A program made the translations under genes and the position numbers. A stretch of 64,000 nt of DNA from Prunus persica. Its lineage: Eukaryota > Streptophyta > Magnoliopsida > Rosales > Rosaceae. Shown piece after piece: positions 1 through 64,000 of this stretch. Below the pieces are notes generated by a model. The model made no database searches. It saw only the letters and a program-made list of their open reading frames with translations, and had not been told where the DNA came from. The DNA lies in NCBI RefSeq assembly GCF_000346465.2, contig NC_034009.1, positions 21,000,100 to 21,064,099 on the forward strand, in the 5' to 3' direction. Each line of letters begins with the position of its first letter. Positions within the stretch are counted from its first letter, which is position 1.

Positions 1-506
1 AAATTGGACTTCGCCGTAGTTGAACAAAATGCTCCACTCGACGAGTAGCATCTATAGTAGGAAGGGTGGCCCTTGATTTTGAAGTTTTCCGGCCACCGAT
101 ATCGCTTAGGGAACTCACGCGCTACCGGCGTGTGTGGCAGCGCGTGGGCACTGTAGCGGAGGTGCATTGTGTTCCAACGTGATCACTTGGTTGTCACGAG
201 CGCGTAGGCATGCTCAGATATGAAATTGGATATCTTTTGATCGTCGATCGGATATCACATATTAGGGAATATCCAGGTTTGATAGGTTCGAACCGTTGGA
301 TCATTTTGGTTTTCAAATAGGGTGATCTGGGCATTTCCAGGATCGTATAGGATTCAACGGATCGTAAAACATAGTCACGGATACTCCAGAAACCCTAACC
401 CTAGGGTTAGGTTTATAGTAACCGTCTGATCGCGCGATCGTGATCAATCTGACTGTCCGATTGAGACCAAACTCACGGGACATGTGTCCTATGCATATTA
501 GAACCT
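1..506. other. Repeat-like DNA, no gene seen
   Basis: No coding frame with recognisable content. The GC-richer stretch near 100-200, with repeated 'gcgcgtgggca'-type words, has the look of LTR-retrotransposon terminal sequence, but I cannot delimit it. It contains a telomere-repeat palindrome at 394-411. The target site of the PIF/Harbinger element follows directly (TTA, 507-509), so this DNA and that after 3662 were once contiguous. Confidence 0.35.
394..411. repeat. Head-to-head telomere-repeat palindrome
   Basis: The 18 bases CCTAACCCTAGGGTTAGG form a perfect palindrome made of plant telomere-type CCCTAA units facing TTAGGG units. The AAACCCTAA telo-box sequence sits at its left edge. It may be a tiny interstitial telomeric repeat or chance. 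Confidence 0.5.
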
Positions 507-710
507 TTAGGGCATGTTTGGTATGCCTCACTCCTTTGGACTGTGCTAAATAGGACTTGAAGCCCATGTTTGGTAAGATAAAGGACTAAGTTAAATGGGA
601 TTGTGGAGTCCAACAGTAGAAAAACCTCCTCACTCGCTCTCCTTATACAGAGAGCTTAAAATTTGGTTCGTAAAATAAGCCCTTCGTTAAACTGAGAACA
701 CGCGACTCAG

Positions 711-796
711 CCTCTCTCTCTCTCTCTCTCGCGTTCGCGAGTCCGGCTCTCTCTATCTCTCTCTCTCTCTCTCTCTCGCGTTCGCGAGTCCGGCTC

Positions 797-829
<33 letters not shown>

Positions 830-830
830 A
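711..830 (+). repeat. Duplicated CT microsatellite with CGCGTTCGCGAG unit
   Basis: Two (CT)n tracts each contain the unit CGCGTTCGCGAGTCCGGCTC followed by TCTCTAT, repeated about 51 bp apart. CT-rich leaders are common just downstream of plant transcription starts, so this may be the leader of the captured transcript. Confidence 0.7.
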
Positions 831-1826
831 GTTCGCATACGTGACTTCGCCACTCCTTCGTTCAACATCGATTGCTCCCAGGCAAGTTTTTCTGATCTCT
901 CCCTTTTGATACCTATCTTATTCCTTCTTCCACTTTTCTCATATGCTCTCTCTCTGTGTGCAACATTTTTCAAAGGTAATTTTTCATGGGTATTGCTTTT
1001 TCTTTGGATGTTATTGAGAAATTTCATTGTTAGATTGTTTGTTGGGTTGTTATTTTCTATCTATCCTCTGTTTGGTTGCTGGGAATTGTAGGCAAGAAAA
1101 GGGAAAATCTTCCATTTTGTGTTTTATGCTGTTATAGATTATATAATAATTAGTGGCTTCACTTAAGCGGATAATGGAAAGAGAATTAAAATTTTAGCTG
1201 CGTGTGTCATTTTACATCAATTTCTCAGCAATCAAATAGTGTATTAGGGTTTGAATGTGGATTAAGCACTTCCTATTTCCTCTCTTAATTGTTTGTTTAC
1301 AAAAATTGCATCTTTTGGTTAAAAAAATTGATACTATTCAAGCTTAACTCGTTAGAACTTGAAGGCATACAGTTGGCAACTGCTTGTTTATTTTGCATGA
1401 TGGCCCATGATAAGTTAGTTTTAAGCTGATTTTGAGATTTGATGTGATGAATTGATATTATTAGCATTATTGTTCTTTTTCTTCTTCTTCTTCTTCTTCT
1501 TCTTCTTTTTTAAATAAAAGTTTGAGTGTGTATATTGTTTGTGTTGCCAATGGTTTTTTGCCTTTGGTTAGGGAATGCGTATATTATTGCAATGCCTTGT
1601 TGAGAACTTTCTTGTCAGTTAAGAGATTGCATGTATGGTTATGCAATTAAAGGAATGGTTGTGTTATAATATTAAACTGAATTATTGACCTCTAATCTAC
1701 AATTGATTTTGAGTATGGCTGAAAAGATTATTAGGCAATTAGTGTCTGGATGGTTGTGTTATAATATGAAATCTGATTTTTGTTAATGAACTGCTCAAGA
1801 ATATGATTGTTCTAAACTTGCATCTA

Positions 1827-2795
1827 ATGGCTTCCCTTTCTCTTCCTAAGCACCACTTCTCTTAGACACTACCCATCTTCTCTCCTAGACACTATCCATC
1901 TTCTCAAAGCCTCCCAATTGTCTCAAGTTCATCACATTCTCAATTTTATGGCCTCAAGCTCTCCAATTCCTCCTCTTTGCCAATCCCTTCTTCTTCTTCT
2001 TCTTCTTCTAGAAAGATGTTTATTTGTGCTGCTAAGGTACATTGCTTAATTCACATTTCCTGATATGTTGAGTGTTTTGTGGGCTATGACTACTTCTTTG
2101 TTGATTGATTATGATTATATGTTTCTTGACAGGTGGACAAGGGTAAGGTTCCACCAGCCTTCACATTGAACGATCAGGATGGAAAAACTGTGAGTCTCTC
2201 CAAGTTCAAAGGAAAGCCTGTGGTTCTCTATTTCTACCTGCTGATGAGACCCTAGGGTGCACCAAACAGGTATAAACATAATGACATTGTTGCATGTTCT
2301 AATTCTGCTTTTAGTTTATTGTTAGGGGCAGCCTGAAGTGTTCATTTCCTTACTTAGAAGCTTGGTTATCTTTTCGGTCAGCTTATCCTATATTGATGTT
2401 GCCAAATTAATTTCTATTGTAACCTTTAATTTGAGTATGGTTTTAAATGCATAACCATTAGTTTATTTGAGACTCGTCATATCTACAGTACCTTTAGTTT
2501 ATTTGAGGATGGTTTTAATTGCATAACCATTGCAACTCATGCTTGAAGTTGATCATGAAGTTTTTGATTTATGTAGGCTTTTGCAAAGAAATACAAACTT
2601 CCATACACATTACTTAGCGACGAGGGTAATAAGGTGAGGAAAGAATGGGAAGTGCCATCAGATCTGTTTGGGACATTGCCTGGAAGACAGACTTATGTTC
2701 TGGACAAGAATGGGGTGGTTCAACTCATCTACAACAACCAGTTCCAACCTGAGAAGCTTATTGATGAAACTCTCAAATTCCTTCAAAGCCTTTAA
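1827..2795 (+). pseudogene. PRXQ: Peroxiredoxin Q (chloroplast) pseudogene inside a transposon
   Basis: PrxQ is a thioredoxin-dependent thiol peroxidase of chloroplasts. Three exons are visible. Exon 1 (1827-2036) encodes a Ser-rich transit peptide starting MASLSLPKHH. Exon 2 (2133-2269) has [12 protein letters not shown] followed by the peroxidatic-cysteine region (TLGCTKQ). The last exon (2577-2795) runs from AFAKKYKLPYTLLSDEG to the C-terminus ETLKFLQSL. Damage: an in-frame TAG at 1863-1865 in the transit peptide; a single-base loss near 2236 just before the catalytic motif; and the expected middle exon, with the resolving-cysteine segment after TKQ and about 30 residues, is absent between 2270 and 2576. 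Splice dinucleotides at the remaining junctions are intact. The family call is firm from the conserved C-terminal half. It is almost certainly non-functional, with a working copy elsewhere in the genome. Confidence 0.9.
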
Positions 2796-3662
2796 AATTC
2801 TTCTGTTTTTAGCTGCTTTGATTTTTCATCCCTGTGTCCATTATATCTCCACAAAACAGGGTCAGCAAGTAGTTATTTTTGTATAATTCGAAAAACAGTT
2901 ATAATTACCAATGATGCTGGCCATGTTTGTACTTGTCCCAAGTAAAAGGGCTATGAAGCAAATTTCAATTGATAGAGGTGGAAATTTTTGTGGAATATCC
3001 AATGGCTATTATACAGCATGACCTAGATGGCAATAATCTCATTGTAAGTGGTGTAATATCTTTGAGGTCGTTAATGTTATTGTAAGTAGTGGATCATGAA
3101 GTTATTTTGCTTATGTTAATTAGTTGACAACTCTGCAATCAGATCATGTTTATGTTTCTTATTCCCTGCCTTGTTGCCCTTCTGCAAAATATTATCACAT
3201 CATAATTTTGGGAATGTCAAAAGTAAACAATGGAAAAATTCTTTATTGAGATAACAACAATACTCATAAGACAACTGAGTGGTGGTCGGTGGTTGTTATT
3301 GATATATTATACATAAATTCGATGGAATTTATAACCTCAATAACAAACAAAAAGCCTTTAGTTTAGAGGAAAAGAAATGTACATGTCAATTTGGTAATTA
3401 TAATAACAACAACAAAAAAACCAAAAAAAAAACTTACACTTAATTATTTAAAATTTAATTTTAAAAATTAAAATAATTATTTTTTAGTCCGACACAGCAC
3501 CAAACATAGGTCTTCACTATTTTTACAATCCAGCTTCGTAGTCCGACGCAGCACCAAACGTAAGTCAGTACTTAATCCCGTTTAGACCAATCCGAGCTAA
3601 TCCGAGTCAGTCCCAGGATTTAATCCAGTCCATGACAGTCCGCCGTATCAAACGACCCCTTA

Positions 3663-5391
3663 GGGACTTCCGGATTTGCGAGGGAGGATTGCGGCCTGGA
3701 TAGAAGCGGTATCTCCGAGGCATGCGAGGATTGCAACTCAGCCTGTAAGAATTGCGGCCCGGCTTGCGAGGAGGGTAGTGACAGTATTAATGGAGTTGAT
3801 GGATCAGGATTGGAGATAAGCCTAGGTGGAGAGAATTTCAGTTATAATATATTCTTAAACTAAAATAAGGGATTCCAGTGTATGGCTTATATTCAGTGCG
3901 GGACTGGTATGAGTATAGGAAAAAAAGTACGTGTGGCTTGATCCCTCGGTAAGGGTACGTAGGCAGCCTAGTATTTTAAGGTGCAGCCACGAGATCAGGT
4001 AATAAAAGATAGTCCAGTTAAGTTATTATGAAATCTAACATTGTTCCAAGGATGTTCTAAGAATGTGATTTGATTGTTGTTAGTAGAGTGTTTTATTTAA
4101 TTTATTGAGGCTTGAGGCCAGAATGAGGTGATGCTTCATTATTGTTCTAATTTGTTACATGCTAGCAGTTGGGTTGTATTTGTATATGCTTGTTTGACAG
4201 GTGGAAGTTTTATGGGAAATGTCCAATTTACAGGGGAGACTCTGCCGAATTTTCGGCAGAAGTCGCACTTGAACTTCTTGGATTTTTTGTTAGAAGGGCA
4301 TTTTAGTAAATTATGTCTAGTATTCGCCAGGTGTCGGACACGGATAGGGTTCAGCTCGGATTCCAAAGTGGAATTTGGGTCGGGTCCTCTCAATAATTGT
4401 ATTGGCAAATGTACTGTACACATGAACAGATACGTATTCATGACTTAATGAATAGTAGCATATACATGAATGGTGACGTATACATAAATATTAACCATGT
4501 TGGGTAAACCGTCACAATATACAAAAGGGAACCTACAATTCTTAAACTCATGGATGAGCAATTAAATGAGATGCTCAAAGTTCCTCAAAATATGGACAAC
4601 TATGTAAGGACTTGAAGTCCCGAAATATGTATAGAAATTTGTAAAACTGTCCATACCATGAGAATATGTGATTTTGACAAATGTCCATACCATGAGAATA
4701 TGTGTTTTTGGCCTAAAGTTCAAAATCTAACAATGTTGAGAACCTAAAGTTTCAACAGTTAAATGGACAACCCTTGAGGTATTATTGCAAACTGTGGTAC
4801 ACCACATATTTCTTTGGCATAAGAAAATGATGAATTTAATAAAGTTCGATTTTGTTATAATCGACACCTTAAGGAAGAAATATATTTTATGAATCTTGTT
4901 AAGAATACACCGTAAAATGGATAATATCAGGATAAACCTCAAAGGATGAATTGAGGCTCCCCACATATTTTGTTACAATATATGATCTGGGCCGAAAGCT
5001 CATAAATTCAAATATATGAGAAAATCCCGAACCTGAAATTTTGGGTATATAGTAGTTAATGCTCTTCACTACTATATTGCAATATGATCATGACTTTCCT
5101 CAATTCATATTTCGTGCCTATCTAAAAAGGGCAGATAAATTCTGAGGTCATGTTTAGCCCGGGCCAGAAGTTCCAAACTCACATGCATTGAAATATGTAA
5201 TTTGAGAGATTTGATGTGGTTATTTGAACCTATAAGGCACAAGGTTCCAAACCGTTATTTTGAAAAGACGTGAAAACCACAGGTGCAAGTTTAAGAATTT
5301 GCGCAATTATTATAACAGGAAATGAGCATACAACATATAGATTTTTCCACCTGCAAGGAAAAGCAGGTTTTACAAAATCTATAAAATTACA
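3663..5391. other. LTR-retrotransposon-derived non-coding DNA
   Basis: No gene seen. Around 3930-3975 the words 'gatccctcggtaaggg' and 'tacgtaggcagcct' resemble Ty3/gypsy LTR sequence. From about 4730 to 5250 the sequence resembles the untranslated interior of copia-like or non-autonomous elements. Overlapping open frames on both strands at 4128-4448 have no protein character. Confidence 0.4.
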
Positions 5392-5943
5392 TTATGTTCT
5401 GGAGGCCTCTGAAGGAAGATGATGGCGCCTCTTAAGCTTAGCCATGAGCCTCTCGTGGTCTCCCAGAATTCTTTCATTGGAAACCTGCAGCATGTCTAGC
5501 CTTCTCAATGTATCAACAGAGTACGAACTCACCAGTTTCAATAAGGCATTATTTTCCTCTTTAAGTTTCTCAACCTCCTGTTGAGATTCATGAAACATTC
5601 TCTGAAGAGACGAATTTTCAGTGGTCAACTCCTGAACCTCGTTTGCTCTAGCACGCAAACGATCAGCTATGTTAGAAACAAAAGTAGCACTCTGAATGCT
5701 AAAAGCTATTGAGTCATCAATAGCCTCTTCATCAGACCTCACTGATAACAACATTTCATCCATTGGAATAAGGAAATTCCTAAATAATATGACAGCAGTC
5801 GCATCATTCATCATCACAGAATCACTAACCGTGAGATGACGATTTTAGGATACAAAAGATGGATGCCAGACTTTGGCGTCACAGGTTGTGTTGGGAGCAA
5901 CATTTAAATCAAGATGGTTTGGGTGAGAACAAGAGAAAGCCAT
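5392..5943 (-). pseudogene. Retroelement-associated coiled-coil protein, nonsense-broken
   Basis: The frame begins at ATG 5943 with MAFSCSHPNHLDLN and stays open except for one TAA at 5845-5847, where related proteins as I recall have Gln (CAA to TAA would explain it). It resumes in the same frame at NRHLTVSDSV and runs to 5392. The second half is heptad-like and charged (VQELTTENSSLQRMF, VEKLKEENNALLKL), so a coiled coil of about 90 residues is likely, with a basic tail (KLKRRHHL). I associate such predicted proteins with LTR-type elements of Rosaceae, but their function is unknown to me. The frame is antisense to the LTR and polypurine tract downstream (8871-9322). Confidence 0.6.
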
Positions 5944-6048
5944 TTTTAGGAAGGTTTCAAGGAAAGTTTTAATAGAAGCTGAATTTTCAGAAAATGAAAG
6001 GAAGTTGAGTTGAAACACAGTTACTCTAATCAGGTCTTGCAGAGGCAA

Positions 6049-8870
6049 TATCTATAGACGAAAATGTGGCATCGTTTCCAGGATCCCAATATTATCTCGG
6101 ATCCTCATATTCACTTTTTCTTTCCCAGATTCCAAAACTTCACGCGGCCTCAATTAATGTCCGTTGGCACTTTCGGCATCTTCAAGTATTATCTTCGTCA
6201 AAGATGATCTTGCTTTGCGGATTTCAAGAAGCTACTATTTCAAAAGCCCCTGGAGAACCTCGTGACTTTCTGTGGTTAATTCGAGATTCACAGGACCTAA
6301 CTATTCCTCTTATTTATGTATAAATGTGATACTAACGAAATTTTCTTTGCAGAATACACCCAGTTTCCTCCATACCTAGTGATGCAATATCCACCTATTT
6401 TTCCTATCATGAGCACTCAATATGCTCGATAAGCAAGACTATCTCTGATCATCCATTCAGGAAGCGAGACTGTCCCTGATCACGTTTCCACTACGTCGAG
6501 GAACTGTAAAGACGACCACATGCTCTAATCTCCTGAAGTTCTTCTAGACTAGGAGAAATGAGAGTTTGTTGTCTGCTCCCACCAGCTTCCTTCCCTGATT
6601 GCTTACCTTATCTTACAATCAATATCACAATTTTTTGTATCTTGGCTTTCTTTTTATAATTCTCTGTTCATAAGGGATTTTATTTCTTTAGAACGAGCAT
6701 CTGAAGAAATAATCCATGTAGTGATCCTAACACTGAGGGTTATTTTTTTGATAGAGAGAAGAATTGTAATTTTTGCTCTTGCAGGATATAACTAGATCAT
6801 CAAGCATTACGTTGTATTTGCTGAGCCGATACAAGCTTGGAAGATATTTGAGCACCCACCTAAGGATGTAAGCAATACTTTGTTATTTCATACTTGTACT
6901 CTTATTTTTTTTGTACAACATCCTTGAAGGTAACCAAATTGGGAGATAATGCCGTTCTAGAAGAACACCATGCAAAGGACCATTTCAGAAGAATGACTTG
7001 CATTATAGATCGTTCTAGAAGAATGACTTGTATTATGACCATTCCAGAAGAATGGCTTGTATCATTCCGATATGTATCCATGAATTATTAATGCAAATTT
7101 TACATATTGCAAGTTGGATACATTGATAATACACTGCACAGATTAAAGTCTCATAAGAACAGAACATGGGTATAACAATGATTAATATAATACATGCCTG
7201 TTGCGTAGCAAATGATATGGATTGAAGTCCCAAAAGGACAATTCTTTAACATGTCAATATCGATACGGTGCACGCCTAATGCGTAGCAGACATGTATGTA
7301 TTAATCTGTAGCATGCCTGCAGCATGACAGATATATAGGTTCTAAATGTTCCAACTCCCAAAATGGAGATTATCCATGCCCTACTATAAAATAACGCTCC
7401 ATTGGAGGTTATGATCCATATTCTCACATAATTCATCTTATAAGAGATGTCTGTCTGGAAAGAGACAATAAAAGCCCCCCGAAGTGGCTTGGGTACCCAA
7501 AGCAAAGAAATGCTTATAACTGATGCATGCACATGCACATGAGAATGGTGGGGATCATGAATTGATGAATGACAATTTTTGGTTTGGAGTAGCTACTCAA
7601 ATCATCAATGGGCTGTGTTGATTGGAACCATGTTCTATTATTAAATGTCGACAATATCATTGGCCAAAATGGAAAGAGGCAATTCCATTACAGATGAGAC
7701 TGAACGTGAAAGAACAAACCCATAGTACGAACCCTAAAAGATGTTAATATTGAAAGTTATACTTGGGTGTTCTGAATAAAAGGGAATATACCCACTTTGT
7801 ATGACACAATGTTTCTGGCAGAAACAAGGAATGTTGGATTTCTCCATATTTACAGATTCAATTGTGCCCTCTTATTGCACATTTATAGAGACCAATATGT
7901 TATCTTTAAAGGTCATTAAATGCACGGAGCATATCACCAGAAGTGATTCCCTAAAGATGTATAAATAGCAAGGTTGAAGCTGTATAATGTGTCATCAAGT
8001 TTAAGTCGCTTAAACAAAATCCTTGAAAGGATTGCAATTGCATGAAGTGTGTCCTTAAAGGACATTTGCCTGAAGCACAAAATTTATACTCAATACTAAT
8101 ATGTATAAAATACCTCAGTGAGTACATTAATTATGATATGGTTGCAACACATTAAAACTCCTGAAAAGTTGAAGAAATATTTGTCTCGGCCTAAAGATCG
8201 AGATTCTTGCCAATTAGATTTTTGTTTATACTAAGAAAGTATTTAAGCATTTTTATGTGGGTTAATTGTTTGGCACTTAAATAATTTTCCAGAAGTATAC
8301 TAGACCGGATATTATATTTTCCAGATAGAGCTCAGCTCCATCACCACCACTTTGGGATGATGTGAGGCATATTTGATGCTATCTCCGCAAAACGCCATAT
8401 ATGGGCATATTCTTTTCAAGTGAACTTACAAATAGCCCAGATTTTGTTAAATACTCGGACTTTCGAAATTTCTATGGTCGCTTACTGAAAAAAGTTAGTC
8501 ATGAAGATTTCAGGGGGAGATTTTTTCAAGGGGAGTATCCAACAATATTACAAGATTGACTCACAGAAGCAGTGTCAACAGATGATTAACAGTATGGCTT
8601 AAAGATGTTTTGCCAAGCATCAGGGGGAGCGTGCTGTCAATAAAAACTTTCACACACTGTACTCTTTTTTTCTTCACCCAGGTTTTTATCTCACTGGATT
8701 TTTCCTGGCAAGGTTTTAAAGAGGCAGTGTCGCACGCATGTCAATATACACAAAATTTTATGTTACACATGGTTATGTACTCTTTTTCCTTCGACTCGGG
8801 TTTTTCCCACTAGATTTTTCCTAGCAAGGTTTTAATGAGGCAACCAATTAAGGGACTTGTGGTCTCCAAG
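6049..8870 (+). other. Interior of a degenerate LTR retrotransposon
   Basis: No intact gag or pol frame is visible. A repeat pair near 8645-8722 and 8775-8850 reads 'actctttttcctt...gggtttttcccact...tttttcctagcaaggtttta', the 3' untranslated sequence that in many plant copia elements precedes the polypurine tract. This supports a + orientation. Confidence 0.5.
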
Positions 8871-8876
8871 GGGGAG

Positions 8877-9322
8877 TGTTGTAAAGGTTTTTGTGTGGAG
8901 CCCACTAACTATTCATTTCGAGACTTTGGGTAAAGTTTGTCTGCAACTTTCCCTTAGTGCACATTCACGTGGGTTGGCTGCCTCTACCCAATCTGCCCAT
9001 AAATAAGGCATTTTCCTGCCTTTGCATATACACCAACTATCATAGAGAAACAAGAGAGAGCCCAGGCAGAGAGAAGAGAAAATAAGAGGAGAAAGAAGAG
9101 AAGAAAAAGAGAGCAGAGAGAAATTCTTCAAGAGAGAAAAATCAGTGAGCCACATATATTGTAAACACTAAAATTGTAGCCCTATTATTTTGCATAATGG
9201 AAAAGTTACTACTGCTACTCTCCGAGGACGTAAGCATAGCCGAACCTCGTTAAATATTGTGTCTCATCTACTTTATGTGCAGCTCAATATTCTTTTCGCA
9301 TAATCACGTTCATTTTACAACA
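8877..9322 (+). mobile_element. 3' LTR of a copia-like retrotransposon
   Basis: The LTR begins TGTTGTAAA and ends TTTACAACA, a perfect 9-base terminal inverted repeat with the TG...CA rule. It is preceded immediately by a polypurine tract (AAGGGGGAG, 8868-8876). Length is 446 bp. A TATA-like ATAAATAAGG lies at about 8999 and a purine-rich leader follows. No matching 5' LTR is present upstream in the window, so the element is 5'-truncated or its 5' half has diverged. Confidence 0.8.
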
Positions 9323-9867
9323 AAAAACCATTTATAGAATGATTTTAATCTTGAGGACCATTTATGAACCCTAAACTCTTAGTTTTTTTATTTTTAAATT
9401 ATTTTTTTAAAACTTCATTAGTTTGTTGATGTGGCATATATATGGAGCCCACAGCTACAATAATATAGTGTCACATGTATTTAAAATATAATATGTATTT
9501 TGAAATAATTTAAAATTCATAAAATTTTAAAAAGAAAACCAAAATTTTATGAATTTTAAATATAAAAAATTAAAAAATTTCGCAGGAACCATTTTTGATA
9601 AGTGGATAAACCTCAGGGATGTTTTGTGATATATATATATATATGTCACGTCAATTTTTAACGGAAGCTAATGGAGTTTTTGACGGAACCTAACGGCAGG
9701 GACCATTTGTGATCACACATATTAACCTTGAGGACCACGAATGACACAAAAAAAATATTAAGGATGCAATCTAATAGTTTCGTAAACTTAGGGACGTTTT
9801 GTGATAATAAGCCTTTTTTTTTTTTTTCTACCTAGTTGTTTTCTAACAATTGGAGGTAATAGTGGTA
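9323..9867. repeat. AT-rich repeat of MITE type, not delimited
   Basis: The segment has words such as 'gaggaccatttatgaac' and 'gggaccatttgtgatc' in direct and near-inverted positions, AT runs and a short (TA)n, like families of miniature elements in eudicots. I could not fix termini or a target duplication. No coding content. Confidence 0.35.
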
Positions 9868-10530
9868 TTTCATTTGGCTTTGGCCACATATTAAATCCCT
9901 TCACATGATGAATGATTCACTCATAAGCCTTGAGATAAGTGTCCTTGTGATAGCATGGAGCAACAAAATCTTCACAAGTGCCCCTATAGAGATAGATGGC
10001 AGCAACAACATGAATACAAGGGATTCCATTAAGATCCCACCTCCCACAAGTGCATGTCTTCAATGCTATGTTTACGCATGTTAATCATGTAAGTACTCTC
10101 CCACTTGGTATTCAAAACCTCCAGTTGTTGTTGGCGTACAATTCCTAGCTGAGTGTATCTTTATATTCTCCAATTTTTTTTTGAATTTTAGGGCAAATGA
10201 ACCCTCATATTTTTCCATTGCAACCCTCTTCACTTCCAACCTTTTCATGAGGTTACACCTTATCATTTCTAGCATAGTTAGACTAGGTTTATCTTCGGCA
10301 CCCAAAATGTAGCTGTTAAATGTTTCACACAAATTGCTTAACAACATGTCACATTTAGGGGCAATACTAAATTTATGTCTAGCCCACTTATCTAAATCTT
10401 TCCTCATCAACTAATCATAAGCATCCCTATTCATCTCCTTCAGCTTATTCATATTAACGTCAAAGTCATACTTATTGGAAGCCCTAGCTGCACTCCATAA
10501 AAGATCTTTCAACCCTTTGTCAAGAAGAAA
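9868..10530 (-). pseudogene. MULE transposase C-terminal fragment
   Basis: Read on the minus strand, 10530-10081 encodes the post-catalytic region of a MuDR-family transposase (CDMLLSNLCETFNSYILGA, MLEMIRCNLMKRLEVKR). After a frame change near 10085 comes a SWIM zinc finger: TCTCGRWDLNGIPCIHVVAA (CxC...CxH), then a CYHKDTYLKAYE-type motif. There is an in-frame stop after KAYE and another upstream (about 10410). The DDE catalytic core is missing. It is an old decayed copy and unrelated in state to the open transposase at 30-32 kb. Confidence 0.85.
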
Positions 10531-11142
10531 AAGGATTTAACTCAGCAAACGACTCTTCAGATGAGGATGGTCAAACCAAGAGGAAATATCCATAAAAGAT
10601 CATCCTCCCAATTGAGTAGACATAATGTGTACCAATCTTTGCAGGTTACCATTGTCCAATTGGTGATCCTATGACTAGGAACATTTTAGGATACGATATT
10701 TATATGTATGGAAAGGTCTCTTGCATCTAACTTCTTTATACCACTTTTCATTTATATTTTAATCCATAGACTTGTTGCTTTATATACGTTATGTATCTAA
10801 AGCAAGTTCTTGCCCCTTAGATTATAATATATATATATATATATTTCCTCATAATTATCCATTTTATACTGGCTTCTAGGGCATATATCTAACAGTCTCC
10901 CACTTGCACGTAAAGCCAATCAGCGGCACAATGTGTTTGACCTTGAGACGCTTATCAAGCCATAGCCGATGTGTTCTAGGCTTTTGTGATCTTTGTTATA
11001 TCAACTTTCTTTTACAACTTAGAGACGATCGACGTCATGAGTAACCAACTCATTTATATAACGTTTTCTTTGAATTTTGGATGCCTGGTGAGACTTGAGT
11101 TCCTAGGCTTGAGCTATTGCCCCATGAGAATTTCTCTTACTA
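10531..11142. other. LTR-retrotransposon debris, no gene
   Basis: Contains a (TA)n run at about 10830 and the stretch 'aacagtctcccacttgcacg', which I recognise as common in eudicot copia-type LTR regions. The same kind of sequence seems to resume after 13011, implying that the Harbinger element inserted into it. Confidence 0.4.
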
Positions 11143-11145
11143 TAA

Positions 11146-13007
11146 GGGCTCGTTTGGTGCATTGTATTAGACTCTGAATAGGACTAAATAGTCCATGTCA
11201 TGTGTTTGGTGTCAACTTGTATTATATAATTACCTGACTATTTTATACGGGTTGGGCTTTTAATACTCTCCTTACCTGATTAACTAATACAACCCACACA
11301 CCCTAGTTTAGATAATACACGCTTAATTATACGACTAGGGATAAAATACACGCGTTCTATACCGTGAAAAATCAAATACGCGTTCTCCAGGTATCCATCT
11401 CTCACTCTCTATTTTTCATACTCCCTCAAATATGCTTGTTCTTGCTTCTTCTCTCTTCTCTATATATTTCTTCTTTTATTAATTTTTTTTTGTGAAAACT
11501 AGGCTATGAGTTTTTCCTTCTTGACATTTTTTTAATCGAATGTTTTGTTTGTATGTGATATAATTCAACGTTGTGAGAATCTTTAGCAAATAAATTGATT
11601 CGTGGAATTGTTTCTTTGTCCATGCTTCGCTTTTTGATGGGTGTTTTTCAGTTTTTCTCTGTGTTGAGAACTAGAAACAAATAGAACAATGGTTGGGGTA
11701 TGATTGTGAGGGATGCCAATGGTTGCTTTTTGGTGGCAAAGGCAATTTGCTTTAGAAATCTTGCGGTTGATAAAAAAAGGAAAGGATCATGACTGTAGTA
11801 TGTGAAACACGACAAGCCTACTGGTGTGGCTTGCATGCAGAGCACAACTAACATACCATAAAATACTAATCACAAGTCAATATCTTGTTTGCTAAGCACA
11901 ATTATGCATTATACACTCCATTAATGACCATGGTCTTTTGGCTAGATTAATTTTTAAAATGAATCTTCCTTTTATTCTTTTTTTGGGTGTATTGATATTA
12001 CTTTTACTAATTTTCTTCCCTTCATATTATGCCTAGATATGGATGAAAGAAATATTGTGGCATACTTTATTATTAGATTGTGGTTCTTGCATATTATGGC
12101 TTGGTGCATGATGTGGTTCATGACAAATTACAATTTGGAACAACGACGCCAAGAAAGGAATGCCATAAGGAGTCAAAGGTTTTTCAGGATTGCAACTCGG
12201 TTGAATTATTTAGATAGCATTATAGTTGATGACATACAATGTGTGAACCAAATTAGGATGGATAGAAGATAGAAGAACTTTCCATTATTTATGCCAATTG
12301 GTCCATGATGATGGGAGAGTGAGAACAAATGGTTCAATAACCATAGAAGAGCAAGTTTGTATGTTTTTACATACACTCGCACATCATGTGAAGAATCGTA
12401 CAATGAGTAGTAGATTTAAGCTATCGGAGGAGACTATTAGTAGGTACTTCAATTCAATCTTGCAAGTTGCATGGAGTGTTAAGATTACAAGGTAGACTTT
12501 TGAAGGTGCCGGAACCCATACCTGATAATTGCACCAATAATAGACGGAGATGGTTTAAGGTACTGTAAAATTAAATTAAGATTGGTCAATTTTATTATTA
12601 TATTTATATTTTAAGTTTCTAAGGTACCTTATTTTTTCAATTGCGTAGAAATGCTTGGGGCTTTGGGGACTTAAATTAGGGTTCGTGTCCCTGAAAAATA
12701 TAAACCAAGATATCGAACACGAAAGGGAGAGGTTGCAACCAATGTATTGAGAGTTTATACTCCTGAAAAAATTTAGTGTCATTTCAATTTCAATTTCCAC
12801 TTAAATTATCAAAGAATTTTAAAAAAAATTGTCTGATCCGATGTTATTCGGAACAGCACCAAACACAATATAACGTAGTCAAACTATTTATCTGAAACAA
12901 CACCAAACACCTTATAATATTATGGATAAACAATCAGTACTCTCTGAAACAGATTAATACAATTCGACAAAAATTAGTCAGTACAGTCCGACGTACCAAA
13001 CGAGCCC
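11146..13007 (+). mobile_element. PIF/Harbinger element with broken transposase
   Basis: The ends GGGCTCGTTTGGT (left) and ACCAAACGAGCCC (right) are perfect inverted repeats. The perfect pairing extends one to three bases further (TAA left, TTA right), so the 3-bp duplication is TAA against TTA, one mismatch from identical. Subterminal words (GTTTGGTG left; AGCACCAAACA at about 12853 and ACACCAAACA at about 12901 right; CAGTCCGACGTACC at the end) are shared with the 510-3659 element, so the two belong to related families. Length is 1862 bp. Confidence 0.8.
12039..12790 (+). pseudogene. HARBI1-like (PIF/Harbinger) transposase, degenerate
   Basis: The N-terminal part of a PIF/Harbinger DDE nuclease is recognisable in pieces. 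First comes 12039-12272, ending CVNQIRMDRR. After a frame change, 12298-12495 carries VHDDGRVRTNGSITIEEQ, VCMFLHTLAHHVKNRTMSSR and FKLSEETISRYFNSIL, the helix-turn-helix-like region before the nuclease. Further pieces are KVPEPIPDN (about 12505) and YTPEK (about 12757). The catalytic DDE segment is absent, the sequence passing straight to the 3' end. Non-functional; mobility would need a transposase in trans. Confidence 0.85.
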
Positions 13008-13010
13008 TTA

Positions 13011-14070
13011 GAGCATTGATCTTTCATGGTAGGAACTACTCTTATACAGGAGATTTCTCTATTCATCCAAAAGGTGTTGACGTATCAACTTCTCTTGCAT
13101 AGATATGTACTGTTTTTGGTCATGAACTATGTTATAACGTCCAAGATTATCTAGAACAGCTTTCTAGAGTTTGTTTCCTATAATATAGGAATTAGGATTC
13201 GACCAGAGTCATTCAGGTGTACGCTTCCACTCTAATGCTCTAATACTATTCTCTTGGCATATTTCGCCTTTCGTCTTATTTATGTTTCTCTAACATAAAA
13301 GGCATACTTATCAGTTGTCCAGGTTCTGATCCTAGGGTGTCATCTTGTTGTCCTTAATATACTCTTGCATTAAGTGTGACTTGCTGTAGTATCTTGGTCT
13401 TATCATATATGATCGTATACCTATATGACAAGTACATGAACTTTTCATTCTTTTCATTTAGATTTCTTTTGAAGAAGACTTCAAATGGTGATAGCATTTT
13501 CTCTTAAAGTTTGAACGGGTTCCTACTTTTCCTTTTGGAATATAACCATTTCTAAAATGCTTTAAATGTGGTGAGTCAAACGAAAAAGAGTTGAATTGTC
13601 ACTTTGTCTGATAATCCGTTTATGGCTTACAACCAATCATTCCACTTGTTTCACGACAAGCATCCATTAACTCTTTGATGGATACGACATCCTTTAGGTG
13701 ATCTAGGATGTCCCACAAGTTTACTTTTCGAACTATAAAGTTCTAAACTTTATAACAATTTCAATCATATCACGACCAAAGAACAAATAAATTAATTTCC
13801 TTCCATATTGAAATGATCATACACTACAAAATAAAAGTTAATATGTTCAAATCTCCTAAGCCATACAAAATAAGTTGTTGAATTTAAAACGTTCACAAGC
13901 CAAACACAACGATTCATACAATAAACACTAGAAAATACTGAATTGAGAAATCATCATAAGAATAAACGGTGAAAATACGTACATCAGAGGCATTACTAAT
14001 GAGCTCATGGAGAAAGATCTCCTTGTTGTTGTAGAAGGTGTTGATGATCAAACTTAGAAGCTGGTTGATC
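13011..14070. other. LTR-retrotransposon-like DNA, no gene
   Basis: AT-rich sequence with stretches such as 'tttggtcatgaactatgttataacgtcc' and 'ctttgatggatacgacatcc', which look like copia-type LTR/untranslated DNA. No frame with protein character. It probably continues the host sequence interrupted by the Harbinger element. Confidence 0.35.
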
Positions 14071-14701
14071 TCATGGATCAAGACCCGAGTCCACCTCCTG
14101 AGTTGTAAAACGACGTTGCCGAGGTAGGCGTATTCTGCTCTTCTTCTTCTTCAATGGCGGCCGCAGAGAGGAAATGGAAGCTGCAGCCCCTCTGGCTCTA
14201 GAAGAATCGTTGTCGTCAGCCTCAGTGAACAAGATATCCGAGTTGAAAATTGGGAACACCAGATGGATCTGGCCATTTTGGAATATATCGTTAGTGGAAA
14301 TCGGCGGCTTCGGCGTTCTGAACACCTTCATCCAGCAATTAACACCTCAAATCTACAGAGTGGCCATAGAACTCTGCGATCTTAACCATTAGCTCTATTC
14401 ATATTTTAAAAAATGGAAATTAGCACCAAATTCAACAAAGAAACTGAAATCGAGTAGAAATTCAAGTAAATTAAGCAAAAATCAAAAGGAAAATAATGAA
14501 TTGAAGCAGATGGAACAAACCTGCAAAGGAAATGGAGGCATCGGCAGCCAGAACACATGTGAGGCCATCGACGTAACGGAGATTGTCGTTAGTCTTGTGT
14601 TGGTCCATGGCCCTGAGACTATTTGATTTACTTTGAAGGGAGAGAACAGAGGAGAGATGAGGGTTTGAACGTGGAGAGGGGCTCGAGGCTTCAAACCTCA
14701 A
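14071..14701 (-). CDS. Unidentified gene fragment, two candidate exons
   Basis: A minus-strand frame 14701-14471 contains ATG at 14608 ([20 protein letters not shown], then [10 protein letters not shown]), followed by a good donor (G|gtttgttcc) at about 14521. Downstream, 14331-14071 encodes [15 protein letters not shown], an acidic patch and a strongly basic tail ([16 protein letters not shown]). I do not recognise either part. They could be exons of one small gene or of a gene remnant in retroelement debris. The large MULE inserted at 14741-14749, about 135 bp upstream of the candidate start, that is in its promoter or 5' leader. Confidence 0.3.
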
Positions 14702-14740
14702 GGAGTGGTTTTGTCGAATTTTTATGTTCTCTGCATTGTA

Positions 14741-14749
14741 TAGATTTTA
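14741..14749. repeat. Left 9-bp target-site duplication of the large MULE
   Basis: TAGATTTTA here is identical to TAGATTTTA at 33378-33386. A 9-bp duplication is diagnostic of Mutator-like elements. Confidence 0.95.
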
Positions 14750-14910
14750 GGGAAATAGCACTAAATGCCACCATTTTTATAATTGTAACTGAAAATACCA
14801 CCTTTTTTAAAAAAATTTGGAACTATAACCTATAAATATATATTTATTGTCCCCTTATTGCACACATATCACTTTTGCTGAAATTTTATTCTCTCTGTTT
14901 TGCTGAAGTT
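14750..14910 (+). repeat. Left terminal inverted repeat of the MULE
   Basis: The outer 50 bp match the right end with only a few substitutions. Farther in, the match weakens but keeps collinear words (CTATAAATATA, TTATTGTCC). It contains the inward-facing TATA box and leads into the CT-rich leader. Confidence 0.88.
14831..14840 (+). promoter_or_regulatory. TATA box of the left (Ulp1) promoter
   Basis: TATAAATATA within the inverted repeat is followed 45-100 bp downstream by a CT-rich leader (14890-15070, repeated 'tctctcgtcgctcagctc'). A donor-like CGACAG|GTACTG follows at about 15079. The mirror copy lies at 33287-33296. Confidence 0.6.
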
Positions 14911-16583
14911 CTCTCTCGGCTCTCTCTCTTGGCTCTGCTCTGTTTCTCTTCACTCTCCCGTGGCTTTGCTCTGACTCTCTCATCTCTCGTCGCTCAGCTC
15001 TGAATCTCTGGTCGCTCAGCTCTCAATCTCTCGTCGCTCAGCTCCGACTCTCTCTTCTCTCTTCCTCTCCCAGCGACAGGTACTGTTCATTGGCATTTTC
15101 TTACAGTTTAAGGGTTTCTCTGAAGTTGGTTTAGGGTTTATGCATTTCTCTGAAATTGGTTGAGGGGTTTGTTTGAAATTGGTTGAAGGTTTAGGGGTTT
15201 CTCTGAAATTGGTTTAGGGTTTTCATCGAAATTGGTTTTGGGGTTTCTCTGAAATGATCTTAGTATGATGATTCCTTGTTTCAAACAGTGAATGGGTTTG
15301 TTCTTTGTGGACTGATGCTTGCACTGCTGTTGTGTTGCTGTTGCTATTGCTGTCGTATTGTGTTTTTTTGCTAGTGTATTGCTAATGTAGTGATGTTGTG
15401 TTGGCATTTTAGTGCTGTTGTATTTTTAGTTTTATTATGGTATTATTATGGTTTTTGTAGCAGTTATTGATTGGTATTTGGTGGCTTAGTATGAGTCTTT
15501 ATGACCATTGCATTTAACCTTCTTACAAGTCTAATTGGTATCTATTTTGTTTATTGAAGATGATATCTAAAGTGTAAGACAATTAACCTGTGTATATCAT
15601 TTTGAACTTGTAAACTCCCAACCATATCATACTTTTTGTTTGAGAATAATGCTTGTTAATTCGACATATTTTTTTATAACTCTGTTTACTAAGTTTAGGG
15701 CTTGCATATTGGATATGGATGAGTTTTCTTTAGAACCATGTGTGGTGTAATATGAGTTCTTTAAAAGTTTGCTGTTTTGTGCTTGATCATTGTGTGCTTA
15801 AAAGAAAGCGGGAAATGAGTGAAGATGGGAACCTATCACCAGCAGGTGTGGTTTAGAGAAATGGGGACATTGATTTTGCTATAAGCTAACTGTTTAAGCT
15901 TTTGCTTTTCTTGTTTGTGTATGGATACTTAGAGAACTCTGTTTCTGAGGAGAACTTATAATTTTGTAATTGTACATGTCTTACAAACATTTTATACAGT
16001 TTTGATGGTTTATTTATGAATTTATCTTTGATATTTTGTTAAGAAAAAACTGAAGGGATGGTGCCAATTTCTTTTATTTTCTTACATTTGAAAGGAGGGC
16101 CATAGTAGAGTCAGTATTGTGGTTGCCACTAATTCATAGGATGTTCCATTACATTATACCTTGAAGTGAATCAATTGTTTCCCGATGTCTTGTTGTTTTC
16201 TAAAACTCTTTCTAGTCAGATAGATTTGTATCGTTAGTCTTGAATTGTTCTCAATTAGGCTTGTGCTACTGCACATTCCCATTCTAGCTGAAGCTGTCTC
16301 ATGATTAGATGGTGTGATTATATGGTGTGTTGAGAAATGTGTTTAGATATTATATTATGCAGGAGTGGTAGAGTACTGGGTGTCTTGAAACTTGGCTTTG
16401 AGCCATTAAATTAGGAGGTCAGTTGTAAATAGCTGGGGTTTTGTTTATGATATGTATTTTTTGTTTTTTTTTCACTTCATATCCTATAATAGGCTGTTGA
16501 TAAGTGGTGATTGTTTATTGCTTGTTATTGTCTAGATTGCAACCGACTGAAATTTTGTTTATAATATTGGCATGCAGGGAAAT
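14890..16583 (+). other. 5' leader and first intron of the MULE Ulp1 gene
   Basis: A pyrimidine-rich leader with near-tandem repeats of 'ctcgtcgctcagctctgaatct' (14985-15050) ends at CAG|GTACTG (about 15078). The acceptor TGCATGCAG lies at 16579-ish, just before the first coding ATG. Between them is about 1.5 kb of intron, including repeats of 'tctctgaaattggtttagggttt' (15118-15250). No other gene is seen. Confidence 0.55.
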
Positions 16584-19500
16584 ATGGTTGGTCAAATGAA
16601 GTTGATGATTGCAGAGGAACAAAAGTTCCAAGGGAAAGCATTGTCGCTATCCCATATGAAGACCGCAATCACTACGATAAAGGAGAAATTCACTGAACAG
16701 CAGCTGCAAATGTTTGAACAGAGTTGTTTTGGTCATCTCCTACGGATTGAGGACCTCAAGTGGACTTCTCCAATTGTCCACAGCTTGCTGCTCAGGAAAG
16801 CTGATCCCAAGACAGTTTCCCAACTGAACGGGATCAAATTCATTGTTGGCAATAAGGTCATCCAATTCACGGCGCAGCAATTTTGCATCGTGACAGGGCT
16901 AAGGTTTGGAAACCTTCCCTTTATTCCGATTCCCACTAATGAGAACTGCTCATTGAAACGGAAGTACTTTGCCAATGATAAAACTGTGAACCTGTTGGAA
17001 TTAGAAAAGGCCTTCCTCGAATGCGATAATGTGGACGATGTATTGAAGCTCGGATTCGTATACTTTGCTGTGTTTGTGCTGTTGGGCAGTGAAAAACATG
17101 TCCACATTGACATGCGATATTTGAAATTGGCGGAAGACCTTGAAGACTTTGGGAAGTATCCATGGGGTGCTGTGTGTTATGCAAAGACAAATGCGTCACT
17201 GCTGAGGGCACTTTGTGCAGATTACCAGCGAGTGAAAGTGCCCACAAAAACTGCAAAAAAAAAAAATCTGGAAAGAAACCAACAACAACGGCAACTGGTA
17301 GACCAAGAGAGTACCACCTTAAAGGTTTTGCCTATGCACTTCAAGTGAGCAAAGGTCCATTGATGTTGAAGTTAAATTGCATTTGTTTACAATGACTGAC
17401 CTTTTATTCCTCAAACCAGATTTGGGCGTATGAGGTATTTCCAGCGTTGGCTGCACTACATTTGGTGGTGCACGAAGATAATGCGTACATCCCTCGTTTA
17501 CTACATTGGATGAGCAATAGTTCGCCGCGTTTTTATGAGCTAATGAGCCAAGTATTCAAGAACCGTGAGGTTAGTTCAGTTTTTAATGATAATGTTAGGG
17601 ATATGAAAATATAATATAATTAGTTTACTGATATGTATATTGTATGTGTAAATTGCAGGTTGATGTGCAGCTTCTCCGGCCATCTGTAATGGACAAGCAG
17701 CAGCCGTATTAGACTTGGGGTGACAGTGCTGACGACACTGAAGAACTTGTTGACTTGTTGGGCGATGACGCTGAACAAAAAACCGGCACTTCTGCCTCTG
17801 TAGAAGAAAAAGATGAGGACATTGACGAAACTGCTAGCCTTCCGTCGTCTTCTAAGGCAAGCATTAATTTTGTTTCCAAGATATACATCATAATACAATA
17901 GGAAAAAAGTTGATGTATTGTTGCAATATAATTTGGAAATATTGTAACACTTGCGTTATAATTGAATGCAGGGTACAGTCGCGTCCACTGAGTTACGTAC
18001 TTTGAAGCGTGACTTTCAAAGGACAAAGGATGAATTGGCCAAAGTTGCCATATCAAATCAAGCGCTTCGCAATAGAGTGCATCAGTTGGAAGACATGGTA
18101 CGGAAGGAGTCATTGAAAGTTGAAAGAGAGTTCGAAAAAAATAAAAAGTGTGTGGAGGATTTTCGCAACACCCTGGCTTCAATGGAGCATTCTTTTAAGG
18201 TGGAGATAGAGCAAATGAAAATACGAAATCGTGGGGTGAATGAAGGTGGGGAAGGACATGAGGACCTCGGTAGTCCTCATATGAATGAAGGAGCAGCCGA
18301 TGACTTCTCGCCTCCACATGAGTATGTTAGTCCGCCTACAGAACCGGCAGTAATGGAAACACAAGTCCCCGCTGATGGAGCCGAACCTTCCGCAGCCATG
18401 GTAGTCGAAGAGGCAGCAATGACTGCTTCAGTTGCTGACTTAGAAGTGCATGAAGCAGCTGAGCAGGCACAATCCGAGAAGCTGCCTACCCCGGAAGATG
18501 TGGCGGGGTGTGACGAAATCTGCCAAAGAGTGTTGTTTTTGTTGCAAGATTGGAAAAAGATTCAGAGTATGCCATCGGGAGGTCCAATGAATCCTCCAAG
18601 TCTACCCACAGTTAGTATGGCTGGTGATGAAGAAGGGAGTTCGAGTGTTGAAGAAAAGGAAGTGGAAGGTAAAGGGTGCAGACAGAAGCGCCCGGCGCAG
18701 ACATTGTTGAGCCCATTTACTGATCCTTTGAGGAAGAAGAGGACGATGAGTGTGTCGGCCGCGATTGCAACCCCGCCATGTTTTGATCCAACAAAACCCG
18801 TGCCCATTGAAGATGTGAAGGCAGTAATAGAGTTTTGCACTGCCTGGAAAAACGATATCAGGTTAGGATTCTTTACCTTTGAAATCCAATCTTCATCCTA
18901 TTCTAGTATGTAGTCATAGACTAATGACAAAATGTAGAGTTTGCTTTAATATACTTATGTATTTTTGTAGGAATTATGAGATGAGTACAAAAGTAATCGT
19001 TGCAAGTTTGCCTTTTGTAGTGCGGAGGTGCAGCTGGAATCATTTTCAGTGGGCGCAGATTTTTTCTACAAACTTATCGATGACACGGAATGGGTTAGCT
19101 CAAGGGTAAGAATACACAAAGCTCTACTTTATTACAATAATTCAATTGTTTTCCCACCTTTTTTAATTGTAGAGTTGTATGAAATTGTGCTCATAGTATA
19201 TATGTCAACTTTCAGCACCTGGACATGGCAACCTTTCTTATCCGGAAAAGGCAACTCTCTCATCCGTTGGTATTTGGAACTGACTGGACAACGGCAGATT
19301 ATTGCTTGCAGGTAAACATGTTACCATGTTACATTCACTGGTTCATTTGCTTTCGGTTGTGATTTTCTAATATGCCTCCATTTCAATTTATGCAGCAATT
19401 TCTAGAGCCGTTGAAACCGACTGCGAAGAAACGTGGAGCGAAGAAGGCAGCTGCTTCAAACACCGTTGACCTTCCACCTAACAAGCTCAAGAATATACAT

Positions 19501-20065
19501 CACTATGTGCGCGGTACGTGGCAGACGGGTATGGCCAAGCTTGGACAAAAGTCCGGAAGGTCTATTTTCCATATAATCTTCGAGGGTCCCACTGGGTTGC
19601 AATCGAAATTGATTTCGTCAGACATACTGCAACTGTGTATGACTCCTATGTTGCGTATACCAAATCTTCGAGGCTGGTTACACTGCTGCACCCTATTAGC
19701 GATACACTAGCACGAGTGCTGTACGAGATGCACTTTTATGAAGATTCTGAGGTTGAAGAGGTTAAGCAAAAGGGGCTGCAGATGTCGAGGTTTACGCCAT
19801 TCTCAGTTTGCAGCATTGCAGGTCTTCCACAACAACAAGATGGGTAAGCTTTGTCAATTTAGTGTAGTTTATCCAAATTTTACATAACTGCAGTTCTAAT
19901 TTCCCAACTTATTGGCCTGACAGTACGTCTTGCGGAATTATAACCGTCAAATTCATCGAGCATCTTAGTGCTAGGATTTCGGTGGATAAAGTTGACCCTT
20001 TGAAGATCAAGTATTACCGACTGAAGCTTGCAATTGAGGGTTTAAGGGGGGAGGCATATTTATGA
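16584..20065 (+). pseudogene. DUF1985 / Ulp1-like cysteine protease gene of the MULE (degenerate)
   Basis: The product would be a C48-type SUMO-protease-like protein of the kind carried by some plant MULEs. Exon 1 (16584-17344) encodes the DUF1985-like N-terminal domain (IVGNKVIQFTAQQFCIVTGL; VYFAVFVLLGSEKHVHID). Exons near 17420-17569 and 17659-17856 follow. A coiled coil with an acidic Ala/Pro/Glu-rich linker lies at 17972-18861. C-terminal exons run from about 18971 to 20065. The papain-like triad motifs are visible: GSHWVAIEID (His), VYDS (Asp), TSCGIITVKF (Cys). The first coding ATG lies after the TGCATGCAG acceptor. Damage: a frame change at the A-run near 17252-17264, a TAG at 17710-17712, and frame changes near 18980 and 19505. 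One intron uses a GC donor (17857). Probably not translatable as a full protein. Confidence 0.85.
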
Positions 20066-21010
20066 GGTAAATGTCTTAATGTCCGTGAATTCACCTCACT
20101 ATGGACTTATGACTTGGGAATTCACTTTGCTCATAACTTATGTCAGGAACTCCTTCATATGAACATGCAGAAGCAGTGGCTAGTTAGTTTAGATATTATG
20201 GTGAGGTGTAATATTGTACAGTCTAGAAGCAGTGGCTAATTGCCTTACATGGCACACACACTGTTTCGATTTTGAAGGTTAACTATTTTGTACACCTCCA
20301 TATATGAATATAGTTGCTCTTTATGGATGCTTTTGTAGCCATTGTTCACATTTTTTTTCTGTGGTTTTGGGAATCTGTTACTGGACTTACTGAAGCATAC
20401 AACTCTGTTAACATTTCTCCATTTAGTTTTGACTTAGTTCGTTGTAAATAATTGATGCTCTTACTTTCATTAGTTTGATATGATTTCTTCTAATATGTGA
20501 TATATTTTTCTTCCCTTCATAATTGGACATAAGATAGGCATCTTAGTGCTGGAATGGACTGTTATGTTTCCGTAAACTACTTAATATTGATCTGTCTACG
20601 CTGAACTGCCCATTTTCCTTGCACAGAGATTCATATTTTTTCAAATTTTTTAGAAATTTATCATTTTGTAAAAACTCTGGTTTGTTAGAGTGAATGGTAA
20701 TATGAGCATGATAGCTGTGGATGAGATTTTCTACTGTTGATGAAAGCCAGTCCCTCCCTTCCTTTGTCCTTCTTGATCTTACAAGGGCAAGCAAGCTGAT
20801 TGGGGTTACAAGATTTGATACCTATCTTAAACATTGTGAAGCTGATATGAGAAACATTGCTAACAGATTCTTGGTCCTGTCTATTTTAGTGAGTGGCAGA
20901 AATTTTTATGATTACTCTTAATTAGTTTTAGGTGATGGGGGTTACAAGATTTGATACCTATCTTAAACATTGTTTTATGCTTGTTTGGGTAAATGATTCT
21001 TCAGTACCTG
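20066..21010 (+). other. MULE interior, unidentified; includes a 36-bp direct repeat
   Basis: No recognised gene. GGGGTTACAAGATTTGATAC (start of a 36-bp unit) occurs at 20802-20837 and again at 20937-20972. Short open frames on both strands at 20543-20921 have no recognisable family. The stretch leads directly into the MATE fragment and may include its more degraded upstream exons or introns. Confidence 0.4.
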
Positions 21011-23348
21011 TCTATCGTTGAGCAACATTCCTATCAGTCAAACATATTCTCCAGATGTCAAACATGAGCTGTTCATGCTTTCTTTACCTGCAATTTTGGG
21101 TCAGGCCATTGATCCCTTAGCACAGCTAATGGAGACTGCTTACATTGGTAGATTGGGTATGTTTTCACTCCTTTAAATGAGTTGAACGACTAATATTTGT
21201 ATAATGCATTGAACTTTGGAGCTTTTATTCAATGTTTTTGGCTTTTTTGTTTTTCCATAGGTTCTGTGGAGTTGGCTTCAGCTGGTATTTCAATGAACAT
21301 CTTCAATTATATATCAAAGCTATTTAATATCCCTCTCCTCAGTGTTGCTACATCTTTTGTTGCTGAAGATCTTGCAAAGAGTGAAAGTATAGCTTCTACT
21401 TCAGGTGAAGTTTAACTTTTTTTAATTACTTGCTCATCTCTGTTGGACATCAATTTTGGTTAGGGTTCATGTCTAAATTAGAGCATAGGTGACTTAAAAT
21501 TTCTCCATTCGTAATCTAAATTCGGCTAATCATTGTACAGAAAATGGTTGGCTAGGAGACATTACTAATGGTAAACCCGAACGTACTAATGGAGTAACTG
21601 AGAGAAAGCAACTATCTTCAGTGTCTACAGCTTTACTATTATCAGTGGGGATTGGGATTTTTGAGGCCGTAGCCTTGTGTTTGGGATCTGGATTGTTTCT
21701 GAATATGATGGCCATATCAATGGTAGGTTCCCTGATCTAAAATTACAGCTCATACTGATTTGTTATCTGCCTGTTGTTATCTTTGTTTACATAAACATAC
21801 AAACATATGTTTTCTGTGTGTACTGTGTGTACTGTGTACATACATGTTTACATATTTATGTGAATAATTACTGTACAATTTTGTAGGTCTAGTGTATGTG
21901 TGGTTACTTAACAGGTGATAGTATAACTTTCGTGTAATTTTATTAATTTCTGTGGGTCTGGGTGGGGGGAGCCATATGTTTTGTGTTTTTTCTTCTCTCA
22001 AGCTCTTGGCTTTGAATTTTAAGCAAGATTTTTCTTTTTTCTTGAATATCACAGGACTCACCTATGCGCATTCCTGCAGAACGGTTTCTTTCACTAAGAC
22101 CATTTTCTTACAACCACACATGTACACACCTCTATGTGTGTGTGTGTGTGTGTGTGTTACTGGTCTGTTATTCTCGTATAATGTTTTTATAACTTTGTCC
22201 CCAACTAGTTGGTTTCTATTTGTCTTTAGTTAAGCTTGAGTGGTCCATCTGGTTAATTGATGTATTTTGCTTTGTGCAGGTATTGGTAATCTCCTAGCTG
22301 CATTTTTATTACCCATCCTTATGTATTATTTTGGTTTGGGTGTAACTGGTGCAGCCCTTTCCACTGTTATATCTCAGTATGTGATTTTCAAAACAGTTTC
22401 TGTTAATATTCCTTTTTTGCTTTACTTCGCAAATGAACATATTTTGGAATTTCTGTTTTCAGATACACTGTCACCTTTTTAATGATCTGGTTTTTAAATA
22501 AGAGAGCTATACTATTGCCTCCAAAGGTGGGATCATTGAAATTTGGTGGATACATAAAATCTGCTCAGTTCCTTTTCTTTTTCTTTAAACTTTTACCCTC
22601 TCATATATCTGAAAATATAAGTCCTTTTTTTCAAGTGTTCTGCTTCAATTATTTGCTTGACTATCAACACTATCATAATATTTGACTTTTTTCGTTTTCT
22701 GATTGAGCAGTGCTTGTATCTGGACAGTGTGTGTCTTAATGTTTCATTTTGTCTTTGTGATGCTAGTTAAACCTTGAGATAATTCTCTCTTGTCTTCCTT
22801 TTCAAAGTTCTTTCCCTAATTGCTTTTGTTTTCAACTCTGGGATGATACAAGTGGTTTTCTTCTTGGAACAACTCTTGCTGTTCTTACTACCTTGACATT
22901 GGGAACATCAATGGCTGCTCGTCAAGGTCCAGTAGCTATGGCTGCTCATCAGATATGTATACAAGTTTGGTTGGCTGTATCCCTTCTAACTGATGCAATG
23001 GCTGCATCTGGTCAGGTATGCTCTCTCTCATTTTTTTCATCGCAGTTCGTATGTACTCATTTCCATTTGGTGATCCAGATCAATCAGTGGGTGAAGTCTA
23101 ACTTTCAGTTTTACTTCACCCCGAGTGTGGAATTCTTTTCCTATTTTAACTGGACCAAATTTCACAGATTTTTGTCTGCAAATTAGGGTTTTGTGATGAA
23201 GTGTGTGTCTTTGCATTTGACATCAAATTTACACAGCTAAAATGTGTTTGTTTGTAGGCCCTGATTGCTACTTATTTATGTAAAGGTGATTGCTACTTAT
23301 TTATGTAAAGGTGAATACAAAATTGTGAAAGAAGTTGCTGACTTCGTG
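21010..23348 (+). pseudogene. Captured MATE-family transporter fragment (DTX45-like)
   Basis: This is part of a multidrug and toxin extrusion carrier of the plastid DTX44/45-EDS5 group. Exons with splice sites: about 21010-21156 (ILGQAIDPLAQLMETAYIGR), 21261-21404 (VELASAGISMNIFNYISKLF), 21541-21722 (ERKQLSSVSTALLLSVGIGI), 22055-about 22090 (DSPMRIPAERFLSLR), 22280-about 22377 (GNLLAAFLLPILMYYFGLGV), 22464-about 22556 (FLMIWFLNKRAILLPPK), about 22853-23017 (GTSMAARQGPVAMAAHQICI), and about 23260-23340. The exon normally between FLSLR and GIGNL is missing, the donor after GGYIKS is not GT, a 25-bp tandem duplication breaks the frame at 23262-23311, and the transit peptide and last transmembrane segments are absent. 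Introns are kept, so capture was at DNA level. Confidence 0.88.
23262..23311 (+). repeat. 25-bp tandem duplication in the MATE exon
   Basis: TGATTGCTACTTATTTATGT plus AAAGG occurs twice head to tail (23262-23286, 23287-23311). It duplicates codons of the IATYLCKG segment and shifts the frame. Confidence 0.9.
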
Positions 23349-24724
23349 TTATAATTACATGGATGCTCCCAGATCTGCCTGATCTTTGGTGTAGTTTCGT
23401 TATGTTGCATATCAGAAAAAGAACCAACTGAATTCATCGCACCATCCAAAAATTAAATTTAAGTCATGCCACTTTCTTGCAGGGTCTAAAAGAAATGGCT
23501 GAGAGTTTGTCTGGAACTTTGACTAAGTCAACTGATGCTATTGGGCAAGACGATATTGAAGGTCCAGGAATGAAACCAACAAACCTCCTGAGGTTTGAAT
23601 AAGAACTCTGTTATCTAGTATTTACATCATTCTTGAACATTGTAATGGAGCCCATCTGCTTGTATGCATATGTGATGATTTCTGCTGAGGTTCCCATTTA
23701 TAGCATGCCTCTTTTTTCTTTTTTACTTTGCTTTTTTACTTTTTGCTGGTCATATGTGCGTGGCCGGTAGATGCATTTGGCACTATGAACTAACTCGGTG
23801 GCAGTTACAAATTACCATAGGTCTTAATTATGGAACTGCCCTTCATCAATGGCTTCATCTGTACTTAACCTAGTTGTTTTTGCATGTTGGTCTCAACCAA
23901 GTGTTGATTGCAATATTCTAAACAAGATGACCATATACTGTTATTTGATGTAGGTGTACGTATGAGATGGCTTAGCTTTAATTAGTTTAGTTGTTCCAAG
24001 TTTTATGTACACAATCTCACAGTAACTGCCGAGTTGTTTTTCACTTCTCGTATTTCTCCGTGGTATTTATTCGCTCATATTCTGCTTATGGAGATGAAGT
24101 AAAAATTATTGTGGAGCTTATAGCATGTTTAGTTTATTTTGTGGGCATGACTTATGTTCTTGATAACCCTTTTTCTTCAAAATCTCTAGTTTCTGTCATC
24201 TGAAGTCTTTTCAGTCATTCAGGTCAAAAAATCTCCAACCCACTTTGGAATGGCAGAACAAGTGTTAGAAGGCCATAAAGAAATAGCCACAAGTTCTGAT
24301 ACATGTACATAAAAAGTGTGAAGTTCAAACCTACAGACGACAAGGGAAGAAGGAAGCTCTGTCCCATAGAGGTGATCCATGGAGTAAACATGTTTATGCC
24401 ACCATTCCAAATTGACTGGCCCCTCGAATTGCACAATGGCAATATGCTCTCCTCCTGCGACTCTAAAGTAGGCAAAACACTGGTGTTGGAAGGACATGTA
24501 ACAAGGTTATTGTGCATTCCATTGTACAAGCTTGAATGGATTTTATTTTCTGTTGTATTTGGCCCTTCTCTTTTGAAGCATGCCAAAAATCATCCTGGTT
24601 TCGTCATATGTGGTTGTGGCCAATTCATACCGTGGATGTTGGATTTTTGTACCAATATTGATAGCTGCCTTCTTTGTGAGTACAGTAATTGAGGGAGAGA
24701 AATACTTTCCTTTTGAATATGATT
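23312..24724. other. MULE interior with unidentified exon-like pieces
   Basis: 23484-23602 is an exon-like frame after a TTCTTGCAG acceptor, reading GLKEMAESLSGTLTKSTDAI and ending LLRFE-stop. It looks like the last exon of a gene I cannot name. From 24220 to 24720 both strands have open frames (for example minus HQCFAYFRVAGGEHIAIVQF), none recognised. These may be further captured host-gene pieces. Confidence 0.35.
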
Positions 24725-24824
24725 NNNNNNNNNNNNNNNNNNNNNNNNNNNNNNNNNNNNNNNNNNNNNNNNNNNNNNNNNNNNNNNNNNNNNNNNNNNN
24801 NNNNNNNNNNNNNNNNNNNNNNNN
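24725..24824. other. Assembly gap (100 N)
   Basis: A run of 100 N, likely a gap of fixed placeholder length, inside the MULE. Confidence 1.
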
Positions 24825-24939
24825 CCAGCTATCATTTGAAAAGTCCACAATCATCCATGGTAATATAAGGATGGATAACAATTGTCGTGTCCGTCATAGT
24901 TGAATTCAGGATTACTTTCAACGAAGTGGAGACTTATTA

Positions 24940-25190
24940 GACCACATGCCATTGACATACGATATAACAGCAATATTAGGTCAATATCAATATAAGTGCA
25001 CTATAGAGGCAATATTAGAGCAATATAAGGGCAATACGATAGCAATAGTATTCCACTATAGATACAATAGGGTGGCAATATGCATACACTATCTACACTA
25101 TATACAGGCAATACGAAGGCAATATACATGCAATAGAACTACAATATTAAGTCAATCTACATACAATACATACACATTACAGACAACATT
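24940..25190. repeat. CAATAT-type degenerate repeat, copy 1
   Basis: About 25 irregularly spaced occurrences of CAATA(T/C/G) separated by 6-12 bases ('gcaatattagagcaatataagggcaatac'). The same pattern recurs at about 28500-28590, 29806-29835 and 32465-32580, always within the right half of the MULE. Confidence 0.8.
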
Positions 25191-25308
25191 TCACCCATGC
25201 AAAAGAAATCGCCACCGAACCTTAACAATACTATCCCGCGAAGGGAAATGAAGGCAACAAAAGATCCATGTACTCAGGTGAGATGAACTGAAGCAGCACT
25301 CACCGTTA

Positions 25309-25953
25309 CTACAGGTCCATCAAAAGATCCATGTCTTTGTCCTTTCTCCTCGCTGCATGTACGAGGCTATGATGAGCCATTCCCTCAGCACCCATATTCA
25401 GCACCAGCCAGACACCAGCTACATCAATTTCACTCCAATTGTAGTCTGGTGAGATGACCGAAGCATAATCTCGGAACATTTCGAAGCCGTTGTTGAAACA
25501 TTCAGCCATTTCATGGTTATATTCTTCAGATTGTGTGAATTTTTCGACGGCATTTTTCTTTCTCTCTTCCAATTTCAACTTCAACGACTCTAACTCTTTG
25601 CTCCAACTTTTTGCTTTTAGAGTTTGCTTCACCTCTCCTGCGTATGCTTTGTTCAACTTGTTCGCCAAGTTTCCCATAACTTGGCCATGAATATCGCACT
25701 TACTCTCCCACCAATCCATTGCCTTTGACATATATTGGAGGTGGTGCTTGAAGGCAGAGATTTGGTCAAGCGGATCATTGATCTCAGCCTCACTTCCAGA
25801 TGAAGTGGGATCATGATTGGGAGTCCGAGGTGGAGATGGGAATGGCACATGCCACGGCTGGTCCCCCGGGTAACTGACATGCTCATTTGGAGGGCGTACA
25901 TCCGACATCTTTAAGTATTGCTGGGGACAATTCATAGCTGTTGCCTGCAACAA
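25309..25953 (-). CDS. Hypothetical coiled-coil protein of the MULE (214 aa)
   Basis: An open frame from ATG 25953 (or 25932, MNCPQQYL; 25905, MSDVRPPNE) to 25309. The N-terminal 60 residues are Pro-rich and probably disordered (WHVPFPSPPRTPNHDPTSSG). Residues about 70-160 look helical and charged (ELESLKLKLEERKKNAVEKF), followed by CFNNGFEMFRDYASVISPDY and a basic end. No known domain recognised. The segment around NGFEMFRDY resembles ESGFELFRKFEK of the + strand frame at 27836-28228, suggesting a shared ancestor or module. It may be an accessory protein of the element. Confidence 0.5.
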   Translation of the reverse strand: MLQATAMNCPQQYLKMSDVRPPNEHVSYPGDQPWHVPFPSPPRTPNHDPTSSGSEAEINDPLDQISAFKHHLQYMSKAMDWWESKCDIHGQVMGNLANKLNKAYAGEVKQTLKAKSWSKELESLKLKLEERKKNAVEKFTQSEEYNHEMAECFNNGFEMFRDYASVISPDYNWSEIDVAGVWLVLNMGAEGMAHHSLVHAARRKDKDMDLLMDL

Positions 25954-26326
25954 AACAAATAAAGCTACATTCAGTCTCCAGTTGTAAACGACAACATCGT
26001 TAGCTTTAGTGGAGAATATTTGTGGTGCACTAAGACTAATTACCTTTCCCGTTAAGAAGGTGCCTCTGTTGCAGTTCTATATAGGAAGGTTCAGTTATAT
26101 GTACGAACTACTATGAAGTATATTGCGTGTTTAGTTGGTGCATTCAATTGATGGGATTGCAAACTACACCATTAACTCCTTGGCTGCAATTTACAGCAGT
26201 ACAACATTACATTAACAACAAAAAAAATGGCTTCCAAACGACAAAAAAGCAAACCTTAATGGGACATTGTAAATTGTGGATTTCAACCCAAAATAGGACT
26301 ATGTCACTAAGCATTTATTGCGAATT
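25954..26326. other. MULE interior, nothing recognised
   Basis: AT-rich sequence upstream (on the minus strand) of the 214-aa frame. It may contain that frame's leader. No repeat or gene is clear. Confidence 0.4.
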
Positions 26327-27480
26327 TCAGAAAAGAAAATTGGAAATTACCGAAATTGGAAAATTGGAAAATTGGACAATTGAAAAAGTGAAAACTTGGA
26401 AAATGGGAAATAAGGAAACTTGGTAAATTGGAAATAGAACAAAAGGAAAATTGGAAAATCGGAAATACGAAAAAATGGAAACTTGGAAATTTGGAAATTT
26501 GGAAATTTGGACATAGGAAAAAAGGAAAAATTGGAAAGAGGAAACTAGGAAATAGGATAAAATGACAGTTGAAAAATTGGAGAAAATTGGAAAATAGGAA
26601 AATAGGAAAAAGGAAAAAAGGACACTTGGAAAATTGTAAATTTGGGTAATTGGAAAATAAAGCAACTTGGAAAATTGGAAAATTGGAAATTGGACAAAAG
26701 GAAACTTGGAAAATAGGAAAATAGGAAAAAGGAAGAAATGGAAACTCTGAAAAGAAGAAAATTGGAAAATTCTAAATAGGAAATAGGAAAAAAGGACACT
26801 TGAAAAATAGGCAAATTCGCAAATTGGATAATTGAAAATTTGGAATATTGGATAACTGGATAATTGCAAACTAGGAAATAAGGCAACTTGGAAAATAGCA
26901 AAATTGGAAATAGAACAAAAGGAAAGTTAGCAAATTGAAAAATTGGAAAATTGGAAAAAGGAAAAAGAAAGAAACTTAGAAAATAGTCCAATTGGAAAAA
27001 AGATAATTGGATAATTGGACAAAAACTGAATTTGAAAAATGGAAATAGGAAACAGGGACACATGGAAAATAAGAAAATTGGAACCGAATTGAAATTGTGG
27101 AAATGGGAAAGACAATTACCATATTGGACAATTTTATTTACTTTCTGAATTAGGCAAAGTAGGCAACTTTTTTTAATTACATAATGGGAAAATGGGAACA
27201 TTGAAAAATTGGAAAACTGGAAATATAACAAAAGGAAACTTGGGAAATTGCACAATAGGAAAATAGGGAATAGGCAAAAATAGGCAAAAATAATGAGAAA
27301 TTTGAAAATTGGATGACACATGGAAAATAGGAAAATATGAATAATGGAAAAATGGAAACGAATTGAGATTGCTGAAATGAGAAATAAGACAATAACCATA
27401 TTGGTCAATTTGAATGAGTTGGTCAATTAGGCAAATAGGCAAATCCCTTATTTGAATTAAATAATGGGAAAATGACCAAG
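26327..27480. repeat. Long degenerate GGAAAATT-type array
   Basis: About 1.15 kb of near-continuous variants of an 8-base unit, mostly TTGGAAAA and ATAGGAAA, purine-rich on the + strand with almost no C. The Phe/Ser/Pro-rich open frames on the minus strand here are by-products of the repeat. A short more ordinary stretch interrupts at about 27110-27180 and 27380-27460. Confidence 0.93.
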
Positions 27481-27540
27481 TACGGAACGTCCAACATACA
27501 ACTATATTACAAAAAGGCATACAGTGAACTGGCTAATAAC

Positions 27541-27650
27541 TCCCGCCCAATACTATCCCGCCTAAGACTCCCGCCCAATACTATCCCGCCTAAGACTCCC
27601 GCCAATCCCTCCCGCCAATTACTCCCCCTAATCCTCCCGCCAATAACTCT
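27541..27650. promoter_or_regulatory. Cluster of seven TCCCGCC motifs
   Basis: A unit CTCCCGCCCAATACTATCCC then GCCTAAGA is present twice head to tail, followed by three more TCCCGCC words. TCCCGCC is the core of E2F sites (TTTCCCGCC type). The cluster lies about 190 bp upstream of the 130-aa frame and about 1.15 kb upstream of the XRCC3-like copy. Regulatory function is inferred only. Confidence 0.4.
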
Positions 27651-27835
27651 CTGAGTTACTCCAGGTCATTAAAATCTGCCTATATTAATCAACCCAGTTG
27701 TTTGAAATGAAAACTTCCATCACATTAACTCCTGCTTGCAGCCATTACCTTCCCCACTGATTTCACTCACATTGCATTTAGTCCCCCTTTTTTCCAATTA
27801 AGTTGTACACCAGGCTACAATAAATATCGAAGACC

Positions 27836-28228
27836 ATGGACCATAACCTCACACCAAACCCAACGCTTTCAATTACTGAAGGAGGGAAGATTGAAACACA
27901 AGCCAAGTCACCTAATTCACTCCCTGCAGACTTGGTCCATGGCATGCAGCAATGTCGAGGCAATACGATGTTTTGGAAAAATCTTCATGCAGACATAGTT
28001 TCAAAAATTGTGGAGGGCCAAGGTAGATGGGGTGTCATAAAAAACCGCACAATTCGCTCTCGTTATCATGCTCGCATGCATCTCCTACATATAAAGGCAA
28101 TGAAAGCAAAAATTGAAAGTGCCCCTGCCACTGCAATTATGGTATTCAAGGAATCAGAAGCAATGGCCAAATTGAAGAAAGAAGAAGTGGAAAGCGGATT
28201 TGAACTTTTTCGTAAGTTTGAAAAATAG
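27836..28228 (+). CDS. Hypothetical 130-aa protein of the MULE
   Basis: Open from ATG 27836 (MDHNLTPNPTLSITEGGK) to TAG 28228. The N-terminal 40 residues are polar. The middle is basic (WGVIKNRTIRSRYHARMHLL) and the end is a charged helix (AMAKLKKEEVESGFELFRKF). No domain recognised. The C-terminal module resembles NGFEMFRDY of the opposite-strand frame at 25309-25953. It could be a MULE accessory ORF or a fragment of a larger gene. Confidence 0.45.
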   Translation: MDHNLTPNPTLSITEGGKIETQAKSPNSLPADLVHGMQQCRGNTMFWKNLHADIVSKIVEGQGRWGVIKNRTIRSRYHARMHLLHIKAMKAKIESAPATAIMVFKESEAMAKLKKEEVESGFELFRKFEK

Positions 28229-28479
28229 TGGATCCGGCAGGATCCTGGGCCAACATCACTGTGGCCGGGGTCATGAATTTCATGGGTCGCGGTCACCGCA
28301 CTTGAAGACTATGCAACTTCGAATTTGTCAACACCAGGGAAATGAAACTATGAGGCGGCCTATTTTTGTATTATGTAATGATGGGGTGGCCTGTTGTTGT
28401 ATTATGTAAGTTTGGAATTAGGATTTTATGGAATGAAGCCTCTTTTTGTATTTGTGCGTATACAGTTTATCGGTGTCCA

Positions 28480-28590
28480 GTTCAGTGGCGATATAGCAGC
28501 AATAACTATACAATAAACATGCGTATAATGGCAATATTATGTCAATAAGAGTACAATAGAGTGATGATAGAGTTACAATATGATCCTATT
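28480..28590. repeat. CAATAT-type degenerate repeat, copy 2
   Basis: Irregular CAATA words ('ggcaatattatgtcaataagagtacaatag') of the same type as 24940-25190. Confidence 0.6.
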
Positions 28591-28741
28591 ACAGTACGTA
28601 CTGCATCAGAATGTTTTTTAAATTAATTGGTCCAAAAAAATACTAATAAATAAACAAAAAAGTAATTACAACTTGGAAAAAGGATGAATTATACATCCCT
28701 TAAAAGACATATGGCCTACAGTACAGACCTTCAAAATGAAC

Positions 28742-28761
28742 TCTATATATATATATATAAT
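28742..28761 (+). promoter_or_regulatory. TATA-like run before the XRCC3 copy
   Basis: CTATATATATATATATAATG lies 45-65 bp before the likely start at 28806. It could act as a TATA box or be a plain (TA)n microsatellite. Confidence 0.3.
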
Positions 28762-28805
28762 GCATGCCTTGTAGCACCATCACATCTCCCCTAAATTACA
28801 CAAAC

Positions 28806-29676
28806 ATGACACCCCAAAACCTCATGCTCCTTCCTCTTTCAACCCCTAAATTATCCATTGGATGCCCAATACTAGATCACTGCTTGGGGGGTGGGATACC
28901 CTGCAACTCCATAACAGAATTAGTAGGGGAGAGTGGTTCCGGGAAGACGCAGCTTTGTCTCCAACTTACGGTACAAGCTCAGCTCCCACCCTCACATGAG
29001 GACTAGGGGGCTCCTCCGTCTACATATTCACAGAATTCAGCTTCCCATTTCGTCGATTGCAACAACTAGGCAACCTTTATCATGCATCATACCCCAACTT
29101 AATAAGGTTGGAGCCATTGGAAGACATATATGTTCATGGTGTTCATGATGCTCAACAACTCATCCATGTCCTTGGAGACATAGAAGCATTTATTGCCATT
29201 GATCACACCCGCCTACCTGTGAAACTCGTTGTCATTGATTCCATTGCTGCATTGTTCCGATCACAGTATCAGACAACACCGGCAGATTTGAAACGGCGGC
29301 CTGAAATGTTCTTCAACATATCTGGAACATTGAAGGGTTTAGCAAATAAGTTTGGGTTGGCGGTGGTTGTGACCAACCAAGTGGTGGATTTTATTGGGCC
29401 ACATGATGGAGTGAATGGCGTGAGGTTGGGAAACTTGGAGTCCCTGGACACATCAGGCAGACGGGTGAGTCCAGGTTTGGGACTGGCTTGGGCACATTGC
29501 ATAAATTCAAGAGTGTTCTTGGCAAGACATGAGCAATCTATTGAGGTTGAAGTTCGTAATGCTCCTTCAACAAGTATATGTAGTCAAACACACAGGACAT
29601 TTCACCTTGTATTTGCCCCACATCTGGCCTATGCATCGGCCAAATTTGTAATCAGAAAAGAAGGTATAGTCGGAGT
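28806..29676 (+). pseudogene. XRCC3: Intronless XRCC3-like RAD51-paralogue copy with one frameshift
   Basis: XRCC3 pairs with RAD51C in homologous recombination. The likely start [12 protein letters not shown] (28806) lines up with the short plant XRCC3 N-terminus. Then follow [14 protein letters not shown], Walker [18 protein letters not shown], Walker B KLVVIDSIAALFRS, FGLAVVVTNQVVDF, GRRVSPGLGLAWAHCINSR, and FVIRKEGIVG at the gap edge. The frame breaks once: after QLPPSH (about 28997-29002) one base appears lost, making TAG at 29003-ish, and the rest (29003-29676) is open in the next frame. No intron interrupts any of it. The C-terminal end lies in or at the N gap (29677). Apart from that single indel the ATPase core is complete, so it is a recent acquisition, or the indel is a sequence error. 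Confidence 0.9.
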
Positions 29677-29803
29677 NNNNNNNNNNNNNNNNNNNNNNNN
29701 NNNNNNNNNNNNNNNNNNNNNNNNNNNNNNNNNNNNNNNNNNNNNNNNNNNNNNNNNNNNNNNNNNNNNNNNNNNNNNNNNNNNNNNNNNNNNNNNNNNN
29801 NNN
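29677..29803. other. Assembly gap (127 N)
   Basis: A run of 127 N that removes the last codons and 3' side of the XRCC3-like copy. Confidence 1.
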
Positions 29804-29966
29804 TAAACGTACAATATAATAGCAATCTGTCAGGAATACAACATGTTGTAGCAATGCAACCGAAATTATGCAAATTTAAAAGAATTCCCATTCAACATAA
29901 CACGAAACCTACCACGAATAAAAGTAGAGTTTACATGACCTACCAAAGCAACACAAATCATATTGT

Positions 29967-32432
29967 CTAAGATACATTGCGCAATGGAATATTGTTTTTA
30001 CAAGTGCTTTTATTGTGGCCTGCGGAACCGCACCTTGAGCACTTTCTTCTAATGGTGCCATCTCCTTGTGAGGGAATTCTTATCTTCTTTCGTCTGCCTG
30101 GCATGACCCTTGCCATGGGAGGCAGCACAACTCGACTTCGAACATCTTCAGGAATATCCCACATTCCGTGAGGTTGTACTGGGTAGATGCTATCCAAATA
30201 AGCATCCATCCAGGTTTTCCGAGTGTAATACCGAGAAGCCTTTGAGTATACATTTACTTTCAAGAAGCGGCAAACTGCAACTACATGCTTGCAAGGTAGC
30301 TGCTCAAGCTGAAACTTTCTACAACTACAACTGTTGTTCGTCAAATCTACGAGGCCGTCCTTATCACCGTCCAAAACATTAAACTGTGCATGATTTAATT
30401 TAACCACATTCATCCTTGTAGCATCCTCCAACCTGTTCCTCAACTTCTTCTCTCCGAAATTAGGGCACAATGTTGTTGTGCAATTCAAAGCCAACTCACG
30501 ACGTTCGATGAACCATTTCACAAGGAGATTAACAATTTCCCCTATCAAATGAACCATTGGCAGCATCCTTGCAAACCTAAGGACTGAGTTGATTGACTCC
30601 GCAATATTTGTTGTCATTACATTGTAGCGGCGTCCATCCATGTGAGCTCTAGACCACTTATGTGACCCTGCCTCTTCAAGATATTGAGCAACGTGTTCCT
30701 TTCGCTTGATGTTGCGAAAATGACAATCAAATTCAGCAATGGAATAAGATTTCGCAGCCTGCTCAAAGTGCATAAGTATGTGATCACGCTTTTTCAACTT
30801 GCAAATGCGTTTCATGTTCCCCTTCATATGATAAAAGCATATGCCATGTTGTGCAGTTGGAAAAATTTTGTTCCACACATTCTCTATGCTAACATTGCGA
30901 TCAGAAATAATAACAAGATTGGGACACTCACCAATGGCTTCATGAAGTTTAGTGAAAAACCAATGCCATGATGCATCCGTCTCCAAATCCCCGATCCCAA
31001 AAGCAAGAGGATATATATTTCGATTACCATCGAATGCATTTGCTACAAACATAACACCCTTGTACTTGGATTTTAAATGAGTGGCATCCACGGCTATCAC
31101 TGAGCGCATGGAAGAACGGAACCCTCTAATACATGCGCCAACCGCCATAAATAAATACACAAAGTGATTGTTCTCATCAGTTTGGATGTGTGTTTTTGTG
31201 CCGGGATTCATACGCTCCAATTCATAGCAATAAGCTGGAAGGATATAATATGCCTCCTCCGCTGATCCTCTAATGGACAATAGAGCTAACTCCCTTGCTT
31301 TCCAAGCTTTCGAATAATGGATGGTGCAACCAAAGCTGTGTTTCACATCTCTCATAATGTCACTTGGTGTGTATATTGTCCGAGAATCCTTCAACTTCCT
31401 TTTAAGTGAAGTGGCTACAAGTGCTACGGTTGCTTGACGATGCTTGTCACTTACGAACCTCAAATCACATTCATGGACAGTTGTACACCTCACAATCATG
31501 AAGCTGTATTCTCCAATTCTCGATGCTCGGACCCGCCATGGGCATGGACGTTGACAACAAACCACAAGCAACCTCTTAGTGCAAGAGAATTGCACCTTAA
31601 ATTCAAAGTGGCCTCTTAATGTCGTGAACCGTAACTCCGTCAACAATGCTTTCTTACTAGAGAAAATTTGCCCAACTGTAATTTTCGGATTCCAATCACT
31701 TCGTGAAAACCCGCTATCCAAATATGCTTCTTCATCATTTACACCGGCTTCATTGTACCAGTTTTGTTCACCCATTTGACTCCAATAATGTTGACGAGTG
31801 GGTTCAGATTCTCCTCCTAAACGCATTATTGGCAACTGGGTAGCTGTATTCAAGCAGCCCAAATTATGAGGGGCAGAGTACACTGACACTTCATTTCTTT
31901 CAGTATCATTATCACCACCATGCATCTCCTCCACCTCGCTAAAATCAATCATATCCATAAAATCTGTCCCTACTTCACCTCCCACGTCAGTGACATTTTT
32001 ATTATTCCAAGTTACTTCATTGCTTTCAACAATGGCAACTGAAGAATGACCCATCCGACTACTATCTGTCGTGATATGCGTACTATGAACTACATCATTT
32101 GTCAGTCCTTTATCTTCTATACTCACGAGTAAGGGAGCTAGTTTTGAAGGTGTTACCTCGGAATTGTACTTCATAAAAAAATTGACATCATCATCGTCCT
32201 CAATCTTTATGTGCTTCCACTCATTTGAGGCCACCAAAACTGAGAATTTTAAGCAAACCTTGTCTTCCCTGCTGTTTATATTACCAATCTGATGCACACG
32301 GTCCAACAGTTCAGCAAATTTGATAGTCCGTGGAACTATTAAGCCTTTTGAGTCACCCCCTTCGTATTTACACATCTTCTTCGAGGTTGCCCATTTTCCA
32401 TTGTAGCACACGAGAATAACAATTGTCTCCAT
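29967..32432 (-). CDS. MuDR-family transposase (mudrA-like), open
   Basis: Cut-and-paste transposase of the MULE, acting in the nucleus on its inverted repeats. The frame is open from ATG 32447, but GGTCAG|AAATGG is a good acceptor, so METIVILV at 32432 (821 aa) is the likelier start. Order (numbered from 32447): PB1-like N-terminus (about 5-115); acidic linker; DNA-binding region (about 265-340, FEFKVQFSCTKRLLVVCCQ); MULE DDE domain with VDATHL (Asp about 454) and IISDRN (Asp about 516), then GICFYHMKGNM; SWIM zinc finger CSCRKFQLEQLPCKHVVAV (about 707); CCHC knuckle CSRCGSAGHNKSTC (about 798-811). Full length and without internal stops, unlike the Ulp1 partner gene. Transcription would start in the right inverted repeat. 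Confidence 0.93.
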   Translation of the reverse strand: METIVILVCYNGKWATSKKMCKYEGGDSKGLIVPRTIKFAELLDRVHQIGNINSREDKVCLKFSVLVASNEWKHIKIEDDDDVNFFMKYNSEVTPSKLAPLLVSIEDKGLTNDVVHSTHITTDSSRMGHSSVAIVESNEVTWNNKNVTDVGGEVGTDFMDMIDFSEVEEMHGGDNDTERNEVSVYSAPHNLGCLNTATQLPIMRLGGESEPTRQHYWSQMGEQNWYNEAGVNDEEAYLDSGFSRSDWNPKITVGQIFSSKKALLTELRFTTLRGHFEFKVQFSCTKRLLVVCCQRPCPWRVRASRIGEYSFMIVRCTTVHECDLRFVSDKHRQATVALVATSLKRKLKDSRTIYTPSDIMRDVKHSFGCTIHYSKAWKARELALLSIRGSAEEAYYILPAYCYELERMNPGTKTHIQTDENNHFVYLFMAVGACIRGFRSSMRSVIAVDATHLKSKYKGVMFVANAFDGNRNIYPLAFGIGDLETDASWHWFFTKLHEAIGECPNLVIISDRNVSIENVWNKIFPTAQHGICFYHMKGNMKRICKLKKRDHILMHFEQAAKSYSIAEFDCHFRNIKRKEHVAQYLEEAGSHKWSRAHMDGRRYNVMTTNIAESINSVLRFARMLPMVHLIGEIVNLLVKWFIERRELALNCTTTLCPNFGEKKLRNRLEDATRMNVVKLNHAQFNVLDGDKDGLVDLTNNSCSCRKFQLEQLPCKHVVAVCRFLKVNVYSKASRYYTRKTWMDAYLDSIYPVQPHGMWDIPEDVRSRVVLPPMARVMPGRRKKIRIPSQGDGTIRRKCSRCGSAGHNKSTCKNNIPLRNVS

Positions 32433-32464
32433 TTCTGACCATGACAAAACAACATTTCATTAAC

Positions 32465-32580
32465 CCAATATAACCACAATAACCATACAATACAATAGCA
32501 ATATAAACACAATATAACAGCAATATAGAAGCAATATAATGTCAATATAACAGCAATACGACAGTAAAATAAGATGAACA
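32465..32580. repeat. CAATAT-type degenerate repeat, copy 3
   Basis: Words such as 'caatagcaatataaacacaatataacagcaatat' with the spacing seen at 24940-25190. Confidence 0.75.
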
Positions 32581-32734
32581 CAACAGCACTACACCAGTAA
32601 CACATTAGAATCACACTATACAGATCTACTACATCAAATGGAAAATCCCAAGTTTCAAGATTCACATATCCAGACCAATCTAAATGCAATTGGTACAAAC
32701 CCAGATGAATGAGCATGAATATTCAACAAAACCT

Positions 32735-32918
32735 AACCCAAAGAAATTAAAGCCAAAACGAATTTAACACAAACCCAAACAATCAAACTATAACCCATTT
32801 CACATAATCCCACTGATATTAACAAAAACCCAAAGAAATTAAAGCCAAAACGAATTTAACACAAACCCAAACAATCAAACTATAACCCATTTCACATAAT
32901 CCCACTGATATTAACAAA
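32735..32918. repeat. 92-bp tandem duplication
   Basis: The unit starting AACCCAAAGAAATTAAAGCC is present twice head to tail with almost no differences, in the leader intron of the transposase gene. Confidence 0.9.
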
Positions 32919-33214
32919 ATAACCATCAACACTACCTTTTCGAGGTCGGCAATCCACTAGAGCTTCAAGGTTGCAAGCAGCTATTCAGAAGACATAGCTA
33001 AAGGGAGGGGTTCGCGATTCCAAACAGAGAGCAAGAGATCGAATAGGGGAGAAACAGACATAACGAAGCTAGAGAGAGAAAGAGCTGCGCTATGAGAAAG
33101 AGAGCAAAGAGAGAGACAGAGAGTTGTGCTAGAGAGAGAGAGAGAGCCAAGAGAGACGCAGAGAGCTGTGATAGACATATACCAAAGAGAAAGAGAGTTG
33201 TGCCAGAGAGAGAG

Positions 33215-33377
33215 AGAACTGTGTGAGCTAAGAGAGAACAAAATTTCTGGACTTGTGAAAAAACTGCAATCAGTGGACAATAATTTTATATTTATAGGTG
33301 ATAGTTGTACAAAAATTGGGAAGGAGTGGTATTTTTAATTACAATTATAAAAATGGTGGCATTTAGGGCTATTTCCT
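33215..33377 (-). repeat. Right terminal inverted repeat of the MULE
   Basis: Reverse complement of the left end. The outermost base differs (A against G) and the next 45-50 match with few changes. TATAAATATA on the minus strand lies at 33287-33296. Confidence 0.88.
33287..33296 (-). promoter_or_regulatory. TATA box of the right (transposase) promoter
   Basis: TATAAATATA on the minus strand within the inverted repeat, the mirror of 14831-14840, facing the transposase gene. Confidence 0.6.
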
Positions 33378-33386
33378 TAGATTTTA
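33378..33386. repeat. Right 9-bp target-site duplication of the large MULE
   Basis: TAGATTTTA, identical to 14741-14749. Confidence 0.95.
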
Positions 33387-33992
33387 AACGAGATCTAAAA
33401 CTAATTTAATGCTAAAAAGGGTAATAAAGGTATTTCATCTTATTAATTAAATTAAAAAAAATATACAATTGTTGATTTTGGATTTATTTTGGGTATGTTT
33501 ATAAAGATTAAATGGTATAGGATTTTGTAATAGGACTAGGTGTAGAATTGGGTATTTAACTAAAAAAACTATATATAAAAAATTCTGGATTTTTTTTGGT
33601 AATGTTTTAGAATTTTTTTCGATTTTTTTAGATTTGTTTTCTTTACTGGCGTCAATCAGACAGCAGCTCGGGCTATCTTGCCTTGGGCCTTGCCCGGGCT
33701 TGATGGACCCCAGCTCTTTCGGCTGGATGTCTCCGCTGGAGCTGATTTTGGGAGACCAGGGGCCTTTTGCCTGGGCTGGGCTGTCCGCTGGAACTGCTCT
33801 TACACCAATCCATTTATCACGCATCCTACCTCTTCGAATCCATTCGTCCAAAAAGGCTCATAAGCTAATTGCTCGTCTGCTGTCGGCGCTCAGGTACCGT
33901 TCTGTAGCAGCGACGTCGTCTATCAGGTACTGTTCTCTCCTCTAGAACTGAGTCGTTAAATCTTTCGTTCCATATCGATACTGTATGGGGGT
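33387..33992 (+). other. Intergenic DNA and probable THAL leader
   Basis: 33390-33560 is AT-rich and resembles the 62.88-63.2 kb repeat ('ggatttattttgggtatgtttata'). 33640-33810 is a GC-rich stretch ending 'gctggaactgctctta', a word I associate with a rosid miniature repeat. From about 33820 a non-coding leader with donor-like ATCAG|GTACTG (about 33928) probably belongs to THAL. Confidence 0.4.
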
Positions 33993-34000
33993 GTTCTGAG

Positions 34001-34464
34001 TAGGGGTGGGCATAAAAACCGATAAACCGATCAAACCGACCGAACCAAACCAAACCAAACCGAAAAATAAGGTTTTTTTGACCAAACCGAAAAAGTCAAC
34101 GCTGGACCTGAACCGAACCGTTGACTTCGGTTCAGGCTTCGGGTCTAAAATTTTTTGAACCGTTGGACCTGAACCGAACCAACCATTATTTAATTATATA
34201 TGCATTTGACACATGGCGTTGTCTCATTGGCTTAAATAAGAACTTTGGGTGGGTCTGCTTGCACTATATCAGAACCTCTCTCAAATTTTAATTTATTATT
34301 TTTTCACTAACCCTCTCAGACTCACTCTGTATCTAATATCTCTCACTCGCTCACGAAACCTTACTATTTCTCTCCCGATCTGAGACTAACCCGACCTCAT
34401 CGGCCGCCATCTCTATCGCGCGCCCTCTCTGTCTCTCTGTCTCTCTCTCAACTCGTCTCTATCG

Positions 34465-34497
<33 letters not shown>

Positions 34498-36250
34498 AGT
34501 CACATCTTTAAGTCTCTTAGAGACGCGAGACTCATTCTCTTTCTCCAAACCTAACCAAACATCAATCCAATATCATTGGTTTTTGGAGCGAATCCTTGTA
34601 AATTTTGGAGGGCTCTGGTTCATTCTAAGGTAATTTGTATGTATTTAGTTTGGATTCTTAGTTGTTTTCATTTTCCCTAATTTAGTAGATTATTAGGGTT
34701 TCGAAATTTTGGTATTCTGTTGAAATTGATGCAATTTTTTCTTAATTTTGCAGTTGTTGTGCTTAGTCTCTGTGGGTTTGGATTAATAGACAAAATTGAA
34801 GGTATAAATATTTCTGTCTCAATCTCTGTGTGTGGCTTAAAAGGAATGGGAGAATTAGAATTATATATTTTTAAATCATCAGCTCCATATGGCTTTACTT
34901 TAGATGTATGGATTTTTGGTATTTTCTTTCTTTATGTGAATATGATCTGACCTTCAATTTTAATCTTCCTGTGTTCTGTTTGTTCTGCAGATTGTTGCGT
35001 TGCAGCTTTCTGGTAAGCACTCTTATACTATGACATTTTCATGTCAATGATTTCATTGTATACTCTGTTCAATTTTTCTGTACTCAGTGTTGTGAATTAT
35101 CTAATTTATTCTTTGTAACATGATCACAGTGGTCCGAATTGCCCCGAATTGTGTCTTTGCACTGAGGTATCGTATTAATATAATTGATTTCGATGTGATA
35201 AAATTTATGAATAAATTGGCAATATGGTTTTCATCAATTTGAAAGATGAAATTCAGGCTTAGCTTTGCCCTTCTGCACTCTATTACTACATTTTCCTAGA
35301 CGTAGACATACATGGAATTTAGTTTTGTTTATGTTTGGATGCTTTCTTTATTGTTTTCAGATTTAATTTCTGATTTTTTTATCTGTGTATTTTAGGTTCG
35401 ATTGTTAGCCTTGAATCTGTTTCAATTTATTTAATTGAGTTGTCTTGAATCTGTATTTTTGGCATGAATCTACTTAACTTGTTGTTGATTAAATGCATTC
35501 ATTCTTTTATTTGTTTTCTCCCTTTTTTCCTTATGTAGCATGTTTGTGTTAGTATCTTATTGATGAATGAATGCTAATATTTGGGTTAATTAGTTTTTTT
35601 TATTGAATAATTATTTATTGATTGAATGACTGGTCTATATTTGTTTTTCAAAGGTTTAGATTCTGTCATTTTGTGCAGAACTAATCATTTCCTGCTCTGA
35701 TATTCTATAGTTGTGATATTTGGAACAATGATGATGGAGAAGCCATGGGAGCTGCAAAACATGTTTTGTTTGCAGCTCCCTTAACTGATACAAGTGAATA
35801 TATTTGGTGCTTTACTTTTTTTTTTTTTTTTTGGGTCATGGGTTGTAAAATTTAATTTCGTAGTTTTATGATGATTGTGAAATTTAATTTGATAGTTTAG
35901 ATACTTTTAAAAAAAAAAAAAAAACAGGTTATAGTTGAATTTACATAATTTGGGCAAGGAAAACCTTTAATTGATGGGCTGCTTGAAAAACTGGTATTGT
36001 TAAAAAAAAAAAAAAAACAATATTGGGCTTTTGAAAAATTCAACAATATTGGGCTTTTAGAAAGAAAAAAAAAATGATTTTGGGCTCAACCCAGAACCGA
36101 CCAAAAAACCAGAACCGAACCTTGTATGTTCGGGTCGGCCCAACTTCGGGTTTCATTTTTGACCCGATCCAACCCGAGAACCGCTGTCTTGGTCGGTTTG
36201 GCCCACGGGTCAGTCAAAATTTGACCCGACCCAAACCGTGCCTAGGCCTA
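34001..36250. mobile_element. Non-autonomous hAT-like element
   Basis: Ends are TAGGGGTGGGCA (left) and the reverse complement of TAGGCCTAGGCA (right), short hAT-type inverted repeats. They are flanked by the perfect 8-bp duplication GTTCTGAG (33993-34000 and 36251-36258). Both subterminal regions are rich in ACCGA and TCGGGT words in opposite orientation. The interior has a CT-rich leader (34380-34500) with donor- and acceptor-like sites but no hAT transposase frame. Length is 2250 bp. Confidence 0.88.
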
Positions 36251-36535
36251 GTTCTGAGTTTTTTTTCTTTTCCCTTCAGTGACTCTTAGGAAATATCAAA
36301 ATACCACTTCTATTCAATTTGGATTGGATTGTTTAAAAAATATTTTCATACTTTATTTGGACGAGTTGTTTTCTAAATAGTTTTGGGTGTGAATCAAACA
36401 CCCCCATGTTCATATTTTTCAATCTATTAATTTTACTACTGTCATTGTTTTCCAAGTTAGCAGAAGGAAACCTAACACCGACAACTAATTACCTTCATGC
36501 TTTGATTGTATATCTTATTTGAAGGTTGCAAGAAA

Positions 36536-39500
36536 ATGGGCAAGAGAGGAAAGAGTCAGAAGAAAGTCGATGGAAAGCCTAATAAGAGAAAGCTCCGTGA
36601 TGAAAATGGTGTCATTGAAGATGACATGGACGACGAAATTGATGCATGTATGTTGATTAATTCTATGATTTTTTTATTGTACTTTTTTGTGGTGAAATTT
36701 ATTTTCTGGTACTGATAGTTGAGTTGGTGTTTGTTCAGTACCTATTTGATCACGGAGTTGGTTTTCTGAAAATTATTTTTGGACATTCTTATATGTTTAC
36801 TGTAGTCACCCCGTGTAATTTGGAGAGAGAAAGTGATGTGTTCAATGTTCACTTTCCCTTTAACGTAATTATATTTTAAAATCCTTTCTTGTGCATATTC
36901 TTATTTGGAAAATTAAGTGATTGATTTTGCGAATTCTTTGGTTGCAGTTCACAAACAAAGAGATATTGTTCCTCTGGACATTAATGAAGAGGCTGAGGAT
37001 TCCGATGAAGATAACGAGCAACCTGTCTTTGACTTTGAGGTTTTCTTTTTTATTATTTTCCCTTTCATCAAGTTCTAATAGTTTCTGTGGACCTATTACA
37101 AGATTGATACAACTCTGTGATGTTTTTGATAGTGTTTGTTTTCGTCTTTTCAGTGAGTTTTATAAATAGAATTGGGATATCAAAGTAATTATTGCTATCT
37201 GTATTTTCAGATTTTAATTTAGTATTGCTAATACTGTTTACAGAATATTAATGATGGCGACGATGATGACACCCGTGATACTGGCTTTGCTGCAAAAAGT
37301 AAGGAAGATGGTTTAAGATCTTTTGATTTCTCATTAAAATAAAAATGTCATTTGGTTGTATTTTTTTATGCCATAGTTCTTTGTTGACCTACTATAAGTG
37401 TAGCTCAGTGGTTCTTTGACAATTCGACTTCAAGTTGTCAAGCATAAAAGAAATCAAGTTTTCTTGAATTGTTAGAATAGAAACATGTCCTTTTATTATT
37501 TGATTCTATAGATTGTGTGAACTTTTAGAGGCACGTTACAAGTTCCTAATATTGTTGTGCGTTAGCAGTGTGTTGAAATTTTGTGAACTTTGTTATGTCA
37601 CCACTTAAACAGGGTGCGGTGCATATAATGAAATTCACATGATTTGCTCTTTGCTCTATGTTCATTGTATGAATGACTCAGTCTTCATCATTTGTACAAA
37701 ATCCCTTGGTTCAACTCCATTATACTACCTGCACACTTTTTGTGTTTTAGGTGAAAAAATCATTATATTTCTGTAATTACTTCCAACAACTCCTCTTACA
37801 AGTTATATACCTGGTTTAGAGTTTACATAACTTGTTTCTTATTTATGTATTGCCTGCAGTTGTTAGGCAGCAAAAGTTTTTAACGGCAAAGTTTGGTGGA
37901 GTTGAGGATGAAATGCATGATGATGATGAAGAGGATGAGGAAGATCAAAACCCTGTATGGGGTGGAAGGAAGCAGCAATATTATGATGCTGATAATCGTG
38001 ATTTTGAGGTGAGGGCATGCTCTTTAAGTTCTAAATGTCTGTCTGCTTACCTACTTCTATTCATGTTTTTTTATTTATTACAAATTTACTGCTGACCATT
38101 TTCCAGTGATGATTGTTCTTTCCCCATTCAAATTCAATCGAATGTGCATAACTGGATTCCTGTGTACATATATTAATAAGATTTAGGAATTTTATTTTAT
38201 TTTTTATTGATGAAGCAACAATCAAGTGGCGATGAGTCTGCGAAAGAGGAAGAGGCAGAAGTGCTGAGGCTGCAAAGAGAAAGGGCAAAATCAGCAACGC
38301 AGGAAGACTTTGGGCTTGAGGATATTTGTCAAAATGAGAGTGATGCCGAATTAACTTTTGAGGTGGGGTTTGCAGATACGGTTGTTTCTTTGGTTTTGTT
38401 GGGTCATCAGTTTTTTTTTTTTTTTTTTTTTTTTTTTTGAGTCTCTCCTTGTCATGGGAAGTGATGGTGAACTTAATTATTTACAAGTTTCTGTTCAAAG
38501 GCGGGTATTATGATGTAAATGTTCTTACAAATGGCATATCATCAAATTCTTTCATTTCTGCAGGAAATTTCACGTAAGGGAAAAATTACAAAGAAGTCTC
38601 CAATGGGAATTGAAGTTTCAGATGACATGGGTACAGCTTATGAGGAGGTGAAGAAAGACTTGAATTCTTTGTCAAAGGAGGAGAAAATGGATGTTTTATA
38701 TAGGTAAGGTTTTTCATTGACATTAAAAATATATATATGTATCATACGTGATTTCTCTCTATCCAGTTTGGTATATGGATCTATTATTTGTTTAGTCACT
38801 CATTCTCATCAAACCTGAAAAGTTTCCCAACAAATTTAACAACTCAAGAATTCCTTGGCTCTAGATGCCGAGGGAATCAAAGCTTGACTTGCTCAGTAGA
38901 TCAATGCATCTTGTGTGTTGAGGCTCCTTTGCTTCCTAATCGTTAATTTAAATCACCACATATTGACTGTCGTCTGCATCTCATGAGGAGGGATGGAGGT
39001 TTCCTTCCTCCAACATGTTTGGAATTTTTTTTTTTAATGAATTGCATTTTCTATTTGTTGAAATGCCCTAGGACCAGAAATTCATGCTTGAACAGAACGT
39101 TAAAGAAATCAAGAATGTTTCTTCCCTTCTTTTTTCTGTTTTAACTTGAGGGTGGAGTCATAATAATCTATTTTAATGTTTTTTTTAACTACTTCTACCG
39201 TATATTAAATGAGGTTTTGAAATATTAGTTGGGGCAATTTGGAAGCACATCCACTATTAATATGTGGTGCACATCCACTACTAAAACTGCATCTGAATTT
39301 TTTTTTACTATGCTTATCTTAAATTTTCTTTTATATTAAGATCTTTAAAAAAAAAATTATATTGATCTGAAGATCTCTATTTTTGTTATTTTTGTCTTCC
39401 TTATCTATTTTCTCTTGTAGGCAGTTCTCGTCAGCAATTGTTATTGTTACAATGTCAACAAAGAGAGAATAAATGTCAACAAAGAAAGAAAATAAATGTC

Positions 39501-42500
39501 AATAAAATGGGGGTGGCATGATAGTATAGGTTATAATAGGAACAATATTGTTTTAGAAATTGAGGAATAGGTTGAAGTGCCAATTGTTGTCTCCGGGTAG
39601 AAGGCATCGAGCTTTTTATATAGGTTTTGTACGATGATATGTGCTTATATTTGACACTTTCATATTATTATTATTATTTTGTTTGGTTGCTGAGAGAAGT
39701 GTGATTTCTCTGTGCAATGTGGTATTCTGCTGCTTTACAAATGCTCTTAAGCTCAATTCATTGCCTTATTGTGTTGCTAATCGCAAATCCACAAATTTTT
39801 TTTTTTTTGGGTGTGTATTTTAGTTTTACTGTAGGATACTTTGGCCTCCTTACTTAATCATTTTGCCCTACAGTTCCGCTCCAGAATTAATTGGGTTGTT
39901 GTCAGAGCTGAATGATGCACTTGAAGAACTTCAAAACAGAGTTGATCCACTTTTAAGCAAGGTATAACTCCTTTTATTCTTTTGCCTTTCATTCCATGCT
40001 TCTCGTGATAGAACTCTGAGTTACTGGAATCGCTTGTCTCTCTGTTGGCATCTTGGCATGGAGGGTTTGTTAGGAAGAGTAATGAGGAAATTTTTCAGGA
40101 TAGTCTTTTGAATCTGGTTTGGATACTTGGACAAATCAATTTTTGGTTTAAATGTATCATTCTTCTCGTTGTTATTTCCCTTTTTGGTTTGAATGATCCG
40201 ACTGTCTATTCTTCAAGTCTTTGTTCATTGATCAGTTCTGCAAAAAAGCACCCAAATTGGAAAATAGTTAACCATTTGATGAAATGATAGTCATTTTCGT
40301 GTTTCTTTCAAAGTTCCATGTTCGTCTATTTATTTCATCATCATGTGATGTCTTAATTTTGTCAATTTTATTTCAAAGAGGATCTGTGAATAAAGACGTG
40401 GATCCCGAAAGGTTTGGTTTCTTAAAATACAATGCAGAGGGTGGGGCCTCCCCATTGTATTTCAACAATCCGAATCTTTGATTTTTCAAGTCTTCATTCA
40501 TGGATCATCTTTTAAAAAAATTTAGCCAAATTGTAAAAAACATCAGATTGTGATGAAATAAATAGACGACCCATGGTGCTTTCAAAGAAATACTAATTTT
40601 AATAAAATGGTCCGGTTTGGGTATTTTTTGCATATATGATGAATCAATGAAGACTTCAAGAATACACGGTCGGATCACTTAGAAGTCCTTTGGCTTGTAC
40701 ATATGTCGTTGTGGTTTTAATATTTAATATTTGGATAGCAGAATGCTGGGTAACTTTAGGTTTCTTCTTATTGTTTGATATAATGTGATTAACCTGTATC
40801 AATGGAGCCCTTTCCCTCTTTTATCATTTTTATTTATCTTCTGTTATGCTAAATTTGGTTGATAACTTGGTGTCAAGCATTATTGATGTTTTCTTGTTAT
40901 GAAGGTTAAAAATGGGGAGGTCATGTTGGAAGGAGGGATGCGCTATTTAGAGGTAAAGCAGCTTCTTCTGCTGGCTTATTGTCAAGCCATAACGTTCTAC
41001 CTTCTTCTCAAGTCCGAAGGCCAACAAGTTCGTGATCATCCTGTACTTGCTCGCCTAATAGAGATCAAGAGTTTGTTGGATAAGGTCTTCTTTTTCTCTT
41101 CCCTCTTGAGCATGTTTTCTTTGCTAAATTTAAAAAGCATCTTGTACTTGCTGGCCTTATACAGATCTATTTATTGTTTATGGTTTTCTTTTTGAAATTA
41201 AGGTATCAATTAAAATAAAAGTGCATACATCTTATATATGCATATAATACAGCATGCTTTTGGTCCAATCTCTCAACTACTATTTTTTTATATGTTTCTT
41301 TCCAAAGATGGAATATGCATGATCCGCTAATAAGTTGTATGTAATTAATCTTGGAGGAATATATGGTGGGTAGTTTTGTCCCTTCTCTGGATTCTAAACA
41401 ACTCTTCTCTTGACCATACTCTGCACAGGATAGTTGGATTTGTCTGTTTCTGATTGGTCTTTTTCTTTTGGTCATGCTGTTTCTGTTGGTTTACCTATAG
41501 CACACTGAATATCACGGCAGAAACCACTTGTTAGTTGTTAGTACATAGTTGTTATGCATGAGTTAAAAGTGTTTCTTCATGCATAAAAGTCAAAAGCCTT
41601 CAGAGATCTATGGATACATCACTAATATGGTTCATATCTGCACCATTAAGTTCACTGCCTCTTTGAATAGATAGGTATAACTTATGACACATGAATGCCT
41701 AAACCTTTCTGGTAATTGCTCTCCTAAGCTGATGTACGAGTTAATCAATGATTGTCTAATTGCTATCTTCACGTATATTTTTTGTTCAATTTGATGGAAC
41801 TACCTTTTATTGAATTTGCAAAAAGAAAGGCCACATTTGCGATCAGGATGAATTTTACAACTGAGTTGGTGGTCGTTATAACTGGAACTGATGTGTGGCA
41901 ATATGAAAATGACAACCCTTGGGTCAAACATCAGTAGTCTCAAAATGGGCCCTGTAGATCAGTTTAATATATTACCTATGAAGTATAGGTTCTGCTTTTC
42001 CTGTTGCTCTTGATTAAGCACAAGCATAATTACAAAAGTGGTTTATGTGGAGTGTACACTGCTGTTTCGGTTCTTCAGTAAGATAGGGGCTAATGTGGGT
42101 TTCACTTAACAGATGAAGCAACTTGATGGGAATCTACCATCTGACTTTGAGGAAATTCTCAACAAATATAATGGGATGGAAGCAGTAGTGAAGTCGGGTA
42201 AAGAGACTGCTACTGTAGCATCTGGTTCTCTTGCTGAGGGTTACAGTCGCCCACCTGCCTTTGTTGAGGCAGAAGAAGCAGCTGCGGTAGTTACTGCTTT
42301 AATCTTCTTGTTTTTCAGCAATGTACAATTTATAATTATTTAATAATGGTCTCTTGTGTGATTCATATGTTAATTCACTGCAGCCACATGACATTGCTGT
42401 GTTGGAAAAGGTGGAGTCTCTGAAGGATAATCAGAACAAGGTGGGAAAGCGCAAATGTCAGGTAAATCATACATGGCAGATCTGTTAACTAGTTTCAGTT

Positions 42501-44265
42501 TCTGTTCTCTTTCCTAAGTTTTGTTTTTGCTTTTTTCTTTATGGCTTTATGAAGATTATCAATTTGTCTTATGCTGACTTTTTAGTATGTGGCAGAATGA
42601 TGAAGTTGGTGTACAGAGCATGAAAATGTTGAAAGTAAGAGCTGCCCTTGAGGAAAAGTTGAAGCAGAAGGGTGTCTTCAGTTCCATCACTCCAAAAACT
42701 GATAAACCCCGGAAACTTCTAAAGCCATTGAATGGGTATCAGCATGCTCTTATGTATATTTTTAAATATGCTTGTACCTATGCTGTGAAGACTAATTCAA
42801 CTAAAGTTTGAATTAAACAGGAAGCTGGAATCATATGATGATTTTGATGATGACGCTGTAAATGCTGAAGGCACCGTCCATCGATTGACCAATGGGCGTG
42901 CAAGTAAGCTCTCCCAACTTCTTGGTGCTAATCCAAATAAGTCCAAGGTATGAACTTTAATACTACTGTCTTCCTAATCAATTCTTGTTTTTTAACTGCT
43001 TTCTGAGTTTACGAGCCATAGTGAGATTTATGAGATTCATCGCTAATCATTGTGCTTCTCATTTTTCTTGGTAGATTCAAATAGGATAAAAGTCTTTGCA
43101 TTTCTATCCCCTAACTTTATTTACATCTGGATATTGTTTTGCTATATTAGTGTCGCAGTTTTGTGGAGAATGCAATCCAAACATTAGTTGTCTAGTTGTT
43201 TTGTGTCAACATTACATATAATCAGGATTCAGGATAACCTGGCATGGTTCCTATTTTTCCTTATCTTTTTGTTTAACCAAAGAAGAATACATAATCGTGA
43301 TGTTGGTTTATGTTGACAAATATCAAGTTATGATTATAAATAATAATAATAATAATAATAACATTTTGATGCTAAATTTTTCTTTTTATCTTTATGAGAA
43401 GGTTGTCTCAGGTGATGATGATTTACCTCAGAGAGATGATATTGGGGAGAGGCGGAGAAAGCATGAGCTCCGAGTACTGGCAGGAGCTGGAATCAAGTCT
43501 GATGGTGATGCTGGAGATGAAAATGGCGCTATTTCGGATGATGGAGATGTTGAGATGGATGATAGTGGAACTGGAGATTCAGAAGATGAATTTTACGAAC
43601 AAGTGAAAGAAAAACGAGCTGCAAAACTTGCTGCCAAAGCTCAGATTTATTCAAGGTGTTTTTTGCTTTGTAGTTAATTGCTACGGTTTTTAGTTTACAT
43701 CATCCCATTGTCATGAAATGATGTAATTTGTGTTTGCTTTTAAATAATGGTTGTTGATTTCACTTTTTTAATTTGTGTTTGCTAAAGTTTCTTTGCGACT
43801 GCAGGTCCTCTACAGTTCCATCTTTGGTCGAAACTGAATCTGTCGATGGGAAACGCCACATTACTTATCAGGTAAATATGAGCCAATTTAAACTTTGCTC
43901 GTATGATCGGTTATTTAAGATTTACCATTATTTCTTGTCTCACCATATTATTCTCTTCCTCCAAATTTACTCCAGATGGAGAAGAACAGAGGACTTACTC
44001 GTGCTCGCAAGAAGCTGATCAAGAATCCAAGAAAGAAGTACAAGGTATTTTGATCTAATAGTTAGCACATTTGATGTTGCAGGCTACTAAATGTTTTCTG
44101 TTAACTCAATTCTCTCTCTATCTCTCTGCGCAGTTGAAGCACCAGAAAGCACAAGAGCGTAGAAAAGGACAGGTAAGAGAAGTCAAGAAGCCTATTGGTC
44201 CCTACGGCGGGGAGACCTCTGGAATCAACGCAGGAATCAGCCGGAGCATCAGATTCAAGAACTAA
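36536..44265 (+). CDS. THAL: THAL / SAS10-UTP3 small-subunit processome protein
   Basis: Nucleolar protein of the SSU processome for 18S rRNA maturation. Sixteen coding exons join to 2004 nt (667 aa): 36536-36647, 36948-37039, 37244-37298, 37860-38008, 38216-38362, 38564-38703, 39874-39961, 40905-41084, 42113-42286, 42384-42461, 42596-42735, 42821-42947, 43402-43655, 43805-43871, 43976-44044, 44134-44265. All have AG/GT borders and consistent phases. The N-terminus is basic ([13 protein letters not shown]), followed by acidic tracts ([12 protein letters not shown]). The Sas10/Utp3/C1D helical domain is at about 234-318 ([34 protein letters not shown]). A second acidic patch is in exon 13. The Sas10 C-terminal domain is at about 590-667 ([20 protein letters not shown], end ISRSIRFKN). 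The acceptor TTTTCCCTTCAG (about 36279) beyond the hAT element suggests a leader intron that now contains the transposon. Looks functional. Confidence 0.95.
40195..40676. repeat. Foldback (inverted-repeat) element in THAL intron 7
   Basis: The left end GATCCGACTGTCTATTCTTC pairs with the reverse complement of the right end, GATCCGACCGTGTATTCTTG, and pairing continues through 'aagtctt...tgat'. Inner arms pair too ('cgtctatttatttcatca' about 40323 with 'gtgatgaaataaatagacg' about 40550). The centre has ATACAATG...CATTGTAT (40428-40461). A MITE-like element with near-complete hairpin potential. Confidence 0.8.
43335..43361 (+). repeat. (AAT)n microsatellite in a THAL intron
   Basis: About eight ATA/AAT trinucleotide repeats in the intron before the exon at 43402. 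Confidence 0.9.
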
Positions 44266-45050
44266 TTTGTTGTTACCCTTTATTGCTTCATTGTTGCCCC
44301 TCCCAATACGTCTTCTTGTTGGATCATTAGGAGTGTTTTACGAACTTATTGTCACAATTTTGATAGTCATATAATTCTAAAATGTAGTGGAAGAAGTTTT
44401 TATTCAAGATTTGAACTCTTTGGAAGAAGTTTGTTTTGCATGAATGTCAATAGGCAGGGGTAAAAAAGGAATGATGAACGCAAATGTCCAGCATATGTAA
44501 TTGTTTAATGGCAAGATTGATAGTATGACAACATATAACATGTCAAACTATTCAACGTGCGACGAGAAATATAATTAATCCAGATATAACATATAACATG
44601 TCATTCGTCAAACCTGGCGTTCTAGTACCTCGAATGTGTTTACAAAAGAACCAATCAGCCCTGTCCGCGTCAGGGTCTGGTTCAGTGCTGGGTGGCTATC
44701 TGGCTTCTTAAGAAAAGTAGGCAAGTCAGGAAAGTTGAGTGGAGGCAGGCCAGGAACCAACAAGGCATGTCTTCCAGCTCAAATGGAAGATATGCTGCGC
44801 ACCATGGCCGAATTGGTAAAGAATGAAGCTCCATATATGCCGTGTCTCTTGGCCACATTAAAGGCAAGGGCCCATGGCAAAAACGAATTGTAAACTACAC
44901 AATTGACAGGGAAGTTGGAGTGTTGGTATTTCTTCAGGACTTGAGATTAGGGTTCTTGAGCCATTGGTTTTGAATGATGTAAGGAAACTGTAAACCATCC
45001 ATTGCTTGGTTGCCGCACATAGCGTCAAGGAATCGAAGCACGTTAGGGAC

Positions 45051-45136
45051 ACAAATGGAGTTGACAGTGTAACTGGTAGTTGCCAATGTGGCCACAAATG
45101 GAGTTGACAGTGTAACTGGTAGTTGCCAATGTGGCC
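45051..45136. repeat. 43-bp tandem duplication
   Basis: The unit starting ACAAATGGAGTTGACAGTGT and ending TGTGGCC is present twice without change (45051-45093, 45094-45136). Confidence 0.95.
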
Positions 45137-45254
45137 GTGACGCCTTCAGAGGCCAGGCGTTTTGCAAATTACATACATGACACTATACAATCTTGTTGTG
45201 ATACTATACAACCACTTTCTTTAGAAAGAGATATCACCTATGACTATGAAGCTA

Positions 45255-45257
<3 letters not shown>

Positions 45258-45293
<36 letters not shown>
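45258..45293. repeat. (TA)n microsatellite
   Basis: About 18 TA dinucleotides. Confidence 0.95.
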
Positions 45294-45297
<4 letters not shown>

Positions 45298-45979
45298 GGG
45301 ATGTTCGGATTGTTTAGCATGCAGACCTCAATGTTTCTTCAGTTTTCTCCTCTTATATACGCTGCCAAATCAAGCCACTACATTGCTACATAAAAATATC
45401 CAGTCGGTGCTGCATAAGTATATACATCTTCAAATCATTTTTTACAATAAAACACAGCTGCAAACATTGAAATCCGCACACTAAACAATCCGGTCTGGAT
45501 AAGAGGGATGTATATTATTTGTAAGGTGTATTGCAAAATAATAAACCTTATTTTGTTTTTTATATATTATATTAGATCTGACAATATTTGTACACAATTT
45601 ATTAACACGACATGAATTCGTATTAAAAATTCAGTATTCGAGTCCAAATTATTGGGTCGTGTTGATAACAAGTTGACCTGTTACCCACCAAGTCGTGTCA
45701 GTATCATTCACGAATCCCGTTAAAAGTAGGGGAATTTTTGTAATTTTACACGAATAAATCTGGAAAAAAAAAAAGGGAGAAATTGATTGCTGGGCAGGGA
45801 GTCGAACCCCTACCTCACTTTTAGAAGAGAAAAAAATACCGGAAATTCCAACTCTGCTGAATTCATGTATTAGTTACTGTTGATTTCAATTGGTATTTAT
45901 ACACATAATTAGGTAAGTTAATATAATATTAATTTTTGCAAAAGCATACAAAATAGAAAGATTGAAATTTGAAACCCTC

Positions 45980-46647
45980 TCCCTTTCTCTGGAGCTCCAG
46001 CCGCAAGGAGTGAGAAGCATCATTTCTTCAAAGCAAATCCATCTTCGTTCTTCAAAGCATCATCGGTCTTTCTTCCTAATACTGTAAGATTTTATTTATC
46101 TCATATTTTGTAGAATTATTTATATTATGTGAACAGAACATTGAACTTTATGAGAACACGACGATTGATACTTTGGTTTCTGCGGCAGAAGGAAAATAAA
46201 GAAGAAAAAGGAAGAAGAGGAAGAAGAAAGAAGAATCCAACCCAACCTAACCTTCTTCTCGAAGGAACACCGCGCGCAGCACCAACCACCAGGTCCAGCG
46301 ACTCCAGCTTTCTTCTTCTTCTCTGCTGCTCGACGAGATACTTTTTTCTTTTTCTTTTTCCATGTTTTTCCTTTTTATTTAAAATTTTAGGCTTTCATCA
46401 AAATGATAAATTCTTGAGTGCATTTTATATCATTATGGCTGAAATGGATGCTGTATGGGTGGTGAAGGAGAAACTTTTAGTGTATATGGTAATAGAAAAT
46501 GGGATAACTGATAACTTATTATGAGAATGATATAAGAGGTTTGATGTATTTTTTATGCTTCATAAGAATGTTGCATAGCTTTAACAGAATTTCTATTCAT
46601 TGTATCTTGTAAAATTTCTCATTGATATATTAATTTGCTGATATCAG
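45980..46647 (+). other. Probable 5' leader and leader intron of mL43
   Basis: A leader-like stretch near 45975-46082 ends with TACT|GTAAGATTTT. The acceptor TGATATCAG lies immediately before the coding ATG at 46648. Alternative donors exist in the 46129-46390 stretch. Confidence 0.45.
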
Positions 46648-48270
46648 ATGGCTTTGAGAGGTGCGTGGCAATTGCAAAAGCTGATTGTGAGCTTTTCTGA
46701 TTGGGGAGGAAGCAGTAGGGGAATCAGGTAGATTGCTCAAATCACCAGTATTTGTAAACCGTGCATTGCGGGAGTATTTTGTCAAGTTAGATAATCTGAT
46801 TTCATAAAGGAAATAAATGTTTTTAAATGTAAGGATAAAACTTCTATTGTTGTTTTAAAATATTGATTGACACTTCCTAGTGGAACTGTGGCTTGAAAGA
46901 TACAGTTATAATTTACTGCAAGATCAATAATGCTAGGATGTTGTTATGTATAAAAAAAACAAACCATAGTATTCATGATGAATTTGCCCGCTTGTTTTTG
47001 TTAGATGCAATATGATATATAGCAAGAATACTGATTATTTCTTTTTGCTTTTGGGCTTTTGTTTTCATCATAATATATACTTGCATGGTAATTACTCTCA
47101 ATGTTTGAAGTATAGGCAAGGAACGCCACTCTAGATGCAGTTTGAAATTGGACCGTAGGGCTTAGACTTTGTAACTTAGCTTAATTCTCTGCACTTTTAA
47201 GAGGTGACTTAGGAATGAGGCTGGGGTTAACAGATTAGGTCTTATATGTTGGGAATTGCTTTGGTGTTTTGCATTACATGTTATGTTGGAGCTTAATTGA
47301 GTAAAAGTAGGCTTGCTCATGCTTGCCCTTTCTTCTTTAGTAGAACTGAAGTGAAGTTGATAATGCATTGGTGGTTCAGTTACTGGAGGAGGGGCATCAT
47401 TATAAGCTTTAAGCCTATAGTGTTTTTTTAAAGCTTAATAAATATTCATATGCCTGAAATTTCTCTTTTGGTATTGTTGTGATATTTTGATTGGATTGCA
47501 CTTTCTGGTTCATTTATTTCTAATCCTATCCTTAGGGAATAATCTATGGTGGGGTTTGTTAGCCCAGATCGGATTGGACTGGACTATTTTTATGAACTGT
47601 GCTGGATAGGATTGGCTTGGACTTAGTCCCGGCTATGTTAGGTATGGTGCTGGATTAAGGAGCTGGATAGTGTTATATAGCGCTGTCCTGCATAATAAAA
47701 TACAGTACATGGTATATCATGGGTAAATATTAGAACTTCAAATTTTAGCACTTTCATTTTCAAATTTTAATAAATTTAACCTTTGACATGGTAGGTCATT
47801 TATGGAGTCATATCTACCAGTATTTAAGGAGAAGAATCCTCAGCTGGAGGTGGTTACTGAACTCATCCGGGGTCAGCATCCACATTTGAAGGGCTTATAC
47901 AGTAAGACACCTCTCTCTCATACAAATAGTTACACTCTTTTGAGTAGCATGAGGCTTTGAAATTCTTTTGTAAGAGTTTCCTTTGTCAATGCACTTTGAA
48001 CAAAAGTAAGACTCTCTCTCATACAGATAGTTGCATTCTTGTGAGTAGCTTGAGGCTTTGAAATTCTTTTGTAAGAGTTTCCTTTGTCAATGCACAGAGA
48101 ACAAAAGTGAGAGGGTGGTATGTGTGAAGAATATGGATCCAGAAGAGGTTCTTCAATATGCAACCAGGCTAAGAAATTCACTGGGGAGAAAAGTGGTGAA
48201 ACTGAAGACTAGACATGTAACCAAACATCCTAGCGTGCAAGGTACCTGGACAACAGACGTGAAATTTTGA
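46648..48270 (+). CDS. Mitochondrial large-subunit ribosomal protein mL43 (MRPL51/S25/CI-B8 family)
   Basis: Component of the mitochondrial 54S/39S-type large ribosomal subunit with the L51/S25/CI-B8 thioredoxin-like domain. Three coding exons, 46648-46727, 47795-47901 and 48098-48270, give 360 nt (119 aa), the usual size of plant members. Landmarks: MALRGAWQLQKLIVSFSDWG, GGSSRGIR, NPQLEVVTELIRGQHPHLKG, RVVCVKNMDPEEVL, HVTKHPSVQGTWTTDVKF. The start is fixed by the upstream acceptor CAG|ATG. The last intron is a tandem duplication of itself and the exon border (see the repeat at 47902-48107), but the downstream border has a proper acceptor and gives the family's sequence. Looks functional. Confidence 0.95.
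47545..47720 (+). repeat. Harbinger-like end fragment in mL43 intron 1
   Basis: GGGGTTTGTTAGCCCAGATC and the inner GGTATGGTGCTGGATTA resemble the terminal and subterminal words of the 510-3659 element. Only one end is evident. Confidence 0.35.
47902..48107 (+). repeat. Tandem duplication of mL43 intron 2 with its exon border
   Basis: The segment from GTAAGAC to AACAAAA occurs twice in tandem, each about 100 bp, sharing GAGGCTTTGAAATTCTTTTG and GTAAGAGTTTCCTTTGTCAA. The first copy has lost the acceptor (TGCACTTTG instead of TGCACAGAG) but has an AAAG|TAAG donor-like end. Confidence 0.9.
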
Positions 48271-49297
48271 GGCACGCGAAACAATCCCAACGAGTCTGAA
48301 GTAATCTTAGCTCCTAGTTTGAAGACTAAGTTCAAATTGGTTTTCAGTTTTGTGCTTTATCAATTGCTTGATTCTGAATATGGTATGATGTTCCTGTTCA
48401 AATAATATAACCTCATGAAGAAAGTTCAACCAGTGCTCTATGAGAATGTGACGTTGGACGAAAATCAGCCGATACACCAATATGTTAAATTTCAGAGGCC
48501 TACTATAAATAAAACCAACATTGATGCTTTCTGCACGACCAATATTTTCATCCTTGATAACAACACCGATATGATTGACCTTGCAAATGGAAACCATCGA
48601 AGAATAAGACTTGGCTATTTACAACAGAACAAAAACCAAAAAGTTACGTGAAAAAGAAATGTGCAGTGTGGAATGTGTTATTTCTGATTTTTTTTTTTTT
48701 TTTTTAAATAGAAACGTATTTCTGAATTTTAAACAAGGAGCCTAAGAAATGATTACTGTTGGAATGTGTTTCTTGTTACCACATAGGAAAACAATCTTAA
48801 AGCTAGAGAGGGTTTCTACAGCAGAGCCACACCATTCGACAGCCGGATAATAACATGCATTTTTTTTTTCTTTTCAACATGGTTTGGGAAGTTCACATTG
48901 CAAAAGAATTAAATCTAGGCATATCAACATATAATCTTTTTTGTTTTCAATTAACTGATATACAGACTATACATAAATAAAAAATCAATTCTCGAACTTT
49001 AATATCATTATCATTTTCAATCATATCATCATAATGTTACACATCAAGTAAAAACAGAGACCCAGCTCCTGTCATCACTTTTATTTCATTTCCCATTTTA
49101 ACAAAACATATGCTCGTATTGGAGATATTACTATGCCGAGCTCAAATTTTTTCAGAGAACAAACAAAAAATCCCGCTTAAGGAACAAATCTACACTCAGA
49201 TCTGAGTAAGGATGGTAATTGTAAAATCCACCCCTCCAAGCCTAGAAATCAACCTCTAGGTATAAAGGAATCACTCACTCAGAAACCCTGCATCCAA
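48271..49297. other. Convergent 3' intergenic region (mL43 / eIF2A)
   Basis: About 1 kb between two genes that end towards each other. It contains their 3' UTRs and T-rich runs (48690-48707, 48860-48871). The open frame at 48415-48651 has no recognisable content. Confidence 0.5.
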
Positions 49298-52200
49298 TCA
49301 AGTACCACTGGTAGCCTCAGCAGCCTTTTTCTCCCTTTGCTTCTCCCTTTTCTTCTTGTTTTTCAATGCATTCTTGCTCACCGTCCTTCATTAATTAACA
49401 TGGACAAGCATTTGTAAGAATAAACTGTAAAAAAAATCAGAGCCTAATGTAAAGAGGAAACAAACAAAATAGGCATGTACTTACTCTGTAGAGCTCTCTC
49501 CAAACAGCTGCCATTAAAAAGTCATTGAAACCATCAGCATCACATCAAGCAATTGTTTCATTCCGATACAAATTAGTAAAAGGTTTTCCAAAAATGATTG
49601 TCAATAGTATCCGTACGATGAACTCATCCATGAATTTGAAGAACCAACTAAAAAAATGAAACCAACATATATCCTGTATACCTGAGCCTGAACAGCAGCA
49701 GCACTCTTAGCATGTGGGGGCCGATAAGCAGCAGGCTTTTGGGCAGGAGGGTTGCTAGCGCTAGCTTTTGCAGAGGTCTGAGAAATTTTGGACCTGTCTC
49801 CTGAAAAATTATCCAAGTTCTTCAGTGAACCAAAAAAATATACGTGTAAAATCCAAATCCACATTCAACTGCACTTGAAAATTCTAAATAAGAGCAACCT
49901 TGAGGTTTCGTTTCGACAACTTTTAATGATCCTATGGACTTGACAAGTTCGGCAATGTCACCAAACCTATCTGGTGACTCTGGTTTCCAATCAGCCTGAA
50001 CAAATAGTTGGGGTCAGGAAAGAAACCAAATTAGGGAGATGTGAACAACATAAAGATTTGTTTTTAGGCAGTTTAAAGACGGTTGCACCATCAACACTGA
50101 CCTGGTACAACTTGTCAAACATCTTCTTGAAGAATAATGACCCGTTGTGGTGGAAAATCTTAATCCTTCAATACAGAGAGAAAAGAAACATGAAGTGGTT
50201 TACAGGTGAATAAACTTCTTTGAACCAGACCATCATACTATGTATCCAATCCATCCCATATGAAAGAATGTGCACACACACCAACATAATATGCAAGAGC
50301 TGAGTAAATATGCACAGTTAAAATCAATATAAAAGTGTGAATGAGTATCATGAAGATGAACAAATTTTGTGCCCATGGATACTCTCATGATGAAGGTTCA
50401 ATAAACAACTCATTTGGAAGATTGATAATCATTTCTTTTTCAGAGGCCAGAAATGACATAGAAATTCTAGATAGGCACATGGTAAGCATAGCTCTAGTGC
50501 ACTTATTAGTTCAATGAAGTGCACTAGCATATACTTGACCCTTCTGTTAACCCGGAAACTTTCCATAATATACCCAAATGAAGTGCACTACCAAATGTTA
50601 ACATACCCATTATCAACTTGAAGTCTTGGTGCAGTTGTCGCAGTCATAAAATAGCATCCATCTGGAGACCATTCGCTTGTCACAGACAATTCAGCCCTAG
50701 TTGTCCCAAGCTGTTTTTTCTCCCCATAGTCCCAAAATGCCTAAATGGTAATAAATAAAAAATGACAAATTGACTTTAGAAATCACAATGCACATATATC
50801 ATCTTTATCATCTTTTGCAAGCCAGAATAAAGGTATTCATCATGAGACCATCAAAGTGCATGCATATGTGAAAACCAGTAAAAATAACATATGACGAATT
50901 TCTTGAATAAAATTTTATATGATTGAGGACAAAATAATGGCTATACAGAAAATAGACCAGAGGAGAAAATGTACACATCTAAACTAACTTAATAACATAC
51001 CATATCACCAGGTAAGTTACCAAAGCCTGCCAAACACAGAACTGCAAACCAGATAATTAAGGCCACAATATATATATATAGATCTTTTTGTCTTCTCTAA
51101 GAAATAAATAAGTATTACCTTTTTTATACCATATTATATTATATTATGTTTCATTATGCTCCCAGGTTGGTAGTCACTTTTGGCCCCCCTTCCATTCACT
51201 AATTTTTTTTTCAGCATGTCTACAAGTTACTAAATTTGCTCAAAGCAACCAAATAACAAATGAGAACTTCATTTTAAAGGCAACCACCATTAAAAAAATA
51301 ATGCCCACTAAATAATTTTGATAAACCAAAAAATAGAGGAGCCATCTTATAAAGTATTAGGGAGATGAAGTAGCCGTTTCAAGTAAACAAAGTTAATGTT
51401 CTCAAGAAGTGGCAATTCTCAAGGATACATTTTCCCTTCGGATTCCATCGGATGGTATTGTACGGACCCGTTCCAAGCTCAAGAAGAGGATTGCACTTCT
51501 TGTCAAACACAGTGGCTTTTGAAGGCATAACTAATACAGTTCAAGGAAAAGAACAAATTCTGAACATTTGCAAGAAGGATATACATGATAAGCTGAAAAT
51601 CACAAAAACAAAAAATCCTAATATAAAAGATGCACAGAGAAATTAGCATTCAGACCCGAATACTCTTACAATGATTCTGAAGAACCCATATAAGTTGAAT
51701 GTAATATGTTTAGAAAAGGGGATGGACCATAGAGACAACTACTCAAAAGATCACTTGCATCTCCAGATAATATTGCCCTGTCCAAATAATTTAAGCCCTG
51801 GGTTGAAAATCACCTCAATATTCTGATAACTAGAGCCCCAAAGTGCAGCTGCCTATATATATAATAATGTGTGTGTGTGTGTGTGTGGTACTAAGATTCT
51901 TGATATACAATCAAGAGTAAGCTTAATTTGATCACAAACAATATTCACTAAACATTCCGAGTCTTATATACTGCTCCTGTTAAGTTGTCTCTTCAAAACA
52001 TAATAAAAGGATACAGCCATAAACTACAGCAAATTCGGATCCAGAATATGACCACTGAACATCATGAACAGGCCCCTCTTTACCTGCCAAATATCTAAGG
52101 ATAATTAGGCTGCATGCAGTTAAATGTTAATTTTGATTTACTATTGAAGTTGGAACATACGAAGAGGCACAAGTCCTTCATGGGTCCCATCTGTTGTCAG

Positions 52201-53524
52201 GTAGTTGAGCTTTGATTCCCCATAGTAACTCTGATTGGTTTTATCAACATCTGACTGCACCACAACTAAAAGCCCAGTTGAGCCATTATTCCAATTCAGT
52301 TGCACTGATGAACATCGGAAGAAACTCCGTCGAGCAAGAGGTTGACTCTGTACAGCTTTTGCACAAGAAAATATCTGGACACTGGCAGGAATCCCCTAAA
52401 TAGAAAGAAATTGAACTTGATAAATGAACAAAAAAGTGAAAGAACAAAATTAGCACGAGATAATAATGTGAAAAATCAGCCCCATTGTCAAAAATGTTGA
52501 GATTATATCTGCTACTAAGTGGATGAAATTCCACCCATTCAATGTGCCAAGTCCAAAACACTGTATAGCTTCACAATTTCCTGACACTGCATCCTTCCAT
52601 GTTTGAAACTCCAAAAGAGTTGAATACTTTGAGTTGAAGTTCAGAAGGTCCAACAATATTTAGTATAAATCCAAAACTGCTTTTAAAGTTCAAATGATTC
52701 CCATACTAGATATTATTCATAAAGAAGTCTCTACAATCAAGTTATTAACCAAAGGCATGAGTACAAACCTTGGATTCTGGAACAAATGCTGCCACATGGG
52801 AGCCAGGTGCCTTAGAAAGCTCAAATGCAGCCACTCCAGGAACTCTTAGCCGATATATAAATGGTTTAGAGAAATCTCCAGCATCCAAAAATTGTATCTC
52901 ATTTGTTGCCAATCGACATGCAACAGCTTCATCAGAGCTGAATCTAATTGAGGGCCTGAAGAGCATAGAATTTCACAATCGAAATACATTTCACATAACA
53001 AACAAGACATGAAATATAAGACATTGTACATACCATGTAGCTTTTGTCATGTTCTTTTGGAATTGTTGATAAACAGGATCACCAGTCTCGGTGTTCCATA
53101 AGATGACATTCTTCTCCTGTGGCGTTGATGATTTCTGAAAAGTTTGCACATAAGTCCCACGTGGGGACAAGGCAGCTGCAGCAACATTGGGGATTTGAAA
53201 AGATCTGATCTCCCTGTAGCTGCTGCAATCATATATGCTAATTACTGAATCAGATTTCATCACCATCAGCCTCGATCCATCTTCACTGAATTTTGTACTT
53301 GTGCAGGAAATGTTTTCAAGCTTGATACCAGGTTGCCCATTGCTAAATGGGGGCCCATTCCAGAGCGAGAACCCTTCTGGGCCACGAACTGGGAGAGAGG
53401 TGAAAGAACAATAAGAGAGACAGACAAAAACATATAGGATATAGCTAACCAACTAATACTGAATGAGATATATGATTTAAGTACCTAAGATATCCAGAGG
53501 CGGGGCAGTTTCAGAGGCTGCCAT
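49298..53524 (-). CDS. Eukaryotic translation initiation factor 2A (eIF2A)
   Basis: Cytosolic WD-repeat factor able to bring initiator tRNA to the 40S subunit independently of GTP-eIF2. Thirteen coding exons on the minus strand join to 1554 nt (517 aa): 53485-53524, 53034-53388, 52769-52955, 52161-52395, 52015-52083, 51429-51530, 51001-51041, 50607-50740, 50102-50165, 49899-49995, 49682-49800, 49485-49507, 49298-49385. All phases agree. Landmarks: start MAASETAPPLDILV; RGPEGFSLWNGPPF; IRFSSDEAVACRLATNEIQF; the propeller core NPLLELGTGPYNTIRWNPKG, LAGFGNLPGDMAFWDY and AELSVTSEWSPDGCYFMTAT; an Ala/Pro-rich linker (KASASNPPAQKPAAYRPPHA); and a basic tail (ALKNKKKREKQREKKAAEA). Length matches plant eIF2A. 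A leader intron with donor ATTAAG|GTCTCTCTC (about 54167) and an acceptor near 53572 is likely. Looks functional. Confidence 0.95.
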
Positions 53525-54290
53525 AGCAAGCTGGCAGAGGTATATATGTCAAGGAAAGCTTACCCTGAACCTGTTGATAAAAGTTTTGGGAAAGTGATTT
53601 ACGGGTTAGATTTTGTATGAGCCATAATTCTTCATTCATAACAGATTTATGAAGAACAATTCTGCCTTTTTTTCTGCCAATGGAACAATTTTGCTTAAAT
53701 AATATGCAAAATCTCAATAAACAAAGACATGAATCATTGAACCTTCAAGTATTTTTTAAAAATATTACCCAACACATCAAATTTTAATCAAATTCTATTG
53801 AACCTTCAAGTTACCAGTTACCTTTGGTGCCAAATTTCACATTCCCTGTTGTTGAACTTATGCACAGTAACAATAGGCTAGTTCATAGGCTCTTTTTTTC
53901 TTCTTCTTCTTTTATTTTTTTTACAGAATGTGCAACTTCCTTTACACACAATTGAAGAGAAACATTTCTTTGCATTGTCTTTTGTCCTCCAACAATAGAA
54001 TCTTCATTCATAGCTAATTTTAAAAGCCGAATAAAAAAACCTGAATATATCAACCGAACCCTACTTCCCCATCATTTCTCAGCAACCGAACGGCGCTAAT
54101 TCATTTTCAACATCTAGGGTTTATATATATGTATGATAGATCATAGAGAGAGAGAAAGAGAGAGACCTTAATCGGATTAGAGTCCCAGTTATGTTTCCGG
54201 CGTCAGAGCTCCGGCGGGACTCAATGGGTATCGGAGAACATTAATCGACGTCGGAGAAGGAGTCACTATGACTGTGACTCTGTGAGTGAA
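53525..54290 (-). promoter_or_regulatory. eIF2A 5' leader, leader intron and promoter region
   Basis: Upstream of the ATG, GGTTCAG|GGTAAGC is an acceptor-like site (about 53566-53572). The donor ATTAAG|GTCTCTC lies at about 54167, within a GA tract on the + strand (54146-54170). The transcription start is probably between 54170 and 54290; no clear TATA box was found. Confidence 0.45.
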
Positions 54291-57200
54291 CTTTATTACT
54301 GTTGCTGAGTTTCAGTTTCTGTTACATCTTATATGGGAGGCGAATTTGGGTCCAAGTGGCAAATGACTTTTTTTTGACCTTCCTGTTTGGACTGTCCAAA
54401 CCTTCGAGGACTTGCTACAAAGCACCACACAAGTTATATAACACACACAAAAAAGTTACAACACAAAATCCCCAGCGCAAATGCCAAATATGGTCCCAAA
54501 TTTGCTAAAGCGTCAGCACGAATGCCTTTATTAGCAGCACACAGTAGTCCCGCCACATTCCATCACAGAGTCTATAAATGGTGTTGAGGCCCAAAAGGTT
54601 CAGAGGCCAAACGTGCTCAAAGGCCCACGAATCCCATGCCCATAACAAAAGCTTGGCCCGAACATGTGTAACGCATCAAACACGACACATGGCAGCAAGG
54701 ATTAAAAAAAATTAATTATTAATAATATTCGTACCATGATAAGCGAAAGTCTAATTTAGCACTTCTTTTTTTTGGTCTGAATCTAATTTAGCACTTGGGA
54801 AGATCACACCAAGCACATGCAATCTACTCATTTACCATCTGACAAACAAAGTCGTATCAAGCTCATGTCTTTCAAGCCCACTCTTTCACCAAGCGTAAAG
54901 GGACAAGCTTCCAGTTGGTGATTTTGACCTATGTTATGTTGCCCAAGCATGAAAAATACATTCTACGTGCATCCTTGAAATGCCAAACAGCTTTCTTTGT
55001 ACCAAACCACTCAACAAACTCAAATGGGCCCAAACAACATAAATTCATAGGATTTGTAAGAGGAGTTGTGGTGTGTAAGGTTACTAATGTTCATAAGGCT
55101 CAAAGAAGCTCTTGGATAATGTAGACTTTAAGCTGCTTGATAGCACCAAAGTTCAAACCTATTACTAGAAATTCTCCCATATGAGTAAACAAGTGAGATA
55201 CTTTCCCGCACCCCTTGTAAAAGGGATTAAGTAGGGTTGTCCCAACCCTAATAATGAAGCCCAAAACTTACTCAATGACGGGCAATTATGGCCTTAAGTA
55301 TTGTATGGGTCAGGCAGGGCTAGCTCTATAACAAATAGGTTAAGTCTAGACCCTACCTAAAAGATCTTTTTTTTTTTTTGTTGGAGTAGATGCTTCTATA
55401 AAATAGAAGCACCATAAAATAGTATAAAGGATAACTGTTGAGGCCCAAAAAATCCACAGTTCGCCCCAAATATATTCTCAACCCAATGCGATACCTTACC
55501 GAGAAGAAACCCGATTTGGGCACCCGAAAGTTCGTCATATGCAATTGCACACAAACCACACCAGGCAAATAAGCCACACGCCATGCTACAAGCTTAAGTG
55601 GGCCCAAGCCACGCAAGATGCATGGGGCTTGCTTGAGTGGGTTGTGGTAAGGATGGTAATAAATTGACATGAGGCCCATTAATGGGCCGAGAAATGGAAG
55701 TCTTGGGTTGCTTGGGAGCCTCAAAACTCAATCCCATTTCTTAGGTCCAAACATGTGGGTGAGCATAAAAGAGAAAAATAGCTCATTACCTTAACCAAAG
55801 TAGCCCATTAACCCAACCAAAATAGCCCAACAATTGATGAAGTTAGCCCATTTACTTGATAAACCAACTTATTGTCCTAGAAGACCCAAGCAACCCAAGA
55901 AAATATCTGCAAATCTCTAGCACCAAGCTAAAAAACAAAAGCCACGATGTAAGCCATAATATCCATGTGTGTAAGCTGCTGGGAGGCTCCAACATATGGG
56001 GGAGAACAAGTTTCAAGCAAAAACATCCAAAAAAACCAAGGGATACTTGAGCAAAACACCCTTCAAACTAGTATACATACCCATTTCTTTCCCCCCATCA
56101 GATCTAGCCATAGAAGAGGGGAGAAAAGAAGGAAGAAAGATGGCTAAAAATAGGAGTTCTCCACTGAGGCAGCTGCGGGAAGAACATTGAGCTCCCAAAA
56201 ATTCCTGATTTTGTGAGATTGGGTAGAGGAGATTTTTTTCCATTATAAGATAAGTCAAAGGAAGGGAAAAGCTTGGCCAAATTGGATAGAAACCATTAGG
56301 GTTTCTTGAAAAAAAATAGCTTCCAGCTCCTATAAAAAAAGGCATTTCCTACCCATCATCTCAACACACATCTGGATAGCAAACTTTATCTCTCACCTCT
56401 GAAACCTCTGCAATTTCGAGCCTCATCCTTCCATCTCTTTCCATTTTCCCTTTTGGTAAACTTTTCCAAAGCTTGACAGAGTTTTCGTCGAACTGCTGGA
56501 AACTACCCAACACACCCACTACTTCATCGTTAGCTAAAACAACCACATCCAGAGAGAAAGTTTCCTCTCTCACCTGCAAAACCTAGCAAATTCGTAATCT
56601 ATTCATCATTTTTCCCCCATGAATGCATAGCTTTCTTTTCAGTGCTAAACTCATGTCAATTTTGCTTCTATGCCACAAGCCTCTCATGTCAAGCTAAAAA
56701 ATCTATCTGTAAGCTGTTGTTATTTTTGTTGGTGAAGGTAACCAAGGTGTTTCCTAAGGCATCTCTGTCCTTTCAAAGCATTTTTGGGGCTTGATCTTTG
56801 AACTCAGACATAGGGGATAATTTCATTCACCTGCTCTTTACGGCAGCCCAGCCTATTTGTAGCTGTCAGAAGAAAAAAAACCCTTATAATAACAAAATTA
56901 TCTAAAACCCAAATGTGAAAGGCAAGAATAAGAACGTAATCTTTAAAAAAGATTTGCGCCTAAGATCTTCCATATCTATGTGCAGGCCATTGGCTCCCTC
57001 ATTAATTTAGTTAAAAGAAAATTAATTTTTAGATGATATTTTAACTTAGAACCTATTAAATCCTTACACCATCCTAACGCCACTTAAATCGTAAGATTAT
57101 TTTGTTGAAATAATGAAATAAAGTATGCAAATATAGTTTATGGTCTCTGCAATTTTTTATTATTTATCGATATAATTTCTTACACATGGTCCTATTGGGC

Positions 57201-57583
57201 CGACACATAGCCCGAAAGTTAAAATTGGGCCCAAAACGTTTTTACAAGCATAGATAACAGGTAACATAATAGAACTTTTTAAAATGTTAAGGACTAGTGG
57301 CGTTGCTAAATGCTTCATCATATTAAACTTCTCAATCTATATTTATGCATCTGTCGATAAGATTTTTTATTTAACTTTATTTAGTGAAAACTTTTATTGG
57401 ACACAAATATTGTTTCATTTGTTTTAAATTATTTGTATTTTAATAAACTATTTGTTTTATGCATTTATTCTTTTAAAATAAAGCAGTTATGTTTTGAAAT
57501 TTTTTTACTTTTTGTAGAAGCACTCAAACGCTGATTAGTTAGTAAATTCGTAAAGATTAACTGATTATTTCTTTTTTTCAATT
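54291..57583. other. Gene-free DNA with retroelement-like sequence
   Basis: No gene recognised. TGTTGAGGCCCAAAA occurs at about 54583 and 55437, as might begin related LTRs. Around 56330-56600 a TATA-like CTATAAAAAAAGG is followed by a C-rich leader with the repeat 'ctctcacctctgaaacctctgcaa' / 'ctctcacctgcaaaacctagcaa', like an LTR promoter. I could not establish LTR ends or target duplications. Confidence 0.4.
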
Positions 57584-57592
57584 TAAATAGAA

Positions 57593-58445
57593 GGAAAATT
57601 TGAATAAATAGCACCAGAATTTTTAGGCACGTGTGCCATTACCACATGAACTTTTAATTTTTATTTTTAACCACCTGAACTTTGTAAAGTGTTACAATCT
57701 ATCACTTATGTGTAATTCCGTTAAAGTTTTCGTTCAGTTTAAATGCGTTTTTTTCAATTAATTGTAACTAAAAATAATTTTAAAAAGGAAAAAAAAAAAC
57801 GAATGAAATTTAACCTAATTAGCATGGATTACACCACCTTGTTAACCATAGACTTCCTCAGGTAAGTTTTGGATTCTTATTATTTTTTAAGATTCATAAT
57901 TTCATGGTAATTACAGTCACCAAATTAACAAGGATGCATTTTGCAAACTCTTCGTCTCTCTTGAATTCTTGATGGTCTGCAGCAGATGGCTCCTTCTTGT
58001 CAAGTTGGGTCGGAAAGTGCAGGCTATAAACAATCAACCTATGTGCCATATTGGGCTGCAGAGTTTGAGTTGATGAGTCCTGCTACTTTTTGGGGATTGT
58101 TTATTAGCATCTTCTAAGAAAATTGACATGTAATTGGAAGATAAAAAGACCAATATGAAGTATAATGTATATAAAAAGGGTGGGCGACAATTGGCCTTAG
58201 TAAGGCATAGAAGAAGTATGGTATAATTAAGTTCACTTTATTTATTTTATTTAAAAAAAAAATTTATTTTTAGTTATAATTAATTGTGGAAATGCCCTTA
58301 AACTTAACAGAAACTAATGGAATTAGACGTAGATTATGAATTACAACACTTTACAAAGTTTAGATGATTATAAATTAAAACTATTAATTTAGGTGATAAT
58401 GACGCACGTGTCTAAAAATTCAGGTTATATTTATGTAAATTTTCC
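57593..58445. mobile_element. MULE-type foldback element with 9-bp TSD (copy A)
   Basis: Ends GGAAAATTTGAATAAATAGC (left) and, reverse-complemented on the right, GGAAAATTTACATAAATATA form long inverted repeats. These continue through GAATTTTTAG(G/A)CACGTG and the 'ctttgtaaagtgttacaat' region (about 57680 against about 58345). A perfect 9-bp duplication TAAATAGAA flanks it (57584-57592, 58446-58454). The central 400 bp (57823-58240) is not part of the inverted repeat and looks foreign. Confidence 0.88.
57820..58140 (+). other. Possible captured exon sequence in copy A
   Basis: The centre contains donor-like CTCAG|GTAAGT (57858) and acceptor-like TACAG (57917), then an open stretch with ATG at 57986 (MAPSCQVGSESAGYKQSTYV, ending SIF-stop at about 58118). 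I do not recognise the product. The different composition and splice-like sites suggest a host fragment, as in Pack-MULEs. Confidence 0.3.
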
Positions 58446-58454
58446 TAAATAGAA

Positions 58455-60317
58455 TGACCGAAAGAAAAATGATCCATTAACAGATTGAATTTCATCCTAC
58501 TAGCTAGTGATGAGTGAAAGAAAAAACCGTTAGATAGAATCATGGAAAATTGATTTGCCATTATCAGAATTCAAATACAAGATAGCAAAGCTAGATATGA
58601 TGGAAAACAAGATTATTGCTTATTTTAATGAACACCCTTTGCCTTTGTAATAAAATACTTATTTTTTGTGTGATGCAGATAAAATTCTATTTTGAAAACA
58701 TCTTCCGACAAATTAAAGCATCAACGTAATCTTGCTGGCAATCTTGTGATGGGAGAAAAGATAGGTGCATAATTTTTTCTTGTATGAATTTAAGTAATGA
58801 TTCCCATCTGATTTGGTATAGATTGATAGGTATGTTTTTCTGTTTGAATAATCAGAAAATTTTCAAAATAGGGATTTGGGTGGAGATTCCTTATCACCAA
58901 ATCACCATCATTAAGAAAATGGAAAAGAATGAATGGGGTAGGTTGTTTGCTTTGGGAAAAGCTTGTGCCTTGACAGTGATTTTGCACCTTCAAGAAGCCT
59001 TTTTGAACTCTGCAATAGAGATGTTGACCCTATCAACCTTTGACATTATTAACCAACCTCATTAAATTATTTGAATTTCAAAATTTTTTTTACTTTTTCC
59101 AATAAAAAAATCTGGGGAATTGGCTCGTGAAGGTTTTGCCTTAATCAAATGTTAAGTTACAATTTTTATAATTTCAAAGGATATCATTCTCTCCCTCTTT
59201 CTATGTCTCCTTCTGTTTGGCGAGTCATTACTTAGTTTCTTACCAGTTTATTTAGTCCCATTATAATGAACACTTATTTTTTATTGTAATTTAAATTTAT
59301 TTCTTATTTTATTTAAGGTTAACACATATTCTTTGTACTTCTTTATAAATACCTTCATATTGGAGAAGAATACATATATAAAATATCCGATATATATATA
59401 TTCCCATATACTTTGTTTTGCATGGTATAAGAACCTAAGTTTTTTTTGTGACTTGTGCTTTGTTGATGTGAGGTGAGGTTCATTGTAAGAATTGCATCAT
59501 TTAACAATCTCACATACGCACATGAATAAACTGATTATCAGCATTTAATTCGCAAAAGAAAACAATGTACAATATCTAATCTATGGACATTTTTCTATTG
59601 AAATAGGGAAATTTGAACTTAGCTTAATTATGATAGGTGGTTAAGATAGAGATAGATGCATGTGACCTCCCTTGAAAAAGTGGGTAGTCAAAGTTGATGA
59701 TTGCAAACAAAGAGGTCTCGTAATACGATTATGATTTGTTAATGTGAGTCATAGTCTAAATTAATCACATTTCCTCCTTTTTTTAAAAAAAAAATTCACA
59801 AACTTAGACTGCGTTTCACCATTTAGAAAACATCCCACCCAATCCCATTAATGTCACTGTCTACATAATTGAAACCAACATGTTACAAACGACTGATCAA
59901 TATTTTACATATTTGTCATTTAAAGAGAGTGGTTGAGTTGGTAAGGATCATTTTCTTCGCTATTAAGGCTTAAGTTTGAGTTTTGTTGTCGACAATTCCT
60001 TTTTATGGATAATATGTAAACTAAAAAAGGGGCTAGATCTCCTCTATAAGTCCTCAAAGAGGCCTTGATATGCACTAGCCTTGAGATGGGGTAGCCTCAC
60101 CTTCCTCTAAACTTTTTCAAATCAAACAAAAAAGTGATGCTATTTCCACCTCTGTCTTATTTCCTCATCCACCTTATCTTCCCACCAAATTTGAAAAAAC
60201 ACAATCCTATCTTTCCACCCACCATTATTCCTAAAATACCCTTTAATAATTAATTCAAGCAAATTCTCTTTGATAATCATTATTATTCTCTTTGAAATAA
60301 GACGGGGGTGTAGATAA
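58455..60317. other. AT-rich intergenic DNA, nothing recognised
   Basis: The frames at 58784-59065 on both strands have no protein character. No repeat pair was delimited. Confidence 0.5.
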
Positions 60318-61213
60318 GGGAAATTTGCATATATACTACCTAAACTATTAGGCATGTGTGCCATTACCGCTTGATTTTTTATTTTTTATTTTTAGCCACT
60401 TGAACTTTGTAAAGTATTACAATCCACCACCTATGTCTAACTCCGTTAAAATTTTCGTTAAGTTTAAGTGCATTTTCTTCTATTCCTTATAACTAAAAAT
60501 AAATGTAAAACACATATTTAAAAATAATAAAAAGATGTTATAACTTCATAGATTGTGAATTCTATGGGCCAAATACTCTCTTTCCCCCTCCATCTAGCGA
60601 GTTCACAAAATTTCACATCAAATGCTAGAAGTTGAATTTTATAACTTCATCATAGTTTTGGGAAGGAATCAGTTGCCTTCCAATTACATACTAGTCTTAC
60701 TAAATATCCCTAAATGGTCATAAACATCTACCATTGGCAAACAAGTTCTACAACAAGTGCAGTCCCTATGATGAACATGCCTATAACAAACTGCAAGTTA
60801 ATAAATAAATAAAACATAAAAATAACCAAGTAGTTAAGTTTTTCCCATTTTAACATATATATCCGTAGTAATACACTATACATGATCATAATGTTTCATG
60901 TACATTTAATTTCACACATGCAAATAACGAACAAAACCTATAGTCTTTCACAACTATCTTCATAAACCAAATAACAATGACTAGGAGCTGCTCCTTTTTG
61001 TGTTACAAATAAGCAATGTTTTATATTTTGTTTGGTTAGTTATAAGGAATGGACAAAAATACCCTTAAATTTAATGGAAATTTTAACAAAGTCAGTTATA
61101 TGTGGTCGATTGTAACACTTTACAACGTTCAAGTGGTTAAAAATAAAAAATAAAAATTTATATGGTAATGACGCACATGCCTAAAAATTCAGATAATATT
61201 TATATAAATTCCC
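60318..61213. mobile_element. MULE-type foldback element (copy B)
   Basis: The ends GGGAAATTTGCATATATACT and, reverse-complemented, GGGGAATTTATATAAATATT form inverted repeats with the internal words GGCATGTGTGCCATTACC and CTTTGTAAAGTATTACAAT of copy A. A clear target duplication was not found. The centre (about 60560-60830) differs from that of copy A. Confidence 0.78.
60560..60830 (-). other. Possible captured exon in copy B
   Basis: On the minus strand CTTGCAG (about 60796) is followed by a hydrophobic open stretch FVIGMFIIGTALVVELVCQW and a donor-like ATG|GTAGATG (about 60732). It resembles a membrane-segment exon of an unidentified gene. Confidence 0.3.
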
Positions 61214-61500
61214 CTTTGAAAAAAAGCCCAAAAAACAAGCAACACATGTAAATAACCTTTTTAAAATCTTATTAGAAAGAGGTAGGTGGGGACATGATTA
61301 GGAGTATGCTTGAGTACTATTAATTCAAAGATTATCAATGAATCTTAAACCATGCAAACTTCTAGATTTGGTGTCGTTTTCATCCCACTGTAGAAGATGG
61401 GAAAGTCCATGTTTTATGCCACAAATCCCGGTAGCATTTTGGTGTGAAAGTCTGAGGCCAAGGAAACACCCTATGGGCATGGTCAAACTATATGTAATTC

Positions 61501-61555
61501 AAAATAATAATAATAATAATAAAATAATAGTAATAATAATAATAATAATAATCTT
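61501..61555. repeat. (AAT)n microsatellite
   Basis: Two runs of AAT repeats separated by a few bases. Confidence 0.9.
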
Positions 61556-61596
61556 CTATTTAATTTGATAGTGAAAGAAATTACTATATATATATA

Positions 61597-61745
61597 GGGG
61601 TGTTGCTATTTGAACCACATTTACTTACCACCTTTTTAATATATATGGGTCCTACATACACTAGTTGGGCTTACCTTTATTAGTGAAATGATCAATAAGA
61701 TGGTCAGTAAATGTAGTACATTTTCTTTGAATGGTCCCATAAATA
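61597..61745. repeat. Small inverted-repeat (MITE-like) sequence
   Basis: ACATTTACTTACCACCTTTT pairs with the reverse complement of 'aagatggtcagtaaatgt' about 80 bp later. No target duplication was established. Confidence 0.4.
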
Positions 61746-61809
61746 GATTTATTTAGAAAGAAAAAAAAATCCTTATATTTTAAGTTTTCATAATTATCAT
61801 ATTATTTAA

Positions 61810-62400
61810 AGGTAGTGATATGTTATTAGGTTAATCAAGTAGAATTGAAATCGATCACACCAGTGATTTCTAGTTCGGCGTGTTTTTGTGCAGAAGGTGG
61901 TTTTGGGCGGGTTTCTTAGTCTAGTTTGATTAAGAGTTAATTTCCTATTCTTTGTAACATTGTATTAAAGTCCTATGTTCTAGAAATATGCATGTTAGTG
62001 TTAGGGTTTTCTCTAAGAGTTTCAAAACGAGTGCAAGAGAGAAAACAAGGGCATCAAATTTGGTTTGAGCCAAGGTGAGAGAAAAGAGAGTTAGGGTTTG
62101 TTAGAGAGCAAAGGGGGTTCTTTATTGTAACTGAATGGGTTCTTTCATACTAGTGAATTTCTCGGGAATCACCAAGAGAACATAGGCACAACGCCGAACC
62201 TCTATAAATTCTTGTGTTCTTTGTGCGTGTGATCAGTTGGTGTGTGATTTATCTTTGCATGGCTTATGTGTGGTAGTTACATAGTCCATCAACGACAAGG
62301 TCTTAAAGTGTTTTTGCACAACAAAACTCCCATGACACCTTGGTAGTGTGTATTTGAGAGAAACCTCCCTCCTTTTTGTACTTTAAACCATCACTTATAT
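61810..62400 (+). other. Possible solo LTR (not delimited)
   Basis: The stretch carries LTR-like features: a leader with purine-rich 'agagagaaaacaaggg', 'gttctttattgtaactgaat' and 'gccgaacctctataaattct' near its end. GGTAG occurs at both possible borders (61811 and about 62342), but the sequence between does not end in CA, so the borders are unsafe. Confidence 0.3.
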
Positions 62401-64000
62401 TAATAAATAAAAAAATTTAAAATTTCAATAATGAACCCCTTCAGCAACTCCCTTGAATCCTCGATAATGCACTCAACTGACTCATATTAGGACTTGCACT
62501 TTGGTAATTTAGCCAAATAAAAAACGTTTAGCCATATAAATATGCTCAAATAATATTTTTTTTTTATAAATAATAAAAAATCAGAATGATAATCAAATGG
62601 CCAAAACAAAATTTCACTTTTTGTTTTTGTTTTTAAGAAGTTGTACATATAATTTTAAATAAATAAATAATCCGTGTTGTGCGTATACAAGCCACTCACA
62701 AATTCACAATGATAAAGCATTCCAAGGAGACATTCGGTTTTACTTTTACTACTCAAGAGTTAAGAAATATATTTACGGTAAATGGTAACAAATTCATATT
62801 TATAATAGACAAGGACATATTATTCATTCATATTACACTTGTAGTAGTACTTACTTGGGAGATTCACTATTATACCTAATATGGGGGCCAAAATTATAAA
62901 AATACCCTATATAAAATGGACTTTAGAAACACACCCAAAGCCCATTTACAACATAACAAAAAAGCTTTTAACTTCTTATAAATTACAAAACTGCCATCAA
63001 TTTCTTAAAACAAGCCCAACCCCAAAATCTCATAAAAATACCCAAAGCACTCAATAGGGCATCAAAGTAATTTAATAATTAATATTAAATTCAATAAGGC
63101 CAGCTATCATTTTTTGGGTTTTTTTTGGGTTTGTTTATAGGAATTCAATTGTGTAGGGTTTATTTATAATATTAGTGCTAGAAATGGGTATATCACTAAA
63201 TATCTCTACTTACTTCTGTACTCACAAATAGGCGCCAAGCTACCACTACTAGTAAAGAAGAAAAAAACCATGCCATGGAGTAAGTACTACTACTAGTACT
63301 TATCTTGCCTACTTAATAAGAAAAAATGAATTTATAAGTTAATATTACACAACATAATGGAAAATATAAGTACATCAAATATTAAAGTTCAGGTAAAAAT
63401 CATGAATTAGAATTGTAAAATTAGAGTATCTCACATCACTCCAATGGAATTGTCAAAGCTGATGTGGAATGAGTTACTTTTGACATCTTAAAAGTAAGAT
63501 GTTAATTGAATATTTTATTATTTTTTAAAGACAGTTGACTGTTGCTTTCATTTATTATTTTTCTTCTTTATCTTAAATGATTTGACCTATCGGGTTGAGT
63601 GTAAAACTGTGTAAATGTCAAATTACCACATCAGCCATCAAATTTAAATTTGATGTTTGGTATTTGACATCTCTCTTAGAGATGTTCTTAAGGGGTCAAA
63701 ATATATCAAATACATATGCATCTGGGAGTTACAATGTCATTTTCCATAATTAATAAGACAAGTTAATATTACAATATCATTTTTCGTAATTGTAAAATTA
63801 GGGGGTCATTCTCATACGGTCTTGAAATGCCACAGATGTCGGAATGTGAACCTAATAACGCATCCATTTAACCAAGGAATCCCATAAAGACCAACAACGA
63901 GACAGGCACACATTACACTTATTCCAGCAGTTTGATCAGATTGCCATTTAGCAAATCTACCATAGAAAAGCCAATCATGTTTTTCATTACAAACTTTTTT
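62401..64000. other. AT-rich intergenic DNA with MITE-like stretch
   Basis: 62880-63200 is a repeat-like segment ('aaaataccctatataaaatgg ... gggtttgtttatagg') similar to part of 33390-33560. No gene, RNA gene or promoter was recognised up to the window end. Confidence 0.4.

What the first reader, a model, noticed from the sequence alone, without database searches (positions are those of the whole stretch)
14741..33386. An 18.6-kb Mutator-like element with intact ends and an open transposase
Seen: a perfect 9-bp duplication TAGATTTTA at both borders, near-identical inverted termini, an open 821-826-aa MuDR transposase and an Ulp1-type gene. Known: MULEs duplicate 9 bp, and Kaonashi-type MULEs carry Ulp1-like genes. 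Inferred: the element is young enough to keep its target duplication and may still be autonomous. Its size and cargo are unusual.
Basis: partly seen in the sequence, partly recalled or inferred. Interest (0 to 1): 0.9.

Follow-up and report, generated by a model that had tools for sequence, protein, structure and literature searches.

The report
Peach transposon carrying a DNA-repair gene
This is a real 18.6-kb jumping gene of the Mutator type in what is almost certainly the peach genome, and its family carries along a full-length copy of XRCC3, a gene for repairing broken chromosomes, which seems to have been kept in working order while the element spread.

Summary
TAGATTTTA occurs only twice in the window, exactly at the borders. 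The outer 52 bp of the ends match at 48 positions, but identity over 148 bp is 79%. At six paralogous sites in the same genome the two flanks meet with exactly one 9-bp target (sequences in 86, 87, 89, 90). Sibling copies bridge both N gaps. The genome is almost certainly Prunus persica.

Beside the MuDR transposase and DUF1985/Ulp1 gene lies XRCC3 (a RAD51 paralogue), frameshifted here but free of stops in 22 of 32 full-coverage copies, and a Prunus-only orphan gene. Of 43 transposase loci at ≥74% identity, 40 have XRCC3 within 2 kb, tail to tail; 0 of 12 more distant ones do. On the in-element stem XRCC3 shows constraint: omega 0.42 (0.21–0.87); substitutions against cherry and apricot relatives avoid conserved positions.

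Best reading: a young TIR-MULE family that keeps a host-derived repair gene, probably to steer repair after its own excision; function is inferred. 'Kaonashi-type' is not supported: those MULEs lack TIRs.

The parts
14741..14749 (.). left target-site duplication TAGATTTTA
   Evidence: single copy in paralogous empty sites
14750..14896 (+). left terminal inverted repeat (about 147 bp)
   Evidence: 40 scored genome copies of 280 candidates
16563..17345 (+). DUF1985 exon of the Ulp1-type gene
   Evidence: E 1.1e-14; within-family omega 0.40 (0.22-0.78)
17966..18910 (+). 315-aa open frame without clear domain, probably part of the same Ulp1-type gene (inferred)
   Evidence: same 315-aa frame open in two of the ten siblings, shorter, longer or missing in the rest
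19545..19841 (+). Peptidase_C48 (Ulp1) domain part, followed by a GTAAGC donor-like site
   Evidence: (E 2.5e-6)
24725..24824 (.). assembly gap 1 (100 N; 12 bp in six siblings)
25312..25908 (-). 199-aa orphan gene, found only in Prunus among named records, long predicted helix
   Evidence: (41 hits, 35 named, all of these Prunus), (mean pLDDT 59)
26335..26958 (.). 8-bp low-complexity tandem array inside the element
28805..29676 (+). XRCC3 (RAD51 paralogue) gene, frameshifted near 28998 in this copy; its last codons fall in gap 2
29677..29803 (.). assembly gap 2 (127 N; 128 bp in six and 127 bp in one of seven siblings)
29967..32456 (-). MuDR-type transposase gene, single open frame (829 codons; 821 aa from METIV)
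32735..32919 (.). perfect tandem duplication of about 92 bp between transposase and right end (one or two copies in siblings)
33231..33377 (-). right terminal inverted repeat
   Evidence: 40 scored genome copies of 291 candidates
33378..33386 (.). right target-site duplication TAGATTTTA

Best explanation
A full-length member of a family of TIR-bearing Mutator-like DNA transposons (full-length copies 17.4-18.7 kb) known here only from Prunus. It inserted into a copy of another dispersed repeat with a 9-bp target duplication.

Layout: Ulp1-type gene (+), coiled-coil-like orphan (-), XRCC3 (+), transposase (-).

SHOWN: the insertion; the family; the tail-to-tail pairing of XRCC3 with this transposase lineage; retention of full-length stop-free XRCC3 frames; reduced non-synonymous change on the in-element stem.

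INFERRED: the transposase cuts the element out and pastes it in as in other MULEs. The element acquired XRCC3 from a Prunus host gene after its lineage split from the 67-68% transposase relatives. The XRCC3 protein, with RAD51C as in cells, pushes repair of the excision break towards homologous recombination, so that the donor copy is restored and copy number rises. The Ulp1 gene and the orphan would help by countering silencing or SUMO control.

Anatomy and family membership are about 95% likely; a real XRCC3 role for the element about 45%.
For: Borders, TSD and empty sites. Domains. Sibling copies with the same layout. Perfect TSDs in 4 of the 10 fetched siblings. XRCC3 next to the transposase in 40 of 43 loci at >=74% and 0 of 12 below: unchanged by the 40 weaker XRCC3 matches checked. 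22 of 32 full-coverage element-type XRCC3 matches have no stop. In-element stem omega 0.42 (0.21-0.87; 1.0% of bootstraps >=1). Substitutions avoid conserved XRCC3 columns (peach element vs P. avium 5/90 against 34/203, p 0.0055; vs P. armeniaca 5/90 against 36/203, p 0.0031), while two pairs of dead copies compared with each other show little avoidance (p 0.18, 0.43). A second, very young subfamily (99.0-99.9% over the terminal 1.5 kb).
Against: No expression, protein or transposition data. Within the window's own subfamily XRCC3 omega is 0.83 (0.49-1.55), not different from neutral, against 0.64 (0.47-0.90) for the transposase. The four component estimates of the stem omega run from 0.29 to 0.56, and two of their four intervals include 1. 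P. avium against P. armeniaca (p 0.15) and the near almond and unnamed relatives (p 0.14-0.36) show no significant avoidance of conserved columns at the 0.95 threshold. The window copy itself, and 10 of 32 full-coverage XRCC3 matches, are broken. Of six transposase loci at 74-85%, one has no XRCC3 beside it.
Confidence: 0.6

Rival explanations
1. XRCC3 is a passenger: a captured gene in an autonomous master lineage that hitch-hikes, with frames still open only because the bursts are recent.
For: Within-subfamily omega 0.83 (0.49-1.55); capture of host sequences by MULEs is common (PMC2528002 passages). The young subfamily is nearly identical, so open frames there say little.
Against: Element XRCC3 differs from the peach C5 gene at dS 0.33 with no indel in 293 codons and omega 0.37 (0.23-0.55); in-element stem omega 0.42 with 1.0% of bootstraps >=1; substitutions against the cherry and apricot relatives avoid conserved columns; 5 of 6 divergent loci (74-85%) already carry it at the same spot.
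Confidence: 0.35
2. The XRCC3 serves the plant: element copies, and perhaps the chromosome-5 gene itself, supply XRCC3 function to Prunus, and selection on the host keeps frames open.
For: No XRCC3 as close to other Rosaceae as expected was found in peach: best locus C5:9.81 is 62% to Fragaria while Malus, Rosa and Fragaria are 71-83% alike; a decayed XRCC3 relic lies at C6:12.00 Mb; the Prunus clade sits on a long branch.
Against: The C5 gene is free of stops and its own branch has omega 0.33 (0.20-0.55), so the host has a probably working gene; the relic is about equally far from all XRCC3s (39-47%), so its meaning is unclear; the flanks of the C5 gene were not read.
Confidence: 0.12
3. The two ends belong to different elements, or the 18.6-kb span is an assembly chimera across the N gaps.
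For: Two N gaps; TIRs only 79% alike over 148 bp.
Against: Siblings with the same order, bridged gaps and their own TSDs; paralogous empty sites with one target copy.
Confidence: 0.01

Closest known systems
Mutator-like elements (MuDR/MULE superfamily, TIR type)
   Same: 9-bp target duplication, long TIRs, MULE-type transposase with DNA-binding and SWIM domains
   Different: 17-19 kb with four genes including a full-length XRCC3; a review states that no Pack-MULE of the first survey exceeded 7 kb (PMC6431247, passages)
Kaonashi / KIU-carrying VANDAL MULEs of Arabidopsis
   Same: carry an Ulp1 (C48) domain gene beside the transposase
   Different: those are non-TIR MULEs (PMC13317346, passages); this one has TIRs, a DUF1985 domain and XRCC3
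ULP1-containing MULEs of melon, rice and grapevine
   Same: MULEs with an ULP1-like region
   Different: no XRCC3 mentioned in the grapevine passages seen (PMC2528002); the melon/rice paper was seen only as a citation
Plant Helitrons carrying an RPA-type domain
   Same: a DNA transposon that keeps a host-like DNA recombination/repair protein (mentioned in PMC6431247, passage)
   Different: rolling-circle element; RPA, not a RAD51 paralogue
Cellular plant XRCC3
   Same: full-length RAD51-family protein; Walker [10 protein letters not shown] and Walker B LIVIDS (motif names recalled) in intact copies such as P0001
   Different: 78% identical to the peach C5 gene product; multi-copy and mobile
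Falling Stone (FaSt) Prunus Mutator MITE
   Same: Prunus-specific Mutator-type element (PMC12071656, PMC13359793, passages)
   Different: 349 bp with 82-bp TIRs; its sequence was not in the text held, so relation untested; none of the 30 TIR loci (this one included) showed a matching opposite TIR within the 3.2 kb held

Membership tests
Mutator-like element (MULE superfamily) | about 9-bp target-site duplication | tested here: met
Mutator-like element (MULE superfamily) | MULE/MuDR transposase | tested here: met
   PF10551, PF03108, PF04434, PF00872 above cut-offs
Mutator-like element (MULE superfamily) | long terminal inverted repeats (TIR type) | tested here: met
   79% over 148 bp, 48 of the outer 52
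Kaonashi / KIU VANDAL MULE | Ulp1 (C48) domain gene | tested here: met
   partial domain (profile 81-167 of 217)
Kaonashi / KIU VANDAL MULE | no TIRs | tested here: not met
   definition from PMC13317346 passages
Kaonashi / KIU VANDAL MULE | VANC-type anti-silencing protein | not tested
   no VANC sequence was compared
Pack-MULE | non-autonomous element with gene fragments and no transposase | tested here: not met
   own open transposase; the cargo is a full-length gene in siblings
XRCC3 (RAD51 paralogue) | Rad51 domain, best match XRCC3, Walker A and B | tested here: met
   (best solved structures XRCC3); the window copy is frameshifted
XRCC3 (RAD51 paralogue) | binds RAD51C / acts in recombination repair | not testable with these tools
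   needs experiment
Autonomous element | catalyses its own transposition | not testable with these tools
   open frames and young copies only

The most novel reading that the evidence does not exclude
A DNA transposon family of Prunus encodes its own working RAD51 paralogue (XRCC3) and uses it to channel repair of its excision breaks into homologous recombination, so that 'cut and paste' becomes effectively replicative. A bolder extension, not excluded, is that the present single-copy XRCC3 of Prunus (chromosome 5) is itself a re-domesticated transposon copy that replaced the ancestral gene.
Probability: 0.4. Interest if true: 0.88.

Novelty: new variant of a known kind. Interest (0 to 1): 0.72.

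Why it matters
Cut-and-paste elements can gain copies if the host repairs the empty site from a template (established knowledge). An element that carries a conserved strand-exchange helper would be a direct handle on the open question of how MULEs bias that repair. It also warns that some 'DNA repair protein XRCC3 homolog' records in Prunus (P. avium P0005 and P. mume P0008) group with the transposon copies, not with the chromosome-5 gene.

Tried and rejected
Chance TSD or chimera: rejected by empty sites and siblings.

FaSt MITE as a small partner: no short element was seen at 30 TIR loci; the FaSt sequence is not in the text held; left open.

XRCC3 as host gene outside the element: rejected by the tail-to-tail pairing in 40 of 43 loci.

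C6 relic as the dead ancestral XRCC3: inconclusive, 39-47% to all ten proteins compared.

Structure of the orphan: low confidence (pLDDT 59), so no fold search was made.

Literature for an XRCC3-carrying or RAD51-carrying transposon: searches listed nothing on it in the rows shown (20, 12, 12 and 12 of 81, 970, 35 and 13 papers). Only open-licence PMC papers are held, only listings were seen for these, and repeat libraries such as Repbase were not available.

Rows left out before a count: one search used 55 of the 59 transposase matches (the four others are second pieces of listed loci) and 61 of the 101 XRCC3 matches; the other 40 were checked against the 15 transposase loci without XRCC3 and changed nothing. 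One of the 12 distant loci (C4:17.11) has an XRCC3 6.1 kb away. One search left out one sibling (c8_12.656, broken by N).
Full report
WHERE. The window is G000:C1:21000100-21064099 of a genome of 227.5 Mb in 192 contigs.

THE OBSERVATION. TAGATTTTA flanks the element at 14741-14749 and 33378-33386 and occurs nowhere else in the window. Random 9-mer pairs match at about 1e-5. The outer 52 bp of the two ends match at 48 positions, but over 148 bp identity is 79%. The best proof is independent of the borders: both flanks are parts of a dispersed repeat (40 scored matches each). Among the listed matches, 21 loci hold parts of both flanks less than 80 bases apart. At six the spacing is exactly that of one 9-bp target; at the other 15 it differs, five of them lacking the junction altogether, so those repeat members differ locally. 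Two of the six were read (C3 and C16) and give gcattcta-tagatttta-aacgagat. A pattern search with the joined junction found five places with 1-3 mismatches and none for the reversed control. These are paralogous empty sites: they prove the insertion and its target, but not its age in peach accessions.

THE FAMILY. A search with the left TIR gave 40 scored copies of 280 candidates, the right TIR 40 of 291. Of the 40 left ends, 23 pair with a right end of the same strand within 40 kb: nine pairs, this element included, are 17.4-18.7 kb apart, two are over 31 kb (nested or mispaired), and twelve are shorter forms. I fetched 20 kb from ten siblings. Six run nearly full length with the same order, mostly at about 96-98% identity; the others are deletion forms, interrupted or broken. 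Target duplications: perfect 9-bp matches in 4 of the 10 (c4_22.94, c8_12.616, c7_1.92, c2_0.18); 8 of 9 in c7_5.52, but in a run of A and so weak; none in c1_29.25 and c7_1.29 (the latter with a damaged left end); three not determined because the right end was not found by the pattern. Siblings bridge both N gaps: 12 bp for the 100-N gap in six of six; for the 127-N gap 128 bp in six and 127 bp in one of seven aligned to both edges. The transposase search gave nine full-length frames without a stop among 59 matches, the window copy included. Seven of these nine have a full-length stop-free XRCC3 frame beside them; the two others are the window copy (frameshift) and C4:18.98 (one TGA). A second subfamily (L015, L022-L028, L030) is 99.0-99.9% identical over the terminal 1.5 kb in all 36 pairs, so bursts are recent.

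THE GENES. Transposase: MULE, DBD_Tnp_Mut, SWIM. Ulp1-type gene: DUF1985 exon and C48 part, whose reading stops at GATGG-GTAAGC, a splice-donor-like site; the exon with the catalytic cysteine was not identified. Orphan: 199 aa, 41 relatives, of which 35 are named and all of these are Prunus; a long helix at low confidence. XRCC3: 28805-29676, frameshifted near 28998 and running into gap 2. Its best solved-structure matches are XRCC3 proteins.

XRCC3 BELONGS TO THE ELEMENT. Of 55 transposase loci, 43 are >=74% identical to this one; 40 of these have XRCC3 within 2 kb, all 40 tail to tail. None of the 12 more distant loci (52-53% and 67-68%) does, one having an XRCC3 6.1 kb away (the 40 weaker XRCC3 matches change nothing). 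Five of the six loci at 74-85% already have it, so the gene has been aboard through several rounds of divergence. Of 32 element-type XRCC3 matches covering at least residues 3-292, 22 have no stop (my count from the 101 matches, the chromosome-5 gene left out; start codons were not checked in the unfetched ones). Two of the 22, c7_5.52 and c3_11.87, begin at residue 3 and carry T-to-M in Walker A.

SELECTION. The chromosome-5 gene (L051) and the element gene align without an indel over 293 codons; dN/dS 0.37 (bootstrap 0.23-0.55). On the stem from the divergent in-element copies to the recent subfamily omega is 0.42 (0.21-0.87), with 1.0% of bootstraps at or above 1. The four component estimates run from 0.29 to 0.56, and two of their intervals include 1. 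Within the recent subfamily omega is 0.83 (0.49-1.55) for XRCC3, 0.64 (0.47-0.90) for the transposase, 0.40 (0.22-0.78) for the DUF1985 exon and 1.01 (0.45-3.87) for the orphan; most such copies are broken, so values near 1 are expected, but they give no support. As a protein-level check, substitutions between the peach element and its P. avium and P. armeniaca relatives avoid the 90 columns conserved in 81 non-Prunus XRCC3s (ratios 0.33 and 0.31, p 0.0055 and 0.0031). P. avium against P. armeniaca (0.59, p 0.15) and the three closest relatives (0.38, 0.38, 0.69; p 0.31, 0.14, 0.36) are not significant. Two pairs of dead copies give 0.74 and 0.92 (p 0.18, 0.43). I read this as real but moderate constraint inside the transposon.

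ORIGIN. In a tree of 23 proteins the chromosome-5 genes of peach and almond (support 100/97) and the element group (100/97) are sisters on a long branch away from Malus, Rosa, Fragaria and other plants. The element group holds almond, apricot, cherry and mume proteins, so the capture is older than these species' split if those proteins are element-borne; that was not checked at DNA level. Peach has no XRCC3 as close to Fragaria as Malus is: best 62%, against 71% for Malus-Fragaria. A decayed relic at C6:12.00 Mb is 39-47% to all ten proteins compared. Whether the chromosome-5 gene is the ancestral locus is open.

MECHANISM. The transposase and TIRs predict ordinary MULE transposition (established knowledge). 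Cellular XRCC3 works with RAD51C to help RAD51 onto chromosomes (title of PMC5470734, seen only in a listing). An element-borne copy would plausibly favour recombinational repair of the gap left by excision, restoring the donor copy. Plant Helitrons with an RPA domain (PMC6431247, passage) are a parallel of keeping a repair-type protein. No function was shown here.

KNOWN OR NEW. TIR-MULE: yes by TSD, TIR and transposase. Kaonashi/KIU: no, because those lack TIRs (PMC13317346 passages). Pack-MULE: no. No paper describing an XRCC3- or RAD51-carrying transposon turned up in the rows shown by searches (listings only), and a 2026 review of Prunus transposons has no occurrence of XRCC3 in its main text. 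Repeat databases could not be searched, so the family may already have a name there.

Noticed in passing
window 14141-14740 and 33387-33986: Both flanks of the element are parts of a dispersed repeat (40 scored matches each), so the element is nested in another repeat.
   Followed up: partly
G000:C5:9812095-9812970 (L051) and C6:12003707-12004363 (L055): The only full-length stop-free XRCC3 frame in peach that is not of the element type (78%) sits on a long branch (62% to Fragaria), and a decayed XRCC3 relic lies on C6; the ancestral XRCC3 may have been replaced.
   Followed up: partly
proteins P0005 (P. avium), P0008 (P. mume): Records named 'DNA repair protein XRCC3 homolog' group with the transposon copies, not with the chromosome-5 gene, so they may be transposon genes annotated as host genes.
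   Followed up: partly
L015, L022-L028, L030: A very young subfamily (99.0-99.9% over 1.5 kb), likely the most recently active.
   Followed up: partly
G000:C7:3522764, C1:17679249 (about 4.3 kb); C2:29044270, C2:9921905, C2:92104 (about 6.45 kb): Recurrent short forms with both TIRs; the two 4.3-kb ones hold a match to only the last 126-129 residues of XRCC3 and probably are non-autonomous derivatives.
   Followed up: partly
G000:C8:12616492 and C8:12656320: Two left ends 40 kb apart share the same flank and 9-mer TTATTTTTA, pointing to a local duplication or an assembly repeat.
   Followed up: no
window 57591-57785, 58259-58446, 60316-60512, 61017-61216: Repeats of about 190 bp in both orientations (74-84% alike) clustered in 3.6 kb, possibly ends of another element.
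   Followed up: no
window about 10000-10075, minus strand: A SWIM zinc-finger match (E 3e-7) at the edge of the stretch searched, perhaps a remnant of another MULE transposase.
   Followed up: no
window 26335-27474: A low-complexity array of 8-bp units inside the element gives long spurious open frames on the minus strand.
   Followed up: no
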